A stretch of 64,000 nt of DNA from Synechococcus sp. RSCCF101 (GTDB taxonomy: Bacteria > Cyanobacteriota > Cyanobacteriia > PCC-6307 > Cyanobiaceae): assembly GCF_008807075.1 (NCBI RefSeq), contig NZ_CP035632.1, positions 372,001 through 436,000 on the forward strand, written 5' to 3'. A model generated the notes under the pieces. That model saw only the letters and a program-made list of their open reading frames with translations. It did not search any database and was not told the origin of the DNA. The position numbers were made by a program, and so were the translations under genes. This document shows positions 1-64,000 of the stretch, in pieces. Within the stretch, counting starts at the first letter, position 1, and the number at the start of each line of letters is the position of its first letter.

Positions 1-584
1 AGAGCAACTCTGGTCGAGGACCAACGCTCCTCCCACCGTTGTTGGCACTGGATTCAGACAGGAAGGTCCTCTTCCACCAATGCCCGGCCACTCCTCCATG
101 GTCTGCTCTGGAGGTATCGGATTGCTGTCTCGGTCATACAGGGGAACTCTCCGCTGATGCCAGGGAGAGACGCGGACCCATCAGGACGGCTGAGTCGAGG
201 CACGCAGAAGCCCCTAAGAGCGAGCTGGGTGCCTTTAGGACGGGCTCCGTGGATCTGTAGGTGTCCTTGTGCCACAGGGCTCAGCCGACTCCCTGGGCGG
301 CTCCAAGACAGCAACTGCGGGGGTGTAAGGAGACCTGGGCTGCTTAGAAGACCCACCTCCCCGGTCAGGAACCACCCCCCAGTGGGGGATGCACGGCCGA
401 ATCTCCTCTCGTAAGTGTGTTCAGATCCGAGCAGCAAAAACTTATCTTGAAGACATCCCCAGTCGCTCGCGGTGACAGGGGACTGGCGCTGGCTTGATAT
501 TCCGTGGACTATGACGCCTTCGTTACGGTTGGTGGTGAACCAGACAGAGATGTCTATGTTTCATCTTGAGATTCACTGTCCTTC
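1..584. other. Non-coding leader before the restriction-modification operon
   Basis: I see no convincing gene in this stretch. The open frames on both strands are short, overlap each other, and have no recognisable domain or good ribosome binding site. The last 150 bases are the likely promoter and leader region of the type I restriction-modification operon that starts at 585. Confidence 0.5.
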
Positions 585-2332
<1,748 letters not shown>

Positions 2333-2336
<4 letters not shown>

Positions 2337-3697
2337 GGTATGAGCGATACGGTAAGTATAAGCCACAGCCTGGGGTCTGGTTTGACGAACTTCCTGATCA
2401 TTGGTCTTGCTACAGGACTAAGGTCTCAGTTGCAAGCTGTCTGAATGGTGCGTGGGGGATAGAACAGCAGGGAGACAGTGGCGACTTGCCATGTATACGT
2501 GTAGCTGATTTTGATCGTGAAAATCTTTGTGCGGCGATTCCTGAGAATCCCACAGTCCGGAACTATACAGAAAGAGATATCGAGAAGCGTCTTCTAAGCC
2601 GAAACGACCTGCTCCTAGAGAAATCGGGTGGAGGCGACCAACAACCTGTTGGTGCAGTTGTGTTGTATAACGATGATCATCCCGCCATTTGCTCGAACTT
2701 TATTGCGAGAATGCGCCTGAAGAACGAAATGAATGCCAGTTTCTGGAGATATGTACATTACGGTTGTTATTGCTCAGGGGTAAGCACACGTTCTATTAAG
2801 CAGACGTCTGGGATTCAGAATCTCGACCAGCATCAATACCTTAATGAACTCTCGCCGTTCCCTCCCATTGACGAGCAGGAAGCCATCGCCGCCTTCCTCG
2901 ACCGGGAAACCGCCAAGATCGACGCCCTCATCACAGAACAACAGCGCCTAATCGAGCTACTCCAAGAGAAGCGTCAGGCTGTGATCTCTCATGCGGTTAC
3001 AAAGGGGCTGAATCCTTATGCACCGATGAGGGATTCAGGGGTGGAGTGGTTAGGAGAGGTGCCGGAGGGGTGGCGAGTTATGGGCCTCACAAAATGCATT
3101 GGCCCGGTAGTCGACTACCGAGGCAAGACACCCGCTAAAGGAGAGTCGGGCATGCGACTTGTAACAGCGAAGAACATTAAGAATGGAAAGATTGACTACG
3201 ACGCATCAGAGGAATATGTTGACCCATCAGAAGCAGAGGCGTTACTCCAAAGGGGCAGGCCCCAACAGGGAGATCTTCTCTTCACAATGGAGGCACCACT
3301 TGGGCAGGTTGCGATTGTTGACAGGGAAGACATAGCTCTCGCTCAGAGAGTAGTCAAGTTTAGGGGCATTCCCTGCACAGTTAGAACCCACTATCTGAAG
3401 TGGTGGCTTATGGGCACGCACTGTCAGGCACAACTCCAATCAATGAGTACTGGCTCGACAGCGCTTGGATTAAAGGCAAGTAGACTCTCCGCAATCAAAT
3501 GCCTAATACCACCACTGACTGAGCAGGAGTCCATTCAGGACTACTTAGCGTCTACTGAGAGAGAGCTCGACAATGCCTCATCTATCGCAGGCTCACTGAT
3601 AGGTCTTCTCCAGGAGCGCCGCTCAGCCCTCATCTCTGCCGCTGTAACCGGCCAGATCGACGTACGAGGGCTTGTAACCGATGAGGTAGCGACATGA
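2333..3697 (+). CDS. hsdS: Type I restriction-modification system, specificity subunit HsdS
   Basis: The DNA-recognition subunit that directs HsdM and HsdR to a two-part target. The 454-residue protein shows the usual twofold layout: target recognition domain 1 (about 1-175), a central conserved helix region beginning [14 protein letters not shown] (about 178-230), target recognition domain 2 (about 235-390), and a second conserved helical region ([13 protein letters not shown], ending near 445). Length fits the family. Its start overlaps the hsdM stop by four bases (ATGA) and its stop overlaps the next start the same way, so translation is probably coupled throughout the operon. Both recognition domains look intact, so the system may be functional. 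Confidence 0.93.
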
Positions 3698-4635
3698 GCC
3701 TCCCTATCGGCAAGCTAGTTCGTGTGCCTCTCAGAGAGGTCTGGAAGCATGAGGCTTATGACTTCACCCAGTGGCTCCAGGAGAATATCGAGATACTCAA
3801 TGAGACACTTGATCTAGAGCTGGTCTCTGCAGAACGTGAGCAAGCAGCCGGTTCCTTCAGTATCGATCTTGTCGCAGAAGATGAAGGTGGTATGCCTTAT
3901 GTGATCGAGAACCAACTAGAGAAGAGTGATCACGATCATCTAGGTAAGCTCATTACCTACCTAACTGCTCGTGCTGCCAAAGGGGCTGTCTGGATTACTC
4001 CGTATCCAAGAGCTGAGCACATTGCGGCTATGGGATGGCTTAACGAGTCAGCTAATGCCGACTTCTACCTGGTCAAGATCGAAGCTGTACGTATTGATGA
4101 TTCTCCAGCAGCTCCTCTGCTCACATTGATCGTTGGACCATCAGAGGAAGCGAAGGAGTCTGGGAAAGCTAAGCAAGAACTTACTGAGCGCCATAAGATC
4201 AGAAAGCAGTGGTGGACCACCCTGCTCTCATTGCCAACTGCCAAATCCTATGCCAACGCTACTGCTAACACTTCCCCTTGGCTTGGCTTGTCTTCGGGAG
4301 TATCTGGATGCCGATACTGGTATGGCGTAACGAAGTCAACTTCTTCTGCTGAACTCTATATCGACAAGGGCAAGGGGCACGACGAGACGAATCGTCTATT
4401 CTTTGATCATCTAGTCGCTTCACGGACTGAGATCGATGCTTCTATTGGGTATTCCGTCCTCTGGCAACCCCTGGATGGGCGGCGTGCTTGTCGAGTCCGC
4501 ATTGAGATTCAAGGTGGATATGCTTCCCCACAAGAAGAGTGGACACCAATCCAAGAGAAGATTGTCGACGCCATGAACAAGCTTCAGCACGCCTTGAGCC
4601 AGCCCCTCAAGTCTTTCAGCGTTGCAAAGTCATGA
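3694..4635 (+). CDS. DUF4268 protein with PD-(D/E)XK-like N-terminus, inside the hsd operon
   Basis: A 313-residue protein between hsdS and hsdR. The N-terminal part (residues 50-95) reads as a restriction-endonuclease-like core: Asp58 in a SIDLVAED strand, followed by IENQLEKSDHDHLGKL, where Glu72-Asn73-Gln74 sits in place of the usual E-x-K. The C-terminal half (about 160-310) resembles the DUF4268 domain. Proteins of this kind are known as accessory genes of type I restriction-modification loci, but I know of no settled role. It is joined to both neighbours by ATGA overlaps, so it is made together with HsdS and HsdR. I infer a DNA-binding or nuclease-related helper. Whether it cleaves is unclear because the catalytic lysine position is Gln. 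Confidence 0.8.
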   Translation: MSLPIGKLVRVPLREVWKHEAYDFTQWLQENIEILNETLDLELVSAEREQAAGSFSIDLVAEDEGGMPYVIENQLEKSDHDHLGKLITYLTARAAKGAVWITPYPRAEHIAAMGWLNESANADFYLVKIEAVRIDDSPAAPLLTLIVGPSEEAKESGKAKQELTERHKIRKQWWTTLLSLPTAKSYANATANTSPWLGLSSGVSGCRYWYGVTKSTSSAELYIDKGKGHDETNRLFFDHLVASRTEIDASIGYSVLWQPLDGRRACRVRIEIQGGYASPQEEWTPIQEKIVDAMNKLQHALSQPLKSFSVAKS

Positions 4636-7600
4636 GCCTTCACACAGAGGCTAAGTTCGAGGACGAGATCTGTCAGTACCTAGGCAGCAACTCCTGGCTG
4701 TACGAGAAAGGTGATGCTGCTAGCTACGACCGCAGCCTTGCCCTGTTCCCACCAGATCTAATCAGTTGGGTCCAGGACTCCCACCCAGAAGCCTGGGAGA
4801 CGCTTCAGAAGAATCACGGCTCCAAGGCTGAGGAGACCCTCCTTCTCCGTGTTCGTAGTCAGCTTGATCAGCTGGGCACCCTCGATGTCTTACGACATGG
4901 GATTGAGCTGCTGGGGCTAAGCAAAGCTCTTAAGCTCGCTGAGTTCAAGCCTGCACTAGGGATTAACCCTGACATCCTCGCCCGCTACAACGCCAATCGA
5001 CTACGTGTCGTCAGGCAAGTCCGTTATTCACTTCACAACCAGAACTGCATCGATCTGGTGCTGTTCCTGAATGGTATCCCTGTTGCTACCGTCGAGCTGA
5101 AGACCGACAACACCCAGAACGTCGGGAATGCTGTTGATCAGTATCGGTTTGATCGACTCCCACAGCTCAAAGGCAAACCACCTGAACCACTACTCTCCTT
5201 CCCTAGTGGAGCCGTAGTTCACTTTGCGGTCAGTAACAGGGAGGTGCGCATGACGACTCACCTGAAAGGACCAGCAACGACCTTCCTCCCATTCAATAAG
5301 GGCAGTGATCCTGGAGGGAAGAACTGTGGAGGAGGTAATCCCGTTGGAGACGGGCACCCTACTGCTTACTTGTGGGAGGAGGTCTGGGAACGAGAGAGCT
5401 GGCTTGAGATCCTTGGCCGCTACTGCATTTCTGAAAGAGACAAGAAGAAGCACATCAGGAGGGTCCTCTTTCCTCGCTATCACCAGCTCGCTGTAACTCG
5501 GCAATTGCAGGAGGCCGTAAGGGAAGAGGGACCAGGACAGAAGTACCTGATCCAGCACTCGGCTGGCTCTGGGAAAACCAACTCAATCGCCTGGACAGCT
5601 CACTTCTTCTCTGAGCTGCACGACTCCAACGACAGGAAAGTCTTCGACTCAGTGCTTGTGGTCAGTGATCGGAACGTCATTGATACCCAGCTACAAGAAG
5701 CCCTCGAAGCCTTCGAACGTCGCAAGGGCGTTGTGGCTTCGATCACCAGTGAGGAAGGAAGCAAGAGTGCCAAGCTTGCAGAGGCTTTAGGTGGGGACAA
5801 GAAGGTCGTCGTCTGCACTATTCAGACCTTCCCCTTTGCTATCAAGGAGGTGAGAGAGCTGGCTGCGACTCAAGGCAAGAGGTTTGCTGTCATTGCTGAT
5901 GAAGCTCACAGCTCCCAGACGGGTCAAGCTGCTACCAAGCTCAAGCAAGTTCTCAGTGCAGCAGAAGCCGCTGATCTTGCTGATGGGGGTGATGTTGACG
6001 TCGAGGCTCTCCTTGCAGCCGAGATGTCCGACAGAGTAGAGAGTGGCGGGATTACCTACGTCGCCTTCACTGCTACGCCAAAAGCTAAGACCCTAGAGCT
6101 GTTTGGACGAAGACCGAATCCTGATGAACCAAGCAGTGAGACTAACCTCCCTGAGCCGTTTCATGTATATTCGATGCGGCAGGCGATTGAAGAAGGCTTC
6201 ATCCTCGATGTTCTTCAGAATTACACCTCCTACAAGTTAGCCTTTCGCCTTGCTCATGAGGGGCAGTCTGTGAATGAGACGGAAGTCGAGCGTAATGAGG
6301 CCCTTAAGAAGCTGATGGGCTGGGTCAAGCTACATCCGCATAACATCGCACAGAAGGTCGAGATCGTTGTTGAGCATTTCCGTCGCTTTGTCTGGCCATT
6401 ACTAGAAGGAAGGGCCAAGGCAATGGTTGTCGTTGGGAGTCGGAAAGAAGCAGTGCGCTGGAAGCTTGCGATGGACAAGTACATCACCTCTCGTAACTAC
6501 TCTCTTGGGACGCTGGTGGCCTTTAGTGGGGAGGTGAATGACCCAGAGTCCGGTCCTGAGCCCTTCAGCGAGCGGGGGCAGTCCCTGAATCCGAAGCTCA
6601 AGGGTGATGTCCGCGAAGCCTTCAAGGGTGACGAGTACCAGGTGTTGCTGGTGGCCAACAAGTTCCAGACGGGTTTTGATCAGCCTCTGCTATGCGGCAT
6701 GTACGTCGATCGTAAGCTTGCTGGCATTCAAGCTGTCCAGACCCTTTCGAGACTTAACCGCTGCTACCCAGGCAAGGACACGACCTACGTAGTCGACTTT
6801 GCTAATGACCCCAAGGATGTCTTGGCTGCTTTCAAGACCTACTTCAGCACTGCTGAGCTATCTGCAGCTACCGATCCGAACCTCATCCTTGGTCTCAAAG
6901 CTAAGCTTGATTCTCAGAATTACTACGACGAGTTCGAGATCGAACGTGTCATGAAGGTCCTTCTTGATCCAAAGAGCAAACAAGGACTGCTTGAGGAAGC
7001 AATCGAGCCTGTTGCAGATCGACTAGTCAATATGTACAAGGAAGCACGAGCAGCCTATCGTCATGCACTGGATATCAACGATGAGTCTTCTGCCAAAGAA
7101 TCAAAGGACGAGATGGACTCGTTGTTGCTCTTCAGAGCAGACATTGGTACATACGTCAGACTCTACACATTCCTTTCTCAGATCTTTGACTACGGCAACA
7201 CAGGCATAGAGAAGCGAGCTCTCTTCTTTAGGAGCCTCCTTCGTGCTCTTGATTTCGGCAGGGATCGACCTGGTGTCGATCTTTCTAAGGTCGTCCTGAC
7301 TCACCATCAGATTCGGAAGCTTGGTGAGACAAACCTTGATCTTGGAATTGGTGAGACTCCGAAACTTGACCCAAGCACTGGTTCGGGGACAGGCTCAGTA
7401 CAGGACCAGCAGAAGGCCAAGCTCTCTGAGATCATCTCCAAGTTAAATGACCTCTTCACTGGAGACCTGTCCGACGACGACAAGATCATCTATGTCGGTA
7501 CAGTCATTCGTGGCAAGCTGCTGGAGTCCAAGACTCTTCAACAACAGGCAGCAAGCAACAGCAAGGAACAGTTCGCTAATTCACCTGACCTGATCAAGGC

Positions 7601-7751
7601 ACACCAGGACGCCATAATCGATGCCCTGGATGCCCATCAAGCCATGAGCTCACAGGCTCTCAATAACCCTGATCTGCAAGCAAGGATCCTTGAGCTACTT
7701 CTCACTAACTATGGCCTCTGGGAGTCACTTAGAGACAAGCAGGCTGTGTAA
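4632..7751 (+). CDS. hsdR: Type I restriction-modification system, endonuclease/translocase subunit HsdR
   Basis: The motor and nuclease subunit, which translocates DNA by ATP hydrolysis and cuts unmodified DNA. I place the start at 4632, where ATG overlaps the previous stop (ATGA) as at the other joints of this operon; an upstream in-frame ATG at 4539 lies inside the previous gene. The 1039-residue protein has an N-terminal nuclease domain with a D...ELK motif (VATVELKTD near residue 155), a Walker A motif (HSAGSGKTN near 310), a DEAH-type box (ADEAHSSQTG near 423), and a C-terminal helical region. All expected parts are present and no internal stop is seen. It ends 19 bases before the convergent gene at 7771. 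Confidence 0.95.
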   Translation: MSLHTEAKFEDEICQYLGSNSWLYEKGDAASYDRSLALFPPDLISWVQDSHPEAWETLQKNHGSKAEETLLLRVRSQLDQLGTLDVLRHGIELLGLSKALKLAEFKPALGINPDILARYNANRLRVVRQVRYSLHNQNCIDLVLFLNGIPVATVELKTDNTQNVGNAVDQYRFDRLPQLKGKPPEPLLSFPSGAVVHFAVSNREVRMTTHLKGPATTFLPFNKGSDPGGKNCGGGNPVGDGHPTAYLWEEVWERESWLEILGRYCISERDKKKHIRRVLFPRYHQLAVTRQLQEAVREEGPGQKYLIQHSAGSGKTNSIAWTAHFFSELHDSNDRKVFDSVLVVSDRNVIDTQLQEALEAFERRKGVVASITSEEGSKSAKLAEALGGDKKVVVCTIQTFPFAIKEVRELAATQGKRFAVIADEAHSSQTGQAATKLKQVLSAAEAADLADGGDVDVEALLAAEMSDRVESGGITYVAFTATPKAKTLELFGRRPNPDEPSSETNLPEPFHVYSMRQAIEEGFILDVLQNYTSYKLAFRLAHEGQSVNETEVERNEALKKLMGWVKLHPHNIAQKVEIVVEHFRRFVWPLLEGRAKAMVVVGSRKEAVRWKLAMDKYITSRNYSLGTLVAFSGEVNDPESGPEPFSERGQSLNPKLKGDVREAFKGDEYQVLLVANKFQTGFDQPLLCGMYVDRKLAGIQAVQTLSRLNRCYPGKDTTYVVDFANDPKDVLAAFKTYFSTAELSAATDPNLILGLKAKLDSQNYYDEFEIERVMKVLLDPKSKQGLLEEAIEPVADRLVNMYKEARAAYRHALDINDESSAKESKDEMDSLLLFRADIGTYVRLYTFLSQIFDYGNTGIEKRALFFRSLLRALDFGRDRPGVDLSKVVLTHHQIRKLGETNLDLGIGETPKLDPSTGSGTGSVQDQQKAKLSEIISKLNDLFTGDLSDDDKIIYVGTVIRGKLLESKTLQQQAASNSKEQFANSPDLIKAHQDAIIDALDAHQAMSSQALNNPDLQARILELLLTNYGLWESLRDKQAV

Positions 7752-7770
7752 GCCCACGAGTCGCTTGTGT

Positions 7771-8595
7771 CTATTCCCTTATCCAGTCAGAGATGTTACT
7801 CAGAATACGGCGATACCCGCATAGAAACAGGTGTAGATTCTCTTTGGTCTTTGCTTCATCCCAGTCAATTGATCCTAGAAGTCTTATCCACATCATGACC
7901 TTCTGCTCCTCAGAATATTGGCTTAGGCTTCTAGGTAGCCCGCCGTTGCCTCCAGTTGCCTGATTATGCGTATGACCCTCCGTCACCCTGGTGGATTGTG
8001 TGTGAGTGATGGCTGCCTCTATCCCCCCTTCATCTATTTCTTGCTTTCCCTTCTCCTTGTTCAGAGCTGGAGTGAAGCTGTCATATCTCTGACACGTCTG
8101 ATGCCTTCTTGCACTCAGCGATTCAAACTTATCAGTAAAGAATCCACCAAGCCAGCCGCGTAAGGAGGAGACTGCCGGCATCTTCTTGTTTCGCTTGTAG
8201 TACTTATACACTGCCTCCTCCAGTGCGCCGCTCTGTGCCCGCTCGAGAATCGCCATATGCGTAACGCTCGCAGTCTCGGCCATCTCTAGCTGAAACTTGT
8301 CGGTGTACTCGCTATTAACCGTCCTGGAATACCATCTGAACGCGGCCTTATTATTGTCGATGCAGTCTCTGCTCCAACCCTCGCTCTCCATGGCCTTTGC
8401 TAAGGCGCGGTGCTCGTTGGAACGCTGTGGAAATGACCGCTGATAGTCGCTGATCTTCCCGATGATGATCATCCGTTCTCGCTGAGCTGTGCTCTTGGCT
8501 TGGCTGTAGGTCTCGACGTTCTTTTTGATCGAGGCAAGGAAGTTCAGAAATGTCTCATCCGTAGTGGTGTTGTCGTAGATCTCTAGAAGTGCCAT
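7771..8595 (-). CDS. Hypothetical protein
   Basis: A 274-residue protein with no family I recognise. It is mostly helical and charged. The N-terminal part carries a QRERMIIIGKISDYQR stretch, the middle is lysine/arginine rich, and the C-terminus (EEQKVMMWIRLLGSIDWDEAKTKENL) looks amphipathic. I prefer the ATG at 8595; an in-frame GTG at 8697 would add 34 residues. The gene converges with hsdR, leaving 19 bases between stops. Its place between a restriction operon and phage remains suggests an accessory or defence-related gene, but nothing in the sequence shows a function. Confidence 0.6.
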   Translation of the reverse strand: MALLEIYDNTTTDETFLNFLASIKKNVETYSQAKSTAQRERMIIIGKISDYQRSFPQRSNEHRALAKAMESEGWSRDCIDNNKAAFRWYSRTVNSEYTDKFQLEMAETASVTHMAILERAQSGALEEAVYKYYKRNKKMPAVSSLRGWLGGFFTDKFESLSARRHQTCQRYDSFTPALNKEKGKQEIDEGGIEAAITHTQSTRVTEGHTHNQATGGNGGLPRSLSQYSEEQKVMMWIRLLGSIDWDEAKTKENLHLFLCGYRRILSNISDWIRE

Positions 8596-8926
8596 TGGTC
8601 TATCTGCTGCCCCAGTTCCGTATCGATACGGAACTCGCAGGTGTAGGGCCCGCTCGGTAACGTACTGGGATTGAACTGCATACCGCCTGCTGGTCACTTG
8701 TCCTGACAGACGGCATGAGTAGTACCTGCCACTACTTTAGCGATAGCTATCATCGATTTGCTGTTGCCAGTAGTAATTACCGTGCGCTATTGCCCTGCAA
8801 GAACAAGTGGCGAGACTGTCGCACATTTAAGTCAGCCAGCATTACCGATGTGTGAATGCTCCACCTGCAATGGCTGTAATGGCCAATCAAGATGCTTCCA
8901 CCTTCCACTTTTGACATACTGCTTGG

Positions 8927-9280
8927 TCAGGAGACCCCGATGTCTTCAGTCGTGCGGCATGATCTCAATCCAGTTAATTCATAGCTATGGCTGGTTCCCT
9001 TCTTCGCATCCCAGGCCCGTCGGTGCACACCAGACTCCATAAGCTGTAGAACGAAACCGCAGCAAGCATCAAAGCAACAGACGAGACGACGTAGACGAGC
9101 ACTTACAGACCTCCTTTCAAGTTCAAGTTCAATCAGTTGTTGATCCAGGTATCGACGGAAGAGGTAGTCATTCCTCTCCCTCTCATCCCAGTACCTATTC
9201 CAGGCATCAAGGAACTCCATCTCATCCCCACACCTCTCAATGGCCGCATTGACATGGGCCATGAAGTCAGTTGTGTCCAT
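8927..9280 (-). CDS. Small phage-type hypothetical protein (117 aa)
   Basis: A short protein starting at an ATG at 9280 with a strong GAGGAGG ribosome binding site a few bases upstream. Residues 1-55 are acidic and helical (MDTTDFMAHVNAAIERCGDE...). The remainder is more basic and less protein-like, so the true end may have been lost. It overlaps the preceding minus-strand gene by 14 bases, the third link in a chain of coupled small genes behind the phage terminase tail. I do not recognise a family. Genes of this size after a terminase are common in T7-like cyanophages. Confidence 0.5.
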   Translation of the reverse strand: MDTTDFMAHVNAAIERCGDEMEFLDAWNRYWDERERNDYLFRRYLDQQLIELELERRSVSARLRRLVCCFDACCGFVLQLMESGVHRRAWDAKKGTSHSYELTGLRSCRTTEDIGVS

Positions 9281-9527
9281 GTGCCTCCTCCCAACGACCA
9301 CGCTCAAAGCCTGCGTAGAAGGCCTTCTTGACACAGGGCACTCCGTAGAAAACACTGTCATTCAGGTTCTTGTCCTTCTTGAACTCCTCCCAATCCATGG
9401 GTTCAGACGACACTGGCCTATCCACAGAAAGGACGTGCCAACCACCAGGCTGCTTAACGACCTCAGCCACCACATCACCTGGCTTCAGTTGGCTAATCCA
9501 GATCCCTTCAATCCTCTCCATCTCCAT
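9267..9527 (-). CDS. Small phage-type hypothetical protein (86 aa)
   Basis: An 86-residue protein that starts at the ATG at 9527, chosen because it overlaps the stop of the 33-residue ORF upstream as TGATG and has a GGAGG-like site before it. The sequence (MEMERIEGIWISQLKPGDVV...) looks like a compact beta-rich fold followed by a helical, acidic end. No family recognised. Its C-terminus overlaps the next gene. The unbroken chain of overlaps with the phage terminase tail suggests a late phage operon fragment rather than a host gene. Confidence 0.55.
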   Translation of the reverse strand: MEMERIEGIWISQLKPGDVVAEVVKQPGGWHVLSVDRPVSSEPMDWEEFKKDKNLNDSVFYGVPCVKKAFYAGFERGRWEEAHGHN

Positions 9528-9628
9528 CACTGAAGGCACCCTCCTGTCATCCCCACATACACAAGGAATGTGAGGCTGAGCACTGTCACTACTCTCCAGA
9601 TGAGTAGTCCTCTCTCCAGCTTAGACAT
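9527..9628 (-). CDS. 33-residue single-pass membrane peptide, phage late region
   Basis: A tiny ORF translated MSKLERGLLIWRVVTVLSLT and onward, with one hydrophobic segment (about residues 8-26) after a short positively charged start. Its ATG overlaps the terminase-tail stop (ATG inside GACTATGTCTAA) and its TGA overlaps the next ATG (TGATG). Both overlaps favour real, coupled translation. The size and topology fit small phage lysis or membrane peptides such as short holin-like proteins, but this is inference from layout only. Confidence 0.5.
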   Translation of the reverse strand: MSKLERGLLIWRVVTVLSLTFLVYVGMTGGCLQ

Positions 9629-9813
9629 AGTCAGGGTTCCTCCATGAATTGTTCTGTGTGTAATGGAAGTGAGCAGGCCGATGGTTCGGACCCTTCTTCG
9701 GTCTGGGTGTCTTGAGCTGCTTGAAGACTGGAGGAACCTGCTCTACCCACTCAGAGGGCAGCATCCGCCTCTCAAGAGAGGTGAGAAGGACATCATCCCG
9801 GTTGCGTCCCTTG
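9621..9813 (-). pseudogene. 3' tail of a phage gene cut off by the IS256 element
   Basis: On the minus strand an open frame runs from the edge of the IS to a TAA at 9621. It begins SKGRNRDDVLLTSLERRMLP and ends RNPDYV, about 63 residues, with clean codon structure and coupled translation to the next ORF. It has no start of its own. It may be the end of the terminase gene (a second exon behind the structured RNA and HNH gene) or the lost end of the HNH ORF or another late gene. I cannot decide by eye. Confidence 0.5.
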
Positions 9814-11244
9814 GAGTGGTGTAAATCCCGAGGCCTGTGATCTGATCGGAGATCAGTGATCAGGCAGCTGCAGCGAGTGCAGCTGTTGCCCGATCTTGGA
9901 CCGGTTCGCTGGTGTTGTCCAGCTTGGCCATCGACTGTTCAGAGAACACGCGACGGCCATCGAGCTGCCACTCCTCCTGCTGCTCCAGCAACAGTGCTCC
10001 CACCAGTCGGATGATCGCGGCGTCGTTCGGGAAGATGCCGACGACGCGGGTGCGGCGCTTGATCTCCTTGTTCAGCCGCTCGAGCGGATTGGTGCTCCAG
10101 ATCTTGCGCCAGTGCTCCGGCGGGAAGGCCCGGAACGCGAGGACGTCTTCCTTGGCCTGCTCCATCAGCGCCGCAGCAGCGGGGAATTTCTCGGTGAGCA
10201 TCGTCGTTACCTGCTCCCACTGCTCCCACTGCTGCCCTGCGGCCCGGGCCTCGGGCTGAACGAACACCGAGCGCAGGGCGGCAGCCACCATGTCCTGGCT
10301 TCCCTTGGGCACCTTGGCCAATAGGTTGCGGGCAAAGTGGACGCGGCAGCGCTGCCAGCTGCAGCCCTGGCAGCACCGGGCGATGGCCTTCTTGAGGCCG
10401 GCGTGGGCGTCGCTGATCACCAGTTGCACGCCTGAGAGCCCGCGCTCGCGCAGGCGGCGCAGGAAGGCGGTCCAGAACGTCTCATCCTCGCTGTCGCCCA
10501 CCTCGATCCCCAGCACCTCGCGCTGGCCGTTGCCGGTGATGCCGACCGCCACGATCACGGCTCTGGAGATCACCTGCCTGCGGGCCGGATCCCGGCCGTG
10601 AAGGTAGGTGGCATCGAGGTAGACGTACGGGTAGCGGCTGAACTCCAGAGGGCGCTGCAGGAAGGCCTGCACCTGGGTGTCGAGGCCCTGGCAGATGCGG
10701 CTGACCTCCGATTTGGAGACGCCGCTCTCACAGCCCAGCGCCACCACCAGCTCATCGACCTTGCGCGTCGAGACGCCCGAGACGTAGGCCTCCATCACCA
10801 CGGCCCAGAGGGCCCGATCCACGCGGCGGCGGGGTTCCAGCAGGGAGGGGAAGAAGCTGCCTGTGCGAAAGCGTGGGATGCGCAGCTGGATGTCGCCGGC
10901 TGGCGTTGCCAGAAGCCGGTCACGGCTGCCATTGCGATGGCCCCGACGCTCAGCTGTGCGCTGATGGCGATCGGCGCCAAGGGCAGCAGCGGCCTCGGCC
11001 TCGATCAGGGCCTGCAGTCCCTGGCGCACCAGTTCAGGGATCAGGTCACCGGCGGTGCCGCTGCCAAGCAGCTGCACCAGTTCCGCGGCGGCAGAATCAG
11101 AGATGGGCATGGTCTGGTCTCAGGACGGTGGTAGTGCTCCGACCAGGGTCACAGACCGGCCCACCCATTCCCCCGCAGGGGATCTGAGGACGAGACCGTC
11201 AGCACCGGCGTAGCCGGTGCTGCTTCTCAGGATTTACACCACTC
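9814..11244 (-). mobile_element. IS256-family insertion sequence
   Basis: About 1.43 kb bounded by near-identical inverted ends: GAGTGGTGTAAATCC at 9814-9828 and its reverse complement at 11230-11244. One transposase gene fills most of it. The element lies in a T7-like phage late region and separates the HNH ORF from the tail at 9621-9813. The flanks show no 8-9 bp direct repeat. Instead GCGTCCC occurs outside the left end and its complement outside the right end, so the ends may extend further or the locus has been rearranged. Confidence 0.85.
9860..11110 (-). CDS. IS256-family transposase
   Basis: A 416-residue DDE transposase of the Mutator/IS256 family. Typical landmarks are visible: an N-terminal helical region, the first Asp in YPYVYLDATYLHGR, the second Asp in LVISDAHAGLKKAI, a conserved CRVHFARN stretch, and the final Glu in STNPLERLNKEIKRRTRVVGIFPN. 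The frame is intact, so it could be active. The length is usual for the family (about 400 residues). It is GC-rich compared with the phage remains on each side, as expected for a recent insertion. Confidence 0.95.
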   Translation of the reverse strand: MPISDSAAAELVQLLGSGTAGDLIPELVRQGLQALIEAEAAAALGADRHQRTAERRGHRNGSRDRLLATPAGDIQLRIPRFRTGSFFPSLLEPRRRVDRALWAVVMEAYVSGVSTRKVDELVVALGCESGVSKSEVSRICQGLDTQVQAFLQRPLEFSRYPYVYLDATYLHGRDPARRQVISRAVIVAVGITGNGQREVLGIEVGDSEDETFWTAFLRRLRERGLSGVQLVISDAHAGLKKAIARCCQGCSWQRCRVHFARNLLAKVPKGSQDMVAAALRSVFVQPEARAAGQQWEQWEQVTTMLTEKFPAAAALMEQAKEDVLAFRAFPPEHWRKIWSTNPLERLNKEIKRRTRVVGIFPNDAAIIRLVGALLLEQQEEWQLDGRRVFSEQSMAKLDNTSEPVQDRATAALAAAA

Positions 11245-11648
11245 GGTGGGACGCCCCCATCATCCCTCACAACACCATCACTCTTGAAGATGAGCCTGTA
11301 GTAGAAGGACTCCACATGCTTGTGCCACTTCCCTAGCCTCAACTCATCCTCCATGTTCTCTCTCCTGGTTCCCCAGGCGAGGTTCTCAAGACGGTTGTCA
11401 CTACCGACACCATTCAGGTGACGGCCCTCATAGGCTGGGCTTGGCCTTAGACCTACGAAGGCAGACAACACTAAGCAGTGGACCTGGTAGGTCTTCTTGA
11501 GGATGTTGACCTGCTTGTAGCGTTTCTTGTAACCAGTCTTTTGTTGTCTGAGGACTCTAAGAGTCTTAGCGTTCCTCACGTTCCCAGCATCAGAGACCTC
11601 ATACCCAAGCTCAAAGGGGATAGGTCTCCACTGTTCTTCAGTTGTCAT
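11199..11648 (-). CDS. NUMOD4/HNH homing endonuclease, C-terminus replaced by IS sequence
   Basis: A free-standing or intron-borne homing endonuclease. The start at 11648 gives MTTEEQWRPIPFELGYEVSD, the NUMOD4 motif (residues 4-25), followed by an HNH domain (about 65-115) with HCLVLSAFVGLRP, RHLNGVGSDNRLENLAWGTRRENMED and the usual LGKWHK end. The conserved part is complete. The last 16 or so residues are read from the IS256 end, so the original C-terminus is lost. It lies just downstream of a highly structured non-coding segment and the terminase gene, the usual arrangement for a mobile intron or an intergenic homing gene. Confidence 0.85.
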   Translation of the reverse strand: MTTEEQWRPIPFELGYEVSDAGNVRNAKTLRVLRQQKTGYKKRYKQVNILKKTYQVHCLVLSAFVGLRPSPAYEGRHLNGVGSDNRLENLAWGTRRENMEDELRLGKWHKHVESFYYRLIFKSDGVVRDDGGVPPSGVNPEKQHRLRRC

Positions 11649-11699
11649 TGGAATGTACTGAATGTATCGGTACAATCGGCTGTGACTTAAATCACAAGC

Positions 11700-11985
11700 C
11701 TGTCATCGACCACTACTCAATCGGCAAACACCCCAATAGTGGGTGTTGTGTCGGTGATCCTGCCTCCTACCTTCGGTACTCGTTGGAGCCCGATGGTGGT
11801 CTCCCCCCTTCGGGACTCGCCCAACGGGCAGGGAACAGCCCTTGTCATTGTTGTCTTATTTAAGGACTGGTCTTCCTGAGAGAGGCCCTATCTCCCTCTC
11901 AGCTACTAGCCAGTCCAGTTGTCTTAGTCAGATGGACCCACGTCTGAGCGATGGGTCTCTTCCGTTACGGTACACTTCTCAGATC
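11700..11985 (-). ncRNA. Candidate structured RNA (possible group I intron) after the phage terminase
   Basis: This segment has no open frame but holds several perfect stems. 11727-11733 pairs with 11741-11747; 11759-11764 with 11827-11832, stacked on 11781-11786 with 11821-11826; inside these are CCCGA/TCGGG (11789-11814) and a TACC-TTC-GGTA hairpin. 11864-11870 pairs with 11910-11916, enclosing 11876-11882 with 11896-11902; 11935-11940 pairs with 11952-11957. Nested multi-branch pairing next to an HNH endonuclease gene suggests a self-splicing intron, but I could not identify the conserved P7 core with certainty. The strand is assumed from the neighbouring genes. Confidence 0.45.
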
Positions 11986-11989
11986 CCAG

Positions 11990-13205
11990 TCAGGGCCTGG
12001 CTTTTGTCCAGGTCTCAATCCGACCCGATCCACTGAGGCGTCTCTGGGCTGTTCTGAGGGGGATGCCCATGGCCAGAGCGTCTACAGCAGTCTGGGGCTC
12101 CTCAAGGAAGAGGTCCATCATAATGCTGAACTCCTCTGCCTTCCGTTGGGCCTCTGCCTTGTGAGCTGAGATGGCCAGGGCGTCGATGAACCACTGGACC
12201 CCTTGGGCCAGGCAGTCGGCTCTGTCGTCATGCTTGACGGCTCCCTTCTCCCGACACATGCGTGTCAGTTGGTAGCTGAGCATGTAGGCAAGTCTTCTTT
12301 CTGGGGCTTCCTCTGGGTTGGAGTGGTAATCCCACTCAATTACCTTGGGGTCAATGACCAGCTTGTGCTGGTTCAGGATGGGCTCCAGGGCGTCGATGAT
12401 CCGCTCCTCCTTACGGACAGAGGCACGGACCTCCTCGACCCCTGCATGAACCTGCATCTGGACCATGTGCCGCTTGAGCAGCTCCCCGAACATGCCATCC
12501 CCGAAGTTGGACTCGTAGAGGATGGTGGTGGCCTTGTACTTCTTGGCCATGTTGAGCATGGCGACCAGGGTGGCATCGCTGTAGCCGTCCCTCCAGGCAT
12601 CCATGGCCCTCAGGAAGATGTAGCCGTTGCACTGGCTCAGGACACAGGCTGTGGCCTCGTCCTTGCCTCGACCGGAGGGGTCGATACTCAGGATGGTCTC
12701 TGTGTAGTCCCTGATCCCCTCCTCGACGTACATCGGGCTGTACCAGCGGTCCCCAGGAAGGCCTACAGCGGGCAGATCCTTCAACAGGTATCTTGGGGTC
12801 CGACGACCACTGATAGCGGGGTGCACAGGTCTCTGAGAGGCCAGTGACGACGAAATCGGAGAACCGCAGTGGGAACTTCTCCGCATCCGACAGGGTGGTG
12901 TTGAGCTGGAACTGGAGTTGGAAGTTGGAGCGGCCCATGTGGCACTCCCTCTCCATCAACTCCCGATCACTGAAGCGTGAGTCAGCGGGGGAACCAGCTT
13001 TTGCTCCCTTGTTCAGATCTTCCTCAATCTCAGGGGCCAGCCTTCCCTCGTACAGGATGATGTCATTGGGGTAGCGGCTAGGCCATTCATAGGCCTCATA
13101 GCCTTGTTCCTCCAGGTCGCGGTAGACAGAGGACATGATTTGGGGGCTTTCCCAGGTAGAGCAACCGCCTAGTGTGCTGTTGGGGGAGGACAGACTCGTC
13201 TTCAA
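11990..13205 (-). pseudogene. T7-like phage terminase large subunit, truncated and frameshifted
   Basis: Remains of the DNA-packaging motor of a T7-like cyanophage. Two overlapping frames join into one protein. The first (13205 to about 12795) includes YEAYEWPSRYPNDI, FQLQFQLNTTLSDAEKFPLR and PRYQWSSDP. The second (about 12800 to 11990) includes the nuclease-domain motifs LSIDPSGRGKDEA, YESNFGDGMFGELLKRH and the HDDRADCLAQGVQ motif. These are hallmark T7 gp19 sequences. The frame change lies near 12790-12800. The N-terminal ATPase half (about 240 residues with Walker A) is missing, as the homology stops at about 13205. It is followed by structured RNA and a homing endonuclease. Confidence 0.85.
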
Positions 13206-13398
13206 GTCATCACGAAGGCCGCTTCAACAAGTAAATGAAAACGCCTGAGGCCTGGAGGAATCTCGCACCATCAGGTTCTCAGTCTATGGTGGAACGTAAC
13301 TCAACTAGACAGAGGTGAACAGCACTATTCTGCCGTGAGAAGCCATGATAGATGAATGCTCATACCATTGAGTATCTGCGCTGTGTATTCGCAGTCTA

Positions 13399-14472
13399 TC
13401 AGCTATCTTCTGGTACTCCGCTCTCCCAAGCCTCACTATCCTCCTGCTCTGGCTGTTCGCTAGCTGCTTCACTGTGCGAAACAACCGAAAGGAGGCGCTC
13501 CCCTTGTGCTAACAGGTGATCATAAGTCATTATCCTGATCCCAGATAGTCTCGAGTTAAGTCCGTGCAAAGCCTTGTGCTCCTCTGTGCTCCAACTGACT
13601 GACCTGCAAATGACGATTGTTGCTCGTGGGTGGTATGCAACGATCTCAGGGTGATCCCGCATTCCTTGTTCGGCTACAGAGTGAAGGACATCCATATACC
13701 GATGGCACTGCCCTATGGCCTTTGAGACTTCGGAGGAGAAGTAGTAGCTTCTATGGCTCTCATCACGAATTAAGACAGCCATGTCTAGCCGCTTCAGTTC
13801 AGCAATATCCCTGTACCCTGCGATCACGTTTGATAGCATCATATCAAGCTGATCATGCGGACTGATCGCCCTAACATCCTCTGGAGATACAACATAAGCA
13901 TTGCCAAGTGCCCAAGGATGTTGTTCAATCCACCGTTGGTATGTCGCTTCACTATTCTCTTCCTGCTCAAGGTAACCTCTAAGGGCCATGACGGCAGATT
14001 GCATTTCTCTAAGCCTTATTGCGCCTTTCAAAGCCGAGACAAGTTCGTCTGATTGGTCACAGGTCCCAATATGAGATACGACATCCTTGCTCCCAAGTAC
14101 CGTTGCAAGGGCCCCTGCCAAATACTCGGGATCGTATTCTCCAAGATCCGCCACTCCTTCGTCAACCCGAACTACAATGTAGTTTCCGTCTTCTCGGTTG
14201 GCTATCTGTAAGTGACTTGTTAGTGCTGGAAGCAGTCTCCGTGCCGCGGCTTCTTGCAGCGACACCGACTTCTCTTCTCTTAGAATCCATTCGACGGGGG
14301 GCTTGCCCTTTCTGTATGTCTGTATCTTTACTGTCATCTCCTGATGGTCGGAGTGCTGAATAAAGAATGGCACGAAAACAATTCGTGAACTTCTACACTC
14401 GTGATGAACAACCTGATCCCCATAGCTTAGATTTCCAGAGCTAGCCTCTCTACGACTGATGTTCTCTACCAT
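13399..14472 (-). CDS. sduA: Shedu-type anti-phage nuclease (SduA, DUF4263)
   Basis: A 357-residue protein matching the single-gene Shedu defence system. The C-terminal nuclease domain shows the PD-(D/E)XK pattern typical of DUF4263: YQRWIEQHPWALGN (about 178-191), Asp210 in HDQLDMML, Glu225-x-Lys227 in IAELKRLDM, and the Gln/Tyr motif of SKAIGQCHRYMD (Gln255, Tyr259), then a PRATIVICR strand and a GLNSRLSGIRIMTYDHLL end. All presumed catalytic residues are present. The N-terminal 160 residues are the variable sensor part. Known family role: nuclease activity that stops phage infection. It stands alone as a transcription unit between phage remains and membrane-protein genes. Confidence 0.88.
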   Translation of the reverse strand: MVENISRREASSGNLSYGDQVVHHECRSSRIVFVPFFIQHSDHQEMTVKIQTYRKGKPPVEWILREEKSVSLQEAAARRLLPALTSHLQIANREDGNYIVVRVDEGVADLGEYDPEYLAGALATVLGSKDVVSHIGTCDQSDELVSALKGAIRLREMQSAVMALRGYLEQEENSEATYQRWIEQHPWALGNAYVVSPEDVRAISPHDQLDMMLSNVIAGYRDIAELKRLDMAVLIRDESHRSYYFSSEVSKAIGQCHRYMDVLHSVAEQGMRDHPEIVAYHPRATIVICRSVSWSTEEHKALHGLNSRLSGIRIMTYDHLLAQGERLLSVVSHSEAASEQPEQEDSEAWESGVPEDS

Positions 14473-14511
14473 GGTTGATAGCCTGACTGGGCATAGATTA
14501 GTCCTTATCTC

Positions 14512-14580
14512 TCACCATGTCGTTCAGCGAAGCAGCTCCTTCCCGGAGCGCTGCTGAGGTGAATGCCATTCTGGGCAGAG
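14512..14580 (-). pseudogene. End fragment of an IS481-family transposase
   Basis: On the minus strand this reads CPEWHSPQQRSGKELLR and a stop, the same C-terminal ending as the IS481 fragment at 52560 (GWRSPQQRLRELLC and stop). The flanking bases (CTCACCA-GT-GTTCAGC) are also shared. Only about 70 bases survive. Confidence 0.6.
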
Positions 14581-14895
14581 TAATTTCTCAGGTGGTCAGA
14601 AATCGACTCTGAGAGTCTAGTGATCAATCCCAGTCCTCCAGAACCTTGGCGATACCGCATTAAGTCCTTACGACAAGTTCAATAACACCAGAACGACTCG
14701 CGAAACCACAGACGGTGTCGTTACCTGGTTTGCTACTAACGCTTTGATCTATGCTAATATCAATCGGAGCCCCTATAGCTAACATCCACTGATTGATATT
14801 GATCGACTTGCTTTGTTAACGGCCACCTCCTGTATCAGCTTCCGCCCCCCTTCTCGCCAAACTCTTCCTTCGACTCCAGGTTACGGGTTACTCAC

Positions 14896-15567
14896 TTATT
14901 CATTTGCGGGAGTCTCTCTTTTTCTTTTCAACGACCTATATCGAGCCCGAGGTGTTGGTTCGTTCTGACTACACTGCTTGTGCAGATAGTCCTGGCTACC
15001 TCCAAGGGCTTCAGCAGCTACAGCAGTAAGTGCCCTGCGGAGATCGTAGTAACTCGTATACAAGGATTGCTGGGTTTCGTCTTTATGCATTGAGAGGCCA
15101 GAACTTAGATCCGCTTTCGTAACCCGCACGTCTTGCATGAAAGCATCTACTTCTGATGCAACGCATGGGCTAAGCTGGGTTATCTCTGAGGAGGCAATCT
15201 CAAGATTCCTGGAAATGCGTTCCAATGTCTTTTTGTCAGACTCGCTTACAGGGTTCTGTGTATCCACTCCCTTATATGAGATCTGAAGCAACGTTGCCAT
15301 CTCTTTTTCGAGCTTATCGCGCTTTCGAAGAATCGTATTAATATCGTCTCTTCGAATCGTGTCTATCTCAAGTTGTCGCTTCTGAACAGTTTCAGCCACG
15401 CATTGGGTAATCGCCAGCAGAGCAGCAGCAATGACACCGATGACAGTCTTGTCAACAAGTCTATCGACAAGATGATTGCGACTGGTGTCTTTGGGCTGAA
15501 TCACATAGCGTCCGAACTTCATACCAGCAGTCAGATAGTACCTAAGCCTGTGCTGGCGTAGCACCAC
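14896..15567 (-). CDS. Membrane-anchored coiled-coil protein of unknown function
   Basis: A 223-residue protein with one hydrophobic segment near residues 40-58 (TVIGVIAAALLAITQCVAE) followed by a long charged helical region (about 60-200) with heptad-like spacing (RDDINTILRKRDKLEKEMATL). It ends with a basic tail rich in Arg and Lys. It overlaps the upstream gene by 26 bases, so the two are probably co-expressed. I do not recognise a family. The placement between a Shedu gene and a patatin-like phospholipase makes a defence role possible but unproven. Confidence 0.65.
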   Translation of the reverse strand: MVLRQHRLRYYLTAGMKFGRYVIQPKDTSRNHLVDRLVDKTVIGVIAAALLAITQCVAETVQKRQLEIDTIRRDDINTILRKRDKLEKEMATLLQISYKGVDTQNPVSESDKKTLERISRNLEIASSEITQLSPCVASEVDAFMQDVRVTKADLSSGLSMHKDETQQSLYTSYYDLRRALTAVAAEALGGSQDYLHKQCSQNEPTPRARYRSLKRKRETPANE

Positions 15568-16291
15568 AGTGTCGATCGGTTGAGAAAAGCCACTCTGTCA
15601 CCCTATCTCTTGAGTCTGATATGGTGAGCCTCCAGCGAGTGGCATTGCCGGGATAAAACAAGTCCGCCCCGAAGTGGTCAATGTATCCAAACGGAGAGTC
15701 GCTCTGCTGGATTGTTGTCTTGTTGCTATTTCCCTTGTATTTCTCCCCTGTAAAGTCTATCTTGGCTGTGAGATTTCCTTTGGGGGGATTGATAACCTCA
15801 ACCCATACAGCAACTGCCCTGCGATTCTCGAGATGGCTCCACCTATTGGTTTCTACGGTGCTATCTTGATAGTCTTTCAATCGGCTAAACAGCTCTTCTC
15901 CCAACGGCAGACAAGAATCTATAGCGGTATACTCAGGACTGGGTCCTAGCGTTACAGTCGGTGTTGCTTGTACTACACCTCGCTGCTTAGACAGCCACTG
16001 AAAATCACTGTAATTCAATGGTTTGCAACGCATTCCTGGTACGTATCCGTTTGGACGACATATATCCCTCTCCCTTGCGAAGATTACCTGCATTCTGACT
16101 TTAAGCGGTGGAGCAGACGAGCTCAGTGATGACTGAGACCTCAATAGCCGGTCTCCCATCGATTGACGTAGTCCACCAATCTGATTCTGCTTCATTCCTC
16201 CGCCAATAGAGAGTGCACCAAATCCGCAAAGTGTGATAGATGTGAGCAAAGCCAACGATGACCCTATAACAAGTGTCTTCGGAGTAACCAT
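15542..16291 (-). CDS. Exported or membrane-anchored protein of unknown function
   Basis: A 249-residue protein that begins with a hydrophobic signal anchor (residues 7-30, TLVIGSSLALLTSITLCGFG). The remainder looks extracytoplasmic and beta-rich, with four or more cysteines (DICRPNGYVPGMRCKPL, DSCLPLG, DRHCGATP) that could form disulfides and a middle segment AVWVEVINPPKGNLTAKIDF. It is the first gene of a two-gene unit and overlaps the next by 26 bases. No family recognised. I infer that the pair forms an envelope complex. Confidence 0.65.
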   Translation of the reverse strand: MVTPKTLVIGSSLALLTSITLCGFGALSIGGGMKQNQIGGLRQSMGDRLLRSQSSLSSSAPPLKVRMQVIFARERDICRPNGYVPGMRCKPLNYSDFQWLSKQRGVVQATPTVTLGPSPEYTAIDSCLPLGEELFSRLKDYQDSTVETNRWSHLENRRAVAVWVEVINPPKGNLTAKIDFTGEKYKGNSNKTTIQQSDSPFGYIDHFGADLFYPGNATRWRLTISDSRDRVTEWLFSTDRHCGATPAQA

Positions 16292-16818
16292 TCTGGCAAG
16301 AATCGACAGTTGTGGATTTGGACTAAGTTTCGCCTAGACTACACTTGGCCGTACCGTGCCTTAATAAGTCTGGGGGTGAAGGTCTGCTGGAAATCCAGCC
16401 GATACAGCCAAGTCGGAGTATGAGGACGCAGGTGAGTTACCATTGACGTGTTCTATTGACGAGCACCCTATTCTGGCTTGGATCAAGTAAATTGCAACTC
16501 GCTCTACATCCACGTGGGCGAAACTGCTACAACACCGCCCCTGACTACCAACAAGCCTGTTGACGTTAGAATTGAATAGTCTGGGATCTGTAGAGCGCTG
16601 GTCATTTACATGTAAGTTGTCTCAATACCTACACCCAATAGCTGACGGGAATAAGGATACATCAAGTGCTGTGGAGCGAGAAGTGAATAGGGAGTCAGGG
16701 AGTCTAAGCGCCAGGATTAGTTGCCTAGCCTGAATCAATGCTTATATGACAGCGTTTCCAGAGAAAATCTCAGATTCACTATGTTAACCCAGATCGTCCT
16801 AAGTCCTAGAGTTATGCT
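16292..16818. other. Intergenic region without recognised gene
   Basis: About 530 bases between two minus-strand genes. No open frame of useful length or clear repeat is seen. It should hold the promoter of the gene starting at 16291 and the transcript end of the patatin-like gene. Confidence 0.5.
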
Positions 16819-17841
16819 CTAACCATGCCGCTTTGGCATGCCAGTGGATCTTTCAATGCTGTCTAGAGATGGCCCAGAATAGCGGCTAGTCAGGAGAGCA
16901 ACGGTGCTATCACCGTATTGCTCAAACCAGTAGTCGCCCATCCTTTTTAGCTTCAGAATATTTGACCGACTGATGTCATCCATTGCGTCATCTGGAGGCT
17001 CTTGCATCCAACTCTTCTTCTCCATATCAGAATCGACTCTGATGTAAGTCCCCTTACGGGCCAGAGTTATTGCCTGATACGCAACGATACGTTCGTCGGT
17101 CAAAAGATCCAATATCTGGCCCCTTACAAACCAACCAATGGCACCCCAGTTCCGAGATTCGGGTCCATTTATCTTTCGTGAGCGGTAACCTGTCCCAACC
17201 GACAAGATTCGCATTTCGTCAATTGAGGTGTCCCACTCACGCTTTGCTTCTGCTATAGCGCACATAGTCGGATTGTTGGCGACCACGCCACCGTCAACAA
17301 GCCAGACTTCTTTCCTTTCATTCCCTATAGAAAGCCTTCTGGTAGGGAAGTAAGTCGGTGCAGCGCTTGAAGCGTCTGCAATGCGATAAGACAGCAGTTC
17401 CCTATAAGCCGTATCGGTTGATTTGATGACCATCGGCTGGCGTTTCTCGATAGCGTAGGTGACAACCAAGACATGCTTGCCTGAAGCTACATCTCTCAAT
17501 CTGGCCTCTCTCATCGCATTCTTCAGCACCCTTGTCTTGTTCTTTGACTCATATTTCGGCGCATTAATCCCGTCAATTTCCAAGAAGCCTCGATTGTCGG
17601 TGAAGATTGCTCTTGCATTCTCGTGATTGTACAGGTTGCAAATCTCATTCACCGTTAGCTTCGTAGTGGCTAGCGCGAGGGCGATTATGCTTCCAGTGCT
17701 TGTTCCTGCGTAGAAGTCAACATAGTCTCTAATAGACTTTCCGTATTCCCTCTTAAGTCTGTCCTCAACACGTGAGAGGAACTGCGCTGATGCAGCTCCT
17801 CTAATTCCTCCTCCATCCAATGAGAGGATCATCTTGTTCAT
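16819..17841 (-). CDS. Patatin-like phospholipase (CapV-type effector candidate)
   Basis: A 340-residue patatin-like lipid hydrolase. The oxyanion-hole motif DGGGIRG is at residues 9-15, the nucleophile elbow GTSTG at 46-50 (Ser48) and the catalytic Asp in LVDGG at Asp183, giving the complete Ser-Asp dyad. The layout matches bacterial patatins, including the CapV effectors of CBASS that degrade membranes after a cyclic nucleotide signal. No cyclic nucleotide synthase (CD-NTase) or Cap2/Cap3 gene is visible nearby, so it is either a stand-alone lipase or an effector parted from its sensor. It stands alone on the minus strand in a defence-rich island. Confidence 0.85.
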   Translation of the reverse strand: MNKMILSLDGGGIRGAASAQFLSRVEDRLKREYGKSIRDYVDFYAGTSTGSIIALALATTKLTVNEICNLYNHENARAIFTDNRGFLEIDGINAPKYESKNKTRVLKNAMREARLRDVASGKHVLVVTYAIEKRQPMVIKSTDTAYRELLSYRIADASSAAPTYFPTRRLSIGNERKEVWLVDGGVVANNPTMCAIAEAKREWDTSIDEMRILSVGTGYRSRKINGPESRNWGAIGWFVRGQILDLLTDERIVAYQAITLARKGTYIRVDSDMEKKSWMQEPPDDAMDDISRSNILKLKRMGDYWFEQYGDSTVALLTSRYSGPSLDSIERSTGMPKRHG

Positions 17842-18517
17842 TGCTCTAGGCCGTACACATTGCTCGTAGTATTACAATCTCACTGTTGCACGCAAAAATC
17901 TGTTCGCAGTGCACACTCCTAGTGGATACTCGGATTTGTCAAAGGGTGACACGAGAGGGTGCCTCACCGAGTGCTGTGAGCCCTCTAGAGCAGCAACGGC
18001 GCTGCTAATGCTGACGGTGTAGTTCTAGATCCCATTCGGAATTGGTGGCTGGTATGTGGTCCTGGTCGGTGCAGCATCACCGTCACGAGATCAGAGCTCG
18101 CACGTCTGATTCTGCCGCCAGCGAGATGGCCCAGCCCCTCTGTCTGCCTGGCTGCCTCGCGGTAGGTGTGGACAGCCTACGTGTCGCCTCCTGCCGGCCC
18201 AGTTTCCGCTGTCAGTTGACATCGAATTGAAGTTCTCGTGATCAGCTTTCTGGACAGGGCCGTTGTCTCGTCAACGGACAAGCGACCGAGTGCCATAGTG
18301 TGATTTCAGACAACGGCCCGCCTACCTCTTTAGGTGTCTGTCTCAGCAGGTTGTACAGCGGCTGATGACGTGTGAGTCCGCTACGTTTGCAACATTCATT
18401 AAAACTACCGCTGATAACTGAGCTCGTTATTACCAATCCTAAGGACGACCTCCTCCAGAGCTGTGACCAAGCCCCAATCGCCCACGATCCTGCCGTATTG
18501 GTTTCTGGTTGAGCTAG
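17842..18517. other. Non-coding region before the integrase remnant
   Basis: About 680 bases with no convincing intact gene. If an integron integrase once filled this stretch, only its 3' end at 18518-18694 can still be recognised; the upstream part has diverged beyond recognition or was replaced. Confidence 0.4.
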
Positions 18518-18694
18518 CGAGCAACCAGCAGCAGCCTGCATCACTCCCTTGCTGCCCACCTCCTTGAGCGGGGACTGGACATCCGCACCATCCAGGAGCA
18601 GCTGGGTCACACTGATGTGATGACCACCATGCTCTCAACACATCTTCTCAATTCTGGTCCTCTGGGTGTCTCGAGCCCGACAGACCTTCTGTAG
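18518..18694 (+). pseudogene. 3' remnant of an integron-type tyrosine recombinase (IntI/XerC-like)
   Basis: A 58-codon open stretch reads [20 protein letters not shown], then [38 protein letters not shown] and a stop. This follows the C-terminal signature of IntI enzymes, RATSHxxRHSFATHLLERG...DIRTVQ.LLGH.DVSTTM.YTH followed by a G.GV.SP.D ending. The second catalytic Arg (HxxR) is replaced by His and the nucleophilic Tyr (YTH) by Ser, and an in-frame TAG lies just upstream, so it is dead. The following attC-like site supports an integron origin. It points the same way as the cassette, which is rarer than the divergent layout. Confidence 0.75.
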
Positions 18695-18909
18695 CGCAAC
18701 GAACAGTGCGATTGGCGAGCTCTAATAAGATGATGGTTGCGGTCGATGAACGATGAGTGTTGCCTTCGAATCAGCGTCATGGCCTTGTGTCAAGCCGAGG
18801 CTACTTCTCATTCGCGGTCAGCATCAGCATCTCTTGTCTGCATAGCGGATCAGCCTAATAATTGTTGCTTCGTCCGTGTTTATACGGTTGTTCTAGTTGC
18901 CTAGGATGC

Positions 18910-19012
18910 TCGCACGGCTAAGCAACAACAAGCTCGAGCCGACACCGCCTGCTAGCCGAACGCCGTTCGTCACGAACGGCTGTGCGGCTCAGCTAGTAGT
19001 TAGGATGATGGG
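18910..19012 (+). repeat. attC-like recombination site before the HEPN gene
   Basis: The segment folds like an integron attC site. The inner arms AGCTCGAGCCGACAC (18931-18945) and GTGCGGCTCAGCT (18982-18994) are complementary apart from two extra bases on one arm, the usual extrahelical-base pattern. Between them is a perfect GCCGTTCGT-C-ACGAACGGC hairpin. The outer R' box is GTTAGGA (18999-19005); the expected R'' box on the left is degenerate (GGCTAAGCAAC). The gene start at 19019 lies 12 bases past the core site, as usual for a cassette. Confidence 0.6.
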
Positions 19013-19018
19013 TACAAG

Positions 19019-20248
19019 ATGGAAATCCTTTCCAAGGTCAACGAGATCATTGTCCTTGCAGAGGTTGGTATCAGACCTGATGAGCAGTCTGGAAGAAGCA
19101 AGTTCTTTGGAATGGGGCCAAGCTCAATCTCATTCTCTGGAGAAAACCTTGATAAGTACTACGCTGCCTTGCTAGCGGCCTATAGCGAAAACAAGGAAGT
19201 CGAAAAATCGTATACTCCCAAAACATTTGAATCGAGGCTTATTGATTGCTTCAGGCCTATTATTCTACAGGACAGTCATGCCTCGGCGAATGATGTCAAA
19301 CAGTTCATTGCATCTCTCCTCTCGGCGCCACTTAAAGAGTTTTCAGTATCCAGAGAGATATTTGGCATTAAAGTTGACAACCTGAATGCACCAGTAAAGC
19401 TGGGCGGATTTACGGTGCATTCGCCAACCAGTCATCCTGAACTAATTCAGTCAAGGAGAAGATTTCTAGACGCAGATGATGACGATCTCTGGCTTGGCCA
19501 TGAACCCTCATATCTTATCGAGTGGAGAGCTCATGCTAGGGAGCAAGCAAAAGCAGTAGCACATGCAGATAGGCAGTTTGAAGTCTTTGAGAACTTTCTC
19601 CGTTTTATGCTAGGAATCTCATCGCGATTTGAAGTCGGTGTTCTTAACTATCAAGGTCTTAGAAGGGCAAGGGCGTATGTATATAGCACAGACGGAGCTG
19701 CGGGTACTTCAGCATCGAACCACGGAGCTTTTGAAGATCTTCCAATATGCGATCCTTGGTTAACAAATCAAAACAATGGCAATCAATATGCATGGTGTCT
19801 CACAAGTCTGCTAAGCCCAAACAAGTTCCAGCAGAGGCTGCGTCTAGCAATCGAGTGGATTGGGCAGGCAATATCTGAAGCAGCCCCACAAAGCTCATTC
19901 CTGAAGGCGGCCATCTCTCTCGAAATTATTTTTACGCATAATGAGAAAAGCATTATCAATCCATCGATCTTAAGTCAGATATCCGAGGGTTCCGCCCTAT
20001 TGCTTGGATCAAATGTGCATGAACGTCTTCATTTGGAGAAAGAGGCTAAAAGGCTCTATAGCCTTCGCTCTTCTATCGTTCACTCAGGGAACACACACAT
20101 AAGCAACTCTGACCGAAAGAAAATGATTTCCTTGGCCAGTTCAGTGGCACGCAAGTTGCTAATCTGCGAGGAGCTTAAGCAGCTAGCCTCTGTAGAGCAG
20201 TTGTATCAACTGACTAAAGAGGCCAAATATTCTTGCAGAGCATTTTAA
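19019..20248 (+). CDS. Apea-like HEPN-domain protein, probable integron cassette gene
   Basis: A 409-residue protein. The C-terminal part (about residues 290-400) matches the Apea-like HEPN domain: SSFLKAAISLEIIFTH, an ALLLGSN segment, and the HEPN active-site motif RxxxxH as RSSIVH near residue 349, followed by SGNTHISNSD. HEPN domains with this motif are metal-independent RNases used in abortive infection and toxin systems. The N-terminal 280 residues resemble the sensor or binding region of Apea-type proteins. The gene begins 12 bases after the attC-like core and its 3' side carries TCCTAAC, the exact complement of the 5' GTTAGGA box, as expected for a mobile cassette. Codon use is AT-rich compared with the core genome. 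Confidence 0.75.
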   Translation: MEILSKVNEIIVLAEVGIRPDEQSGRSKFFGMGPSSISFSGENLDKYYAALLAAYSENKEVEKSYTPKTFESRLIDCFRPIILQDSHASANDVKQFIASLLSAPLKEFSVSREIFGIKVDNLNAPVKLGGFTVHSPTSHPELIQSRRRFLDADDDDLWLGHEPSYLIEWRAHAREQAKAVAHADRQFEVFENFLRFMLGISSRFEVGVLNYQGLRRARAYVYSTDGAAGTSASNHGAFEDLPICDPWLTNQNNGNQYAWCLTSLLSPNKFQQRLRLAIEWIGQAISEAAPQSSFLKAAISLEIIFTHNEKSIINPSILSQISEGSALLLGSNVHERLHLEKEAKRLYSLRSSIVHSGNTHISNSDRKKMISLASSVARKLLICEELKQLASVEQLYQLTKEAKYSCRAF

Positions 20249-20325
20249 ATGCTGCCAGCAGCTTGGCAAAGTGCATTATAATTCTATAACTGATTCGCTA
20301 ATCTATACTTGACGCTTGGCTCCTG

Positions 20326-20388
20326 CAATCCTAACAAGTCCCTCGAGTGGACAGTCCACCATGAGATTTCTACTCCGCTCATGGTTGA
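20326..20388 (+). repeat. Partial attC-like sequence after the HEPN gene
   Basis: TCCTAACAAG near 20329-20338 resembles an attC R'' box and complements the GTTAGGA box at 18999. It is followed by CTCGAGTGGACA, like the CTCGAGCCGACA arm of the first site, an inner GTGGAC-A-GTCCAC hairpin, and an 8-bp stem ACCATGAG/CTCATGGT. A matching right arm and R' box are not seen, so the site is incomplete or decayed. Confidence 0.4.
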
Positions 20389-20881
20389 TGGCCTGCTACT
20401 CAGGGGCAGCGTTCTGCGCAAGGAGACTGAAAGAGTGAAACGGAGCACACGCGTTCTCCTGAGTGTCCTTGGCACGTCGCATCTGCTGGTGGCGATCGCT
20501 CTCCTGCCCGTCTCTACCTTTCTCGGCTTCTTCACCATTCCGGTCGTCGTTCCCGCGCTCATCTGGCTAGTGGTCCTGGGGGTGCGCCTCATGCGCCCGA
20601 ACACGACCGTTCGCACTACACTACGCGTGACACATTGTCTACTTGCCCCGCTGGAAGCCCTGCTGGTGGTCTACGGCATCCACTGCCTTCAGGCCGCACG
20701 GCGCAGCGCCGAGTTTGGGGGAGGACTGCTGGGTGCTTCTGGCCTCATCCCAATTGTGATAGGAGTTCTTGCAGGAAGCTTGTCGGTGGCGTCTCTGTGC
20801 GTCGCCTTCTCCGGTGAAGTGCCCAGACCAACAGAAGCCGGCCAAAGCTTCGGTTGCGACTCGGGAGCGCCTCTAGGCTGA
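20381..20881 (+). CDS. Small multi-pass membrane protein of unknown function
   Basis: A 166-residue protein (start at the ATG at 20381; an upstream TTG at 20309 would add 24 residues but reads through the attC-like sequence). It has four hydrophobic segments: two in VLLSVLGTSHLLVAIALL...PVVVPALIWLVVLGV, one in HCLLAPLEALLVVYGIHCL and one in LIPIVIGVLAGSLSVASLCVAF. The N-terminus is basic, suggesting a cytoplasmic start. No family recognised. It follows the HEPN gene in the same direction and may be a second cassette; GTTAGAG occurs just after the stop. Confidence 0.5.
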   Translation: MVDGLLLRGSVLRKETERVKRSTRVLLSVLGTSHLLVAIALLPVSTFLGFFTIPVVVPALIWLVVLGVRLMRPNTTVRTTLRVTHCLLAPLEALLVVYGIHCLQAARRSAEFGGGLLGASGLIPIVIGVLAGSLSVASLCVAFSGEVPRPTEAGQSFGCDSGAPLG

Positions 20882-22032
20882 CGTTAGAGAGATTACGATG
20901 ACCTGCCGATTCTGAGTTTCCCGCCCTTCCGGAGAACCGATTGTGAGATTTCTTTCTGCTCTACTCTTCCTGTGTTTGCAGACAATCTCGGTGCAGGCAC
21001 AAGACATCAGCCAGGCTACTATGATGTAGTCAGGAAGCAATGAATCTCCTGAGTCTGAGTTGGTAACTCTGGGTTCTGGCCTAAGCTGATTATTTGCTGG
21101 AATCCGAGTACATTGTGCGGTCTGCGCTGAGTCTTGCGATCAGCTAGATGTTTTGCATCACCATGTTGCTCAGCAGTGCAGCCCTCCGAAGTGCTGCATA
21201 CGTAAATGCCAGAACAGGGATGAGTTCCTCTTTGGACGGTAGTCTAATGCCGGTTTGCTTGCCAGCCAGAGGTGCCGCTCTTGTGAGTTCCCTACACCAT
21301 GGCTCAGGCCCCTAGCCTATGCCGCATGATCTTCGGCAGCGACAGTCTTCCACTCAGCTTGCCCGGATTCAGCTCCCTTCACTCGTTCAGCTAAACCTCT
21401 CCTACCTGGCAACACAACCAACCTGGGCTGTGCGCGGAGCAGGTGCTTCTGACTGGCTGGATCCAGAAGTGCCCTGACGCTTTGGCCACGCTGATCTTGG
21501 TACTCCTTCAGATCCAGGTCATCTGGAACGGCACTGCATTCACGCTTGCTGCCGTCGCGAAGCAGGATGACGGGAGCCATGGTTGGGATCGGATTGTGGC
21601 TGAGTACAACCCATCAAGCCACACCAATCAAGCCTTGTCGACCTACTCCTCAGAGAACGTGCGCCTAACGACTCTGTCTGTGCTCAAGAGGTGGTTAACA
21701 GTCAACTGGGTATGAGTTAACTGTAGGTCGATGTCGACCCAACAATCCAGATGGCACACCTCAAGGCATCGAGAGCGCAATCTGCTTCTGATTCATTGGT
21801 CACGCCTGTTCTGCAGATGGCGCGCCCGGCCCAACACGTAAACACCCAACCCGCCTGCCAAACCACCGGCAATCACAGAGGGGAGCAGATCTTTGAGCCA
21901 ATCGGGCACGAGTGGGCCTCCGAAGCGGACGTGGGTTCACCCGTCGTAGCTGCTCGTCAGGGGTGAGCAAGCGCTGGGCGGTAAAGCTGAGTTGCAGATG
22001 CGGTCTGGTCAGACAGTCCCCACTGCTACATC
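20882..22032. other. Long region without clear genes
   Basis: About 1.15 kb in which the open frames are short and overlapping and none has a family signature. The one item worth noting is a possible 38-residue peptide on the minus strand at 21793-21909. The sequence looks like decayed accessory DNA. Confidence 0.4.
21793..21909 (-). CDS. Possible 38-residue membrane peptide
   Basis: Starts at a GTG at 21909 with GGAGG seven bases upstream. The translation has an amphipathic start (VPDWLKDLLP) and one glycine-rich hydrophobic segment (SVIAGGLAGGLGVYVLG), then a basic tail. The pattern resembles small hydrophobic toxins or membrane peptides, but the size makes the call uncertain. Confidence 0.3.
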   Translation of the reverse strand: MPDWLKDLLPSVIAGGLAGGLGVYVLGRARHLQNRRDQ

Positions 22033-22056
22033 GTGAATACTGGCGACTCCTTGCCC

Positions 22057-22305
22057 ATGACTGCCGCTCACCAGACAGAAGACCTTCTCCTGGCCATCAT
22101 CCACCGGCTCGACCAGGCCAGATCCGTAGCTCGAACGAGGGCTGAGCACTTCGACGATCATGACCTCGACGATGAGTCGGAGGACTCCATGAGGGACCTG
22201 GCCAAGGATCTGCGGAATGATCTCCATTTGGTTCAAGGCATGCTGGATGACCTCCTGGAGAACGACCTGCCTCTTCTGAGAGCACAGATGAGTGGAGACG
22301 GCTGA
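22057..22305 (+). CDS. Small acidic helical protein (82 aa)
   Basis: Starts at ATG 22057 (an in-frame GTG at 22033 is possible). The protein is helical and strongly acidic: HFDDHDLDDESEDSMRDLAK, then LRNDLHLVQGMLDDLLENDLPLLRAQ. The heptad-like leucines suggest a coiled coil or dimer. No family recognised. It lies alone between low-complexity accessory DNA and the methyltransferase gene. The consistent amphipathic pattern favours a real gene over chance. Confidence 0.45.
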   Translation: MTAAHQTEDLLLAIIHRLDQARSVARTRAEHFDDHDLDDESEDSMRDLAKDLRNDLHLVQGMLDDLLENDLPLLRAQMSGDG

Positions 22306-22559
22306 TCTTGCCGATTTCTGATGCAGCGAACAGATTAGACTAAACCGCTCTGACAGAGATCCAGTGGGTGCTAACGTCACTTCCCGGGTCTTCAACTCCA
22401 AAGTTCCCACAGTAGAGAGCCACCCGCCTACTGGTGCAGAGTAGATGGGGCCCACCTCATCCCTTAGCTGCCTATACCTGATTAGCCGCTGAACAAGCTG
22501 CTGACACGCATCATCTAGCCTCTTCTTCGGAGCCCTGACCTCTGGACACTAACTACTGG

Positions 22560-23174
22560 TTGCATCGATGGGACACCAACCAGATTGCCTTCCATCAGCC
22601 GGAAGGCCACTTTCTCCTTCGTAAGTGGTTCCACAAGCTTCCGCTTAAGAAGGGGCAGACTGTCTTTATTCCACTCTGCGGTAAGTCCCACGATCTGTCT
22701 TGGCTCCTCTCACAAGGGATGACTGTAGTTGGATCAGAGCTGAGTTCCCTCGCCATCGACCAGCTTTTCGATGATCTTGGGCTGATACCAGCGATTACCC
22801 AGGTCAATTCCTTCCGTATCTACAGCGCCTCAAGGCTTGTTGTCTATGTAGGTGACTTCTTTGATTTAACTGCAGACGTGCTGGGACCGGTCCAAGCTGT
22901 CTATGACCGCGCTGCCCTTGTTGCGCTGCCTCATCACATGAGATCTAGGTATTCAGAGCATTTATTAGAACTCTCGAACAGTTCGCCCCAGCTCCTCATC
23001 ACCTTCGATTACAGCCAAGTCTTGATGGAGGGGCCTCCCTTCTCTGTTGGTGCGGACGAGGTCACTTCGCTCTATGCCTCTTCCTTTGACACCGAACTGC
23101 TTGAGGAGCTCCCTGTGCCGGGTGGCTTCAAAGGAGCAACGCCTTTCACTGAACAGATTTGGTACCTCTCCTGA
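22560..23174 (+). CDS. Thiopurine S-methyltransferase family protein
   Basis: A class I AdoMet-dependent methyltransferase of the TPMT family, which methylates thiols or related small molecules. Family landmarks: HRWDTNQIAFHQPEGH at the N-terminus, VFIPLCGKSHDLSWL (AdoMet motif I), VVGSELSSLAIDQLF, YVGDFFDLTADVLGPVQAVYDRAALVALP and LITFDYSQVLMEGPPFSVG. The frame stays open upstream and reads DTNYWLHRWD, which also fits the family, so the true start may be the CTG at about 22542 rather than the TTG at 22560; no ATG is available. The length (about 204-210 residues) is normal. The gene stands alone next to the integrase. Confidence 0.85.
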   Translation: MHRWDTNQIAFHQPEGHFLLRKWFHKLPLKKGQTVFIPLCGKSHDLSWLLSQGMTVVGSELSSLAIDQLFDDLGLIPAITQVNSFRIYSASRLVVYVGDFFDLTADVLGPVQAVYDRAALVALPHHMRSRYSEHLLELSNSSPQLLITFDYSQVLMEGPPFSVGADEVTSLYASSFDTELLEELPVPGGFKGATPFTEQIWYLS

Positions 23175-23304
23175 TCACTTCCGCTTCTGATGGTCTTTCC
23201 TGACTGCTAGCTCCCTCGACACAACGGCCTCACCCTCTCGTCGCTTCGATTACCGGGTCTTTGTTTTGGATGCCTATCCCACTCCACTCTTCGTCCTTGC
23301 GGCC

Positions 23305-24534
23305 TTATCTCATCCATTCTTCCATCACTGCCCAAACCTTCATGGCTTCTCTCCTTAGCGCTGTTGCTGTCACCTCCCCGTATGTCCTGCTCATCTCGCT
23401 GCCTGCTCTGTGACCCAAGTACAGTTCACTCATGATCTCGTCTGCACCAGCCTCTCTCGCCGCTGTCTTCCATCCGTGCCGTAGGGAGTGTGCACTGAGT
23501 CTGGGGTTTACCTGTTTGAGCTGTTTCGCAATGCTGAAGCCTGATGCCCATCCCCCTCTCGCTCTCCCCTTGTTTCCCAGGCAAACAAAGTCTTCGGGGG
23601 TTGGGATGACACGATTGCTTGTTGATGTCTTTGGCTTCCACCCATCCCGAGGCCCGATGCGAATGGCGTGATTCTCCTCATCGTAATCCTCGGGCTGCCT
23701 CGTCAGAAGCTCGTTGAGTCTCATTCCTGTGAAGGCTAGCCACCGTATTGTTGTCGCATATCTCGGGTCCATCTCCTTCAGGGCGAAGCCAATCCTCCTG
23801 TAGTCCTCCTTGGTTGGCGAGTACAGGTGTCCCTTGTCCCTCGTTGTGTAGTCGACTTGCGAGAATGGATTCTCTATGTCTGGGCATTCACCTGTTTTCT
23901 TCAGGCTCGTCAGAACACCTGATAGCAGTGCGCAGCTTGTCTCGATGCTGTTGGCTGAGAGCTTCTTCTTGTCTCGTAACCCCTTGATGTATGCCCTAAC
24001 ATGCTGTGGCTCAAGCCGAGCTGGTCTGTTTGGTCCTCCCCAGGAGGCCGGCTCTGGTTCCAGTTCTGGTTCCGCTCGTATAGGCACCAGTTCCCTCATG
24101 TACTGAATCGCCTTGGCGACCTTCTCGCCCCAGGCCTCAGAGAGATCTGCTCCCGTCCGATGCCGGTGCCTCTCGCGGTGAATCTCCACAGCTTCCTCCC
24201 AGGTCAGTTCGGGCGGCCGCAGTGCGGATGGTTTGGTCAACTCCTCTGTGTACCCCCTGACCTCTCGTTCGGCGACCTCCCCGTCCTCCGTGACCACAGG
24301 TTCGGACCACGTGATCGGCTGGTGGTACCTCTGCTTTGTTACGAGACTTGAATCCAGAGGGTTCTGCTGCTCAAGAGCCTCCATCGCGGCAGGCCACCGC
24401 TTCAGGGCTGTTGTGTGGTCCGTCGTTCGCAGAGAGACCGTGAAGCGTCTCCTGTCCCCTGGCCTCATCCACTGGGCGTACCACACGTCACTGCCTGACC
24501 TGAGCCTTCTGGGCCCCACGTAGCGCCTTCCCAT
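23305..24534 (-). CDS. Phage-type tyrosine integrase
   Basis: A 409-residue site-specific recombinase. After an N-terminal Arg-rich arm (MGRRYVGPRRLRSGSDVWYA) and a SAM-like core-binding domain, the catalytic domain shows Arg in FTGMRLNELL, a Lys-containing GWKPKTS strand, H-x-x-R in SAHSLRHGWKTAA, His in LYLGHRAG and the nucleophile Tyr in SRTYGE. All key residues are present, so it may be active. I chose ATG 24534; an in-frame TTG at 24573 is also possible. The gene begins directly after the mrpG stop, marking a boundary between the low-GC island and the GC-rich core. It presumably mediated integration of some or all of the island; the att sites are not identified. Confidence 0.9.
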   Translation of the reverse strand: MGRRYVGPRRLRSGSDVWYAQWMRPGDRRRFTVSLRTTDHTTALKRWPAAMEALEQQNPLDSSLVTKQRYHQPITWSEPVVTEDGEVAEREVRGYTEELTKPSALRPPELTWEEAVEIHRERHRHRTGADLSEAWGEKVAKAIQYMRELVPIRAEPELEPEPASWGGPNRPARLEPQHVRAYIKGLRDKKKLSANSIETSCALLSGVLTSLKKTGECPDIENPFSQVDYTTRDKGHLYSPTKEDYRRIGFALKEMDPRYATTIRWLAFTGMRLNELLTRQPEDYDEENHAIRIGPRDGWKPKTSTSNRVIPTPEDFVCLGNKGRARGGWASGFSIAKQLKQVNPRLSAHSLRHGWKTAAREAGADEIMSELYLGHRAGSEMSRTYGEVTATALRREAMKVWAVMEEWMR

Positions 24535-24576
24535 CTGCCTGCCCCTGACCCCATAGAGCAAACGATAGAGCAACCT

Positions 24577-24852
24577 CTAGTCGTCAGAGTGCCTGCTGCT
24601 GCTGGTATGAGCGAGAACGTACCCGAAGATCGTGTTCCACACCGTCAGGGCGGAGAGGGCGAGCAGCAGCAGCGGCCACTCCCGGTTGCGCAGCAGCAGC
24701 AGGCCCACCAGGATCAGGGCCGAGCCCAGGGTGTCGGACACCGAGAGGGCGTGCAGTTTGGCCAGCAGATGGCCGCGCTGCAGCAGCGGCCAGCTTCCCC
24801 AGACCCAGAACACCACTCCGGCCCCGATCAGCAGCAGGCTGAGCACGTTCAT
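24577..24852 (-). CDS. mrpG: Mrp-type cation/proton antiporter subunit G
   Basis: A 91-residue membrane protein of the MnhG/MrpG/PhaG family, a small subunit of the multi-subunit Na+/H+ antiporter complex in the plasma membrane. It has three hydrophobic segments: residues 3-20, 39-55 (TLGSALILVGLLLL) and 60-80 (LLLLALSALTVWNTIFGYVLAH). The conserved KLHALSVSDTLGSALIL motif is present. It overlaps mrpF by four bases (ATGA) and is the last gene of the cluster; the integrase begins right after its stop. Confidence 0.9.
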   Translation of the reverse strand: MNVLSLLLIGAGVVFWVWGSWPLLQRGHLLAKLHALSVSDTLGSALILVGLLLLRNREWPLLLLALSALTVWNTIFGYVLAHTSSSRHSDD

Positions 24853-25097
24853 CGCCGCAGCCCCCGCAGCAGGTGGGCCAGCAGCAGCAGGCTGGCGTTG
24901 CCCACGCTCAGCACCAGCACGCCCACCAGTCCCACCATCCAGTCGTCCCGGATGACGGAGACCACCAGCATGATCACCGCCACCTTGGTGGAGGCGCTGG
25001 CGAAGGCCGTCAGGCGCTCCCAGATGTCGGCGGGGCGCAGGGCGACACTCATCGGGATCATCAGTGCCAGCACCATGGCGATCAGCAGGGCCGTCAT
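24849..25097 (-). CDS. mrpF: Mrp-type cation/proton antiporter subunit F
   Basis: An 82-residue membrane protein of the MrpF/PhaF family with three predicted membrane helices (about 2-20, 35-50 and 55-75). Typical features are the PADIWERLTAF stretch and DDWMVGLVGVLVL. Part of the Mrp antiporter complex. Starts and ends with ATGA overlaps to mrpE and mrpG, so the subunits are translationally coupled. Confidence 0.88.
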   Translation of the reverse strand: MTALLIAMVLALMIPMSVALRPADIWERLTAFASASTKVAVIMLVVSVIRDDWMVGLVGVLVLSVGNASLLLLAHLLRGLRR

Positions 25098-25522
25098 CGG
25101 TCTGGCCTCTGCGAGGGGGACGAGAGCCGGCGCGGCATCAGCCGGTGGATGCGCAGGGCCTCCGGGCTGGAGGTGACCCCCAGGGCGATGGTGAACGGGG
25201 TGAGGGTGACCCGGAACACCTCGAGGAACACGATCAGGGGGTGGTGCTCACCGCTGAGGGGCTGCACCTCGTGGCTGGCGCGATGGTGCGGGAACGCCAT
25301 CAGGGCGAAGGCTTCCGCATAGGCCTGGGGGATGGCCACCAGGCTGTCCCAGAAGGCATGAACCAGGGCCCGGGGCGATGGCGCCGGCCGGCGGCTTCTG
25401 GGCAGCAGGGCCGCCAGGGCCAGGCCGATCGCCAGATTCGCCGGACCCACGTCGGCCGTGAGCAGGCACCAGAACAACAGCCGGATCGCCAGGCCGATGC
25501 TGAGGGTGATGGCGCTGTTCAT
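25094..25522 (-). CDS. mrpE: Mrp-type cation/proton antiporter subunit E
   Basis: A 142-residue MrpE/MnhE family protein. The start at 25522 is set by the ATGA overlap with the mrpD stop; the longer open frame upstream is a shadow of mrpD. Two N-terminal membrane helices (about 3-20 and 22-40) precede a cytoplasmic region with the family motif RVTLTPFTIALGVTSSPEALRIHRL near residues 103-127, close to the usual TPGT..V. Needed for assembly and efficiency of the antiporter in studied homologues. Confidence 0.87.
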   Translation of the reverse strand: MNSAITLSIGLAIRLLFWCLLTADVGPANLAIGLALAALLPRSRRPAPSPRALVHAFWDSLVAIPQAYAEAFALMAFPHHRASHEVQPLSGEHHPLIVFLEVFRVTLTPFTIALGVTSSPEALRIHRLMPRRLSSPSQRPDR

Positions 25523-27002
25523 CGGCTCAGCACCAGCACCAGGCCCGCTCCTGTGAGGGCCATCATTCCCAGCAGCTCCTCGAAGCCCTCGAGGGCGATG
25601 CTGCCGCCGGCGGGCTGGGGCTGCTGTTTCCTCAGGCTCAGATGCAGCAGGGTGCCGGCCCCGAGCACGAGCATCCCATTGGCGGCCTTGCCAGCATCGA
25701 GGGGCACGGCGAAGGGGGTCAGCACCCCGGTGTGAGCGCCCAGTAACAGCAGCGTCGGCAGCAGCACGCCGGCCAGGGGCAGCAGCAGAGGCAGCTGCCG
25801 GCGAGTAGAGCAATCCGGGGACTCCACGGCCGAACCCCAGGGCCAGAGCCGCAGCAGCAGGGCGGTGCTGCCGATGCCCAGGAGGGAGACGCTGGTGCCA
25901 ACCCAGGGGGCGAGGCGGCTTCGAGCAGGCTCTTGCCCTGCCCGCCGATCAGACCGGGCAGGCCGGCGATCGAGGCTGCCGCGATCAGCAGCGGCCAGGC
26001 CAGCGGTGCGGCCAGGCGCTGCACCGGCCAGCGGGAGAGCTGGCGGCTGGGGGCCTGGCCGACCACCAGAAACAGGACGGTCTTCGCCAGCCCGTGGGCC
26101 AGCGCCATGAAGCCGCCCACCGCCGGAGCCAGCACGGTGAGGCCCAGCTGGGAGACGGTGCTCCAGGCCAGCAGGCGTTTGGCATCGGCTTCCCGCAGCG
26201 CCGCCAGGATGCCGAGCAGGGCCGAGAACAGGCCCAGCCACCGCACGGGCTCCTGCAGCTGGGGTGCCACCTCGAGCAGGCGCAGCAGGGGCGCCAGGCC
26301 TCCGGCCACCACCATTCCCGAGAGCAGGGCCGACACCTCGGTCGGGGCCTCCGCATGGGTCTGGGGCAGCCAGAGACCGGCCGGGGCCAGGCCCGCCTTG
26401 GTGGCCAGACCCACCACCAGCAGGGCCAGGGTCACGGCCTGGCCTTCGCCGGTGACCACGGCGAGCAGGAAGCTGTCGTGCTGGAGCTTGGCCAGGGCGA
26501 CCCCCACCAGAAACAGGGTCATGGCCACGTTGCTGACCAGCAGATAGCGGAGGGCCACCCAGAGCCGGCGCCCATCCGGCTGGATCAGCACCAGCAGAAA
26601 AGCGGCGATGCCACTGATCTCGAGGGTGACGTAGAGACTCATCAGATCCACCGCCACCGCTGCGGTGTTGAGGCTGCCCAGCAGGACCAGCAGCAGCAGG
26701 GCGAAGGGGCCGCGGCGACCGCTCTGGGGTGGCCGGTGCAGCAGCACGGTGGCGCTCACCGTGGCATTCAGCAGCAGAAAGGGAGCGGCATGGGGGTCGG
26801 CCTCGAGCTGGATGCCGCTCGTTCCCAGCAGCTGCAGGGGCATGGGGAAGGCGCCCAGCCCGCAGGCCACGCCGACTGCCGCGGTGGCGGCGGCGCCGGC
26901 CAGGCCAAGCAACCGGCCCAGGCTCGGCAGCAATCCGGCCAGGAAGGCGGCTGCGAAGGGCAGCACCAGCCAGGCCACCAGGAGAGCATCGCTCCGGTTC
27001 AT
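25519..27002 (-). pseudogene. mrpD: Mrp-type antiporter subunit D (NuoN/ND2-like), one frameshift
   Basis: The large proton-translocating subunit related to complex I antiporter subunits. The first frame (27002 to about 25915) shows the family features: LYVTLEISGIAAFLLV, the conserved Lys in TKAGLAPAGLWLPQTHAEAPTEVSALLSG, AKRLLAWSTVSQLGL and AHGLAKTVLFLVVGQ. At about 25912-25918 the reading changes frame; restoring one C in the CCGCCTCGCCCCC run (minus strand) rejoins it to LAPWVGTSVSLLGIGSTALLLRLWPWG, which continues to 25519. This would give 494 residues, normal for MrpD. The frameshift is either a real mutation or a sequencing error in a C-rich run. The start directly follows the mrpC stop. 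Confidence 0.85.
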
Positions 27003-27389
27003 CTAGGGCTCGATCCGCTCCAGGGCCTCGAGATCGAGGCTCGGATCCCGTTCCGCCAGGCGGGCGATCACCACCATCAGCAGGGCCTGGATCGAGAAGC
27101 CGATCACGATGGCGGTGAGGATCACGGCCTGGGGCAGCGGATCGGCCCAGTAGGCCGTGCCGGCCGGTCCCTCGGACAGCAGGCCCGAGGCGTTGTTCAG
27201 GATCGGGCTGCGCAGGCCGTGACGGGCTCCCACCAGCACGAACAGGGAGATCACTCCCGTGCCCATCACATCCATCGCCAGGGCCTTGAGCAGGAGATTG
27301 CGCTGTCGCATCAGCCCCAGAAATCCCGCCAGCAGGGTGAGCAGGACGGGGATGGCGAGCAGCCGGAACGCGTTCATGGCGCTCATCAT
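27003..27389 (-). CDS. mrpC: Mrp-type antiporter subunit C (NuoK-like)
   Basis: A 128-residue homologue of NuoK, a small three-helix membrane subunit of the Mrp complex. Visible features: helices at about 10-28 and 38-56, and a third in PLPQAVILTAIVIGFSIQALLMVVIARLA (about 85-113), with the family pattern DPLPQALVLTAIVIGF. The start is one of several Met codons (27389, 27386, 27377). It ends directly before mrpD and begins 13 bases after the thioredoxin/CcdA-like gene, in the same direction. Confidence 0.9.
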   Translation of the reverse strand: MMSAMNAFRLLAIPVLLTLLAGFLGLMRQRNLLLKALAMDVMGTGVISLFVLVGARHGLRSPILNNASGLLSEGPAGTAYWADPLPQAVILTAIVIGFSIQALLMVVIARLAERDPSLDLEALERIEP

Positions 27390-27402
27390 GCCGGTGTCGG
27401 GC

Positions 27403-28527
27403 TCAAAGCAGCCAGCCCGGGCGCAGCAGCAGCACGGTTCCGAGCAGGGCCATCACGCCGCCGCTGAGCAGCTTCAGCTGCCGCCCGCCTCGTTCGCCGA
27501 GGCGGTGGCTGGAGATGGCCAGCACCGCCAGGCCCACCATCAGGGCGTCGTCGGCGATGTAGGCGGCGATGTAGAGCCCCAGATAGGCGGCGTGGCCGGC
27601 CGCCGGCAGCTGCTGCTGAGCCAGCACGGCGGTGTAGAGGGCCGGCAGGCCGGCGGTGCAGAGCAGCTCCACCGTGTTCACCACCACGGCGAGGGCGGCC
27701 ACCCCCAGCAGGGCCGGCCCGAGGGAGGGGGCCTGAAGCACTCCCCGCATGCGCTGGTAAAGCCCGGGTTTGGCGGACCCGGGGATCGAGAGCGTGAAGC
27801 CCCCGCTGCGGCGCAGCCCGTCGCGCAGGTTGATCGCACCGATCCCAAGGGCAAGAGCCGCCAGCAGCAGCCGCAGCGGTGTGGACATGCCCAGCAGCCA
27901 GAACACGTTCAGCCAGGCCGCGAGGAAGAGGAAGTACACCGCGCCGCTCACCAGCACGAAGGTGCCGGCGATCAGGGCCATGCGGCGCCGGTCCCGCAGG
28001 TGCACCAGCAGGGAGAGCAGAAACAGCAGCACCCACATCGCACAGGGGTTGAAGCCATCCACCAGCCCCACCAGCAGCGTGAACAGGGGCAGCCCGAGCT
28101 GCTGGGCGCTGAGGCCGGCCAGGCCCGGCGGCGGCCGCGGCGGGGCGGGAGTGCCCGCCCGTTCCACCAGCGCCAGCAGCTGGCGGCCGCGGCCCTCGGG
28201 GTTGTCGTAGCCCACGAGCAGCTCGCCGCCGAGCACGAAGCTGGGCACGCCGGGGGCGGCAATGCCCGCTTCACGGCTGAGGGCCTCGAGCTCCTCAGCG
28301 GCGGTGGCGTCGTGGCTGAGGTCCCGCACCACAATCTGCAGCTCGGGGTGCTGCTGCTGCAGTTCCGGCAGGAAGGCCTTCGCCGCGGCGCAGTGGGGGC
28401 AGCCCTCCCGCACGAACACCTGCAGGGGCGGGGTGGCTGCAGGGGCGACCCCCGCCAGCAGCAGCAGAGCCGCGCCGAGTGCCGCCAGCCACCGGGTCAG
28501 GCTGCGTCGGAGCGAGCGGCGGGCCAT
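27403..28527 (-). CDS. Thioredoxin/glutaredoxin domain fused to a CcdA/DsbD-like membrane protein
   Basis: A 374-residue exported fusion. It has a signal-like hydrophobic start (residues 13-30), then a glutaredoxin-like domain (about 34-115) with a CPHC redox pair in VREGCPHCAAAKAFLPEL and a cis-Pro in GVPSFVLGG. A membrane part follows with six or more helices (about 145-370), including GLVDGFNPCAMWVLLFLLSLL, the NPCA motif found in CcdA/DsbD electron carriers, and a second Cys in VNTVELLCTAGLPALYT. This suggests disulfide or electron transfer across the membrane; partner and substrate are unknown. It heads the minus-strand unit that contains mrpCDEFG, and shares its direction and high GC. 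Confidence 0.82.
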   Translation of the reverse strand: MARRSLRRSLTRWLAALGAALLLLAGVAPAATPPLQVFVREGCPHCAAAKAFLPELQQQHPELQIVVRDLSHDATAAEELEALSREAGIAAPGVPSFVLGGELLVGYDNPEGRGRQLLALVERAGTPAPPRPPPGLAGLSAQQLGLPLFTLLVGLVDGFNPCAMWVLLFLLSLLVHLRDRRRMALIAGTFVLVSGAVYFLFLAAWLNVFWLLGMSTPLRLLLAALALGIGAINLRDGLRRSGGFTLSIPGSAKPGLYQRMRGVLQAPSLGPALLGVAALAVVVNTVELLCTAGLPALYTAVLAQQQLPAAGHAAYLGLYIAAYIADDALMVGLAVLAISSHRLGERGGRQLKLLSGGVMALLGTVLLLRPGWLL

Positions 28528-28627
28528 GGCCGTCGAGAACCGACCCGATCATGGAACTGCCGGCTCGGTCCCGCCAGAACGCCCTTTCATCAGCGGCTGA
28601 CACACCGTGGCCAAAGCGACAGTGGCC

Positions 28628-28664
28628 AAAAAAAGACCCGTGCCCCTGTCAGCAGGGCACGGGT
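28628..28664 (-). terminator. Rho-independent terminator after the DUF4278 gene
   Basis: A perfect 10-bp stem ACCCGTGCCC/GGGCACGGGT (28636-28645 with 28655-28664), followed on the minus strand by a run of T residues (A-run 28628-28634). It ends the DUF4278 transcript and separates it from the mrp unit. Confidence 0.85.
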
Positions 28665-28716
28665 TCTGAATCATTGGGGTGGGGACCGGGCCGCCAGCAG
28701 GGGCGCCTGTTTGGCT

Positions 28717-28890
28717 TCAGCGATCCATGTGGTAGGCCTGACCCCGGTAGGTGAGTTCGGTCGCCAGGTGCGACTCCTTGGGGGCGTCGGTGTAGGTGAC
28801 GCCGCGGTAGGCCTTGAGCTGGATTTTCTGTGCTTCGCTCAGACGATGCTGACGATCCATCTGATTCTTGATGAGTGACAGGACGTTCAT
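28717..28890 (-). CDS. DUF4278 small cyanobacterial protein
   Basis: A 57-residue protein of the cyanobacteria-specific DUF4278 family. It carries two copies of the characteristic Y-R-G-x-x-Y motif: AYRGVTY and TYRGQAY. I chose ATG 28890, preceded by a GGAG ribosome binding site, instead of upstream in-frame codons. Function unknown in the family. It is monocistronic, with its own terminator. Confidence 0.8.
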   Translation of the reverse strand: MNVLSLIKNQMDRQHRLSEAQKIQLKAYRGVTYTDAPKESHLATELTYRGQAYHMDR

Positions 28891-29121
28891 GGAAGGGCTC
28901 CATGCGTGCTCCGGCCCCCGTTGCCTGACCGGAATCGACCTGCGGACCGAGGAACTCCTCTGCCTCAACGTGCCCTCAATTTAAGAGTGCGGTAGCGGTT
29001 GCTACTGTTTCGCGCGCTACGGATAACCACCCGCCGGGGTCGGCATGCCACCCCATTGACAGGGCCGGGCGGGCGGACGCTCTGGTCCAGCTCGGTATCG
29101 TGATGGCGTCGAGATGGGGTC

Positions 29122-29322
29122 ATGTTCTTCGCCAGTGCCCTGGACGTGGCGGACCACGTGATGAACAACCTGGCCCAGGCCGCTCCCCACGCCACCTTGA
29201 AGGGGTATCTCGGACCGGGCGACACCCCCCTCTATGACCTGAGCGTGGGTCAGGCCAGCGTGCAGGGGGTCAGTGAGAACGACCTGGTCGACTGGGCGAA
29301 CCGCTTTCTGCGCTGGGGCTGA
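29122..29322 (+). CDS. Small hypothetical protein (66 aa)
   Basis: A 66-residue protein (MFFASALDVADHVMNNLAQA...) with a compact amphipathic composition and a tryptophan-rich end (DLVDWANRFLRWG). It starts at an ATG after a purine-rich GATGGGG stretch and lies divergent from the DUF4278 gene. Its last 53 bases overlap the convergent diguanylate cyclase gene. I know of no named family; codon use matches the core genome, which favours a real gene. Confidence 0.6.
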   Translation: MFFASALDVADHVMNNLAQAAPHATLKGYLGPGDTPLYDLSVGQASVQGVSENDLVDWANRFLRWG

Positions 29323-31438
29323 GCTTCCCGTCCAGGGGGCTCTCCTGCGGCTCGGCGGCCACGATCCTGTCGCGTCCCTGCCGCTTGGCCTCGTACAGCA
29401 ACCGGTCGGCCCGGGCCAGCACATCGTCCGAGCTGTCGCCGGGGCTGGCCAGGGCCAGGCCGATGCTGAGGGTCACCGAGACGGAGGCCTCGGAGCCGGC
29501 GCCGGGGCAGGCGATCGGCTGCATCGCGCCGTGCCGGATCTTGCGGGCGATGGCCGTCCCATCGGCGAGATCGCGCAGGCCGTTGAGCACCACCACCAGC
29601 TCATCGCCTCCCATCCGGGCGGCCCAGTCGTTGGTGCGGATCGCCTCCCGGATCCGCTGCGCGGTGACCTGCAGCACCACATCCCCCACCGCATGGCCAT
29701 GGCGGTCGTTGATGGACTTGAAGTGGTCCACATCGCAGAACAGCACAGCCACCCGGCTGCCGCGGCGCCGCTGATGCAGCTGCCGCCCCATCCGCTCCAG
29801 CATCTCGCTGCGGTTGAGCAGGCCGGTGAGGGCATCGAAGCGGGCCCGGTGCTCCAGCTCCTGCTCCGCCCGCACCTTGTCATCCACCAGGCGGAGTGAG
29901 GCGATGAGCCCCTCATCAGCCCCGCCACCGTTGCGATACGGCCGCAGCGTGCTCTCCATCCAGTGGCTGCTGCCATCGCCTCCGCGCACCCGCAGCCGTT
30001 CCAGCTGGTGGCCCTTGCCGGTGCCGTTGGACCGGAGCGACGGCACCGGCCCGCTGAGGAAGGTCTCGATCGGCTGGCCGATCCACTGGCCTGGAGCCCA
30101 GCCCAGGCAGGGCTCCAGGGAGGGCGACACCCAGCGGATCACCTGATCCTGGCCCAGATGCACCACCACATCGGAGCTGTTCTCCGCCAACAGGCGGAAG
30201 TGGGCCTCCTCGGCGGCCAGCTTCTCCTGCGCCTCGAGCGTGGCCGTGATGTCGACGATCTGGGCGATCAGGCAGCGGATCGCGCCGTTCTCCTCCCGCA
30301 GGGCCGACACCGACACATCGCCCCACACCGCCCGGCCGTCGGCGCAGCGCAGCCGCCGGCGCAGCCGGTAGTGCTCGAGATCCTCATGCCGCACCGCATC
30401 CAGCAGCAGGCGCTCCCCATCGCCGTCGTCGTCATCGCTGAGCTCCAGCCAGTGGCGGCCGCTCAGCTCCTCCTCCGTGCGGGCGAACAGCCGGCAGCAG
30501 GCCTGGTTGGCCGCCGTCACCCGGCCATCCGCGCCCAGCAGCGCCATGCCCACCGGGGCGTGCTCCATGGCCAGGCGGAACAGCTCCTCGGAGGCGATCA
30601 GCTCGTCGACGATGGCGCGCTCCCGCTGGCGGGCCTCCACCTCGGGGCCGATGTCCTGCAGGCTGCCCACCACCATGCCGTCCTCGCCGTCGGGGAGCTG
30701 CGGGCCGTCCGGAACGCGGCGCAGGCTGAGGGCCACCCAGACGGGCTCTCCCCCCGCCTGGCGCGCCAGGCGGAGCTCCAGGCTGAGACGCTCCCGCCGT
30801 TCCAGGTCGCTCCAGGCCCGATCCAGCCGGTGCCGGTCCTCCGGGCAGACCAGATCCGGCAGGGCGCAGCCCACCAGGTCGGCCGGATGGTGGCCGCTCA
30901 GGCGGCGGATGGAGGGGGAGATCCAGCGGAGCCGGCCCGCGGCATCGGCCTGCCAGATCACATCCGAGCCCAGCTCGGCGAGCATGCGGTAGCGGTAGGC
31001 GAGCCGGTCGGCCTGCCGGATGCTGGCCTTGAGGCGATCCACACCCCGGATCCAGCCCACGCTGCCCCCCTCCGGCAGCGGCGCCAGCGAGAGGGAGAGC
31101 AGCTGGCGATCGTCGCTGCCGGCGGTGCTGTTGTCGGTCAGTTCCTCCCGCCGCAGCAGCAGTTCGGATTGAACCCCCACGGCGGCGTTGGCCAGACCCT
31201 GCCGCAGGCTTCTGCGGGCCGATGCCGCCCAGCTGCGCCCGAGGGGCGCCCCGAGCCAGCCGCTGCCCAGACGGGCCAGGTCCGCATCGGCGGGTTCCGA
31301 CAGCCAGACCACCGTGCCGGCGGCATCGAGCTGCAGCACCAGCAGGTCGAGGTTCCGCAGCAGCTCGGCCAGCACCGGCCCGGCGGTGGCGGCCGGCGGT
31401 CCCGTGCCGGCGGGGATCAGATCGGCCTTCGGCTGCAC
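29270..31438 (-). CDS. Multi-PAS diguanylate cyclase (GGDEF)
   Basis: A 722-residue soluble signalling protein that would make the second messenger c-di-GMP. Four PAS-type sensor regions can be followed (about 20-130, 140-270, 285-405 and 415-535), each ending near a PAC-like segment (for example IRCLIAQIVDITATLEAQEKL). The GGDEF domain (about 545-700) begins DALTGLLNRSEMLERM, has FCDVDHFKSINDRHGHAVGD and an active-site loop MGGDEL near 608. The Leu in place of Phe is a mild deviation that does not rule out activity. No membrane helices are visible. It is the last gene of the long minus-strand series. Confidence 0.9.
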   Translation of the reverse strand: MQPKADLIPAGTGPPAATAGPVLAELLRNLDLLVLQLDAAGTVVWLSEPADADLARLGSGWLGAPLGRSWAASARRSLRQGLANAAVGVQSELLLRREELTDNSTAGSDDRQLLSLSLAPLPEGGSVGWIRGVDRLKASIRQADRLAYRYRMLAELGSDVIWQADAAGRLRWISPSIRRLSGHHPADLVGCALPDLVCPEDRHRLDRAWSDLERRERLSLELRLARQAGGEPVWVALSLRRVPDGPQLPDGEDGMVVGSLQDIGPEVEARQRERAIVDELIASEELFRLAMEHAPVGMALLGADGRVTAANQACCRLFARTEEELSGRHWLELSDDDDGDGERLLLDAVRHEDLEHYRLRRRLRCADGRAVWGDVSVSALREENGAIRCLIAQIVDITATLEAQEKLAAEEAHFRLLAENSSDVVVHLGQDQVIRWVSPSLEPCLGWAPGQWIGQPIETFLSGPVPSLRSNGTGKGHQLERLRVRGGDGSSHWMESTLRPYRNGGGADEGLIASLRLVDDKVRAEQELEHRARFDALTGLLNRSEMLERMGRQLHQRRRGSRVAVLFCDVDHFKSINDRHGHAVGDVVLQVTAQRIREAIRTNDWAARMGGDELVVVLNGLRDLADGTAIARKIRHGAMQPIACPGAGSEASVSVTLSIGLALASPGDSSDDVLARADRLLYEAKRQGRDRIVAAEPQESPLDGKLSPSAESGSPSRPGRSH

Positions 31439-31497
31439 GGAAAGGAGAGCTCAGAGACCAGTGCCCAGCCTATCTACCCCATCTGCGACATACCACG

Positions 31498-32439
31498 TCA
31501 GCGTTGTGTCGTTTGTTGTGGGTCCACCGGTTCGGTGGCGTCGAAACGGCTGAAATCCAGGCAGAGGCTGTCGGGCCCGTCGGAGCGCACCACATCCTGG
31601 AAGCGCGCCTGGGGCCGCAGGTCGGCGGGGCCGTAGCTGCAGCGGAAGTGCACCGGGCTGAGCAGGATCTCGTCGATGCCCTGGAAGGCCACCAGGATCT
31701 CGGCATGGCGGCTGGTGAGCTGCTCGAGGCTCAGCCCATGCAGGGGGCTGTCGGCGTCGATCCGGTGCATCACCGTCCACATCAGCTGGAAGGTGATCGA
31801 CTGGTCCCGCACCAGCGGCAGATTGAGCACCCGTCGCATCATCGAACCGGGCTCGCCGTCCGGGTCCGGCTCGTCCAGGGCCAGCGACACCCGGATGCGC
31901 CCATCCACCAGGCTGTTCTGGCGCACGTTGGCCACACGGAAGGTGAGGGTGGGGATCCCCTGCCAGGGTTCGATCGTCGCCACGCGGCTGAAGCGCAGGC
32001 GCACGCGGCTGCGGGAGAAGCGGGCGAAGGCCAGTCCGGTGGTGATGGCGATGAACAGCAGGCCGAACAGGGCCTCCACCGTCACCACCAGGTTCAGCCA
32101 GAGGCCGGTGGGGTGCAGCACGCCGTAGCCGATGGAGCCCAGCGTCTGGACGCTGAAGAAGAAGGCATCGAGCGCCGTGGCCCGTCGCCCCTCCGGAATG
32201 CCGCCGATGGCCTGGAGGTCGAGGGAGACCAGGCCGGCGAAGATCAGGTTGAGCACCAGGTAGCTGGCGGCGATGCTCAGCAGAAAGCCCGGCCAGGGCA
32301 CGGCCAGCATGAAGCGGTAGGGCTCACGCCAGTAGCGGCGGGAGCGCTGCAGATCCTCGGCCTGATACACGCCGCCGCGCTTGCGCAGGCGCACCGAGCG
32401 GATCTGCAGCGGGCGCGCCGGTCGCCTCATGCCGCTCAT
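31498..32439 (-). CDS. Inward-rectifier (KirBac-type) potassium channel
   Basis: A 313-residue Kir-family channel. Order: slide helix with WREPYRFMLAVPWPGF, first membrane helix (about 45-65), pore helix and selectivity filter SVQTLGSIGYG near residue 95-104 (canonical T-x-GYG with Ser for Thr), second helix LNLVVTVEALFGLLFIAITTGLAFARFSR, then the beta-rich cytoplasmic domain with RVANVRQNSLVDGRIRVSL and LMWTVMHRIDADSPLHGLS, typical of KirBac. The start at 32439 overlaps the upstream DUF4079 stop (ATGA). Likely conducts K+ across the plasma or thylakoid membrane. Confidence 0.88.
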   Translation of the reverse strand: MSGMRRPARPLQIRSVRLRKRGGVYQAEDLQRSRRYWREPYRFMLAVPWPGFLLSIAASYLVLNLIFAGLVSLDLQAIGGIPEGRRATALDAFFFSVQTLGSIGYGVLHPTGLWLNLVVTVEALFGLLFIAITTGLAFARFSRSRVRLRFSRVATIEPWQGIPTLTFRVANVRQNSLVDGRIRVSLALDEPDPDGEPGSMMRRVLNLPLVRDQSITFQLMWTVMHRIDADSPLHGLSLEQLTSRHAEILVAFQGIDEILLSPVHFRCSYGPADLRPQARFQDVVRSDGPDSLCLDFSRFDATEPVDPQQTTQR

Positions 32440-33155
32440 GGAGCGGGGGGCGGCACCGACGCCGGGTCCGGGCAGGTGCGCTCGGCCCAGTTGCACGCCC
32501 CCAGCAGACCCGCCTGCCAGCTCAGGGGGATCTCCAGCAGATCCCGGGCGCCGCTGATGCCCTGCGCCAGGAAGATCAGGGCGGCGAGGCTGTTGGCGGC
32601 GATGTGGAGCCGGCGCCAGGTGAGCTGACGCACGATCTCCGGCCTTGAGGCGATCGAGAAGAGCATCAGGCCCGCCAGGCCAGTGCCGCCCCAGAAGTGC
32701 GATTGCCAGAAGGCCGGATCCAGGGGGTTGTCGCTCAGCCGCCACACCTCCGGCTGCAGCCCGAGGCCGATCAGCCCCAGCCAGCAGAGCAGGGCGAAGC
32801 TGGCGCGGTAGAGCGGCCGGCGCGCCCGCCAGAGGGCCACCAGGGCGGTGGCGGTGCCCAGCCAGACCAGCAGCAGCAGGCTGAGATGGGCGGCTCCGGC
32901 GGCGTAGCCCGCATCCGCCTGCTTGGTGGCGATCACCACCGCCAGGGCGATGAGGATGATCGCCACCACCCCCGCGGCCAGCCAGTGGCCCAGGTCCGTG
33001 TGCTCCCGGCCGACGCTGGCGGGCAGCTTGCTGGCGCGGCGGGTGCGGCGCTCGCGCGTCTGCAGCGACAGCCGCAGCACGATCCCCAGCAGCGGGTAGA
33101 TCACCACCACGGCCAGGGCCGGATGCAGGATCCAGAGCCAGTCCTTGGTTTCCAT
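32436..33155 (-). CDS. DUF4079 membrane protein
   Basis: A 239-residue integral membrane protein of the DUF4079 family, common in cyanobacteria and distantly like cytochrome b561-type four- to six-helix proteins. It starts METKDWLWILHPALAVVVIYPLLGIVLR, with conserved His in WILHPALA; other His lie in the helices (GAAHLSLL, WQSHFWGG, RLHIAAN), consistent with heme binding. I chose ATG 33155 because the family begins in this way. Its stop overlaps the Kir channel start (ATGA), suggesting joint regulation. Confidence 0.8.
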   Translation of the reverse strand: METKDWLWILHPALAVVVIYPLLGIVLRLSLQTRERRTRRASKLPASVGREHTDLGHWLAAGVVAIILIALAVVIATKQADAGYAAGAAHLSLLLLVWLGTATALVALWRARRPLYRASFALLCWLGLIGLGLQPEVWRLSDNPLDPAFWQSHFWGGTGLAGLMLFSIASRPEIVRQLTWRRLHIAANSLAALIFLAQGISGARDLLEIPLSWQAGLLGACNWAERTCPDPASVPPPAP

Positions 33156-33220
33156 CGAGCGGAGAGGAGGGAGGAAGGAGTGCGCTGTGCGGTCAGTGTG
33201 GCCCGGAGCCGGGCGGCTGC

Positions 33221-33760
33221 TCAGCCCTGCAGGGGAGCCCAGGCCATGGTGGCGTTGAACTGTTCGCACCAGATGATCAGCGAGCCGTAGCGGCTCAGGT
33301 CGAGATCGGCGGGCAGCTCATAAGTCTGGCTGCCGGCGCTGGCCTGCAGTGGTGCCACCACCGTGTAGCTCCCCTGCCGGAGGGGGAAGGCGGGGGCGGG
33401 GCTGCCTGCGATCGGTGTGGCGGAGCGACCGAAGGTGATCTTCAGATCGGGCGCCCGCTCGTTGGTGCGGAAATCGGCGCTGAGGTGCAGCAGCTGCCGC
33501 CCGCCGCGGCGCTCGATGCGGAAGCCGCCCTGCACCGGCGCCTCGGCGGCCCGGAAACGGCCCTGCTCGACGGCCGCGGCGACGTGTGCCGATGCAACCG
33601 GGGCCGCCGGGGCCGGTTGGAGCTGGGGCCGCAGAGCGGCGGCGGCGCCCAGGCCGGCCACGCCGAGGCCGATCACGGCCAGGCCGAGGCCGAAGCCGGT
33701 GAGCCGCAGCGGCTGCCGGCGGCTGGAGCGGGGTTGGTCGCTGTCGGAGGGATGGGCCAT
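33221..33760 (-). CDS. DM13-domain exported protein
   Basis: A 179-residue protein with an N-terminal membrane anchor (about residues 20-42, LTGFGLGLAVIGLGVAGLGAA) and an extracytoplasmic DM13 domain (about 65-178). Diagnostic parts: GGFRIERRGGRQLLHLSADFRTNERAPDLKI, SQTYELPADLDLSRYGSLIIWCEQFNATMAWA, containing the conserved Cys of the DM13 signature. DM13 domains are proposed to take part in extracytoplasmic redox reactions. In the same direction as the DUF4079 and Kir genes, 65 bases upstream. Confidence 0.82.
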   Translation of the reverse strand: MAHPSDSDQPRSSRRQPLRLTGFGLGLAVIGLGVAGLGAAAALRPQLQPAPAAPVASAHVAAAVEQGRFRAAEAPVQGGFRIERRGGRQLLHLSADFRTNERAPDLKITFGRSATPIAGSPAPAFPLRQGSYTVVAPLQASAGSQTYELPADLDLSRYGSLIIWCEQFNATMAWAPLQG

Positions 33761-33854
33761 TGAACGAGGCGGCAAGGCTTGGGATGTTGGGAGTACCGGT
33801 GGCCCCGGGTTCCGGATGCCCGGAAACAGGACCCGACCTCAGGGGGGCGTGCCG

Positions 33855-36059
33855 TCAGGCCTGGCCGCCGCCCCGCCGCCAGCGGTGGAACCGCTCCACC
33901 CAGCCCAGCAGCCGCTCGGGGGCGTGGGCCTTCTTCCAGGCCCCGGCCACGTATTTGTTGGCCTCCACCCAGGTGGGATAGGGGTGAATCGTGCCGAGGA
34001 TGCGGCCCAGGCCCAGGCCCCAGCGCATGGCCAGCACGAATTCGGCCAGCACCTCGCCGGCGTGATCGCCCACGATCGACACCCCGAGGATGCGGTCCTT
34101 GCCCGGCTCGGTCAGCACCTTCACCATCCCGCTCGTCTCGCTGTCGACGATGGCCCGGTCGAGCTCATTGAGCTCGTAGCGCGTGACCTCCACCGGCACG
34201 CCCTGACGGGCGGCCTCGGTTTCGTTGAGGCCCACACCCGCCACCTCCGGATCGGTGAAGGTGGCGTGGGGAATCACCCGGCCATCCACCTTGAAGCGCA
34301 GGGGATCGAACAGGGCGTTCACCGCGGCGTACCAGGCCTGGTGGGCCGCGGTGTGGGTGAACTGCCAGGGGCCGGCCACATCGCCGGCCGCGAAGATGTT
34401 GGGGTAGAGGGTGGTGAGGTAGGCGTCGGTCTCCACCGTGTGGCCGCTGGGAATGCCGAGCTCCTCCAGCCCGAATCCCTCCAGGCGGGCCCTGCGGCCG
34501 ATGGCGCAGAGGAGCTGATCGGCCTCCAGGCTCAGCGGCTGCGCCGCGCCCTGCTCGGCTGAGAGCCGCAGCGTGGCCCGCAGCCGGCCAGCGGCCAGCG
34601 GCTCCAGCTGCTCCACCACCGCCCCGGTGTGAACGCTCACCCCGTCGCGTTCGAGGCTGCGGCGCACCAGGTCGGCGACTTCAGGGTCCTCCCGCGGCAG
34701 CAGCTGACTGTTGCGCTGCACCAGCGTCACCCGCACCCCCAGCTGGGCCAGGGCCTGGGCCAGTTCGCAGCCGATGGGCCCGCCGCCGAGCACCAGCAGG
34801 CTGGTCAGGGGCTCCCGCCGCCGGCGCAGGCTGTCCCAGATGGTCTCGCTGGTGAGCAGCGGCACGTCGTCGATGCCGGGAATCGCAGGGATGATCGGGC
34901 TGGCGCCGGTGGCCAGCACGATCGAGCGGGCCGTGAGCTGCGTTTCGCTGCCATCCGCCGCGCGGATCGCCACGGTCCAGGGATCGATCAGCCGGGCCTC
35001 ACCCAGCTGCACATCCACCCCCAGCCCCCGGTAGCGCTCGACGCTGTCGTGCGGGGCCACGGCCGCCACCTTGTCGTGCACCCGCTCCAGCACCTGCTGC
35101 AGGTTCACCTGGGGATCGCGGTCGGTGAGTCCGTAGCGCCGGCCGTCGCGGATGCGGGCCGCCAGCCGGGCCGTGCGGATCAGGGCCTTGCTGGGCACGC
35201 AGCCGGTGTTGAGGCAGTCGCCTCCCATCCGCTCGCGCTCGATCAGGGTCACCCGCGCCTTCACGGTGGCGGCGATGTAGGCGGTGACCAGGCCGGCGGA
35301 GCCGGCACCGATCACGATCAGATTGCGGTCGAAGGAGCCGGGCCGCCGCCAGGGCCGGTACAGCTGCCAGCGCTTCCAGCGCTGCACCGCCAGGCGCGCC
35401 AGCCAGGGGAAGAGGGCCAGCAGCAGCAGGGAACCCACCACCGCCGGCGAGAGGATGCCGCTCAGGCTGGTCAGCCCGGCCAGCTGGGTGCCCGCGTTCA
35501 CATACACGGCGGTGCCGGGCAGCATGCCCACCTGGCTCACCAGGGCGTAGCGCAGCACCGGCATGGCGGTGAGACCCATCACCAGGTTGATCACGAAGAA
35601 CGGCACCACGGGCGCCAGCCTGAGGCTGAGCAGATAGAAAACGCCATCGCGCTCGATGCCCTCCTCCATGGCGGTGAGGGTGCTGCCGAAGCGCCGCTGC
35701 ACCAGATCACGCAGCAGCGTGCGGGAGAGCAGAAAGGCCAGGGTGGCCCCGAGGGTGGAGGCCAGCGACACGATTACCGTTCCCCAGATCAGGCCGAACA
35801 CGGCACCGCCGGCCAGGGTGAGCACGGCCGCTCCCGGCAGCGACAGACCGGTCACCACCACGTAGATCAGCCCGTAGATCAGGCTCACCGCCAGAGGCCG
35901 GCTCTCCCGCCAGGCGATCAGGTCGCCCCGGGCCATCTGCAGGTTGGTGAGGCTGAGCTGGCGGTGCAGGCCCAGCCCGAAGAAGGCGGCCACCAGGGCC
36001 ACCACGGCGGTCAGCAGCAGCAGGCGCGGCAGCAGCCGGGCAGGGGTGGAGGCAGGCAT
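33855..36059 (-). CDS. TVP38/DedA-type membrane protein fused to a mercuric reductase-like flavoprotein
   Basis: A 734-residue fusion. Residues about 1-235 form a TVP38/TMEM64 (SNARE-associated) membrane domain with GLSLPGAAVLTLAGGAVFGLIWG and RLAPVVPFFVINLVMGLT. Residues about 245-730 form a class I pyridine nucleotide-disulfide oxidoreductase: FAD motif LIVIGAGSAGLVTAYIAA, redox pair GGDCLNTGCVPSK (Cys near 280 and 285), second dinucleotide motif LLVLGGGPIGCELAQALAQLG, YPNIFAAGDVAGPWQFTH, and a dimerisation domain with the HPYPTWVEANKYV end. The His-x-x-x-x-Glu-like end and missing C-terminal Cys pair make it a mercuric reductase-like enzyme of unknown substrate. ATG 36059 has a GAGGA site and lies 10 bases after the anti-sigma gene stop. 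Confidence 0.88.
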   Translation of the reverse strand: MPASTPARLLPRLLLLTAVVALVAAFFGLGLHRQLSLTNLQMARGDLIAWRESRPLAVSLIYGLIYVVVTGLSLPGAAVLTLAGGAVFGLIWGTVIVSLASTLGATLAFLLSRTLLRDLVQRRFGSTLTAMEEGIERDGVFYLLSLRLAPVVPFFVINLVMGLTAMPVLRYALVSQVGMLPGTAVYVNAGTQLAGLTSLSGILSPAVVGSLLLLALFPWLARLAVQRWKRWQLYRPWRRPGSFDRNLIVIGAGSAGLVTAYIAATVKARVTLIERERMGGDCLNTGCVPSKALIRTARLAARIRDGRRYGLTDRDPQVNLQQVLERVHDKVAAVAPHDSVERYRGLGVDVQLGEARLIDPWTVAIRAADGSETQLTARSIVLATGASPIIPAIPGIDDVPLLTSETIWDSLRRRREPLTSLLVLGGGPIGCELAQALAQLGVRVTLVQRNSQLLPREDPEVADLVRRSLERDGVSVHTGAVVEQLEPLAAGRLRATLRLSAEQGAAQPLSLEADQLLCAIGRRARLEGFGLEELGIPSGHTVETDAYLTTLYPNIFAAGDVAGPWQFTHTAAHQAWYAAVNALFDPLRFKVDGRVIPHATFTDPEVAGVGLNETEAARQGVPVEVTRYELNELDRAIVDSETSGMVKVLTEPGKDRILGVSIVGDHAGEVLAEFVLAMRWGLGLGRILGTIHPYPTWVEANKYVAGAWKKAHAPERLLGWVERFHRWRRGGGQA

Positions 36060-36069
36060 GCGTCGGTCC

Positions 36070-36858
36070 TCAGAGACTGGTGAGCACATCGCGGCCGGCG
36101 GGCACCTCGTGCACCGGCCCGAGGGGCTCGATGCTGATGCTCACTCCGCTGGCCTGGCTGGTGGGATTGGTGGGAATCGGCAGGTGCACCCGGCCGCTGC
36201 CATCGGGCACGAAGCGCACGCAGCCCACGTGCTGGCCGTCGATCAGGGCCCAGAGCCGGTAGCTGTGGCGCGGAGGAGGATCCGGCAGCCCCTCGATCAC
36301 CAGCAGGTTGTGGCTGCCGCCGGGATTGACCTGAACGCTGCCGCTGGTGTCCCCCATGCCGTGCGGCGGGCGCTCGGCTCCGGCCGGATGCAGGGTCATG
36401 GTGCGCTGCACCCGCTGCACGCCCTCCAGGGGCTGGAGCGCCACGGTGGGGCCGCCGCCCGGGGCAGGGTCAGCATCGGCCAGCCGTTCGCGCAGGCTGA
36501 GCCAGTCGCCTCCGAGCAGGGCGAGGGCGAGCGCCAGGCCACCGGCCAGCAGCCAGGGCGTGCGCGCGGGCCTGTTCCTGCGGTCCGCCGGGCCCGGCGC
36601 CGATCCGGCCTCGCTCAGGAGCCTGTGGCGGAGCCGCGAGGGCGGCGCCTTGCCGCGGGGCAGGGCCAGGGGCAGCAGCTGCAGGGTGGTGCGGAACTCC
36701 TCGAGCCGGGCCTGCAGGGTCGGGTCCGCGGCGAGGGCGGCCTGCAGTTCGCCCCGCTCCTGTTCATCGAGATCGCCGAGGGCATGGCCGGCCAGCAGGG
36801 CGTCGAGCCGGGCGTCGCCGAGATCGGTGCGGGAGGGGTCGGTGGAATCGGGCGTCAT
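36070..36858 (-). CDS. RskA-like anti-sigma factor
   Basis: A 262-residue single-pass membrane protein that would hold the ECF sigma factor encoded upstream. An N-terminal zinc-free anti-sigma region (LDALLAGHALGDLDEQERGEL, about 18-40) is followed by one membrane helix (about 103-118, TPWLLAGGLALALALLGG) and a C-terminal extracytoplasmic RskA domain with LLVIEGLPDPPPRHSYRLWAL and SISIEPLGPVHEVP. It lies 80 bases after the sigma factor gene, same strand, the standard layout of such pairs. Confidence 0.85.
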   Translation of the reverse strand: MTPDSTDPSRTDLGDARLDALLAGHALGDLDEQERGELQAALAADPTLQARLEEFRTTLQLLPLALPRGKAPPSRLRHRLLSEAGSAPGPADRRNRPARTPWLLAGGLALALALLGGDWLSLRERLADADPAPGGGPTVALQPLEGVQRVQRTMTLHPAGAERPPHGMGDTSGSVQVNPGGSHNLLVIEGLPDPPPRHSYRLWALIDGQHVGCVRFVPDGSGRVHLPIPTNPTSQASGVSISIEPLGPVHEVPAGRDVLTSL

Positions 36859-36937
36859 GGGCGGGCGGGGACAGGGGATCGGTCTGCGGTGAGGGCAGGG
36901 GAGAGGGCGGCAGTGGAGAGGGAGGTGGCGGCAGCGG

Positions 36938-37501
36938 TCATGGCTCGAAGCTGAAGTCGATCAGGAGGCTGCGCAGGGCCATCAGCCCCTTGCGCGCCCG
37001 GCTCTTCACGGTGCCCACGGGCAGCTGCAGCCGTTCAGCGATCGCCGACTGGCTCAGGCCCTCGTAGTAGGCGAGCTCGAGCACCTGCCGCTGGTTCGGG
37101 TGGATCGCCGCGAAGGCGTCGCGCACCCGCCGGGTCAGCTCATCCACCTCGGCGAAGCCCTCCGGGCCCGCCTGGCCGCCGCCGCGGAACATGTGCGACC
37201 AGCGCTGCAGGATCTGCCAGCGGTTGCCCTTCTGCTCCAGCCGGTTCAGGGCCATCGAGCGGGTCATCAGCAGCAGATAGGCCAGCACCGGGCCGCGGCT
37301 GGGTTCGTAGCGCCCCTGCTTCCAGTAGCGCAGGAACACGTCGTGGGTGAGATCCTCCGCCTCCTGGCTGGAGCGGCAGAGACGGCGGGCCAGGCGGAAC
37401 ACGGCCGGGCTGCACGCGTCGTAGAGGGCGGCCAGGTCGGTGGGGTCGGGTTCACGGACCTGCGGCTCGCCGACGCCGGCGTCCCGTGGCGCGTCGATCA
37501 T
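36938..37501 (-). CDS. ECF RNA polymerase sigma factor
   Basis: A 187-residue group 4 sigma factor. Region 2 (about 24-95): LYDACSPAVFRLARRLCRSSQEAEDLTHDVFLRYWKQ. Region 4 (about 130-180): LTRRVRDAFAAIHPNQRQVLELAYYEGLSQSAIAERLQLPVGTVKSR, with a clear helix-turn-helix. The absence of region 3 places it among ECF factors, and the pairing with an RskA-like protein resembles the SigK-RskA type. It probably drives the downstream genes for the flavoprotein fusion, DM13 and DUF4079 proteins and the channel. Confidence 0.92.
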   Translation of the reverse strand: MIDAPRDAGVGEPQVREPDPTDLAALYDACSPAVFRLARRLCRSSQEAEDLTHDVFLRYWKQGRYEPSRGPVLAYLLLMTRSMALNRLEQKGNRWQILQRWSHMFRGGGQAGPEGFAEVDELTRRVRDAFAAIHPNQRQVLELAYYEGLSQSAIAERLQLPVGTVKSRARKGLMALRSLLIDFSFEP

Positions 37502-37558
37502 GGGATCAGGCGGCGGTTGACCCTGGAACTACCGGCGGGGCGGCGCGGCGGATGCCGT

Positions 37559-38680
37559 TCACGGAACGGCGACCGGCAGCCGGGGTTCCCGGAAGCGCTC
37601 GGCGATCTGCTTCACCGCCGGGGCGATGCTGAGGAAGGCATCCACGATCTCGGCCTGCAGGTGGTTGCCGGCCAGCTCGGCGATCATCCCCAGCGCCTCC
37701 TGGTGGGGGATCGCCTCCTTGTAGACCCGCTCGTTGGTGAGGGCGTCGTAGATGTCGGCCACGGCCATGATCCGGGCCGGTAGAGGGATGTCCTCCCCGG
37801 CGAGGCCCTGGGGATAGCCGAGGCCGTTCCAGCGCTCGTGGTGGCTGTAGATGATCTGCTTGGCCACCGTCAGCACCGGCATCAGGCTGGCGTCGGCATT
37901 GAGGGTGCGCTCGGCCACCTCGATGGCCTCCAGGCCGAGGGCCGTGTGGCGTTTCATGATCTCGAACTCCGCGTCGGTGAGCGGACCGGGCTTCTGGAGC
38001 ACGGCGTCCGGGATGCCCACCTTGCCGATGTCGTGCAGACCCGCGGTGCTGAACATCATGTCCACCAGCGCATCGCTGATGCGTTCGCGGAAGCCGCTCT
38101 GGCGCATCAGCTGACGGCCGATGGCCTGGACGAAGTAGCGGGTGCGCTGGATGTGCAGGCCGGTCTCGTTGTCGCGCAGCTCGGCCAGGTGGCCCATGGC
38201 CACCACCAGGGTGTCCTGCAGCAGCCGGATCTCGTTGGTGCGCTTGGCCACATCGAGCTCCAGCTGATGGCTGTAGTCCTCCAGCTCCTCGCGGGCCCGC
38301 TTGAGTTCGATCTGGGCATTGACGCGCGCCCTGAGGATCGGAGCGGAGATCGGCTTCTTGATGAAGTCCCGGCAGCCGCAGGCGAAGCCGCGTGATTCCG
38401 CCACCAGGTCATCGGAAGCGGTGACGATGATGATCGGGATGTTGCGGCTGGCGTAATCGTTGTGCAGTTGCTTGCACACGTAGAAGCCGTCGAGGTGCGG
38501 CATCACCACATCCAGCAGGATGCAGTCGGGCACGGGCCGCTGACGGGCCAGCTGCAGGGCGCGGCGGCCGCTGGTGGCCAGCCGCAGCCGGTAGTCGTCG
38601 CCCAGCACCGAGTCGATGAACTGCAGCACCTCAGGCGAGTCATCCACCGCCAGCACCAGTGGCCGCGTGCCGTGATTCAT
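37559..38680 (-). CDS. Response regulator with HD-GYP phosphodiesterase output
   Basis: A 373-residue two-domain regulator. The receiver domain (about 8-125) has VLAVDDSPEV, the phosphoacceptor Asp in DCILLDVVMPHLDGF (near 57), and Lys in FIKKPIS. A coiled linker leads to an HD-GYP domain (about 170-360) with the HD pair in STAGLHDIGKVGIPD, HH in QIIYSHHERWNGLGYPQGL (HHE and GYP motif near 288), and DIYDALTNERVYKEA. It should degrade c-di-GMP when phosphorylated. Its ATG overlaps the stop of the histidine kinase gene as TGATG, so the kinase is almost surely its partner. Confidence 0.93.
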   Translation of the reverse strand: MNHGTRPLVLAVDDSPEVLQFIDSVLGDDYRLRLATSGRRALQLARQRPVPDCILLDVVMPHLDGFYVCKQLHNDYASRNIPIIIVTASDDLVAESRGFACGCRDFIKKPISAPILRARVNAQIELKRAREELEDYSHQLELDVAKRTNEIRLLQDTLVVAMGHLAELRDNETGLHIQRTRYFVQAIGRQLMRQSGFRERISDALVDMMFSTAGLHDIGKVGIPDAVLQKPGPLTDAEFEIMKRHTALGLEAIEVAERTLNADASLMPVLTVAKQIIYSHHERWNGLGYPQGLAGEDIPLPARIMAVADIYDALTNERVYKEAIPHQEALGMIAELAGNHLQAEIVDAFLSIAPAVKQIAERFREPRLPVAVP

Positions 38681-41511
38681 CAGCTCGCCCCCGCCGCTGA
38701 AGGCCGCCCCAGCCGTTCGCGGCGGCTCAGGCGCAGGAACGTCTCGAAGTCGTAGGCGCCCAGGGCGTTCTCCAGGGCGCTGAACACCTCACGGGGCAGG
38801 CTGGCGCGCAGATCGGCCTCCGCATTCCGGAAGCGACGCAGGGCCCCGGCATCGCTGATGGCCGCCAGCTCCTCCAGAGAGCTCAGCAGGGCCGTGAGCT
38901 CCGCTTCGGGCAGCCGGCGGCCCGCCGCAGGGTCGGGTTCGGAGCCGGTGGTCCGGGCCATGGCGTCAAGGGTCGCCTGCCAGAGGTCCTGGAAGCTGGC
39001 CGTCTCCTCCGGATCCGGTGAGCCGTTGTCGAAGCGCTGCTCCAGGCGGGCGGCGGCCTGCTCGAGCTGCAGCGCCCCCACGCTCCCGGCCACGCCCCGC
39101 AGGTTGTGGCAGAGCCGCCGCGCCTCGCTCCGATCGCCACGGCTGAGGGCCGCCTGAAAGCGCCCGGCAGCCGGCCGCTGCTGGCGGACGGTCTCCTGAA
39201 GCAGCCGCTCGTAGAGATCGCGGTTGCCTCCCATGCGGCGCAACCCCTGCTCGCGCACCAGCAGGCTCTCACGGGCGGCGGGTGCCCTGGGCGTTTCCGG
39301 CCGGCTGCCGGTGAGGTGCGAGCCCCAGTCCGGGTGGAGGCTGGCGGGCAGGCCGGCCCTGGCTTCCGGACTGAGCGGGCGCCCGCTCACCCTGGCGATG
39401 CAGGCATAGAGCCGGTCGGGCTCGATCGGCTTGCTCAGGTGGGCCTGCATGCCCGCCGCCAGGCAGCGGTTGCTCACCTCCACGCCGGCGTGGGCCGTCA
39501 TCGCCACCACCGGCAGCTCCGTGGTGGCCGGGTTGTGGCGCAGGCGCTTCAGGGTCTGCCAGCCATCGAGCACCGGCATCTCCAGGTCCATCAGCACCAG
39601 GTCCACATGCGGATCGCGCTGCAGCCGCTCGAGGGCCTGCTGCCCGTCCTCGGCCGTGGTGGCCTCGATGCCCACCAGATGCAGCAGCTCCTGCGCCACC
39701 TGCTGATTGATCGGGTTGTCCTCCACCAGCAGCACCCTGAGGCCCTTCAACCCCCACTCGCTCGGGTCCTGGCGGGGCTGGTCGAGGCGGTCATCCCGGC
39801 GGGCGCCGGCGGGATGGTGGTCGGCGGGGATGCGCTCCAGGGTGCAGGTGAAGGTGAAGCAGCTGCCCTCTCCCGGGGTGCTCGTCACCGAGAGAGTGCC
39901 GCCCATCACCCGGGCGATGTCGCTGGTGATGGCCAGCCCCAGGCCGCTGCCGCCGAACCGCCGCGTGATGCTGGAATCGGCCTGGGCGAAGGGGGTGAAC
40001 AGGTGGGCCTGGGCCTCCGGCGAGATGCCGATGCCGGTGTCCTCCACCAGAAAGGCCAGCTGCACCAGGTCGTGGTTGCTGCTCAGCCGTTGCACTCTGA
40101 GGCGCACCTGACCCTCGTTGGTGAACTTCACGGCGTTGCCGAGCAGGTTCACCAGGGCCTGCTGGAGGCTGGTCGGATCGCCCCGCACGGCCGTGGGCAC
40201 CAGCGGGTCGACCTGCAGGATCAGATCGAGCCCCTTGTCGTAGGCCTGGCTGCCGATCAGATCGGACGTGCGCGAGAGCACCTCGGTGAGGGAGAACTCG
40301 AGCCGCTCCAGGTCCCGCTGACCCGATTCGATGCGGCCGATGTCGAGGATGTTGTTGACGAGGCTGAGCAGGTGCGAGCCGGCGGCGTGGATCTTGTCCA
40401 GGGCGTCGTACTGGCGCGGTTCGAGCGTGCGCCGCATCGCCAGCTGACTCAGGCCGATGATGCTGTTGAGCGGGGTCCGCAGCTCGTGGCTCATGCGCGA
40501 GAGGAACTCGCTCTTGGCCACATTCGCCCGTTCGGCCTGTGCCTGCGCGTCCTGAAGCAGCCGCTCCTTGCGCAGCAGGTCGCTGATGTCGGTGCCGGTG
40601 CAGACCACAGCCTGCACCGATCCATCGCTGCGGCGGATCACGCCGTTGCGCCAGCGCAGCAGACGTGTGCTGCCGTCGCTGAGGAGGATCTCGTTCTCGT
40701 GCTCGCTCCAGGTGCCGGAGTGGGGCTGATCGAAGCAGGTGCGGAACAGCTCCCGCAGCTCCTGCCGCTGTCCGGCGGGGATGTAGTGCTCGAACCAGTC
40801 CTGCCCGAGCCAGTCGCCCGGCTGCACGCCGAGCAGCGTCTCACCGGCCGGATTGAGCAGTTCGATGCGCCCGTCCTCGCCGAGCACCACGAACAGGCTC
40901 TCCACCGTGCTGAGAACCGTCTCCAGCCGGTGGTGCGCTTCCTCCAGCCGCTGGGACTGCCGGTCCTCCCGGCTCAGATCGTGGAACAGCACCAGCTCCA
41001 GCGCCTCGCCCGGACGCCCCGCAGCGATCGGATCGATCCGGAGGCGACGCCCGTCGCCCGCCAGCACGACGTCCTCCGACTCCGGCTGGCCGTGCCGGTC
41101 TCGCAGATCCGCGAGGTCGGCGGGCAGGCCGTCGAACAGGGCCCGGAAGGCGTCGTTGGTGCTGCGGATGCGGCCCCCGTCGCGCTCGGCGACCAGCGCC
41201 GGCAGGGGCAGTTCGGCCAGCAGGGCCTCCAGGCCGGTGCTGCTGCGGCGGCGCAGACCCGCCACACCAGATGCCAGAGCGAGCCCCAGTGCCAGGCCCC
41301 CCATGCCGGAGAGGGTCAGCAGCGGGCCGCTGCCCCCGGATCGGGGCTCCCGCTCCGCAGCCGTGGCAGGGGCTTCGGGGGGGCTGCCCATGGCCGCTGG
41401 ACGGCTCTCCACGGCGCCGACGGCCAGAGTGGTGCTGAGGGCCAGCAGGGTGATCCCAGCGGCGGCCTGCCACCGGACCCTCGCCATGCCGGTCTGCACC
41501 CCGCGGGCCAT
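38680..41511 (-). CDS. Hybrid sensor histidine kinase (PAS-HisKA-HATPase-REC-HPt)
   Basis: A 943-residue membrane-bound phosphorelay kinase. Two hydrophobic segments (about 15-32 and 65-88) flank a short periplasmic loop. PAS domains follow (about 100-190 and 195-310), then HisKA with the phosphorylated His in [19 protein letters not shown] (near 340), an HATPase domain with N, G1 (VEDTGIGIS) and G2 (GGSGLGLAI) boxes, a receiver with Asp in [16 protein letters not shown] (near 639), and an HPt domain with His in [13 protein letters not shown] (near 802). All relay residues are present. It is coupled to the HD-GYP regulator downstream and transcribed divergently from ocp with about 100 bases between. 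Confidence 0.93.
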
Positions 41512-41609
41512 GGACGCCGCCGCACACTCCCAACTATGGCCATCAGGTCCTGGTTGTCAGCCCCGACGGGGTCAGCACCCCGGGGACGTCGGGTAGGTTT
41601 TCTGCAGCC
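41512..41609. promoter_or_regulatory. Divergent promoter region between the histidine kinase and ocp
   Basis: The 98 bases between the two divergent starts must hold both promoters. They contain complementary GC-rich blocks (CCCCGACGGGG and CCCCGGGG... in 41561-41595) that could form a hairpin. I cannot assign -35/-10 boxes with confidence. Confidence 0.5.
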
Positions 41610-42593
41610 ATGCCTACCGCGGAGCACCAGCCTGTGGCCCCCACGATCGATGCCGCCAGGAACATTTTCCCGCAGACGCGCACCGCGGATGTGGTGCCCG
41701 CTCTCGTTGCCCGCTTCAACCAGCTGACGATCGAGGACCAGCTGGCCCTGATCTGGTTCGCCTACAAGGAGATGGGCAGCCAGATCACCCCGGCTGCTCT
41801 CGGCGCGGCCCGCATGCAGTTCGCCGAACCCACCCTCAACTCGATCCGCTCGCTGGAGGCGGAGGATCAGACCAAGGTGATGTTCGAGCTGGCCGGCAAG
41901 ACCGACACGCCGATCAACCGCGTCTATGCCACCTGGTCGGTGAACATCAAGCTCGGCTTCTGGTACAAGCTGGGCGAATGGATGGATGACGGCAGCGTCG
42001 CCGGCATCCCCGAGGCCTATCAGCTCTCCGCCAACGCCGCGGCGGTTCTGGCCGGGATCCGGGAGAGCGAATCCGGCCAGCAGATCTCGATCCTGCGCAG
42101 CTGCGTGGTCGACATGGGCTACGACCCGGCGAAGATCGAGAACATGACGAAGGTGTCGGAGCCGCTGGTGGCCCCGACGGCCGAATCCGAGCGGAGCTCC
42201 GTGAGCATCGAGGGCGTTGAGAACGCCACGGTGATCAACTACATGAACCTGCTCAACGCCAACGACTTCGACAATCTGATCGATCTGTTCCTGCCGGACG
42301 GTGCCCTGCAGCCGCCGTTCCAGAAGCCGATCATCGGCCGCGAGAAGGTGCTGGCGTTTTTCCGGGAGGATTGCCAGAACCTCAACCTGATTCCCTCCAA
42401 CGGCGTCAGCGAACCGGCTGACGACGGCTTCACCCAGATCAAGGTCACCGGCAAGGTTCAGACTCCATGGTTCGGCGCCAACGTGGGCATGAACGTGGCC
42501 TGGCGGTTCCTGCTCGATCCCAGCGGCAAGATCTTCTTCGTTGCCATCGACCTGCTCGCCTCACCCAAGGAGCTGCTGAATCTGGCCCGCTGA
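41610..42593 (+). CDS. ocp: Orange carotenoid protein
   Basis: The blue-light-activated photoprotection protein that binds a keto-carotenoid and quenches phycobilisome energy. The 327-residue protein has the helical N-terminal domain (about 17-170) with TRTADVVPALVARFNQLTIEDQLALIWF, a linker, and an NTF2-like C-terminal domain (about 195-325). The two residues that hydrogen-bond the carotenoid ketone are present: Tyr211 in INYMNLLNANDF and Trp298 in VAWRFLL, equivalent to Tyr201 and Trp288 of the Synechocystis protein by spacing from the C-terminus. First gene of an ocp-crtW-frp operon, transcribed divergently from a hybrid kinase. Confidence 0.97.
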   Translation: MPTAEHQPVAPTIDAARNIFPQTRTADVVPALVARFNQLTIEDQLALIWFAYKEMGSQITPAALGAARMQFAEPTLNSIRSLEAEDQTKVMFELAGKTDTPINRVYATWSVNIKLGFWYKLGEWMDDGSVAGIPEAYQLSANAAAVLAGIRESESGQQISILRSCVVDMGYDPAKIENMTKVSEPLVAPTAESERSSVSIEGVENATVINYMNLLNANDFDNLIDLFLPDGALQPPFQKPIIGREKVLAFFREDCQNLNLIPSNGVSEPADDGFTQIKVTGKVQTPWFGANVGMNVAWRFLLDPSGKIFFVAIDLLASPKELLNLAR

Positions 42594-42637
42594 CGGCGGC
42601 GGTTCGTTCCTCAGGCCTGCCCACCTCCCTGCAGGGG

Positions 42638-43462
42638 ATGATCGGGGCAGGCTTTCTCATTCTTGTGCTGGGTCTGGGAGCGCTCAGCCTGGCTCTGGCC
42701 CTCTGGCTCTGGCTGCGTCTCGAGGCTCCGGCCAGCGGCCATCGCCCGCTTCTGATCGCCGCCCTGCTGCTGTTGCTGCCCCTGCGGGCCTGGTTGCACA
42801 CCGGTCTGTTCATCGGGGCCCACGACGCCATGCACGGCTCCCTGTTTCCGCTGCAGCGGCACTGGAACCGGATGGCGGGGTCGTTGCTGCTGCTCCTCTA
42901 CGCCGGCCTGCCCTACCGCCGCTGCTGCCGTCTGCACCGGCGCCACCATCGCCACTGCGGCCAGGCCGGAGACCCGGATCACTGGCCTGAGCCAGGGGCG
43001 GGCCGCTCGCCGGTGAAGTGCCTGGTGCCGTTCCGCTCCCTGCACTGGTACGCCAGCTTCATGGGCCGCTATCTGGGGCGGGCGCAACTGATCGGCATCG
43101 CTCTGTTTTATGGGGCGGTCGCCGCCGTGCTCTGGCACTGGACCCCGCTCGGTCCGGTCGGGTCGCTGCTGGCTCCCCTCAGCCACTGGCTGCTGCCGCT
43201 GGTGCTGAGCTCCGCCCAGCTGTTCGTGGTGGGCACCTATCTGCCGCATCGCCGGTCTCCGGTCGTGGCGTCGTTGAACTGGCCGGGCTGGCTGTCGCTG
43301 CTGGCCTGCTACCACTTCGGCCATCACCGCGCGCACCACGAGCAGCCCTGGCTTCCCTGGTACGCCCTGCCCGCCACGGACCGCTCGACGGCCATCAATA
43401 ACGAAATGTTTCTGGCATTGCCGACCCGCTCGCGCCTTCCCGGACCCCTTTCCATAAAATGA
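42638..43462 (+). CDS. crtW: Beta-carotene ketolase (CrtW)
   Basis: A 274-residue membrane di-iron oxygenase that adds keto groups to beta-carotene to give echinenone or canthaxanthin, the pigment needed by OCP. The histidine motifs of the fatty-acid-desaturase superfamily are visible: GAHDAMHG (about 64-71), RLHRRHHRHCG, and HFGHHRAHHEQPWLPWY near the C-terminus. Four or so hydrophobic helices surround them. I chose ATG 42638 after a GCAGGGG site, 44 bases past the ocp stop. The location between ocp and frp supports its role in OCP pigment supply. Confidence 0.93.
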   Translation: MIGAGFLILVLGLGALSLALALWLWLRLEAPASGHRPLLIAALLLLLPLRAWLHTGLFIGAHDAMHGSLFPLQRHWNRMAGSLLLLLYAGLPYRRCCRLHRRHHRHCGQAGDPDHWPEPGAGRSPVKCLVPFRSLHWYASFMGRYLGRAQLIGIALFYGAVAAVLWHWTPLGPVGSLLAPLSHWLLPLVLSSAQLFVVGTYLPHRRSPVVASLNWPGWLSLLACYHFGHHRAHHEQPWLPWYALPATDRSTAINNEMFLALPTRSRLPGPLSIK

Positions 43463-43481
43463 GAGGACGTAACAAGTTTTC

Positions 43482-43838
43482 ATGACGTTGCTTGCTGCTC
43501 CCCCTCAGTCCGCCCCGCCCGTGACCCACTGGAGTGAGGCGGAACAAGCCGTGGCACGCAGCGCCTTTGATCTGGCCCGCCGGCGGGAAGCCGCTCTTCT
43601 GCTGGAGACCGTGCAGCAGCACAGCGCCTCGGCCACCGACCTGGATGCGATCTGGCAGCTGCACGACTACCTCAGCGCCCGCCGCTTCGAGCACGAGGGC
43701 AAGTACGTCTTCGATCTGGACGACATCCTCTTTCTCTTCGCCTCCAACCTCAAGGACGGCGTTCTGGCTGCTTCGGAGCTCGAAGGACTCTCGGCCGACA
43801 AGATCGCCAAGATCATCGCCCTCTCCAAGATGGCCTGA
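43482..43838 (+). CDS. frp: Fluorescence recovery protein (FRP)
   Basis: A 118-residue alpha-helical dimer that binds photoactivated OCP and speeds its return to the inactive orange form. Recognisable signature: HWSEAEQAVARSAFDLARRREAALLLETV, DLDAIWQLHDYLSARRFEHEGKYVFDLDDILFLFA, ending SADKIAKIIALSKM, closely following the Synechocystis FRP pattern (WQLHDFLSARRHEIDGKY). It lies 19 bases after crtW with an AGGA-type site, completing the ocp-crtW-frp unit. Its presence points to an FRP-controlled (OCP1-like) OCP. Confidence 0.93.
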   Translation: MTLLAAPPQSAPPVTHWSEAEQAVARSAFDLARRREAALLLETVQQHSASATDLDAIWQLHDYLSARRFEHEGKYVFDLDDILFLFASNLKDGVLAASELEGLSADKIAKIIALSKMA

Positions 43839-43846
43839 GATTGCTC

Positions 43847-43866
43847 GGCTCCTCAGCTACGGAGCC
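43847..43866. terminator. Hairpin between the convergent frp and MarC genes
   Basis: GGCTCC (43847-43852) pairs with GGAGCC (43861-43866) around an 8-base loop, in the gap between the two stop codons. There is no T-run, so its activity as a terminator is uncertain. Confidence 0.45.
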
Positions 43867-44486
43867 TGCAGCATGAATCCGGTGATCCCTTCGAGGATCA
43901 CCTGAACGGCGATCGCCACCAGCAGGATCCCCATGATGCGGGTGAGGATGCTGATCCCCATCTCACCCAGCAGGCGGCTGATCCGCACCGCCTGCCGCAG
44001 CACCCCATACACGAAGACGCTCACCGCCAGCAGCACGCCGCTGAAGGCCAGCAGACCCGGCATCGCATCCGGGGCCTGTGAGATCACCAGGGAGATCGTG
44101 CCCGGTCCGGCCATGATCGGGATTCCCAGGGGCACCACGGCGTACTGGGCGTCACTGATGTCGGCGGGATGGGTCTGTTTGCGGCGCAGGTCGATCGACT
44201 GGCCGTTGAGCATGCGCAGCCCAAGGGGCAGAACGATCAGACCGCCGGCGATGCGGAACGCCTCGATGCTGATGCCGAGCACACCCAGAAGACCGCTTCC
44301 CAGCCATGCCATGAGCACCAGGGTCACGGCAAAGGTGCTGCAGCACCGCCCCACGATGAAGCGCAGACGGGCCGGATCCCGTTCGCTCGCCGCCAGCATC
44401 ACCGGGATCAGTCCGATGGGATCGGTCACGGCCAGCACGCCGATGGCGCTGGTCATCAGCCAGGTGGGGTCGCCGGGAAGACTCAT
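43857..44486 (-). CDS. MarC family membrane protein
   Basis: A 209-residue integral membrane protein of the MarC/NAAT family, with six hydrophobic helices. Diagnostic sequences: AIGVLAVTDPIGLIPVMLAA in helix 1, FRIAGGLIVLPLGLRML, and AVVPLGIPIMAGPGTISLVI. Some members are linked to amino acid transport, but for most the substrate is unknown. Convergent with frp. Core-type GC content. Confidence 0.9.
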   Translation of the reverse strand: MSLPGDPTWLMTSAIGVLAVTDPIGLIPVMLAASERDPARLRFIVGRCCSTFAVTLVLMAWLGSGLLGVLGISIEAFRIAGGLIVLPLGLRMLNGQSIDLRRKQTHPADISDAQYAVVPLGIPIMAGPGTISLVISQAPDAMPGLLAFSGVLLAVSVFVYGVLRQAVRISRLLGEMGISILTRIMGILLVAIAVQVILEGITGFMLQAP

Positions 44487-44650
44487 CGGCGTTGCCCCGG
44501 TGACGAATCGTCAAGCCAGGCGAGCCTCCAACCGTCGGCTTCCCGAAGCTGCATACCATCGGGCTGTCTCAGCCTGGACCGGCCCGCTTCTGCCGCCGCT
44601 GCCTGTGTGGTCTGACCTGTTCTCCGTCTCATCGCGTTTCTGCTGCAGCC

Positions 44651-45079
44651 ATGGGTAGCCCGATCCCGCGAGAGACGTTCCTGGCACGTGCCAGGGAACG
44701 CTTCGGTGAACATTATGATTACACAGACATGGTGTACAAGAGTTATAAAACTCCGATCAAGATCCGCTGCACCATTCACCCCGTCCGCGATATCAGCATC
44801 ACTCCGGAGCGACACCTCCAGACCACAGGAGGCTGCAAGTTCTGTCTGCGGCAGCTGCGCATTCAGTCCCTGGAACGCGAACTGCGCCGTGCACCCCACG
44901 AGAGGCTGGATGCCCTGCGCCCGTCTCTGACGGTGGCGATCGCTTCGGAAGCCGTGGCGCGTCCAGGCGCAACACCGGAGGCTTCTCATCCAGCCGCCAG
45001 AGCTGGCGGCGATGGCGCAACCAGCCCTGCCCCACTATCAGCTCCACGCCAAGGTCCTCAAACACCGGATTGCGGGTGA
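44651..45079 (+). CDS. Zinc-finger DUF723-like protein
   Basis: A 142-residue protein whose first 85 residues look like the DUF723 module associated with homing endonucleases: FLARARERFGEHYDYTDMVYKSYKTPIKIRC, IHPVRDISITPERHLQTTGGCKFC. The two Cys pairs (Cys39 region and GCKFC) would bind zinc. The remaining 55 residues are low in complexity and overlap the convergent aspartic-protease gene by about 280 bases, so the true protein may be shorter. DNA binding is inferred. Confidence 0.6.
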   Translation: MGSPIPRETFLARARERFGEHYDYTDMVYKSYKTPIKIRCTIHPVRDISITPERHLQTTGGCKFCLRQLRIQSLERELRRAPHERLDALRPSLTVAIASEAVARPGATPEASHPAARAGGDGATSPAPLSAPRQGPQTPDCG

Positions 45080-45986
45080 TGATCACCGATTGTTCCTGAG
45101 GGGCCTGTTGCGCCGAGGGTTGATCGAGCACCAGGCCGCCGAGTTTGGCCCGCACGGCGTTCTGGATGCCGCAGAAGCCCGTCACCCGGATCCGCTGCGG
45201 CGGCCCGAAGCCCCAGTCCAGCGTTCCGGCCAGCTCCGGCGTGATGAAGATCCCTTCAGCGCCGGTGTCCACCAGCGCGGCCACCCGTGCCCCGTTGTTT
45301 CGCTGCATCTCGGTGATCGGAGCTCCGTGCTTCCACTGCAGCCTGTGCTGGTGGTTCGGTTGTGCAGCCCTCTGCCCGAGGGCCTGATCCGCCAGCTGCA
45401 GAGCTCGCGCACCGAAGCCCACGCTGCCTGCGATCGGATCCACCCACAGCGGCAGCTGCCGCAGAGCTGGTGCTCCCAGCACCCCATCCACGCCCTCCGG
45501 CAGTCCGGCCATGGGGAGGATCACGGTTTCGGCGCCCTCCAGACGCACACTGCCGCGATCGCCGAGCAGCCGCAGCGGCGGCAAGCTGCCTTTCGCCAGC
45601 TCCGGCCGGCAGTGATCCCCCGCGCCGCTGAAGCCGACGTCTCCCTCGGGGATCGGCGTGGAGGCCAGGCCTAGGCGTTCGGAGGCGCTCCGTCTGAGCA
45701 GATGGCTTGTGGCGCCGGTGTCCAGCAGCAGCCGGACCCGATGCGGTGGTGTTGTGAGGGCCTGGAAGCCGAGCACCGGCGTGTCGCCAGCCGCGGCGCG
45801 CTCCAGCCGCACCTGGCCTGAGCCGCTGAGCCGGCCAGCGGCCAGCTCCTCTCCCTCGACCTGGATCACGGCCTGCTGCCTCAGCGGCTGGCTGACAGCC
45901 GGGGGGCATGAGGCCAGGGAGAGCAGCGCGGCGAGGCTGAGCATGATGCCGCCGGGGATGCCGCGTTTCGGTTGGCTCCGCTGCAT
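44799..45986 (-). CDS. Retropepsin-like aspartic protease lipoprotein
   Basis: A 395-residue exported protein with two aspartyl-protease half-domains, each with a D-T-G-A motif: RLLLDTGATSHLL and AALVDTGAEGIFI. A lipobox (LASC) follows a hydrophobic signal (IMLSLAALLSLASC), so it may be a lipoprotein. I chose ATG 45986 (MQRSQPKRG); codons further upstream lie near the tRNA gene. The conserved part ends near RLDAPRLPKRS; the last 50 or so residues overlap the convergent gene and look non-conserved. Single-chain two-lobe retropepsins occur in several cyanobacteria; the substrate is unknown. Confidence 0.75.
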   Translation of the reverse strand: MQRSQPKRGIPGGIMLSLAALLSLASCPPAVSQPLRQQAVIQVEGEELAAGRLSGSGQVRLERAAAGDTPVLGFQALTTPPHRVRLLLDTGATSHLLRRSASERLGLASTPIPEGDVGFSGAGDHCRPELAKGSLPPLRLLGDRGSVRLEGAETVILPMAGLPEGVDGVLGAPALRQLPLWVDPIAGSVGFGARALQLADQALGQRAAQPNHQHRLQWKHGAPITEMQRNNGARVAALVDTGAEGIFITPELAGTLDWGFGPPQRIRVTGFCGIQNAVRAKLGGLVLDQPSAQQAPQEQSVIITRNPVFEDLGVELIVGQGWLRHRRQLWRLDEKPPVLRLDAPRLPKRSPPSETGAGHPASRGVHGAVRVPGTECAAAADRTCSLLWSGGVAPE

Positions 45987-46117
45987 GCCGGGTGCTCCCG
46001 AGGCTTGAACCGCTTCAGCCGGCCCCATCCTGATCAAGGAGATCCTGCGGTATCCGTCCAGCTTGCCCGGGCTCCTCGGGGATTCGGCCAACGGACGCGC
46101 CCCTACACTGCGAGGAC

Positions 46118-46191
46118 CGGGGCGTGGCGCAGTTTGGTAGCGCGGGTGCTTTGGGAGCACTAGGTCGCAGGTTCGAATCCTGTCGCCCCGA
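46118..46191 (+). tRNA. tRNA-Pro (anticodon TGG)
   Basis: A full cloverleaf: acceptor CGGGGCG/CGCCCCG, D-arm GCGCAGTTTGGTAGCGC, anticodon arm GGGTGCTTTGGGAGCACT with TGG in the loop, T-arm GCAGGTTCGAATCCTGT, discriminator A. CCA is not encoded. The sequence after its 3' end switches from core to accessory DNA, so it is a likely integration site. Confidence 0.95.
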
Positions 46192-46482
46192 TTGAGATCT
46201 CAGAGGTTTTGAGGGCAGGGTATGCCCCAATTCATGCCCCTCTTGCGCTGCGCCTGCGCCACATCTGGGTTCCCAGGTCGCCTAGGGCCCCATATGTGGT
46301 GGTGATGGCTGGGCATATGGCGGAAGACGCGGCTATAGTCAAAGCAACCGAGCGGGGGGGCATGCCACCTCCGCCAGGGTTGGGAGACACGCAAGCTCCT
46401 GACCTGCCTGATGTCGCCACTTCCTTGGGTCCGCTTCAGGGGGAGTTGATACGCAGGGGGCGCCCTGCGCAATGCATCCCTT
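46192..46482. other. Junction between tRNA-Pro and accessory block 2
   Basis: About 290 bases with no convincing gene. It should contain the element edge and the promoter for the small genes from 46483 onward. No copy of the tRNA 3' end was found as a direct repeat in the window. Confidence 0.4.
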
Positions 46483-46845
46483 ATGGAACACCCCAATCAC
46501 GATCAATCTCAGCGTCAATACCCCCTCTTCAGAGACTTTCGGAAGAAGAAAGAGCGGCCTGCTCCTAGGAATCCTGATGGGAGCATGAAGAAGACGGTAA
46601 CCAGGTATATTCATGGCCGCCGGGTGACGCTTCCTATAGATCAGGCAGACATGTTCTGTTACTGCCTTGACTTGTGCAAACGAGATCCTGTCTTTAGGGC
46701 GGAAGTAAGAGCCAACGCCGAAAGCAGTCAATATAGGCGGAAGCTGATCTTTAATCCCAAGTATCCGGGACTTGGTGGCTACATAACACAGACTACATGT
46801 AAGAAACTTCTTGAGTTTCTTCCGTGTCAGCTGCGAGAAGCCTGA
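46483..46845 (+). CDS. Hypothetical small basic protein (120 aa)
   Basis: A 120-residue basic protein with no family I recognise. The N-terminus is hydrophilic and rich in Arg/Lys/Pro (FRDFRKKKERPAPRNPDGSMKKTVTR). The C-terminal part is more ordered, with Cys at several positions (MFCYCLDLCKRD, TTCKKLLEFLPCQLRE). Probably nucleic-acid binding. It precedes, by 13 bases, a DNA-binding-like gene in an integrated element next to tRNA-Pro. Confidence 0.55.
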   Translation: MEHPNHDQSQRQYPLFRDFRKKKERPAPRNPDGSMKKTVTRYIHGRRVTLPIDQADMFCYCLDLCKRDPVFRAEVRANAESSQYRRKLIFNPKYPGLGGYITQTTCKKLLEFLPCQLREA

Positions 46846-46858
46846 TCAGCAACTGGTC

Positions 46859-47137
46859 ATGGATCAAAATACAGACGTTGCACCCTTGTGGGTGCCAACT
46901 CCAGCTGCTTGTAAGGCGATAGGGCTTCCGTCGGAGAAGTCCCTCTGGACGTTAAAGGCTGCGGGCATTCTTCAGCCGGGTCTCCACTTTATCGTTATCG
47001 GAACCAAGCGTTCTGCCCCTCATCGGTGGAATGTGATTGCTTGCCTTGAGGCATTAAGAGATAACACTCGTAGAGTGTATTCAGATGGTCCCAATATTGA
47101 AACTTACAGCGAGCCTGGTCTAGGCAATCAAAGCTGA
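46859..47137 (+). CDS. Small DNA-binding (excisionase-like) protein
   Basis: A 92-residue protein: VPTPAACKAIGLPSEKSLWTLKAAGILQPGLHFIVIGTKRSAPHRWNVIACLEALRDNT. This has the look of a winged-helix recombination-directionality or regulator protein of cyanobacterial integrative elements, with a helix-turn-helix around SEKSLWTLKAAGIL and a wing around HFIVIGTKR. I chose ATG 46859 because residues before it read poorly. In the element it precedes the primase-helicase gene, as Xis/regulatory genes do in satellites. Confidence 0.6.
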   Translation: MDQNTDVAPLWVPTPAACKAIGLPSEKSLWTLKAAGILQPGLHFIVIGTKRSAPHRWNVIACLEALRDNTRRVYSDGPNIETYSEPGLGNQS

Positions 47138-47226
47138 CTAGCACAATATCTAGAGGCGCTCGCCTTGTGTGTCGAGCATGAAAGTCTGTGCGGGTATCTA
47201 TTTCAAGCACATTATGCCGTGAATCC

Positions 47227-50189
47227 ATGTCACCATCTTTATCTACAAACCGCAAACATCCTGGGAGGCAGCGATTTCGCCCGAGCTCCCCGACGCATCC
47301 TTGCCCTGTTTGCGGTCGTGAAAACAAGGGCTCTTGTCGTATCGGGGACCAAGGTCTTGTTTTCTGTCATCACGGGACCACCCATCATCCACCCAACTGG
47401 GCCCGGAAACCCGGCGATCATGGCCCCGGCGCTGATGGCCGTGAGTGGGCGTTTCTGCGACGCAATGTCGATGGGAGGACGTCTTCCTTCCGTCTGCATC
47501 AGGAGAGAACTCCTGGTTTGCTCCCCTCAGCTCGTTTCCCTCTTCGACGCAGAGTCAGGTGACATCGGCAACCACTCGACTGCCCGATCGGATTGACCTC
47601 TCCACGGTCCCTGAGGGGACCACGATGGTCGACCTCGATCGAGAGCGGGCCCGTTATCGCTATGGGCCTTCGCAGGAGACGAGACGCGACCCGAAGCAGA
47701 CCGGCAAGGTCATGCCCTACGTTCCCGGTCGAGGTCCCGGCGGGTGGAGACCAGGGAAGGGTTCGGACCCCTGGCCTCTCTTCGGTACGGTCGTGCCTGG
47801 CTGGCTCATCGAGGAGGAGGGCGAGCGATGCGTCGGCTTGGTCCTTGAGGCGAACCTCGCAGCGATCACACAGCCCGGCCACGACCACAGATCCCCGGAG
47901 ATCGAACGCCGCTACCGGGAGCTCCTAGAGGCCGGCGGCGAAGGGATCGTCTACATCTCGGACAACGACGACCAGGGACGGCGGAAGGCGGAGAAGTGCG
48001 CCGAAGTGGCGGAAACCGTCGGCCTCCCCTTCCTACACCTCCCCGCCACGGAGATCTGGCCCCGTCTCCCCGACCATGGGAACATCGACGAAGCACCCGG
48101 AACGCCCGAGGAGCGGCGTGAGGCGATTGAAAGAGCGATCGCGCGCAAGCTCGAGCAGCTCGCTTCAGAGCGGCCCGGGGAGGCCGGAGGGGATCCGGAC
48201 GACGAGACGTGCTCCGTCCTCGACGACGCGGGGAACCTTCATCGACGACTCGACGAAGGACTCCGACAGATCGACGACCTTCCCGATCCGTCCGTTCGGG
48301 CCGTGGCGATGGTCCAGCTCAAGAAGACTCTCGGCCTACGCGATGCCGAGTTCGGGGCCCTGATCGACGCGATCATGCGGCGGCGACGACCGATGAGTCC
48401 CTCGTCCTTCGAGGAGCTCATGGCCGGCGGTAGCGAAGCGCCGAAGCCCGCTGTCGAGGATCTCTTCTCGTCGGGCCTCACCGTCATCGCCGGGGAGGGA
48501 GGAGCCGGGAAGACGGCCCTCGGGTACCTCGTCGCCGAAGCCGTAACGCAGGGCGAGAAGTTCGCCGGGCAATTCAAGGCGGAGAAGTCTCCGGTCCTGA
48601 TCGTTCAGGTCGACGAGTCGCCGACGAACGCCCTCACGAAGTGGCGGCAGATGGACCTCAAGCCGGAAGCGGGAACACTGACTGTCGATTGGGCGATGAC
48701 CGCTCACATGCTTCCGGAGCTAAAGCAGCGGATCATCGAAACCGGCGCGAAGGTCGTCGTCCTCGATTCGATGGTCCGCATTCTCGGGGGTCAGATCAAG
48801 GCGGGCGATCCGGACTTCGGCCTCTTCGTTTATCGCCTGAACGATCTCGCCGACGAGCTTGCCGTGACGATCATCCTGATGCACCACGTCACGAAGCCCA
48901 GCGAGCGAGCGAAGAAGCGGGTCGACATCACGAAGCACGACATCTTCGGATCGGCCTATGTCGTCAACGGAGCCTCCGACGTCTGGGGCTTCTGGTGCGA
49001 CCACGAGGACGGGAACCCGGAGAAGGTCTTCTCCCTTCGCTGCCTTAAGAGCCGCTCTGGCCTGGTAGAGGAGGGTACGACGTACGAGTTCGAAGGCAAC
49101 CGCGAAGACCTCCGCCTCGTCTATCGCGGGATGGCGGACCGAACCGTGACGCTCGACGAGATCAAGACGACCCGAGGTCGGGTCCGCAGGTTCCTGGCAT
49201 CTCGGGCGCCCGCGGCGTTCTCGCCCGCTCAGATCAATCGGGAAATGCGGATCGGAAATGAGCGGTACGTCCGGAAGCTGTGCGGCGAGCTGTACCGGGC
49301 CGGAGAGGTCGAGCGGAAGGAGCTCCCGTCGTCCCGCGGTCGGAAGGCTTACGGCTACTTCCGCCTCCCCTCGCGCGCGTTACGGGGTAACCATGCCGAA
49401 AGTACCGAAAGTACCGAAAGTCCCCCCTCATTTCGGTCTTTCGGTCCCCCTTCCGGTACCCCTGCGGTACCCACTTTCGGCACCCCGGGCGAAGCGAGAG
49501 AACGTAGTGAGAGAGAGGAGAGAGAGGTAGAGGAGAGAGAGTTGTGGTCCCCTTGCCCCCTCCCCTCTCCGTCAGAACCTCCGAAGTCGGTTCATCCGCC
49601 CGTCGAGGTCCGAATCGACGGCACCTGGCAGAAGGGCTTTCGGCAGATCGGCCCCGGCATTTCGGCGACCGGAGGGCCCTTCGTCCTCGTCACTCGGGAC
49701 GACACCGGCGAGGAGCTCCGTCTCCCGCGCGGCGACGTCCGCAACCCGGAGGCCGGAAAGACCAATCCCCGATCGCCCGGACAGGTCGATTACAAGGACC
49801 CGAACTGGAACGACCCCATCTGGCACGACAGCCCCTTCCCAACACCCTTGTGGAACGTCGAGGTCCCGGACGACACCGTCGAGCTGAAAGGAGATCGACT
49901 TCGCGCCTGGTTCCGCGAGATCGGCCTCAACTGGCTTGCTGACAAGATCGAGGCCGACGACGCAAAGGAGAAGGCCCTGGAGGAGGCCGAAGCCCGCGGC
50001 GACTTCTCTCACTGCCTGATCGACGCTTCAAAGGCCGTGCCTCAACGCACCGACCGTCTCCGGCGGACTTGTGCGGCGTTCGCGCCTGCCCGCCTTCATG
50101 CCTACGCCGGCCGGAACATGCCGATCCCGGTGGACATCCTTGACGAACCGGCCAAACCGAAGCAGGAGGCCGGGGAAGAGGCGGAATGA
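47227..50189 (+). pseudogene. Primase-helicase of an integrated element, one frameshift
   Basis: The replication gene of the element. The N-terminal frame (from ATG 47227) encodes a zinc finger, CPVCGRENKGSC..GDQGLVFCHHG, and a WAFLRRNVDGRTSSF stretch; near 47500-47530 reading moves to another frame, which runs to 50189. This part has a Toprim-like IVYISDNDDQGRRKAEKC, then a RecA-like ATPase with Walker A VIAGEGGAGKTALGY (48484-48528), Walker B KVVVLDSMV (near 48760) and HHVTKPSERAKKR, and a winged-helix-like C-terminal part. A Glu/Ser/Thr repeat (ESTESTES near 49400) and an Arg/Glu-rich segment form a linker. Without the frameshift it would be about 990 residues, typical of primase-helicases in cyanobacterial elements. 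Confidence 0.8.
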
Positions 50190-50658
50190 CGGCCGCGGCC
50201 CTTCGGCGCCTGACGAGTTCGAGGCATTGATTTCCAGCCCGAAGATTCCCTCCCGCCCGCCTACGGAGGCCGAGCTCGACGCCCTGGGCCTCGGGAGATC
50301 GATCCCGCTACGGCCCGGCGAACCGCTCGAGCTCGACGAACTCGGCTACGCGACCCGTCTCCCTTTCTGGCAACAACCTCCCGCCGCCTCCTCCGATGAC
50401 CTCCGCCCATCTCACTCGTCGTCCGGGCTGCCTCCTTCCGCGATGGAGACCGTCTCGCCCTTCGAAGTCGCTTCCCAAGCTCAGCCGCTGCTGTCCGCGC
50501 TGGAAGCCGTTCCGCTCGCGATGCACGTCGTCCGTGATCTTCAGAGCCGGGATCCTCGAACCTTGCTCGCCCGGGGCCTCCTCGTCGAAGTTCACGGCCG
50601 GCTCCATGACCTCCTGCTCGATGACTTCCCTCCCGGCTCCCGTGATGCCCGACGCTGA
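50190..50658 (+). CDS. Hypothetical protein downstream of the primase
   Basis: An open frame that overlaps the end of the primase gene and is protein-like from about 50209 on: DEFEALISSPKIPSRPPTEAELDALGLGRSIPLRPGEPLELDELGYATRLPFWQQ, then a helical region VPLAMHVVRDLQSRDPRTLLARGLLVEVHGRLHDLLL. The start is unclear; TTG at about 50228 is possible. No family recognised, but the pattern of short motifs and its position suggest an accessory protein of the same element. Confidence 0.5.
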
Positions 50659-50740
50659 TCGTCGTATCGAGGTCGAACAGGAGGTCGAGGTCTTCATCCG
50701 CTCCTTGGACGTCGCTGAGTTCGTGAGAGCAACCGATTGA
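50645..50740 (+). CDS. 31-residue acidic ORF
   Basis: MPDADRRIEVEQEVEVFIRS and on to the stop; starts inside the end of the previous ORF, which suggests coupling. Helical and acidic. Too short for a family call. Confidence 0.35.
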   Translation: MPDADRRIEVEQEVEVFIRSLDVAEFVRATD

Positions 50741-50755
50741 GCCACCGCTCGTCTG

Positions 50756-51016
50756 ATGCCTAGCTGTCTCGAGGCGCTTCGACCCTTCGAGCTTGATCGA
50801 GGAATGACGAAGACAGACCTCAGAGCAATCGAAGCGATGTTCACTCGACAATTCAAGCGAAGAGAGCGCGAACGCCGAGAGCAGAGGCAGGCCGCAGAAC
50901 AAAAGGCCCCCTACTCCCCCTCTATCGGAACCGGATTGGAACTCTCCACCGATCGCCTCGCGGGTCCTCCCGGCCCACATACCCCTTCGGGTGCCAAGGC
51001 CCCAAGTTCTGGGTAG
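50756..51016 (+). CDS. Small basic helical protein (86 aa)
   Basis: An 86-residue ORF with a charged helical middle (TKTDLRAIEAMFTRQFKRRERERREQRQAAEQKAP). The end is Pro/Gly rich and less protein-like. Could be a DNA-packaging or regulatory helper in the element. No family recognised; the start (ATG 50756) lacks a clear ribosome site. Confidence 0.35.
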   Translation: MPSCLEALRPFELDRGMTKTDLRAIEAMFTRQFKRRERERREQRQAAEQKAPYSPSIGTGLELSTDRLAGPPGPHTPSGAKAPSSG

Positions 51017-51176
51017 CGCCACACCTCAAACGGGATTACGGAACTTTGATTGTGGTAAGCGGCTGTGGCAGCTGGATCACAACGAACGCGCGAGAGAGAC
51101 CATGTCTGGCATTGTTTGTAACTGGTTTCTTCTGGTTACGGATGCTCGGTAGGCTGAGTCATGATTTCGAGGGACT

Positions 51177-51671
51177 GTGGTGATTTCACCTCATGAGTAC
51201 GGTCGCCGCCGAGGTGTGACTGGCCACGCCGTGAGGAAGTCGATCCATGACGGCCGACTGAGTGAGTCAGTGACCAGAAAGGGCTCGCGATATTTGATTA
51301 ACCCGGAGCTGGCCGATGCTGAGTGGAAGGCAAACACCAGGCCGACCTGCCGGCCCACGGAAGCCTCCCACCGGCCGACGCTGTCTAGTGTCAAGCGCCT
51401 CACCCATGCCGAGGGAGTGGCAGCGAAGGTGAGTCTTCAGGCTCACCTCCTTGAACTAGAGGTGCTGGAGCGCGAAGGACAGCTGCTGGACGCTGACAAG
51501 GTGCGACGGCAGGTAGAGCTGAGCTTTCGCGAGCTGCGCGATCGAATCTTGAATGTGCCCGTGCGGGTGGCGTCACTGGTGGCTGCTGAGACCGACCCAA
51601 GACGGGTGGAAGAGCTCATGCGACAAGGACTGGAGGACGCGCTTGAGACTTTCGCGGAGGGGGCAGCCTGA
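51177..51671 (+). CDS. Nu1-like phage terminase small subunit
   Basis: A 164-residue protein with an N-terminal winged helix-turn-helix of the Nu1/terminase small subunit type (ISPHEYGRRRGVTGHAVRKSIHDGRL), then a basic strand region ending LADAEWKANTRP, a long helix (HAEGVAAKVSLQAHLLELEVLEREG) and an acidic C-terminus. This order is usual for small subunits that recognise the packaging site on phage DNA. It starts at GTG 51177. No large subunit, portal or capsid gene follows, so it may redirect packaging of a helper phage, as in phage satellites. Inferred from layout. Confidence 0.7.
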   Translation: MVISPHEYGRRRGVTGHAVRKSIHDGRLSESVTRKGSRYLINPELADAEWKANTRPTCRPTEASHRPTLSSVKRLTHAEGVAAKVSLQAHLLELEVLEREGQLLDADKVRRQVELSFRELRDRILNVPVRVASLVAAETDPRRVEELMRQGLEDALETFAEGAA

Positions 51672-52559
51672 GGTGCGGTCTGAGTGAGGAGCATGAGTTG
51701 CCCCAACAATTAGGTCGCGTACCAGCTCGAGCTGCCTCCAGGCGTTGATTGCTCTGGTGTAGATCACGTGGCCGACCGTTCACCCATGGATGGCGTAGGG
51801 ACGTCTGTCGCTCAATGTCCGAGGATTGACGGCCCAGGCATCCAGATTGCCGCAGTCCGCACACTCAACCCTATGCGCCCCTGACTGCTGTCCACGAAAT
51901 CAGGGGAATCCCAGTCGCACCACCGATGGCGGTCGGGCTGGCGGATTCTTCGGGGGGGGCGATAGAGCGTTCGCGGCGAAAAGGCCCGTGAGCTACTCGG
52001 CTTGCTGGAGAAGGGTGACATCCGCAATTCCATCCGTGATGCCCTTCCGGAAGCTTGCTGCACAGGCGCACCCGGATGCCAGGGCCGGGAATTGCGGTTG
52101 GTTCCAGCAGCTCACCGAGGCCCATGATCTGCTGCTGCCTAGTCTGCCGGCTGACAGCCTCGACGCCCGGTCGGCTACCGCTGGCGGGAGGGGCGACTCC
52201 GCGGGTACATCGAGGCCCGACTGCGACCGTTCGCGAATGACCCAGGCCAAGACCGGATGTCTACGCCTGAGCCATTGGATCGTCGATCTTGAAGGGCATA
52301 TCCCCTTCGCATTCGTTGCTGGGGACGTCGATGCTTCGATCCTCCTCTCCCCCTTAGGGTAGAGGAGGAAAGGTCCTGGGCTTACACGCTCTGCTCTCCC
52401 TTACAAGCAGCCTCATGGGGAGGCAAAACACCCTGGTGCCACTGCTTGTCCTCGTCGAGAACCCTGAGTATCGGTGCCGTTGATGTGGTCGCAGTGAATA
52501 GCTGCATCCCCGCCTGGACCGGGCAGGTCATCACTAAGTGTCGTATCTCACCACGTTGT
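51672..52559. other. Decayed region with a J-domain-like fragment
   Basis: No intact gene. A fragment near 52039-52130 reads RKLAAQAHPDARAGNCGWFQQLTEAHDLL, like the end of a J domain with its HPD motif. In another frame (about 52170-52290) YRWREGRLRGYIEARLRPFANDP continues to a stop. They may be two parts of one broken gene. Confidence 0.4.
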
Positions 52560-52910
52560 TCAGCAGAGCAGCTCCCTGAGTCGCTGCTGAGGTGAACGCC
52601 AGCCGAGGGCCGAGTGCTTCCTCAGTCGGTTATAGATCGACAGGTAGCGAGGGAGCCAGCGGTTTCGCTCCTCCGAGTTCTGGAACGCCATGGTGTAGGC
52701 CCATTCCCGGCAGAGCGTCTGGATGAATCGCTCTGCCTTGCCGTTGGTCCTGGGGGTGTAGGGCCTGGTCCGGATGTGCCTGAGCCCCATGGCCACGCAG
52801 GCCACGGCGAACTGCCTGGAGACGTATGCCGGCCCGTTGTCCGACATCACCCGCCGGCACTCGATCCTCTGTTCGTTGAACCACGCGACGGCTCTGGCCA
52901 GAAAGCCGAT
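52560..52910 (-). pseudogene. IS481-family transposase, 3' part
   Basis: The last 115 or so residues of an IS481-type DDE transposase: IGFLARAVAWFNEQRIECRRVMSDNGPAYVS, RHIRTRPYTPRTNGKAERFIQTLCREWAYTM, ending LGWRSPQQRLRELLC. The second Asp (SDNGPAY) and Glu (KAERF) are intact, but the homology stops at about 52910, where unrelated sequence begins, so the N-terminal half and one end are missing. Confidence 0.8.
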
Positions 52911-53256
52911 CACGATGAATAATGTTACCAGAGAGCTGACGGCCGAATGGCAGAAAGAAATCCCTAAGCGAGAGCTGATGACGATGCTCACGCCGGTACA
53001 TGTGGAAAACCCTGGGGAGCTTTTTCGGGCGGAATGCGCCAACTTGCTAACAGTCTACTGCCCCAACCTCCGCAGACTCGTTGCGGCCCAGTTGGTCCGG
53101 ACTTTCTCAGTAAGCCCTGCTTCAGACGAATAAGTGATTGGCGCGATACAGGTGGCTGGCCGCTCCATCGACAGGCGATAGTCTTATCTTCGTAGAAAAC
53201 CTTTCACCCGTGATTGAAAGAACAAGATATGTCTGGACCAGGTTCACGCCACCAGC

Positions 53257-55689
53257 TCAGTCCTGCCTGCTAAGGAAGCCGGGAACAGCCTCGGCTTTGA
53301 GGGGTCTACTGAAGAAGTACCCTTGCCCCTGGGCGCAGGATCTCCCTTTCAGATGAGCAAGCTGTTCCGTAGTCTCAACCCCTTCTGCAATAACAAGCAG
53401 GTCCAGAGCAGAACCAAGAGCAATAACGGCATCTGCGATTGCAACATCGTCTCTATCCTCTGGTATGTCTCTCACAAAAGACTGATCGACCTTGATCTTG
53501 TCGACTGGCAGAGTCTTGAGATAAATCAGCGAGGAGTAACCCGTCCCAAAGTCATCAATTGAGATCATTATCCCCAGAGCCCTTAAAGCCTTGAGCTGAG
53601 CTACCGAGGTTTCATCAAGGTGCATCACAAACCTCTCTGTCAACTCAAGCTCCAGCCGGTCTGGCTGGAGTCCGGATTCGTTGAGCGCCTCTCTCACATC
53701 GGAGACAAAGTCGTGATGGTGAAACTGTTGGGCCGCGACATTGACCGCTATACGACCGATGGGAACTCCAGCATCGATCCAGGCCTTTGCCTGAGTGCAT
53801 GCCATCTTAAGAACAAGAACGCCTAGGGGCCTGATCAGTCCAGTCTGCTCAGCCACAGGTATAAAACGCGTAGGAGTGATGATTCCCTTCTTAGGATGCC
53901 TCCAGCGGAGAAGAGCCTCTAGCCCTGTTGTCTTTCCGCTAGACAGGCTGACCTGCGGTTGATACGCCAAGAAGAACTGCCTCTCGGCAATGGCATCTCG
54001 AATTGCGGATTCCAGGAACAGGTGTTCATAGGCCCTCTCTGTGAACGCGGGAGAGTAAAAGAGATAATTGTTTCTACCGTTCTCCTTCGCGTGGTACATC
54101 GCTGCATCGGCGTTGGCCAACAACTCGGATGACGTGTTGCCGTCATCGGGATACAGTGCAACGCCAATGCTTGCAGTAACGTGTGTCTCCAGTCCAGGTA
54201 ATACAAATGGCTTCTCAAAAATGCCTCGGATCATCTGGATAATCTGGGAAACATTCTCTGGCCCCTTTGTTTCGGTCAGCAAGATGACAAACTCATCGCC
54301 GCTGATGCGTGCAACGCAGTCACTTGATCGGACTGAGCTGCCGAGTCGCTTCGAGATCTGCAAAAGCAGCTCATCTCCCGCAGCGTGCCCCAAGGTGTCG
54401 TTAATGTTTTTAAAATGATCTAAGTCTAGAAATGCGACTGCCAGTTGTGTCTGGTTTCGAGCAGCTAGCTGCATGCTAAGGCTCAGCCTCGAGTCAAACA
54501 GCAAACGATTGGGGAGCCCGGTCAGTGGATCATGGTGTGCGAGAAACTCAAGCATCTCCTTGTCGCGCTTAACATTGCTCACGTCGGCACAGATGCCTAT
54601 GTATTCCTCAGTCATGCCTTTGTCGTCGGTGACGGCGTTGATGCTTAGGAGCTGGGGGTAGACTGTGCCATCCTTCCGTCGGTTCCAGATCTCCCCACTC
54701 CAGCTTCCGTGTTCACGGACTGATCTCCAGAGATCCTGATAGAAGGAAGTCGAATGACGACCCGACTTCAGGACTCTTGGATTCTGACCAATGATCTCCT
54801 CTCTCTTGTATCCTGTGATTTGCAGGAACGAGTCGTTGACTTCCCTGATTTCGCCGTCGGGACTCGTAATCAGAATCCCTTCTGATGTTCTGTTGAAGAC
54901 GGTTGACGCACGCCTAAGTCGCTCATGGGACTGCTTTAGCTCAGTTACGTCCTGAGCCACCATATAAAAGAGTTCTTCGGTCTCTGAATACGCAACAGAC
55001 GCGTTGAGGTAGACATAAGAATCACCATCAAGGAGCAGACGGAACTGACAGGGTTGTCCCTCTGGACTCTCCAGCCTGTTCTCGCGTAGTCTGTTGAACT
55101 GCTCTTTGTCCTCATCATGGACAAGGTTGATAAGTGACGCACCTGTTAATCGGCTAGTCCCCTTTGGCTTGTGATGATCTGACCAGGCTTCGTTGGCTCG
55201 CAGTATTTTCCAATTGCCGTCGGCAATGATATTAAGGGACATCTGCTGATTAAAGAAGCCATCCATACGGAGCTGGCTCTGACGCTCAGATGTGACGTCA
55301 ATAATCACACTGTCCCAAATCGTATCGCCATTCTCCTGGCGAGTTGGCGTCCCAGTTCCATTGAGCCATTTTAGCCTGCCTGAAGGGGTCTTGATTCTCC
55401 ACTCGTGCTTCCAAAAGGTGAGTTCACGAGCAGAGGTCTTAATCGATCTGTAGAGCCCGATCACGTCGTCCTGAACGACTAGATCCCATAGAGGGGTTGC
55501 ATCTGAGGACACTTGATCAGCAGGAATCTCCGAAAGATCCTCACAACCTTTATTGGTGTAAGAAACTGAGTCATGACCGCTTGCATAGCGTCGATACTGG
55601 AAGACAGCAGCTGGAATACCGTCAACAATCTCACGGAATCTATTCCGATCTACGCCCTCTGACTTTCCACTCGGTTGGTTCGCGTTCAT
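53257..55689 (-). CDS. PAS-GGDEF-EAL cyclic-di-GMP signalling protein
   Basis: An 810-residue soluble protein. PAS domains lie at about 15-135, 145-260 and 265-385 (the last with the typical NRTSEGILITSPDGEIREVNDSFLQITGYKREEIIGQNPRVLKSG). The GGDEF domain (about 395-550) has FLDLDHFKNINDTLGHAAGD and SGDEF in place of GGDEF (near 462), so cyclase activity is doubtful. The EAL domain (about 565-805) has GLEALLRWRHP, an ELTER motif, SIDDFGTGYSSL and VIAEGVET, all typical of active phosphodiesterases. It probably degrades c-di-GMP. Lower GC than core genes; flanked by IS481 remains on both sides. Confidence 0.92.
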   Translation of the reverse strand: MNANQPSGKSEGVDRNRFREIVDGIPAAVFQYRRYASGHDSVSYTNKGCEDLSEIPADQVSSDATPLWDLVVQDDVIGLYRSIKTSARELTFWKHEWRIKTPSGRLKWLNGTGTPTRQENGDTIWDSVIIDVTSERQSQLRMDGFFNQQMSLNIIADGNWKILRANEAWSDHHKPKGTSRLTGASLINLVHDEDKEQFNRLRENRLESPEGQPCQFRLLLDGDSYVYLNASVAYSETEELFYMVAQDVTELKQSHERLRRASTVFNRTSEGILITSPDGEIREVNDSFLQITGYKREEIIGQNPRVLKSGRHSTSFYQDLWRSVREHGSWSGEIWNRRKDGTVYPQLLSINAVTDDKGMTEEYIGICADVSNVKRDKEMLEFLAHHDPLTGLPNRLLFDSRLSLSMQLAARNQTQLAVAFLDLDHFKNINDTLGHAAGDELLLQISKRLGSSVRSSDCVARISGDEFVILLTETKGPENVSQIIQMIRGIFEKPFVLPGLETHVTASIGVALYPDDGNTSSELLANADAAMYHAKENGRNNYLFYSPAFTERAYEHLFLESAIRDAIAERQFFLAYQPQVSLSSGKTTGLEALLRWRHPKKGIITPTRFIPVAEQTGLIRPLGVLVLKMACTQAKAWIDAGVPIGRIAVNVAAQQFHHHDFVSDVREALNESGLQPDRLELELTERFVMHLDETSVAQLKALRALGIMISIDDFGTGYSSLIYLKTLPVDKIKVDQSFVRDIPEDRDDVAIADAVIALGSALDLLVIAEGVETTEQLAHLKGRSCAQGQGYFFSRPLKAEAVPGFLSRQD

Positions 55690-56040
55690 TCGTGGATGGC
55701 AAGGAGAAACCTTCTATGTCAATGGTGCCCACATGTCGCGGCTCTGGCAATACAGGGCCGAGTTCGGATCACATGCCCTGTTGAGCCGGGCATAGACAGT
55801 GAACGCGTCATCCATATGCCCTGGAGGCTCGACTTTAGGTAGCGACGAGCTGCACAGTAATGGTTCTCATTCTCTGGCTCAAGTTGGCGCTAGGCGTTCT
55901 GTCTCTGTAGGTTCTTCAAAGGCCAATGAGGTGTGATGCCGCTATGGGTGAGGTGCGACCCGCCAACCCAGATCTCACACCTCTAGGCATATCCATCCGA
56001 ATGCCCGCCTGACTCAGCGGGGTCGTCATCGGCTGATCTG
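55690..56040. other. Region without recognised genes
   Basis: About 350 bases between the PAS-GGDEF-EAL gene and IS481 debris. No open frame with a family signature. It should include the promoter of the signalling gene. Confidence 0.4.
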
Positions 56041-56680
56041 CCAGCACCTCGTTCAGGGCCGTTCTCTGCCTGAACTCGCTGCTGACGCTGGGATCAGCCT
56101 GCGCTGCGCCCCACAATTGGCTGGCGCGCTTCCGGTCAGGCGGTCCAGCGGCACTGGAAGATCGGCGGAGTGTTCGGCGCTAACAGCGGTGGCATCTGCG
56201 CCACATCGCCCGACTGCTGGCGGCTCCTCATCCTGGAGGCCAGACCGCTGGTCAAGCGCTATGTGTGGAAGCGAGCGGTCACCCTGATCTACGTCGCGGT
56301 GGACGACGCCACACACCAGGCTTACGTGGAGGTGGAGGCCGACGCGCAGAAGCCCACCGTCATCGGCTTCCTGCCCTGAGCCGTCCCCTGGTTCAGCGGG
56401 CAAGGGTTCGAGTGCCGGCGGTTGAGGACGGATAATGGATAGGCGTACGTCTCCTGGCAGTTCACCGTGTCATGTAGGGCCATCGGGCTCAATCACATCC
56501 GGACCAGGCCGTACACCCCCAGGACCAACGGCAAGACAGAGCGATTCATCCAGATGCTTTGCCGAGAGTGTGCATACGCCATGGCCCTTCAGAACTCGGA
56601 GGAGCGCAACCGTTGGCGGCCTCGCTGCCTGTCGATCTATAACCAGCTGAGGAAGCACGCCGGCTTCGGCTCTGTGCTTG
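56041..56680 (+). pseudogene. Decayed IS481-family transposase
   Basis: A second IS481 copy, in plus orientation and carrying stops. KRAVTLIYVAVDDATHQAYVEV is followed by VIGFLP, a stop, AVPWFSGQGFECRR, LRTDNG, a stop, and HIRTRPYTPRTNGKTERFIQMLCRECAYAM, then SIYNQLRKHAGFG where homology ends. Upstream parts are in shifted frames. It is related to, but not identical with, the copy at 52560. Confidence 0.75.
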
Positions 56681-56792
56681 ATAACGGATTGGAGTTCCTG
56701 AATGATAGATTCGATATGAATGGATCGCTACCTTCTTCTGGTCGCGTGCAACAGCATTGTGACACGTTACGTTCACCCTCCTGCTTTGATTC

Positions 56793-57482
56793 ATGAGCAG
56801 CCACTACCAGGGCAAGTTTAGTTTCATCTTTGACAGGAACAGGCTTCCTTTGCTGAAGCCGATTTTGTTGCCTACAACCGAGAAGGGAGCGTTGGGTCGA
56901 ATTTGGGCAGCAAGTCGCCGACGATCATTCACTCTTGAATATGAGTGGAAGGCTACGATAGCTAATGCCAACTTCGCGTCTCATCTCAATGGAGAGATTA
57001 TTATACCTGTTGAGCATGGTGGCAAGCCATTAGAGTTCGACGGAGCTTCAGTCCCGATGCCTTGGCTCGTTGGAATGCTCAGCTTCGGGGTCTTGCGTCC
57101 CCTTGGTATTCTTCTGACGGCCTCGATCGTTCACGACTACGCTTTCTGCGCAGGTGGGCTTAAGTATTCGTCCGGTGATTCCTTCCGTGTCGTTACTCGA
57201 CAAGAAGCGGATAGGCTCTTCCGGGAGATTGTTACAGACGTGAACGAGATGCCCTTCTGGGGTTTCTTGGCTTGGTGTGCCGTCCGACTAGGGTGGGTAA
57301 TTGGGATCAAGTATGCGGGTAAGCGCTTTACTGAGAGCCCACCTTGGCTCCCACTAGTGGTTCTATTCGCAGTCATCACAGCCCTCACTCTGATTGTCAA
57401 TACTCTCGGCTTGACGACATTCGTCTTATTGACAGTAGCGATCTATGCACTGGCCTACACCGTACGTGCAGCAATCGACTGA
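56793..57482 (+). CDS. DUF1353 membrane protein
   Basis: A 229-residue protein. The DUF1353 domain (about 50-165) has the family pattern EIIIPVEHGGKPLEFDGASVPMPW, LTASIVHDYAF, EADRLFREIVTDVNEMPFWG and AWCAVRLGW, with conserved Asp, His-Asp and Met residues. The C-terminus adds two hydrophobic segments (WLPLVVLFAVITALTLIVNTLG and FVLLTVAIYALAYTV). Family members are often encoded by phages and prophages; an envelope role has been suggested but I know of no proof. It stands alone in the second accessory block. Confidence 0.75.
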   Translation: MSSHYQGKFSFIFDRNRLPLLKPILLPTTEKGALGRIWAASRRRSFTLEYEWKATIANANFASHLNGEIIIPVEHGGKPLEFDGASVPMPWLVGMLSFGVLRPLGILLTASIVHDYAFCAGGLKYSSGDSFRVVTRQEADRLFREIVTDVNEMPFWGFLAWCAVRLGWVIGIKYAGKRFTESPPWLPLVVLFAVITALTLIVNTLGLTTFVLLTVAIYALAYTVRAAID

Positions 57483-57839
57483 GAAAGTCTGGTATCGCTG
57501 TCTAGCAGCCTGTTTGGTGGAAAGCCTGGGTAACGCTGTTTTGGCATGATGTGTGAATCACTCCCTTCCGCTTGGCACTTCTATCATTGCCCACCCGTTC
57601 AACGTTGCAGTCAGCGTTTACAATTCTGATAGCCAGCCGCAGTCTTGCCCAAGGATGTCTAGCAAGCGACATCCACCTCAATGGGCCCAGCAGCGAGACG
57701 GCTACGAGAGGCTCGCCTGCCTGAAACCACTTGGGTCCGGGGAGATTGCTGCTGGTTGTCGCGTCTGAGGAGCATCCTCGCCTCGGTGCCGCCATCCCCC
57801 TCTGTCTGCGAGGATGGAGGTAGACGATGGGGGCCCGTC

Positions 57840-58016
57840 ATGGCTGTCATCTACATGTGGGAGGTCACAGCCAAGAACGGTGAGAGCAGCCGGTTCTTTG
57901 GGAGCGTCGACGTTGCTTCACAGCTTGCAACGCAGTGGGCCGAGAAGCGTGGTGGCCTGGACAAGCTGGTTCGGCTCAGGGCGCTTCCCTTCCAGGTGAC
58001 GTCCGCTCGTGGCTGA
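57840..58016 (+). CDS. Small hypothetical protein (58 aa)
   Basis: A 58-residue ORF (MAVIYMWEVTAKNGESSRFF...) that looks like a small beta-alpha fold with the segment VDVASQLATQWAEKRGGLDKLVRLRALPF. The start at ATG 57840 is preceded by a GGGGGCC stretch rather than a clear ribosome site. No family recognised, but the composition is protein-like. Confidence 0.45.
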   Translation: MAVIYMWEVTAKNGESSRFFGSVDVASQLATQWAEKRGGLDKLVRLRALPFQVTSARG

Positions 58017-58592
58017 CAGGGCTCCGCACACCTTCACTCAACGCGGGAATCCCGACAGCGGTGTGTCAGATGCCACTGCGCCCTTGCCTCGTCTCCCCCG
58101 TTGAGAAGCGCCCACCTGCTCAAGCTCGCCAGTCTGTTCAAGCCGTCTTCGGCCACCTCTAACTCATTCGTCTCATGGGTAGTTGTGCCAGTGGCACGGT
58201 TCCGCGAGACTCGCTAGACCGGGACTGAAGGGAAGCCCGCCGCCCTGCACTCGACCGGGCTTCCTGAAGGAGGGGCAGCCCGCGAGAGACAAACGCCCCT
58301 CCCCCCTCTCTTTCCTGGTAATGGCCCAGCCGCTTTGGTGCTGGGACGGGGGACCAATGACACCTAGCCAGCCGTGCGCGGTCCCTCGACAGGAGCATCG
58401 TCGTGATGAGAGGCGCGCAAGGGAGCTACGCCAGCGCGTCAGTTCATCCACGAGCAGGCGCAACGCTGCGGGATCTTCTCAACTCAACTGGACGGATGGC
58501 CCAATGCCTCGGCCGTATCTCTCGAGGGAGTGCGCGGCACCTTCCGCACCTGGTAACGGGAGTTCCTCAATCCCGACGACCTGGCCCATGAC
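58017..58592. other. Region without recognised genes upstream of the IS3 element
   Basis: About 575 bases. The long open frame through this stretch is a chance extension of the transposase frame. I see no protein signature. Confidence 0.4.
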
Positions 58593-58666
58593 TGACGTGG
58601 ACCCCGAAAACCGGTCCAGGGTGAATGAGAGTCCTCAACCGGCCAGACAGGGCCGGGGACTTCACC

Positions 58667-58945
58667 ATGAAACGAATCCGTCACACTCCAGAGCAGATCA
58701 TCCGCAAGCTCAAAACCGCCGAGCAGCTGATCGCCCAGGGCAAGACCGTCACCGAGGTCTGCCGCGTGATCGAGGTGACGCAGCCGACCTATCACCGCTG
58801 GCGTCAGCAGTACGGCGGCATGCAGGCCGAGGAGGCCAAGCGGCTGACTCAGCTGGAGAAGGAGAACGCTCGGCTCAAAAAGCTGCTGGCAGAGGCGGAA
58901 CTGGAAAAGGCGATGCTCAAAGATCTTGCCGAGGGAAACTTCTGA
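58667..58945 (+). CDS. IS3-family transposase OrfA
   Basis: A 92-residue protein with the helix-turn-helix that binds the IS ends (MKRIRHTPEQIIRKLKTAEQ, VTEVCRVIEVTQPTYHRWRQQYGG) and a leucine-zipper-like C-terminus (RLTQLEKENARLKKLLAEAEL). ATG 58667 chosen because it follows the usual OrfA beginning. A canonical slippery heptamer G-GGA-AAC (58933-58939) lies just before the stop and allows a -1 shift into orfB to form the OrfAB transposase. Confidence 0.93.
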   Translation: MKRIRHTPEQIIRKLKTAEQLIAQGKTVTEVCRVIEVTQPTYHRWRQQYGGMQAEEAKRLTQLEKENARLKKLLAEAELEKAMLKDLAEGNF

Positions 58946-59778
58946 GCCCGGAACGCCGGCGCAGGGCGGTGGTCGTCCTGCAGCAGCGTTACCGGGCATC
59001 GGAGCGGTTCACCTGCCGGGTTGTGGGTCAGAACCGCAGCACCCAACGCCATGGCGGCAGGGCCCCTGGGGTCGAGGAGACCAAGCTGCGGCACCGGCTG
59101 AGGGAGATCGCCGCTGAGCACATCCGCTGGGGCCGGCGGATGGCCCACCGCGTGCTGCGGCGCGAGGGCTGGAGCGTGAATCACAAGCGGGTGCAACGGA
59201 TCTGGCGGGAGGAGGGTTTGCAGCGGCCCACCCCCAGAAAGCAGAAGCGGGCACGGCCAGCGGACGGCTCAGTGCGGCGCCACAGGGCCGAGCATCCCCA
59301 CCAGGTGTGGGCCATGGACTTCCAGTTCGATGCCACGGCCGATGGCCGGCGGCTCAAGTTTCTGAACGTGATCGATGAGCACAGCCGCCTCTGCCTGGCC
59401 ATCCGGGTGGGCAGGCGCTGCAAGGCCAGGGACGTGGTGGCCGTGCTGGAGGAACTCACCAGCCTCTACCCGGCACCGGCGTTCATCCGGTGCGACAACG
59501 GCCCTGAATTCATCGCCCACGCCTTACGGCGTTGGTGCAGGACCAGCGGCACGACAACGGCCACGATCGAGCCAGGTTCCCCGTGGCAGAACGGCTTTGC
59601 CGAGTCGTTCAACGGGAGATTCAGGGATGAGTTCCTCAACACCGAGCTGTTCACCACAGCCCCAGAAGCTCAGATCCTGGCCGACCGCTGGCGCTGGGAG
59701 TACAACTCCCTCAGGCCGCATTCGGCCCTCCAGGGGCGTACGCCCCTGGAGGCAGCTCAACAAGGAGCTGCTGCATGA
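58933..59778 (+). CDS. IS3-family transposase OrfB (produced by -1 frameshift)
   Basis: The catalytic part of the transposase, read as GKLLSPERRRRAVVVLQ from the -1 frame at the slippery site. The HTH_21 region (LREIAAEHIRWGRRMAHRVLRREGWSVNHKRVQRIWREEGL) is followed by the DDE core: Asp in QVWAMDFQFDAT, Asp in FIRCDNGPEFIA, and Glu in GFAESFNGRFRDEFLN with the Lys/Arg after it. No internal stop. Length about 280 residues fits IS3-family OrfB. Confidence 0.93.
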   Translation, partial: GKLLSPERRRRAVVVLQQRYRASERFTCRVVGQNRSTQRHGGRAPGVEETKLRHRLREIAAEHIRWGRRMAHRVLRREGWSVNHKRVQRIWREEGLQRPTPRKQKRARPADGSVRRHRAEHPHQVWAMDFQFDATADGRRLKFLNVIDEHSRLCLAIRVGRRCKARDVVAVLEELTSLYPAPAFIRCDNGPEFIAHALRRWCRTSGTTTATIEPGSPWQNGFAESFNGRFRDEFLNTELFTTAPEAQILADRWRWEYNSLRPHSALQGRTPLEAAQQGAAA

Positions 59779-59829
59779 CCATGACCAACCACTCTCATAA
59801 GGCCTGGACCGATGAAGGGGGTCACGTCA

Positions 59830-60292
59830 TGACCATCACGCTGCCGGACCGCGGATCGCCACCCTCCCCGTCCTGCAGCACGGTTCAACTTCCATCAGGG
59901 CGCCTGCTCCGACACCACCCGCTGTTCAACCAACCGATGTGGCCTACACCGCCTCGGCAGCTCAAGGCTTCTTCCCTTTGACCATTTCCACCCTGTCGTC
60001 GCTGGAGGGCCATGCTGTCAGTAGCCGGAACGTTGGCACCGAGCGCACCGGACGGAGGTCGCTCGCCGGCAGACGCAGGGATTCAGTCCATCACGCTTGT
60101 GGTGCAGGTGGGCTCAGGGAAGCTCTCATTGCCCATGCACTGCCATCACGACAGCAGGAGGACAGCAGCACCATTGGGCGGCTTGGGCCTTGCTGGTGAA
60201 CTCTTGAGTGTCCTGGAGGGGGATGCTCTTGCTATAGATGCAATATGCCCCAGGATCTCTGACCAGGCGAGAATCGGATGAAGGTGTGATCG
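59830..60292. other. Region without recognised genes between IS3 and the toxin gene
   Basis: About 460 bases. I looked for an antitoxin ORF directly upstream of the MazF-like gene and found none with a plausible DNA-binding start. Only ATG AAG GTG TGA precedes the toxin start. Confidence 0.45.
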
Positions 60293-60697
60293 GTGAAGGT
60301 AATACCAAACGCTGGGCAGATTGTTGTCTGCGACTTTGGCGGCTACCGGGAGCCCGAAATCATCAAGCATCGACCCGTTGTCGTTATTTCTCCAAGACCA
60401 AGAAAGGTTACTGCGTGGCTATGCACCGTTATTCCATTTAGTACAACCTGGCGCCCCGCAGGACCGACCAATCACCTGGTTGTGCTGAGCAGCCCGCTCC
60501 CTCACCCCAAGTATCCAGCAACAAGGATGTGGGCGTTATGTGACCTTCCAGCGACTGTAAGCGTTCAGGACCGCCTGACCAATTTCAGCAAGAGGACCAC
60601 ACCTGGCGGTCGAAGGGTCTTTCAGGATGTCTTCGTCTCCAAAGATGATCTGAATATCATCAGGGCGAAGGTCAAGGCCGTCCTCGGCATCTCATAG
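60293..60697 (+). CDS. PemK/MazF-family toxin
   Basis: A 134-residue mRNA-interferase-like protein. Family features: NAGQIVVCDFGGYREPEIIKHRPVVVISPRP at the N-terminus, TAWLCTVIPFSTTWRPAGPTNHLVVL, WALCDLPATVSVQDRLTNF. The conserved Arg-Pro-Val-Val-Ile strand and the second-strand Cys-Thr-Val-x-Pro are present. It starts at GTG 60293 with AAGGTG about 9 bases upstream. No antitoxin partner is visible, so it may be an orphan, or inactive. Possibly a stabilisation remnant of an element. Confidence 0.85.
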   Translation: MKVIPNAGQIVVCDFGGYREPEIIKHRPVVVISPRPRKVTAWLCTVIPFSTTWRPAGPTNHLVVLSSPLPHPKYPATRMWALCDLPATVSVQDRLTNFSKRTTPGGRRVFQDVFVSKDDLNIIRAKVKAVLGIS

Positions 60698-60822
60698 CCC
60701 CCTCGGGAAGCGTGCCGTACTATTGAGGTGTACCCGCACTGGCATGCCATCGGGAAAAGTCCTCGCACGCGAGGCCGCTCCGGGCCTGCTAACCAGCTGC
60801 CCGAGGCGACAGACCACAAGAG

Positions 60823-60852
60823 CCCTGGCTAACCGGCCGGGGTTTCTTTGTT
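60823..60852 (+). terminator. Likely terminator after the toxin gene
   Basis: The stem CCCTGGC/GCCGGGG (with one G-T pair) around TAACCG is followed by TTTCTTTG. Fits a rho-independent terminator on the plus strand, about 130 bases after the toxin stop. Confidence 0.5.
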
Positions 60853-61285
60853 TGCCTACGCTGCTGAGACGCCGCGCGAGCCGACAACTGGACGAGCGCT
60901 TCGAGGCGACTGATTTTCCTTCGTGAAGCTGGAGCCGCTGCTTGTTCGCCGTAGGCAAAGCGATCGCTGAACTTACTCCTGTCGATTCTCTCCAGAGCCC
61001 TTGGGGTACTGAACGGCGTTGTGATGTGCTGGAGAATCGATCCCACCGCTTTCATGCGGAGAGACGCATGGGTGCATGGCGGGTGTTGGCGGGACTCCGG
61101 CAAGAAGTATGGAAACCCTTAATGCGTGGAGTGTGTGCCCAGGCTTAGACCAGGAATGTGATGAGTCCCTGACAAGGGCGCCCGTTTGCTCAGATGCCGT
61201 GTGAGTCATGTCATTCCTCGCCCAGATCATTGCGGCTCGCTACGGGCTGCGCCGCCAGGGCCGGCCCATCCGGCATGCCCTAGGA
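60853..61285. other. Region without recognised genes
   Basis: About 430 bases before the IS5 element with no convincing gene on either strand. Confidence 0.4.
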
Positions 61286-62674
61286 GGCCGCTGAAAAACC
61301 CTGTCAGCTGCGGGAGAATGAGCCAACGGCACCAGGCGAATGCGCGGACAGCAGGAGCGGACCGGTCCCCTGTTCTCCTATGTCTCCACCGAGGATCGGA
61401 TTCCCAAGGCCCATCCCCTGAGGCAGGTGCGGCGTCTTGCGGATCACGCCCTTGACCGACTGAATCCCACCTTCTGCAGGCTCTATCCCGAGGGTGGTCG
61501 TCCCTCCATCCCACCGGAACAGCTGCTGCTGGCCCTGTTGTTGCAGGCGATCTATGGCATCCGCTCGGAGCGGATGCTGATCGAGCAGCTGGACTACAAC
61601 CTGCTGTTCCGCTGGTTCGTCGGCCTCAACCCCGACGATCCCGTCTGGCATCCGACCACCTATGGCCTCCGGCCGACTTCGTCTACACCAAGAACCGGGA
61701 TCGGTTGCTCAATGAGGACCTCATGGCCCGGTTCCTTGAGCTGCTGCTGGCCTCGCCCGAGGTCAAGCCGCTGCTGAGTTCCGAGCACTTCTCGGTCGAT
61801 GGCACCCTGCTGCGGGCCTGGGCATCCCACAGCTCTCTCGAGCGTCTGGACGGAGTGGATGACGGTGACGGTCCACCACCGCCCAGTGGTGGCCATGGAT
61901 TTGGTGGGGCTCCCGCGAAAGGCCGCAAACGGACCAGAGGTGATTTCAGGGGGCTGCTGCTCTCCAACCGGACCCATCGATCCGGCAGTGACGCCGATGC
62001 GCGGCTGTTCCGCAAATCCAGCGGCACTGGAGCGTTTCTCAGCTATCTGGGTCATTGCCTGATGGAGAACCGCCATGGCCTGGTGGTCGCCAGTGAAGTG
62101 ACCCGGGCGGATGGCCATGGGGAACGAACCGCTGCGCTGCGGATGGCAAAGGCTCTGCCGGGTACTCACCAGAAGACTCTCGCCGCGGACAAGGGCTACG
62201 ACACCAGGGATTTCGTGGCAGGTGTTCGCTTTGCCGGCGTCACGCCGCATGTCGCCCAGAACAGCGGCCCGCGTCGCCGCTCCGCCATTGATGGCCGTAC
62301 CGTCCGCCATGCGGGCTACGGCCAATCGATCAAGGCCAGGAAGCGGATCGAGCAGGTGTTTGGTTGGATCAAACAGGCTGCGGGGCTGCGGCAGCTCAAG
62401 GCCAGAGGGCGATCCAGGGTCGGGGCAGTATTCCGGCTGCATGTGGCGGCCTACAACCTGATCCGACTGGCCAACCTGCTCAGCTCACGGGAGGCCATGG
62501 CATGAAACGCAGGCAACCGGGTGGTCCGATGCAAATAAGAGCCTTCTCCGACATAGTGCCGGCTGGCGGCTGCATCAAAGCCGTCACTCCGGCGACTCGG
62601 GAATCGCTGCCAGAAGCACCGAGGTGGGAAACAGCAGGACCAGCTCCTGTCTCGGCTGCAATTTCAGCAGCCTC
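61286..62674 (+). mobile_element. IS5-family insertion sequence
   Basis: About 1.39 kb. The ends are short inverted repeats, GAGGCCGCTGAAA on the left and its near-complement TTTCAGCAGCCTC on the right, flanked by CTAG on both sides (61282-61285 and 62675-62678), the 4-bp target duplication common in this family. It carries one transposase gene with a frame change. Confidence 0.8.
61340..62505 (+). pseudogene. IS5-family transposase, frame change near 61660
   Basis: The N-terminal frame (from 61340) has the DUF772 part: HPLRQVRRLADHALDRLNPTF, RPSIPPEQLLLALLLQAIYGIRSERMLIEQLDYNLLFRWFVGL, DDPVWHPTT. At about 61660-61680 the reading moves by -1 to VYTKNRDRLLNEDLMARFLEL; the second frame holds the DDE core: Asp in FSVDGTLLRAWASHSS, Asp in TLAADKGYDTRDFV, Glu in KRIEQVFGWIKQ, and ends at 62505. 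The usual sequence at the joint is TTFTKNRDRLL; here about 20 extra bases containing GGCCTCCGGCC seem to be inserted, so it is probably a mutation and not programmed frameshifting. Confidence 0.82.
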
Positions 62675-62677
62675 CTA

Positions 62678-63154
62678 GTGCATGTCCACGCTCATCAGGG
62701 CAACGGGCCGACCACCTACAGCGTCGTAGTGGCCAGGCCAACGGACGATGGAATGCCGCACACCTATGACCTTCCGGAGTGCGTGTTTGTCGGGCCAGCG
62801 TCAGACCTCAAGGACTTTGCGTTCTCGCTAGGTCGTAAGCCCCTTCTCACAACGGCGTGGCTGACGGAGGAGGTCCCCCTGCGCCGGGAGTGTGTCGTTC
62901 GCCCGTCCGTCATGCCCGAGTCGGAACAGGACTGCTCACCTTCCAGCGAGTTCGACCGTGTTCCTGCGAGAGCTGGGTTGCAGGGCGGGTTGGCAGCCAA
63001 TGAAGCAGATGAGGCAAGTGATGGCCAAGGCACTGCGCTGACACCACGTTGTGGTCACGCTCAGAAAGTTCACATCAGACAGGTCAGCCAAGGGAGTGTT
63101 CCGGCTGCTCACAGCAGCGGTGAGCGCTCACGAGGCGACTTGGTGCTTACCTGA
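62678..63154 (+). CDS. Possible truncated protein next to the IS5 element
   Basis: An open frame with a possible GTG start at 62678, directly after the IS5 target duplication. The first 60 residues look protein-like (YSVVVARPTDDGMPHTYDLP, VFVGPASDLKDFAFSLGRKPLL). The rest is low in complexity. The IS may have removed the true start. No family recognised. Confidence 0.3.
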   Translation: MHVHAHQGNGPTTYSVVVARPTDDGMPHTYDLPECVFVGPASDLKDFAFSLGRKPLLTTAWLTEEVPLRRECVVRPSVMPESEQDCSPSSEFDRVPARAGLQGGLAANEADEASDGQGTALTPRCGHAQKVHIRQVSQGSVPAAHSSGERSRGDLVLT

Positions 63155-63675
63155 AGGGTTTGGTTTCGTTGAAGATCGGTTGTATGACGCTCCGAGGCTG
63201 ACCAACAGCAGATCCATGGCTAATGAGGGATGAATGAATGGTGGCAGCGATGGCTGATGAATCCAGCGTGTGGAAGGCGGTTCCCTTCCTCAAGACCACG
63301 CAGCGGATGCCGCACCAGCTGAGATTCTCATCGGTCCGCCAGCGTCCGCAGCAGTCGCATTCTCAAGACCCGGAGCTATGTTGCCGCGTGTTGTATGCGC
63401 CCCCGCCAGCTATCCCTGGATGATGGAAGGCCACCAAGGCATCCATTCCATGAAGACAGCTGGAGAGCAGTCCGTAGGCTATCGGCGATCATCCTTCAAG
63501 TAGGGGGCGGATAGGCCGTCACCGCGCAGCTGCGCCGATAACTAGCTGATCGTTGGAGCAGCTGGTGGCCCTCAGCAGTCGGTAGTGGGTTCGAGTCTGG
63601 CCATTGAGCTGGCGAAGGCGGCCTGATGACCTCCCTGTCAGTCAGAATGGGTAGCAGGCGGGCTCTATCACACCC
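63155..63675. other. Region without recognised genes
   Basis: About 520 bases with no convincing coding frame on either strand. One T-arm-like motif, GGTTCGAGTC near 63590, does not fold into a tRNA. Confidence 0.4.
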
Positions 63676-63867
63676 TTGGACTCTTCGCTTGATGACGGAG
63701 CGTGGGCCCGCCTGACCCGCCTTAACAGGGCTGTTTCAATGATGAAGGCGGATGGTTGCACTGTCCCGCCTCAGCTCTTGCGCGCCCTGGTGCTGACGGA
63801 AGACCGTGAGCGACAGCGGGATACGTTCACAGAGTTTGTTGACCTCGTTCGATTCCCAATCCCATGA
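63676..63867 (+). CDS. Possible small helical protein (63 aa)
   Basis: A 63-residue ORF: DSSLDDGAWARLTRLNRAVS, KADGCTVPPQLLRALVLTEDRERQRDTFTEFVDLV. The amphipathic pattern is protein-like. Begins at a TTG (63676). No family recognised and no neighbour to help. Confidence 0.3.
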   Translation: MDSSLDDGAWARLTRLNRAVSMMKADGCTVPPQLLRALVLTEDRERQRDTFTEFVDLVRFPIP

Positions 63868-64000
63868 ACTCGTCCGGCTCGATCGAGCGGGACAGCTGCA
63901 GCATTGCAGTGATTGAGCGTCAATCTGGCACTCGCGCCAGTTGTCTAGAGCGGGCAGGGCAACCAAGAACAGGAGAAGCTTGCACTGCTGCACCAGAGGC

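Follow-up and report, generated by a model that had tools for sequence, protein, structure and literature searches.

Introduction

The integrons that most closely resemble the locus described here are the chromosomal integrons of the Treponema type, which have an atypical layout with intI transcribed towards attI and whose integrase genes form a clade that includes those of Synechococcus, Kuenenia, Chlorobium and Blastopirellula (PMC3607928). Cyanobacteria are already among the published integron hosts (PMC2426708, PMC8618304, PMC8352920), and an attC covariance model for the Cyanobacteria exists (PMC8352920). Decay of the integrase is likewise on record: in the work of Nemergut et al. (2008) on pseudo-integrons, about a third of the surveyed intI genes were pseudogenes (PMC2426708). 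With respect to cargo, an integron-cassette HEPN family (PDB 3jrt) was described by Anantharaman et al. (2013) as a proposed stress or dormancy RNase (PMC3710099). Gene-less (ORF-less) cassettes with promoter activity are known in Vibrio (PMC11014356), their promoter being, as far as that account goes, not reliably callable from sequence, and gene-less promoter cassettes of oral Treponema are reported in a 2019 study (Sci Rep 2019) as relayed by PMC8876359. Each of these elements, from cyanobacterial integrons and intI pseudogenes to gene-less promoter cassettes and HEPN cargo in integrons, has been described before.

We are highly confident that a locus within the window (the whole 64-kb stretch of DNA that was analysed) is a degenerate chromosomal integron in the inverted ("Treponema-type") layout usual in its picocyanobacterial family, carrying an intact HEPN cassette. 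As in the Treponema-type integrons, intI runs towards attI and the cassettes, and the attC cores are of the GTTRRRY type; unlike them, the window has a dead intI remnant of 58 codons and two recognisable cassettes only. The decay of intI is of a kind common among pseudo-integrons (PMC2426708), although here the gene is reduced to its C-terminus. The cargo is, as in the 3jrt family, a HEPN protein with an Rx4-6H motif, but differs from that family in its 409 aa and long N-terminal region. The first cassette resembles those of Vibrio and oral Treponema in lacking a gene, in having a normal attC and in standing ahead of gene cassettes, and differs from them in its lineage, in that 17 of 19 copies come first at attI, and in that its promoter role is putative. 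The features of the locus are as follows.

18518-18694, forward strand: IntI pseudogene, C-terminal 58 codons plus stop (TIGR02249 profile, DNA homology, tree)
18844-18870, forward strand: decayed attI, AGCGGATCAGCCTAATAATT|GTTGCTT (position, partial sequence match, paralogue boundary)
18865-18999, forward strand: gene-less cassette of 135 bp, first in the array (end complementarity; copies at attI in relatives)
18920-19005, forward strand: attC1, with R'' AAGCAAC, L'' AGCT[C]GAGCCG[A]CAC, L' GTGCGGCTCAGCT and R' GTTAGGA (grammar 15.0; covariance model 19.6 bits)
19000-20411, forward strand: HEPN gene cassette of 1412 bp, first bases TTAGGAT and last base the G of GTTCTGC (delimited by attC1 and attC2)
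19019-20248, forward strand: HEPN-domain protein of 409 aa, intact, probable RNase (ORF, Rx4H motif, homologues)
20329-20417, forward strand: attC2, with R'' TCCTAAC, L'' CCT[C]GAGTGG[A]CAG, L' CTGCTACTCAGG and R' GTTCTGC (covariance model 58.1 bits; grammar 14.8)

Integrons in the Cyanobiaceae

A search with the TIGR02249 profile in 400 sampled genomes of the family (Cyanobiaceae) gave a match at 1e-12 in 95 of them, distributed over 17 of 59 genera, and in 68 of the 400 an intI gene exceeded the curated cut-off, which indicates that integrons are common in the family. Together with the presence of Cyanobacteria on the published host lists, the latter count contradicts the view taken in the preliminary description that integrons are rare in this lineage. 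In the intact-integron loci of relatives, each of the 44 strong attC sites (score at least 14) shares the strand of intI and is situated 3' of that gene, and the window has the same layout, with intI pointing towards the cassettes. Since integrons are widespread in the family and their attI and attC sites recognisable, its cassette pool could be mined with one covariance model.

attC Sites and Cassette Boundaries

Sites were sought with a structural grammar, consisting of AAC, a short spacer, an arm of 3-5, an extrahelical base, 6 pairs, a second extrahelical base, further pairs, a loop, an arm, a spacer and GTT. With 14 as the minimum score, the scan of either strand of the 64 kb yielded exactly two sites in all, 18920-19005 and 20329-20417; first-order shuffled sequence amounting to 6 x 64 kb contained none. 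Because this grammar was written after both window sites and those of relatives had been seen by eye, a covariance model provides the stricter test; its training set comprised 41 attC sites from relatives and excluded the window, and 12 of 16 pairs in the model show double changes. Within the 64-kb window the model matched attC2 with 58.1 bits (E=1.7e-12) and attC1 with 19.6 bits (E=0.0075), with no further match at E<=10, while genome-wide attC2 was the sole match at E<=1 (E=7.8e-11) and attC1 was absent at that threshold. Both sites carry both extrahelical bases at the correct spacing (6 nt apart in attC1), and single-stranded DNA folding of the bottom strands against shuffles gave z=-5.4 for attC1 and z=-3.0 for attC2.

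The attC-like hairpin of the preliminary description, with complementary arms (18931-18945 and 18982-18994) and ending in GTTAGGA at 18999-19005, is present as stated, and the covariance model matches inside the interval 18910-19012 where it had been placed; the site is real and belongs to the upstream gene-less cassette. The second attC (20329-20417) had been overlooked and extends past the end of the segment then delimited.

Integrons cut between the G and the TT of the core, and a cassette opens with bases complementary to the R'' box in its own attC. Here, GTTAGGAT (18999-19006) and ATCCTAAC (20328-20335) are exact complements over 8 nt, each occurring once in the 64 kb, so that the HEPN cassette runs from 19000 to 20411; likewise, GTTGCTT (18864) and the R'' box AAGCAAC (18920) are complementary, which sets the gene-less cassette at 18865-18999. 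Both boundaries thus fall at G|TT with R'' complementing the cassette start. An expression of the form RYYYAAC...GTTRRRY that required complementarity between R'' and R' missed both window sites, because R'' and the following R' belong to different cassettes in an array, and the structural grammar was used in its place.

Behind attC2 lies a 190-aa membrane-protein-like ORF (20309-20881), possibly a third cassette, which GTTAGAG at 20883 could end; the attC expected behind it at 20826-20889 reached just 2.6 bits in the covariance model and is not claimed. A recurring 54-bp hairpin (CAACTTCGGATAAGATCGTGGCTGCGCACGATCTATCCATAATCGTT) was seen near the integrons of three genomes (L031 6351-6404, L039 5587-5640, L044 5094-5147 (-)); it may represent a further type of short attC or belong to an insertion element.

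The Gene-less Cassette

Copies of the gene-less cassette at attI are 90% identical in genome G120 and 89% identical in G098, and altogether the cassette was found in 19 places, in 14 of the 400 family genomes and 5 genera, plus one short fragment; its named carriers are Synechococcus sp. CS-1332, 'Microcystis elabens' FACHB-917 and a Kiruna MAG. In 17 of the 19 places the upstream bases, read by eye, resemble the attI end; the copy in locus L051 is placed after an attC, and that in L059 is the remaining place without a clear attI end. An IntI end lies 172-183 bp upstream in six places (the window, G120, G127, G131, G058 and G207) and farther upstream in two, with a transposase insertion between in L048 (G098); no recognisable IntI end was found near the remaining places. 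This occurrence at attI across five genera is a mildly new observation.

The same regularity, a position directly at attI in nearly every place together with conservation across the five genera, would also be expected if 18864-19005 were a fixed part of this attI type and no separate cassette. We consider this improbable: at this attI GTT different DNA is found in the majority of the family's intact integrons, the L051 copy follows an attC instead, and the ends of the 135-bp unit complement each other in the manner of a cassette. The end stems also covary (CCGTG/CACGG to CCGCG/CGCGG), and the ends GTTGCTT/AAGCAAC pair.

An invariant T-A-n-n-n-T (TAnnnT) in the body of the cassette could represent a -10 element; scanning for consensus promoters gave a single match (18834-18862), which precedes the cassette, and none within it. 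One may speculate that a dedicated gene-less "starter" cassette is common to picocyanobacterial integrons, being either placed at attI or retained there, that it would supply the array promoter otherwise lacking in the inverted layout, and that the HEPN cassette behind it would stay expressed after the death of the integrase, a scenario that we put forward tentatively and regard as rather doubtful.

The Integrase Remnant and attI

The dead IntI-like C-terminus at 18518-18694 named in the preliminary description is borne out by the profile searches. Its 58 codons (18518-18691), followed by a TAG stop, match positions 259-314 of 315 of the NCBIfam profile integrase_gron (TIGR02249) with 73.7 bits (1.6e-20), well ahead of XerD (42.8 bits) and XerC (39.1 bits); the integrase_gron match spans the tail behind the catalytic tyrosine, whereas the XerC and XerD matches leave this tail uncovered. 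In a search of the whole genome with the same profile the remnant was recovered at E=1.9e-19, with the profile end at 18688, and no functional intI is retained. Aligned as DNA with intact intI genes from relatives, the remnant shows 68.9-75.7% identity, and it is 72% identical to the intact IntI of locus L036. In a tree of the 58 residues it groups with IntI, as proposed earlier, and apart from three non-IntI tyrosine recombinases, with a support (85/88) that is modest because just 58 residues exist; the contrast is limited to three such recombinases since no gene in the 13 genomes searched exceeded the XerD cut-off.

Active integrons have intact catalytic residues in intI. In the remnant, compared by eye with relatives, the HxxR motif reads SxxH (SSLHHS vs CHTFRHS) and the position of the nucleophilic Tyr is a Ser (MLSTH vs MIYTH), and the N-terminal part of the gene is gone, together with the region of the IntI-specific insert (patch) upstream of box II. 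Given this loss and the decay of the catalytic residues, the local enzyme is no longer able to move cassettes.

Relatives with intact integrons have the start of the first cassette at a GTT 175-190 bp past the IntI profile end, preceded by sequences such as CGGACCCGCCTAATCAGC (CGGACCCGCCTAATCAGC|GTT). In the window the attI GTT lies 176 bp past the profile end, and the crossover falls between G18864 and T18865. The same genome carries another decayed intI end with attI at position 2,298,104 (G000:C1:2298104-2298490, about 10104-10490 of locus L067); over 376 bp this copy shares 65% identity with the window stretch, and the homology ends at the GTT crossover, as expected if two related attI sites carry different DNA behind them. 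No attC was detected near this second copy. Its 3' flank resembles window positions 20895-21004 again, which suggests from sequence likeness that the two decayed loci may be an old duplication.

These results bear on a different account of the locus, namely a CALIN, an integrase-less attC cluster produced by off-target insertion by an IntI elsewhere and lying beside an unrelated tyrosine-recombinase scrap. That the genome has no functional intI and that just two attC sites are present would suit such a cluster, but both the profile and DNA homology identify the scrap as IntI, its distance to the attI crossover is that of intact integrons, and the intI-attI stretch is common to the second decayed copy. 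The synteny of intI, attI and cassettes already largely refutes this account, and we judge it very unlikely. Among the points against reading the locus as a degenerate integron are that the E-value of attC1 is modest and that only two attC sites are left.

The HEPN Cassette

The mobile-cassette geometry proposed in the preliminary description is upheld by the two attC sites, the exact complementarity of the ends, the attI boundary and the synteny with the intact integrons of relatives. The HEPN gene does follow the core, its ATG standing 13 and not 12 bases past it, and TCCTAAC is found after its stop at 20329-20335. An ordinary chromosomal gene flanked by hairpins that arose by chance or act as terminators would fit the G690 homologue without detected attC sites, but has a negligible probability here, given two canonical attC sites with correctly spaced extrahelical bases, of which shuffled sequence contained none, and the unique exact complementarity of the ends, and is refuted already by the 58-bit match of attC2.

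The protein carries the Rx4H motif RSSIVH (R350, H355), whose R and H are invariant in an alignment of five sequences. Its best relative, full-length with 43% identity, comes from G690, a member of another cyanobacterial family, and no attC was detected in the locus of that homologue; a protein from a Priestia plasmid, annotated HEPN, shares 28.6% identity with the cassette protein over 99%. Pfam gave no match at E<=1 and NCBIfam none, and a weak PADLOC match to DzbB (0.0022) covers residues 340-378, over the HEPN motif, so that the label "Apea-like" used earlier finds no backing in these profiles. Among solved HEPN chains in the PDB no sequence match was better than E=0.16, and a single-sequence AlphaFold model, made without an alignment, has a mean pLDDT of 37.5, too low for the helical HEPN fold to be read from it. 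No homologue was found in the phage collection, no DNA match in the plasmid collection and no relative in scans of virus and genome contigs with the protein. The same HEPN gene was not found in other attC contexts among relatives, so its movement as a cassette elsewhere is unseen.

The Rx4H motif indicates that the gene most likely encodes an RNase, which would limit phage or respond to stress. Three genes in the window bear on the first of these roles:

4539-7751, forward strand: Type I restriction subunit
13399-14472, reverse strand: SduA/DUF4263 protein (PADLOC 2.1e-141)
16819-17841, reverse strand: CBASS-type patatin phospholipase

The proximity of these genes makes a defence role plausible as a prediction from the neighborhood. 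This defence neighborhood spans positions 4539-17841 of the window.

Proposed History and Surroundings of the Locus

We suggest that two cassettes entered attI by the action of an IntI that was still active, the gene-less one of 135 bp and behind it the one-gene HEPN cassette. The substrate of each insertion would have been the bottom strand of attC in its folded form, cut between the G and the TT of the GTT core. The greater part of intI would subsequently have been lost and the remaining catalytic residues would have decayed, while the HEPN gene would have been kept intact after this loss, with the gene-less cassette in front of it possibly providing a promoter. The locus would then capture the decay of an integron midway in a photosynthetic lineage, the capturing enzyme being gone and the HEPN gene intact in a defence neighborhood. 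An intact HEPN cassette in such surroundings agrees with the idea of integrons as suppliers of defence genes to genomes.

Two further elements were observed downstream: a phage-type tyrosine integrase unrelated to IntI (23305-24573, reverse strand; phrog_1, 5.1e-31), and a Glutamine-II riboswitch (28909-28973, reverse strand) with 38.6 bits against a gathering score of 33.

Follow-up and report, generated by a model that had tools for sequence, protein, structure and literature searches.

A short run of phage-like genes reads away from a tRNA-Pro gene in Synechococcus sp. RSCCF101, and its layout raises the question of whether a phage satellite, a truncated phage or a chance gathering of insertions occupies this site. 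We analysed a 64,000-nucleotide stretch, called the window here (positions 372001-436000 of the 2.98 Mb single-contig genome); coordinates are window positions unless stated otherwise. A preliminary description had proposed a phage satellite or integrative element at tRNA-Pro, possibly in decay. The gene order and the existence of relatives bounded by tRNA 3'-half repeats support the first part of that proposal, and a truncated integrase, a missing distal att repeat and a frameshifted primase bear out the second. We hold with good confidence that the locus is the tRNA-proximal part of a decayed, tycheposon-like integrative element of the phage-satellite type, integrated in the 3' half of tRNA-Pro(TGG).

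The tRNA-Pro(TGG) gene found by ARAGORN (46118..46191, plus strand) is intact, and at this point the GC content falls from about 0.70 on the left side to 0.57 directly on the right. Location at a tRNA gene, together with this GC break, is what a tycheposon-like tRNA element would lead one to expect. The 3' part of the gene (46147-46191, plus strand) corresponds to the att core used by relatives, whose elements are bounded by 42-46 nt copies of the tRNA-Pro(TGG) 3' half. The direct repeat of the tRNA end that had been suggested as a check is present at the distal boundary of intact relatives but absent from RSCCF101: with up to 3 mismatches allowed, the 3' half has one copy in the genome, and no distal repeat was found either in 40 kb or genome-wide. 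The outer boundary of the element is therefore undefined, and for the same reason we class the locus with decayed, tycheposon-like elements and not with the intact ones. Among the relative loci that were fetched, neither an empty tRNA-Pro site nor a conserved right flank was found; because these loci have no flanking synteny in common, the right boundary could not be set. Elsewhere in the window, a second low-GC region spans 1-24000 and includes an integrase fragment (18518-18646).

Downstream of the tRNA, a small basic gene, an excisionase-like gene (xis), a primase-helicase gene, small ORFs and a gene for a terminase small subunit (TerS) all lie on the plus strand. This one-directional layout, which had been read from the sequence in the preliminary description, was confirmed by ORFs, ARAGORN, Pfam and PHROG searches, and by profiles built in frame from other genomes only, with the window sequence excluded. 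When all ORFs of the window and the next 20 kb (84 kb) were searched with these window-free profiles, those for xis, helicase and TerS matched exactly one ORF each. The first gene (46483..46845, plus strand, an ORF) encodes a small basic protein of 120 aa for which no database match was found. In three relatives (G003A, G013 and G261) the element likewise opens with a small basic gene; the similarity between these and the RSCCF101 gene is loose. The second encodes an excisionase/AlpA-like HTH protein of 108 aa (46811..47137, plus strand; profile-matched ORF 46787-47134; E=4.1e-13), which matches by blastp the xis-position genes of L048, L049, L038 and L037; some xis genes of relatives have weak matches to PHROG excisionases.

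The primase that follows is interrupted by a frameshift near 47510-47590. Its N-terminal zinc ribbon (47188..47559, plus strand) was located by tblastn with homologues L043 and L045, each of which is one ORF, and is read in a different frame from the TOPRIM-like part. The latter and a RepA-type AAA_25 helicase make up the main reading frame (47445..50189, plus strand; profile-matched ORF to 50186), with support from Pfam (AAA_25, E=2.4e-20), PHROG (phrog_239 primase/helicase, 2e-15) and the window-free profile (E=4.4e-120). The best helicase match, with 46% identity across residues 76-595 of the 607-aa query, is in G270, where a single ORF encodes both zinc ribbon and helicase and lies, with xis and an integrase next to it, at tRNA-Thr. 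Two or three putative small ORFs come next (50071-50658, 50396-50740 and 50756-51016, plus strand, each called as an ORF alone); no Pfam or PHROG family was matched at a useful E-value within 50071-51016. In another genome (L044 of G111, 7996-15748), xis and helicase lie directly downstream of a tmRNA gene without an integrase between; tmRNA, too, apparently serves as a site for the xis-helicase module.

The module ends in a Nu1-type TerS of 164 aa (51177..51671, plus strand; profile-matched ORF 51165-51668), which matches phrog_57 over residues 1-162 (E=1.7e-20) and the window-free profile (E=3.3e-22). Homologues of this protein sit directly before the large terminase in Synechococcus phage MinM1, in Pseudomonas phage ZRG1 and in L049. 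Beside the front module of RSCCF101, no large terminase, portal or capsid gene was found, in line with what had first been reported; the island yielded no large-terminase homologue, and the whole genome no member of the GpA family. The gene set that marks a prophage (large terminase, portal, capsid and tail genes) was likewise not found in the island. In the remainder of the island, PHROG matches pointed to transposases and cargo, and phrog_1158 was the sole structural name among the best 25 of 44 families. TerS-like genes of relatives, labelled terSc, were not counted as terminases; they had no PHROG support as such. A separate locus in L048 (G032, 10289-17453) combines an integrase, xis, a major head protein (phrog_617), an HNH endonuclease and a Nu1-type TerS, with no adjoining large terminase seen, and resembles a capsid-forming satellite in a picocyanobacterium.

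The preliminary description had seen no integrase. A truncated one is present past the window end, 24 kb downstream of tRNA-Pro (window-equivalent 70127-70846, genome 442127-442846, minus strand; profile-matched ORF 70130-70912). A Pfam search of the genome placed a Phage_integrase match at 442190-442723 on the minus strand, and an integrase profile from other genomes only picked out one ORF in the 84 kb (1.1e-92). The remnant is the C-terminal catalytic half; about 200 N-terminal residues are gone, and no significant match to the missing half was found near it. It is 61-62% identical to two integrases of G261, 55% to one from G003 and 52% to one from G013. Maximum-likelihood analysis places it in a clade of integrases (99/98 support), most of which adjoin tRNA-Pro repeats. 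It also faces the tRNA, as do the far-end integrases of G261, G003 element A and G013.

The 18 kb that separate TerS from the integrase remnant consist of IS-rich DNA and genes of ordinary appearance (RecD2, Band 7, Hsp20). The IS-rich part begins 0.9 kb past TerS with a fragment of an IS3-family transposase (52560..53042, minus strand; Pfam rve_3, 7.2e-18), an inverted copy of which, 83% identical over 317 bp, lies near 56355-56671. A GGDEF-EAL gene (53257-55689) is enclosed by these inverted fragments in an arrangement (52560-56800) resembling a decayed composite transposon. The same part of the island contains a DUF1353/phrog_1158 protein (56793-57482; PHROG name tail assembly chaperone), with a homologue in L049 (G123). 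A PemK/MazF-type toxin gene also occurs in the window (60293-60697). We conclude that the element in RSCCF101 is defective. With its distal repeat missing, its primase frameshifted and its interior riddled with insertion sequences, the copy is almost certainly dead and immobile.

What the element once was can be judged from its relatives. Copies of the tRNA-Pro(TGG) 3' half, 42-48 nt long, are scattered near the full gene across the family, and many genomes have tandem elements there. In layout A, an integrase, xis, helicase and TerS are read in that order from a repeat; this set lies between two tRNA-end copies in G129 and G150 and beside the tRNA in G177. In layout B, to which the RSCCF101 locus belongs, the tRNA or repeat is followed by a small basic gene, xis, primase/helicase, a packaging gene or cargo, an inward integrase and a repeat. 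This layout is seen in G261, G003 element A and G013, and its front end in G119 and G053. Looking for the element at tRNA-Pro in other genomes, as had been proposed, recovered elements of the same order and, among the loci fetched, no empty site. These same-site, same-order elements measure 11-20 kb between tRNA-Pro 3'-half repeats, and no capsid or tail genes were recognised in the att-bounded members of layout B. The nearest, a 15.5 kb element in G261, runs from tRNA-Pro through a small gene, xis, primase, helicase and large terminase to an inward integrase and att; it includes large unassigned proteins besides the large terminase, so that an absence of virion genes means here that none were recognised. 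In the same genome (L147 and L149, about 29 kb from the tRNA-Pro at L147 7406), two elements stand in tandem, and both have a large terminase, large proteins without an assignment, an integrase facing inward and a repeat of the tRNA 3' half. Five named single-cell genomes emerged as relatives when genome contigs were scanned by alignment: Synechococcus AG-670-A05 and AG-670-B23, and Prochlorococcus AG-355-N18, AG-436-C13 and AG-436-M02. The same scan of viral contigs gave no relatives, and scans with single proteins were without matches in viral and genome contigs alike.

We favour a satellite over a prophage because the front module and the integrase both match att-bounded elements of 11-20 kb without recognised virion genes. 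The recurrence of site and gene order in the layout B genomes, the membership of the remnant in the tRNA-Pro integrase clade together with its expected inward orientation, and the int-xis-helicase-TerS sets between tRNA-end copies in layout A all point the same way. Counting against this reading are the lack of a distal att repeat and of an empty site with common flanks, the long IS-rich interval (18 kb) with its ordinary-looking genes before the remnant, and the large terminase that G261 has in place of TerS. We infer that the DNA from tRNA-Pro through the integrase remnant was once a single element, and the island probably once travelled in the particles of a helper virus. The ancestral element would have been excised, replicated and packaged with a helper's aid: the far-end tyrosine recombinase and xis would recombine the tRNA-derived repeats to release a circle, the primase-helicase would replicate it, and TerS would bind the element DNA and hand it to the large terminase of the helper phage. 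A MinM1-like temperate cyanophage is a plausible helper, since phages such as MinM1 and ZRG1 have a TerS of the same family, placed directly before the large terminase. The decayed copy in RSCCF101 itself is unlikely to redirect helper packaging.

The main rival is that the locus is a truncated temperate cyanophage which kept its early replication genes and TerS, while an IS-mediated deletion just behind TerS took away large terminase, portal, capsid and tail genes. Loss of large terminase, portal and capsid from the island by deletion is conceivable; the first IS fragment lies close to TerS, and the phrog_1158 protein is also in keeping with a phage. The TerS family is that of MinM1-type phages, in which large terminase and portal come next, and the MinM1 order (zinc-finger primase, further proteins, TerS, large terminase, portal) is formally like that of the window. 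A full prophage at this site in related genomes had been named as the finding that would overturn a satellite. The relatives bear this out only in part. Elements with structural or large-terminase genes do use tRNA-Pro: in G194, an antirepressor, RecT, an exonuclease, a large terminase and a portal lie downstream of it, and in G123, TerS and a large terminase lie beside a tRNA-Pro repeat. However, the early module of G194 differs and no related integrase accompanies it, which makes tRNA-Pro a hotspot common to unlike elements. The replication proteins of the window show no relationship to those of MinM1, counterparts of both front module and integrase occur in att-bounded elements without recognised virion genes, and the PHROG content of the island is as given above. 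We regard a truncated phage as possible but unlikely.

A chance cluster, in which TerS, the xis-primase pair and the distal integrase are unrelated insertions gathered at a tRNA hotspot and never formed one element, would agree with the IS-rich region and the frequent tandem elements at tRNA-Pro. It is quite improbable, given that small gene, xis, primase-helicase and packaging gene recur in the same order and strand in several genomes and that it is precisely in those elements that the closest relatives of the remnant integrase are found. That the satellite is still live and mobilised by an integrase supplied in trans, as once suggested, is scarcely credible: the xis, helicase and TerS frames are largely open, but the genome has no second att copy, its primase is frameshifted, and its other full-length integrase candidates (608858, on a long branch, and 1455688, unmatched by the profile) lie outside the tRNA-Pro clade.

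The decayed satellite can be set beside described systems. Tycheposons of Prochlorococcus and Synechococcus were reportedly presented by Hackl et al. in Cell in 2023. They are described as tRNA-associated elements with tyrosine recombinases in Prochlorococcus (PMC10872708) and as a proposed satellite family (PMC11389934). Set against these accounts and PMC10803314, the RSCCF101 element is likewise a tRNA-associated island in a picocyanobacterium, and its relatives in Prochlorococcus and Synechococcus single-cell genomes have tRNA 3'-end repeats; unlike tycheposons, it has no distal repeat, and the candidate for its tyrosine recombinase is a truncated remnant of the tRNA-Pro clade, 24 kb away and past the window end. 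With PICIs it has in common an integrase, a regulator/excisionase, a primase and TerS, and, phrog_1158 apart, no structural genes were named in it among the best 25 of 44 PHROG families. However, PICI att sites are never occupied by prophages (PMC6092414), whereas the RSCCF101 site is also that of prophage-like elements such as the one in G194, and, within the comparisons made, its genes for replication and regulation proved not to be orthologues of those of PICIs. PICMIs carry int, alpA and a DUF3987/DUF5906 primase next to fis, without terS (PMC10803314); the minimal int, alpA-like and prim set of a marine satellite is similar, but the RSCCF101 element sits at tRNA-Pro and has an AAA_25 helicase and TerS. 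MinM1 (ON981384) has a homologous TerS (28% identity) with a primase before it; it differs in its full virion genes and in an unrelated primase/helicase, and possibly exemplifies a kind of helper, without being related to the element itself. The RSCCF101 locus is an additional, decayed member of a kind of element already described in relatives. That it marks a distinct picocyanobacterial satellite branch, with Nu1-type TerS and a fused TOPRIM/RepA-type primase-helicase at tRNA-Pro and parasitising MinM1-like temperate cyanophages, is a tentative and rather doubtful idea.

Cumulatively, these results bear on the biology of the family as follows: 1) in this cyanobacterial family, tRNA-Pro(TGG) is a hotspot at which both satellite-type and phage-like elements have widely settled; 2) the RSCCF101 locus is a worked example of element decay, in which TerS, primase and a broken distal integrase are left behind; and 3) the intact relatives in G261, G003 and G013 are better suited than the RSCCF101 copy for studying helper-dependent transfer.
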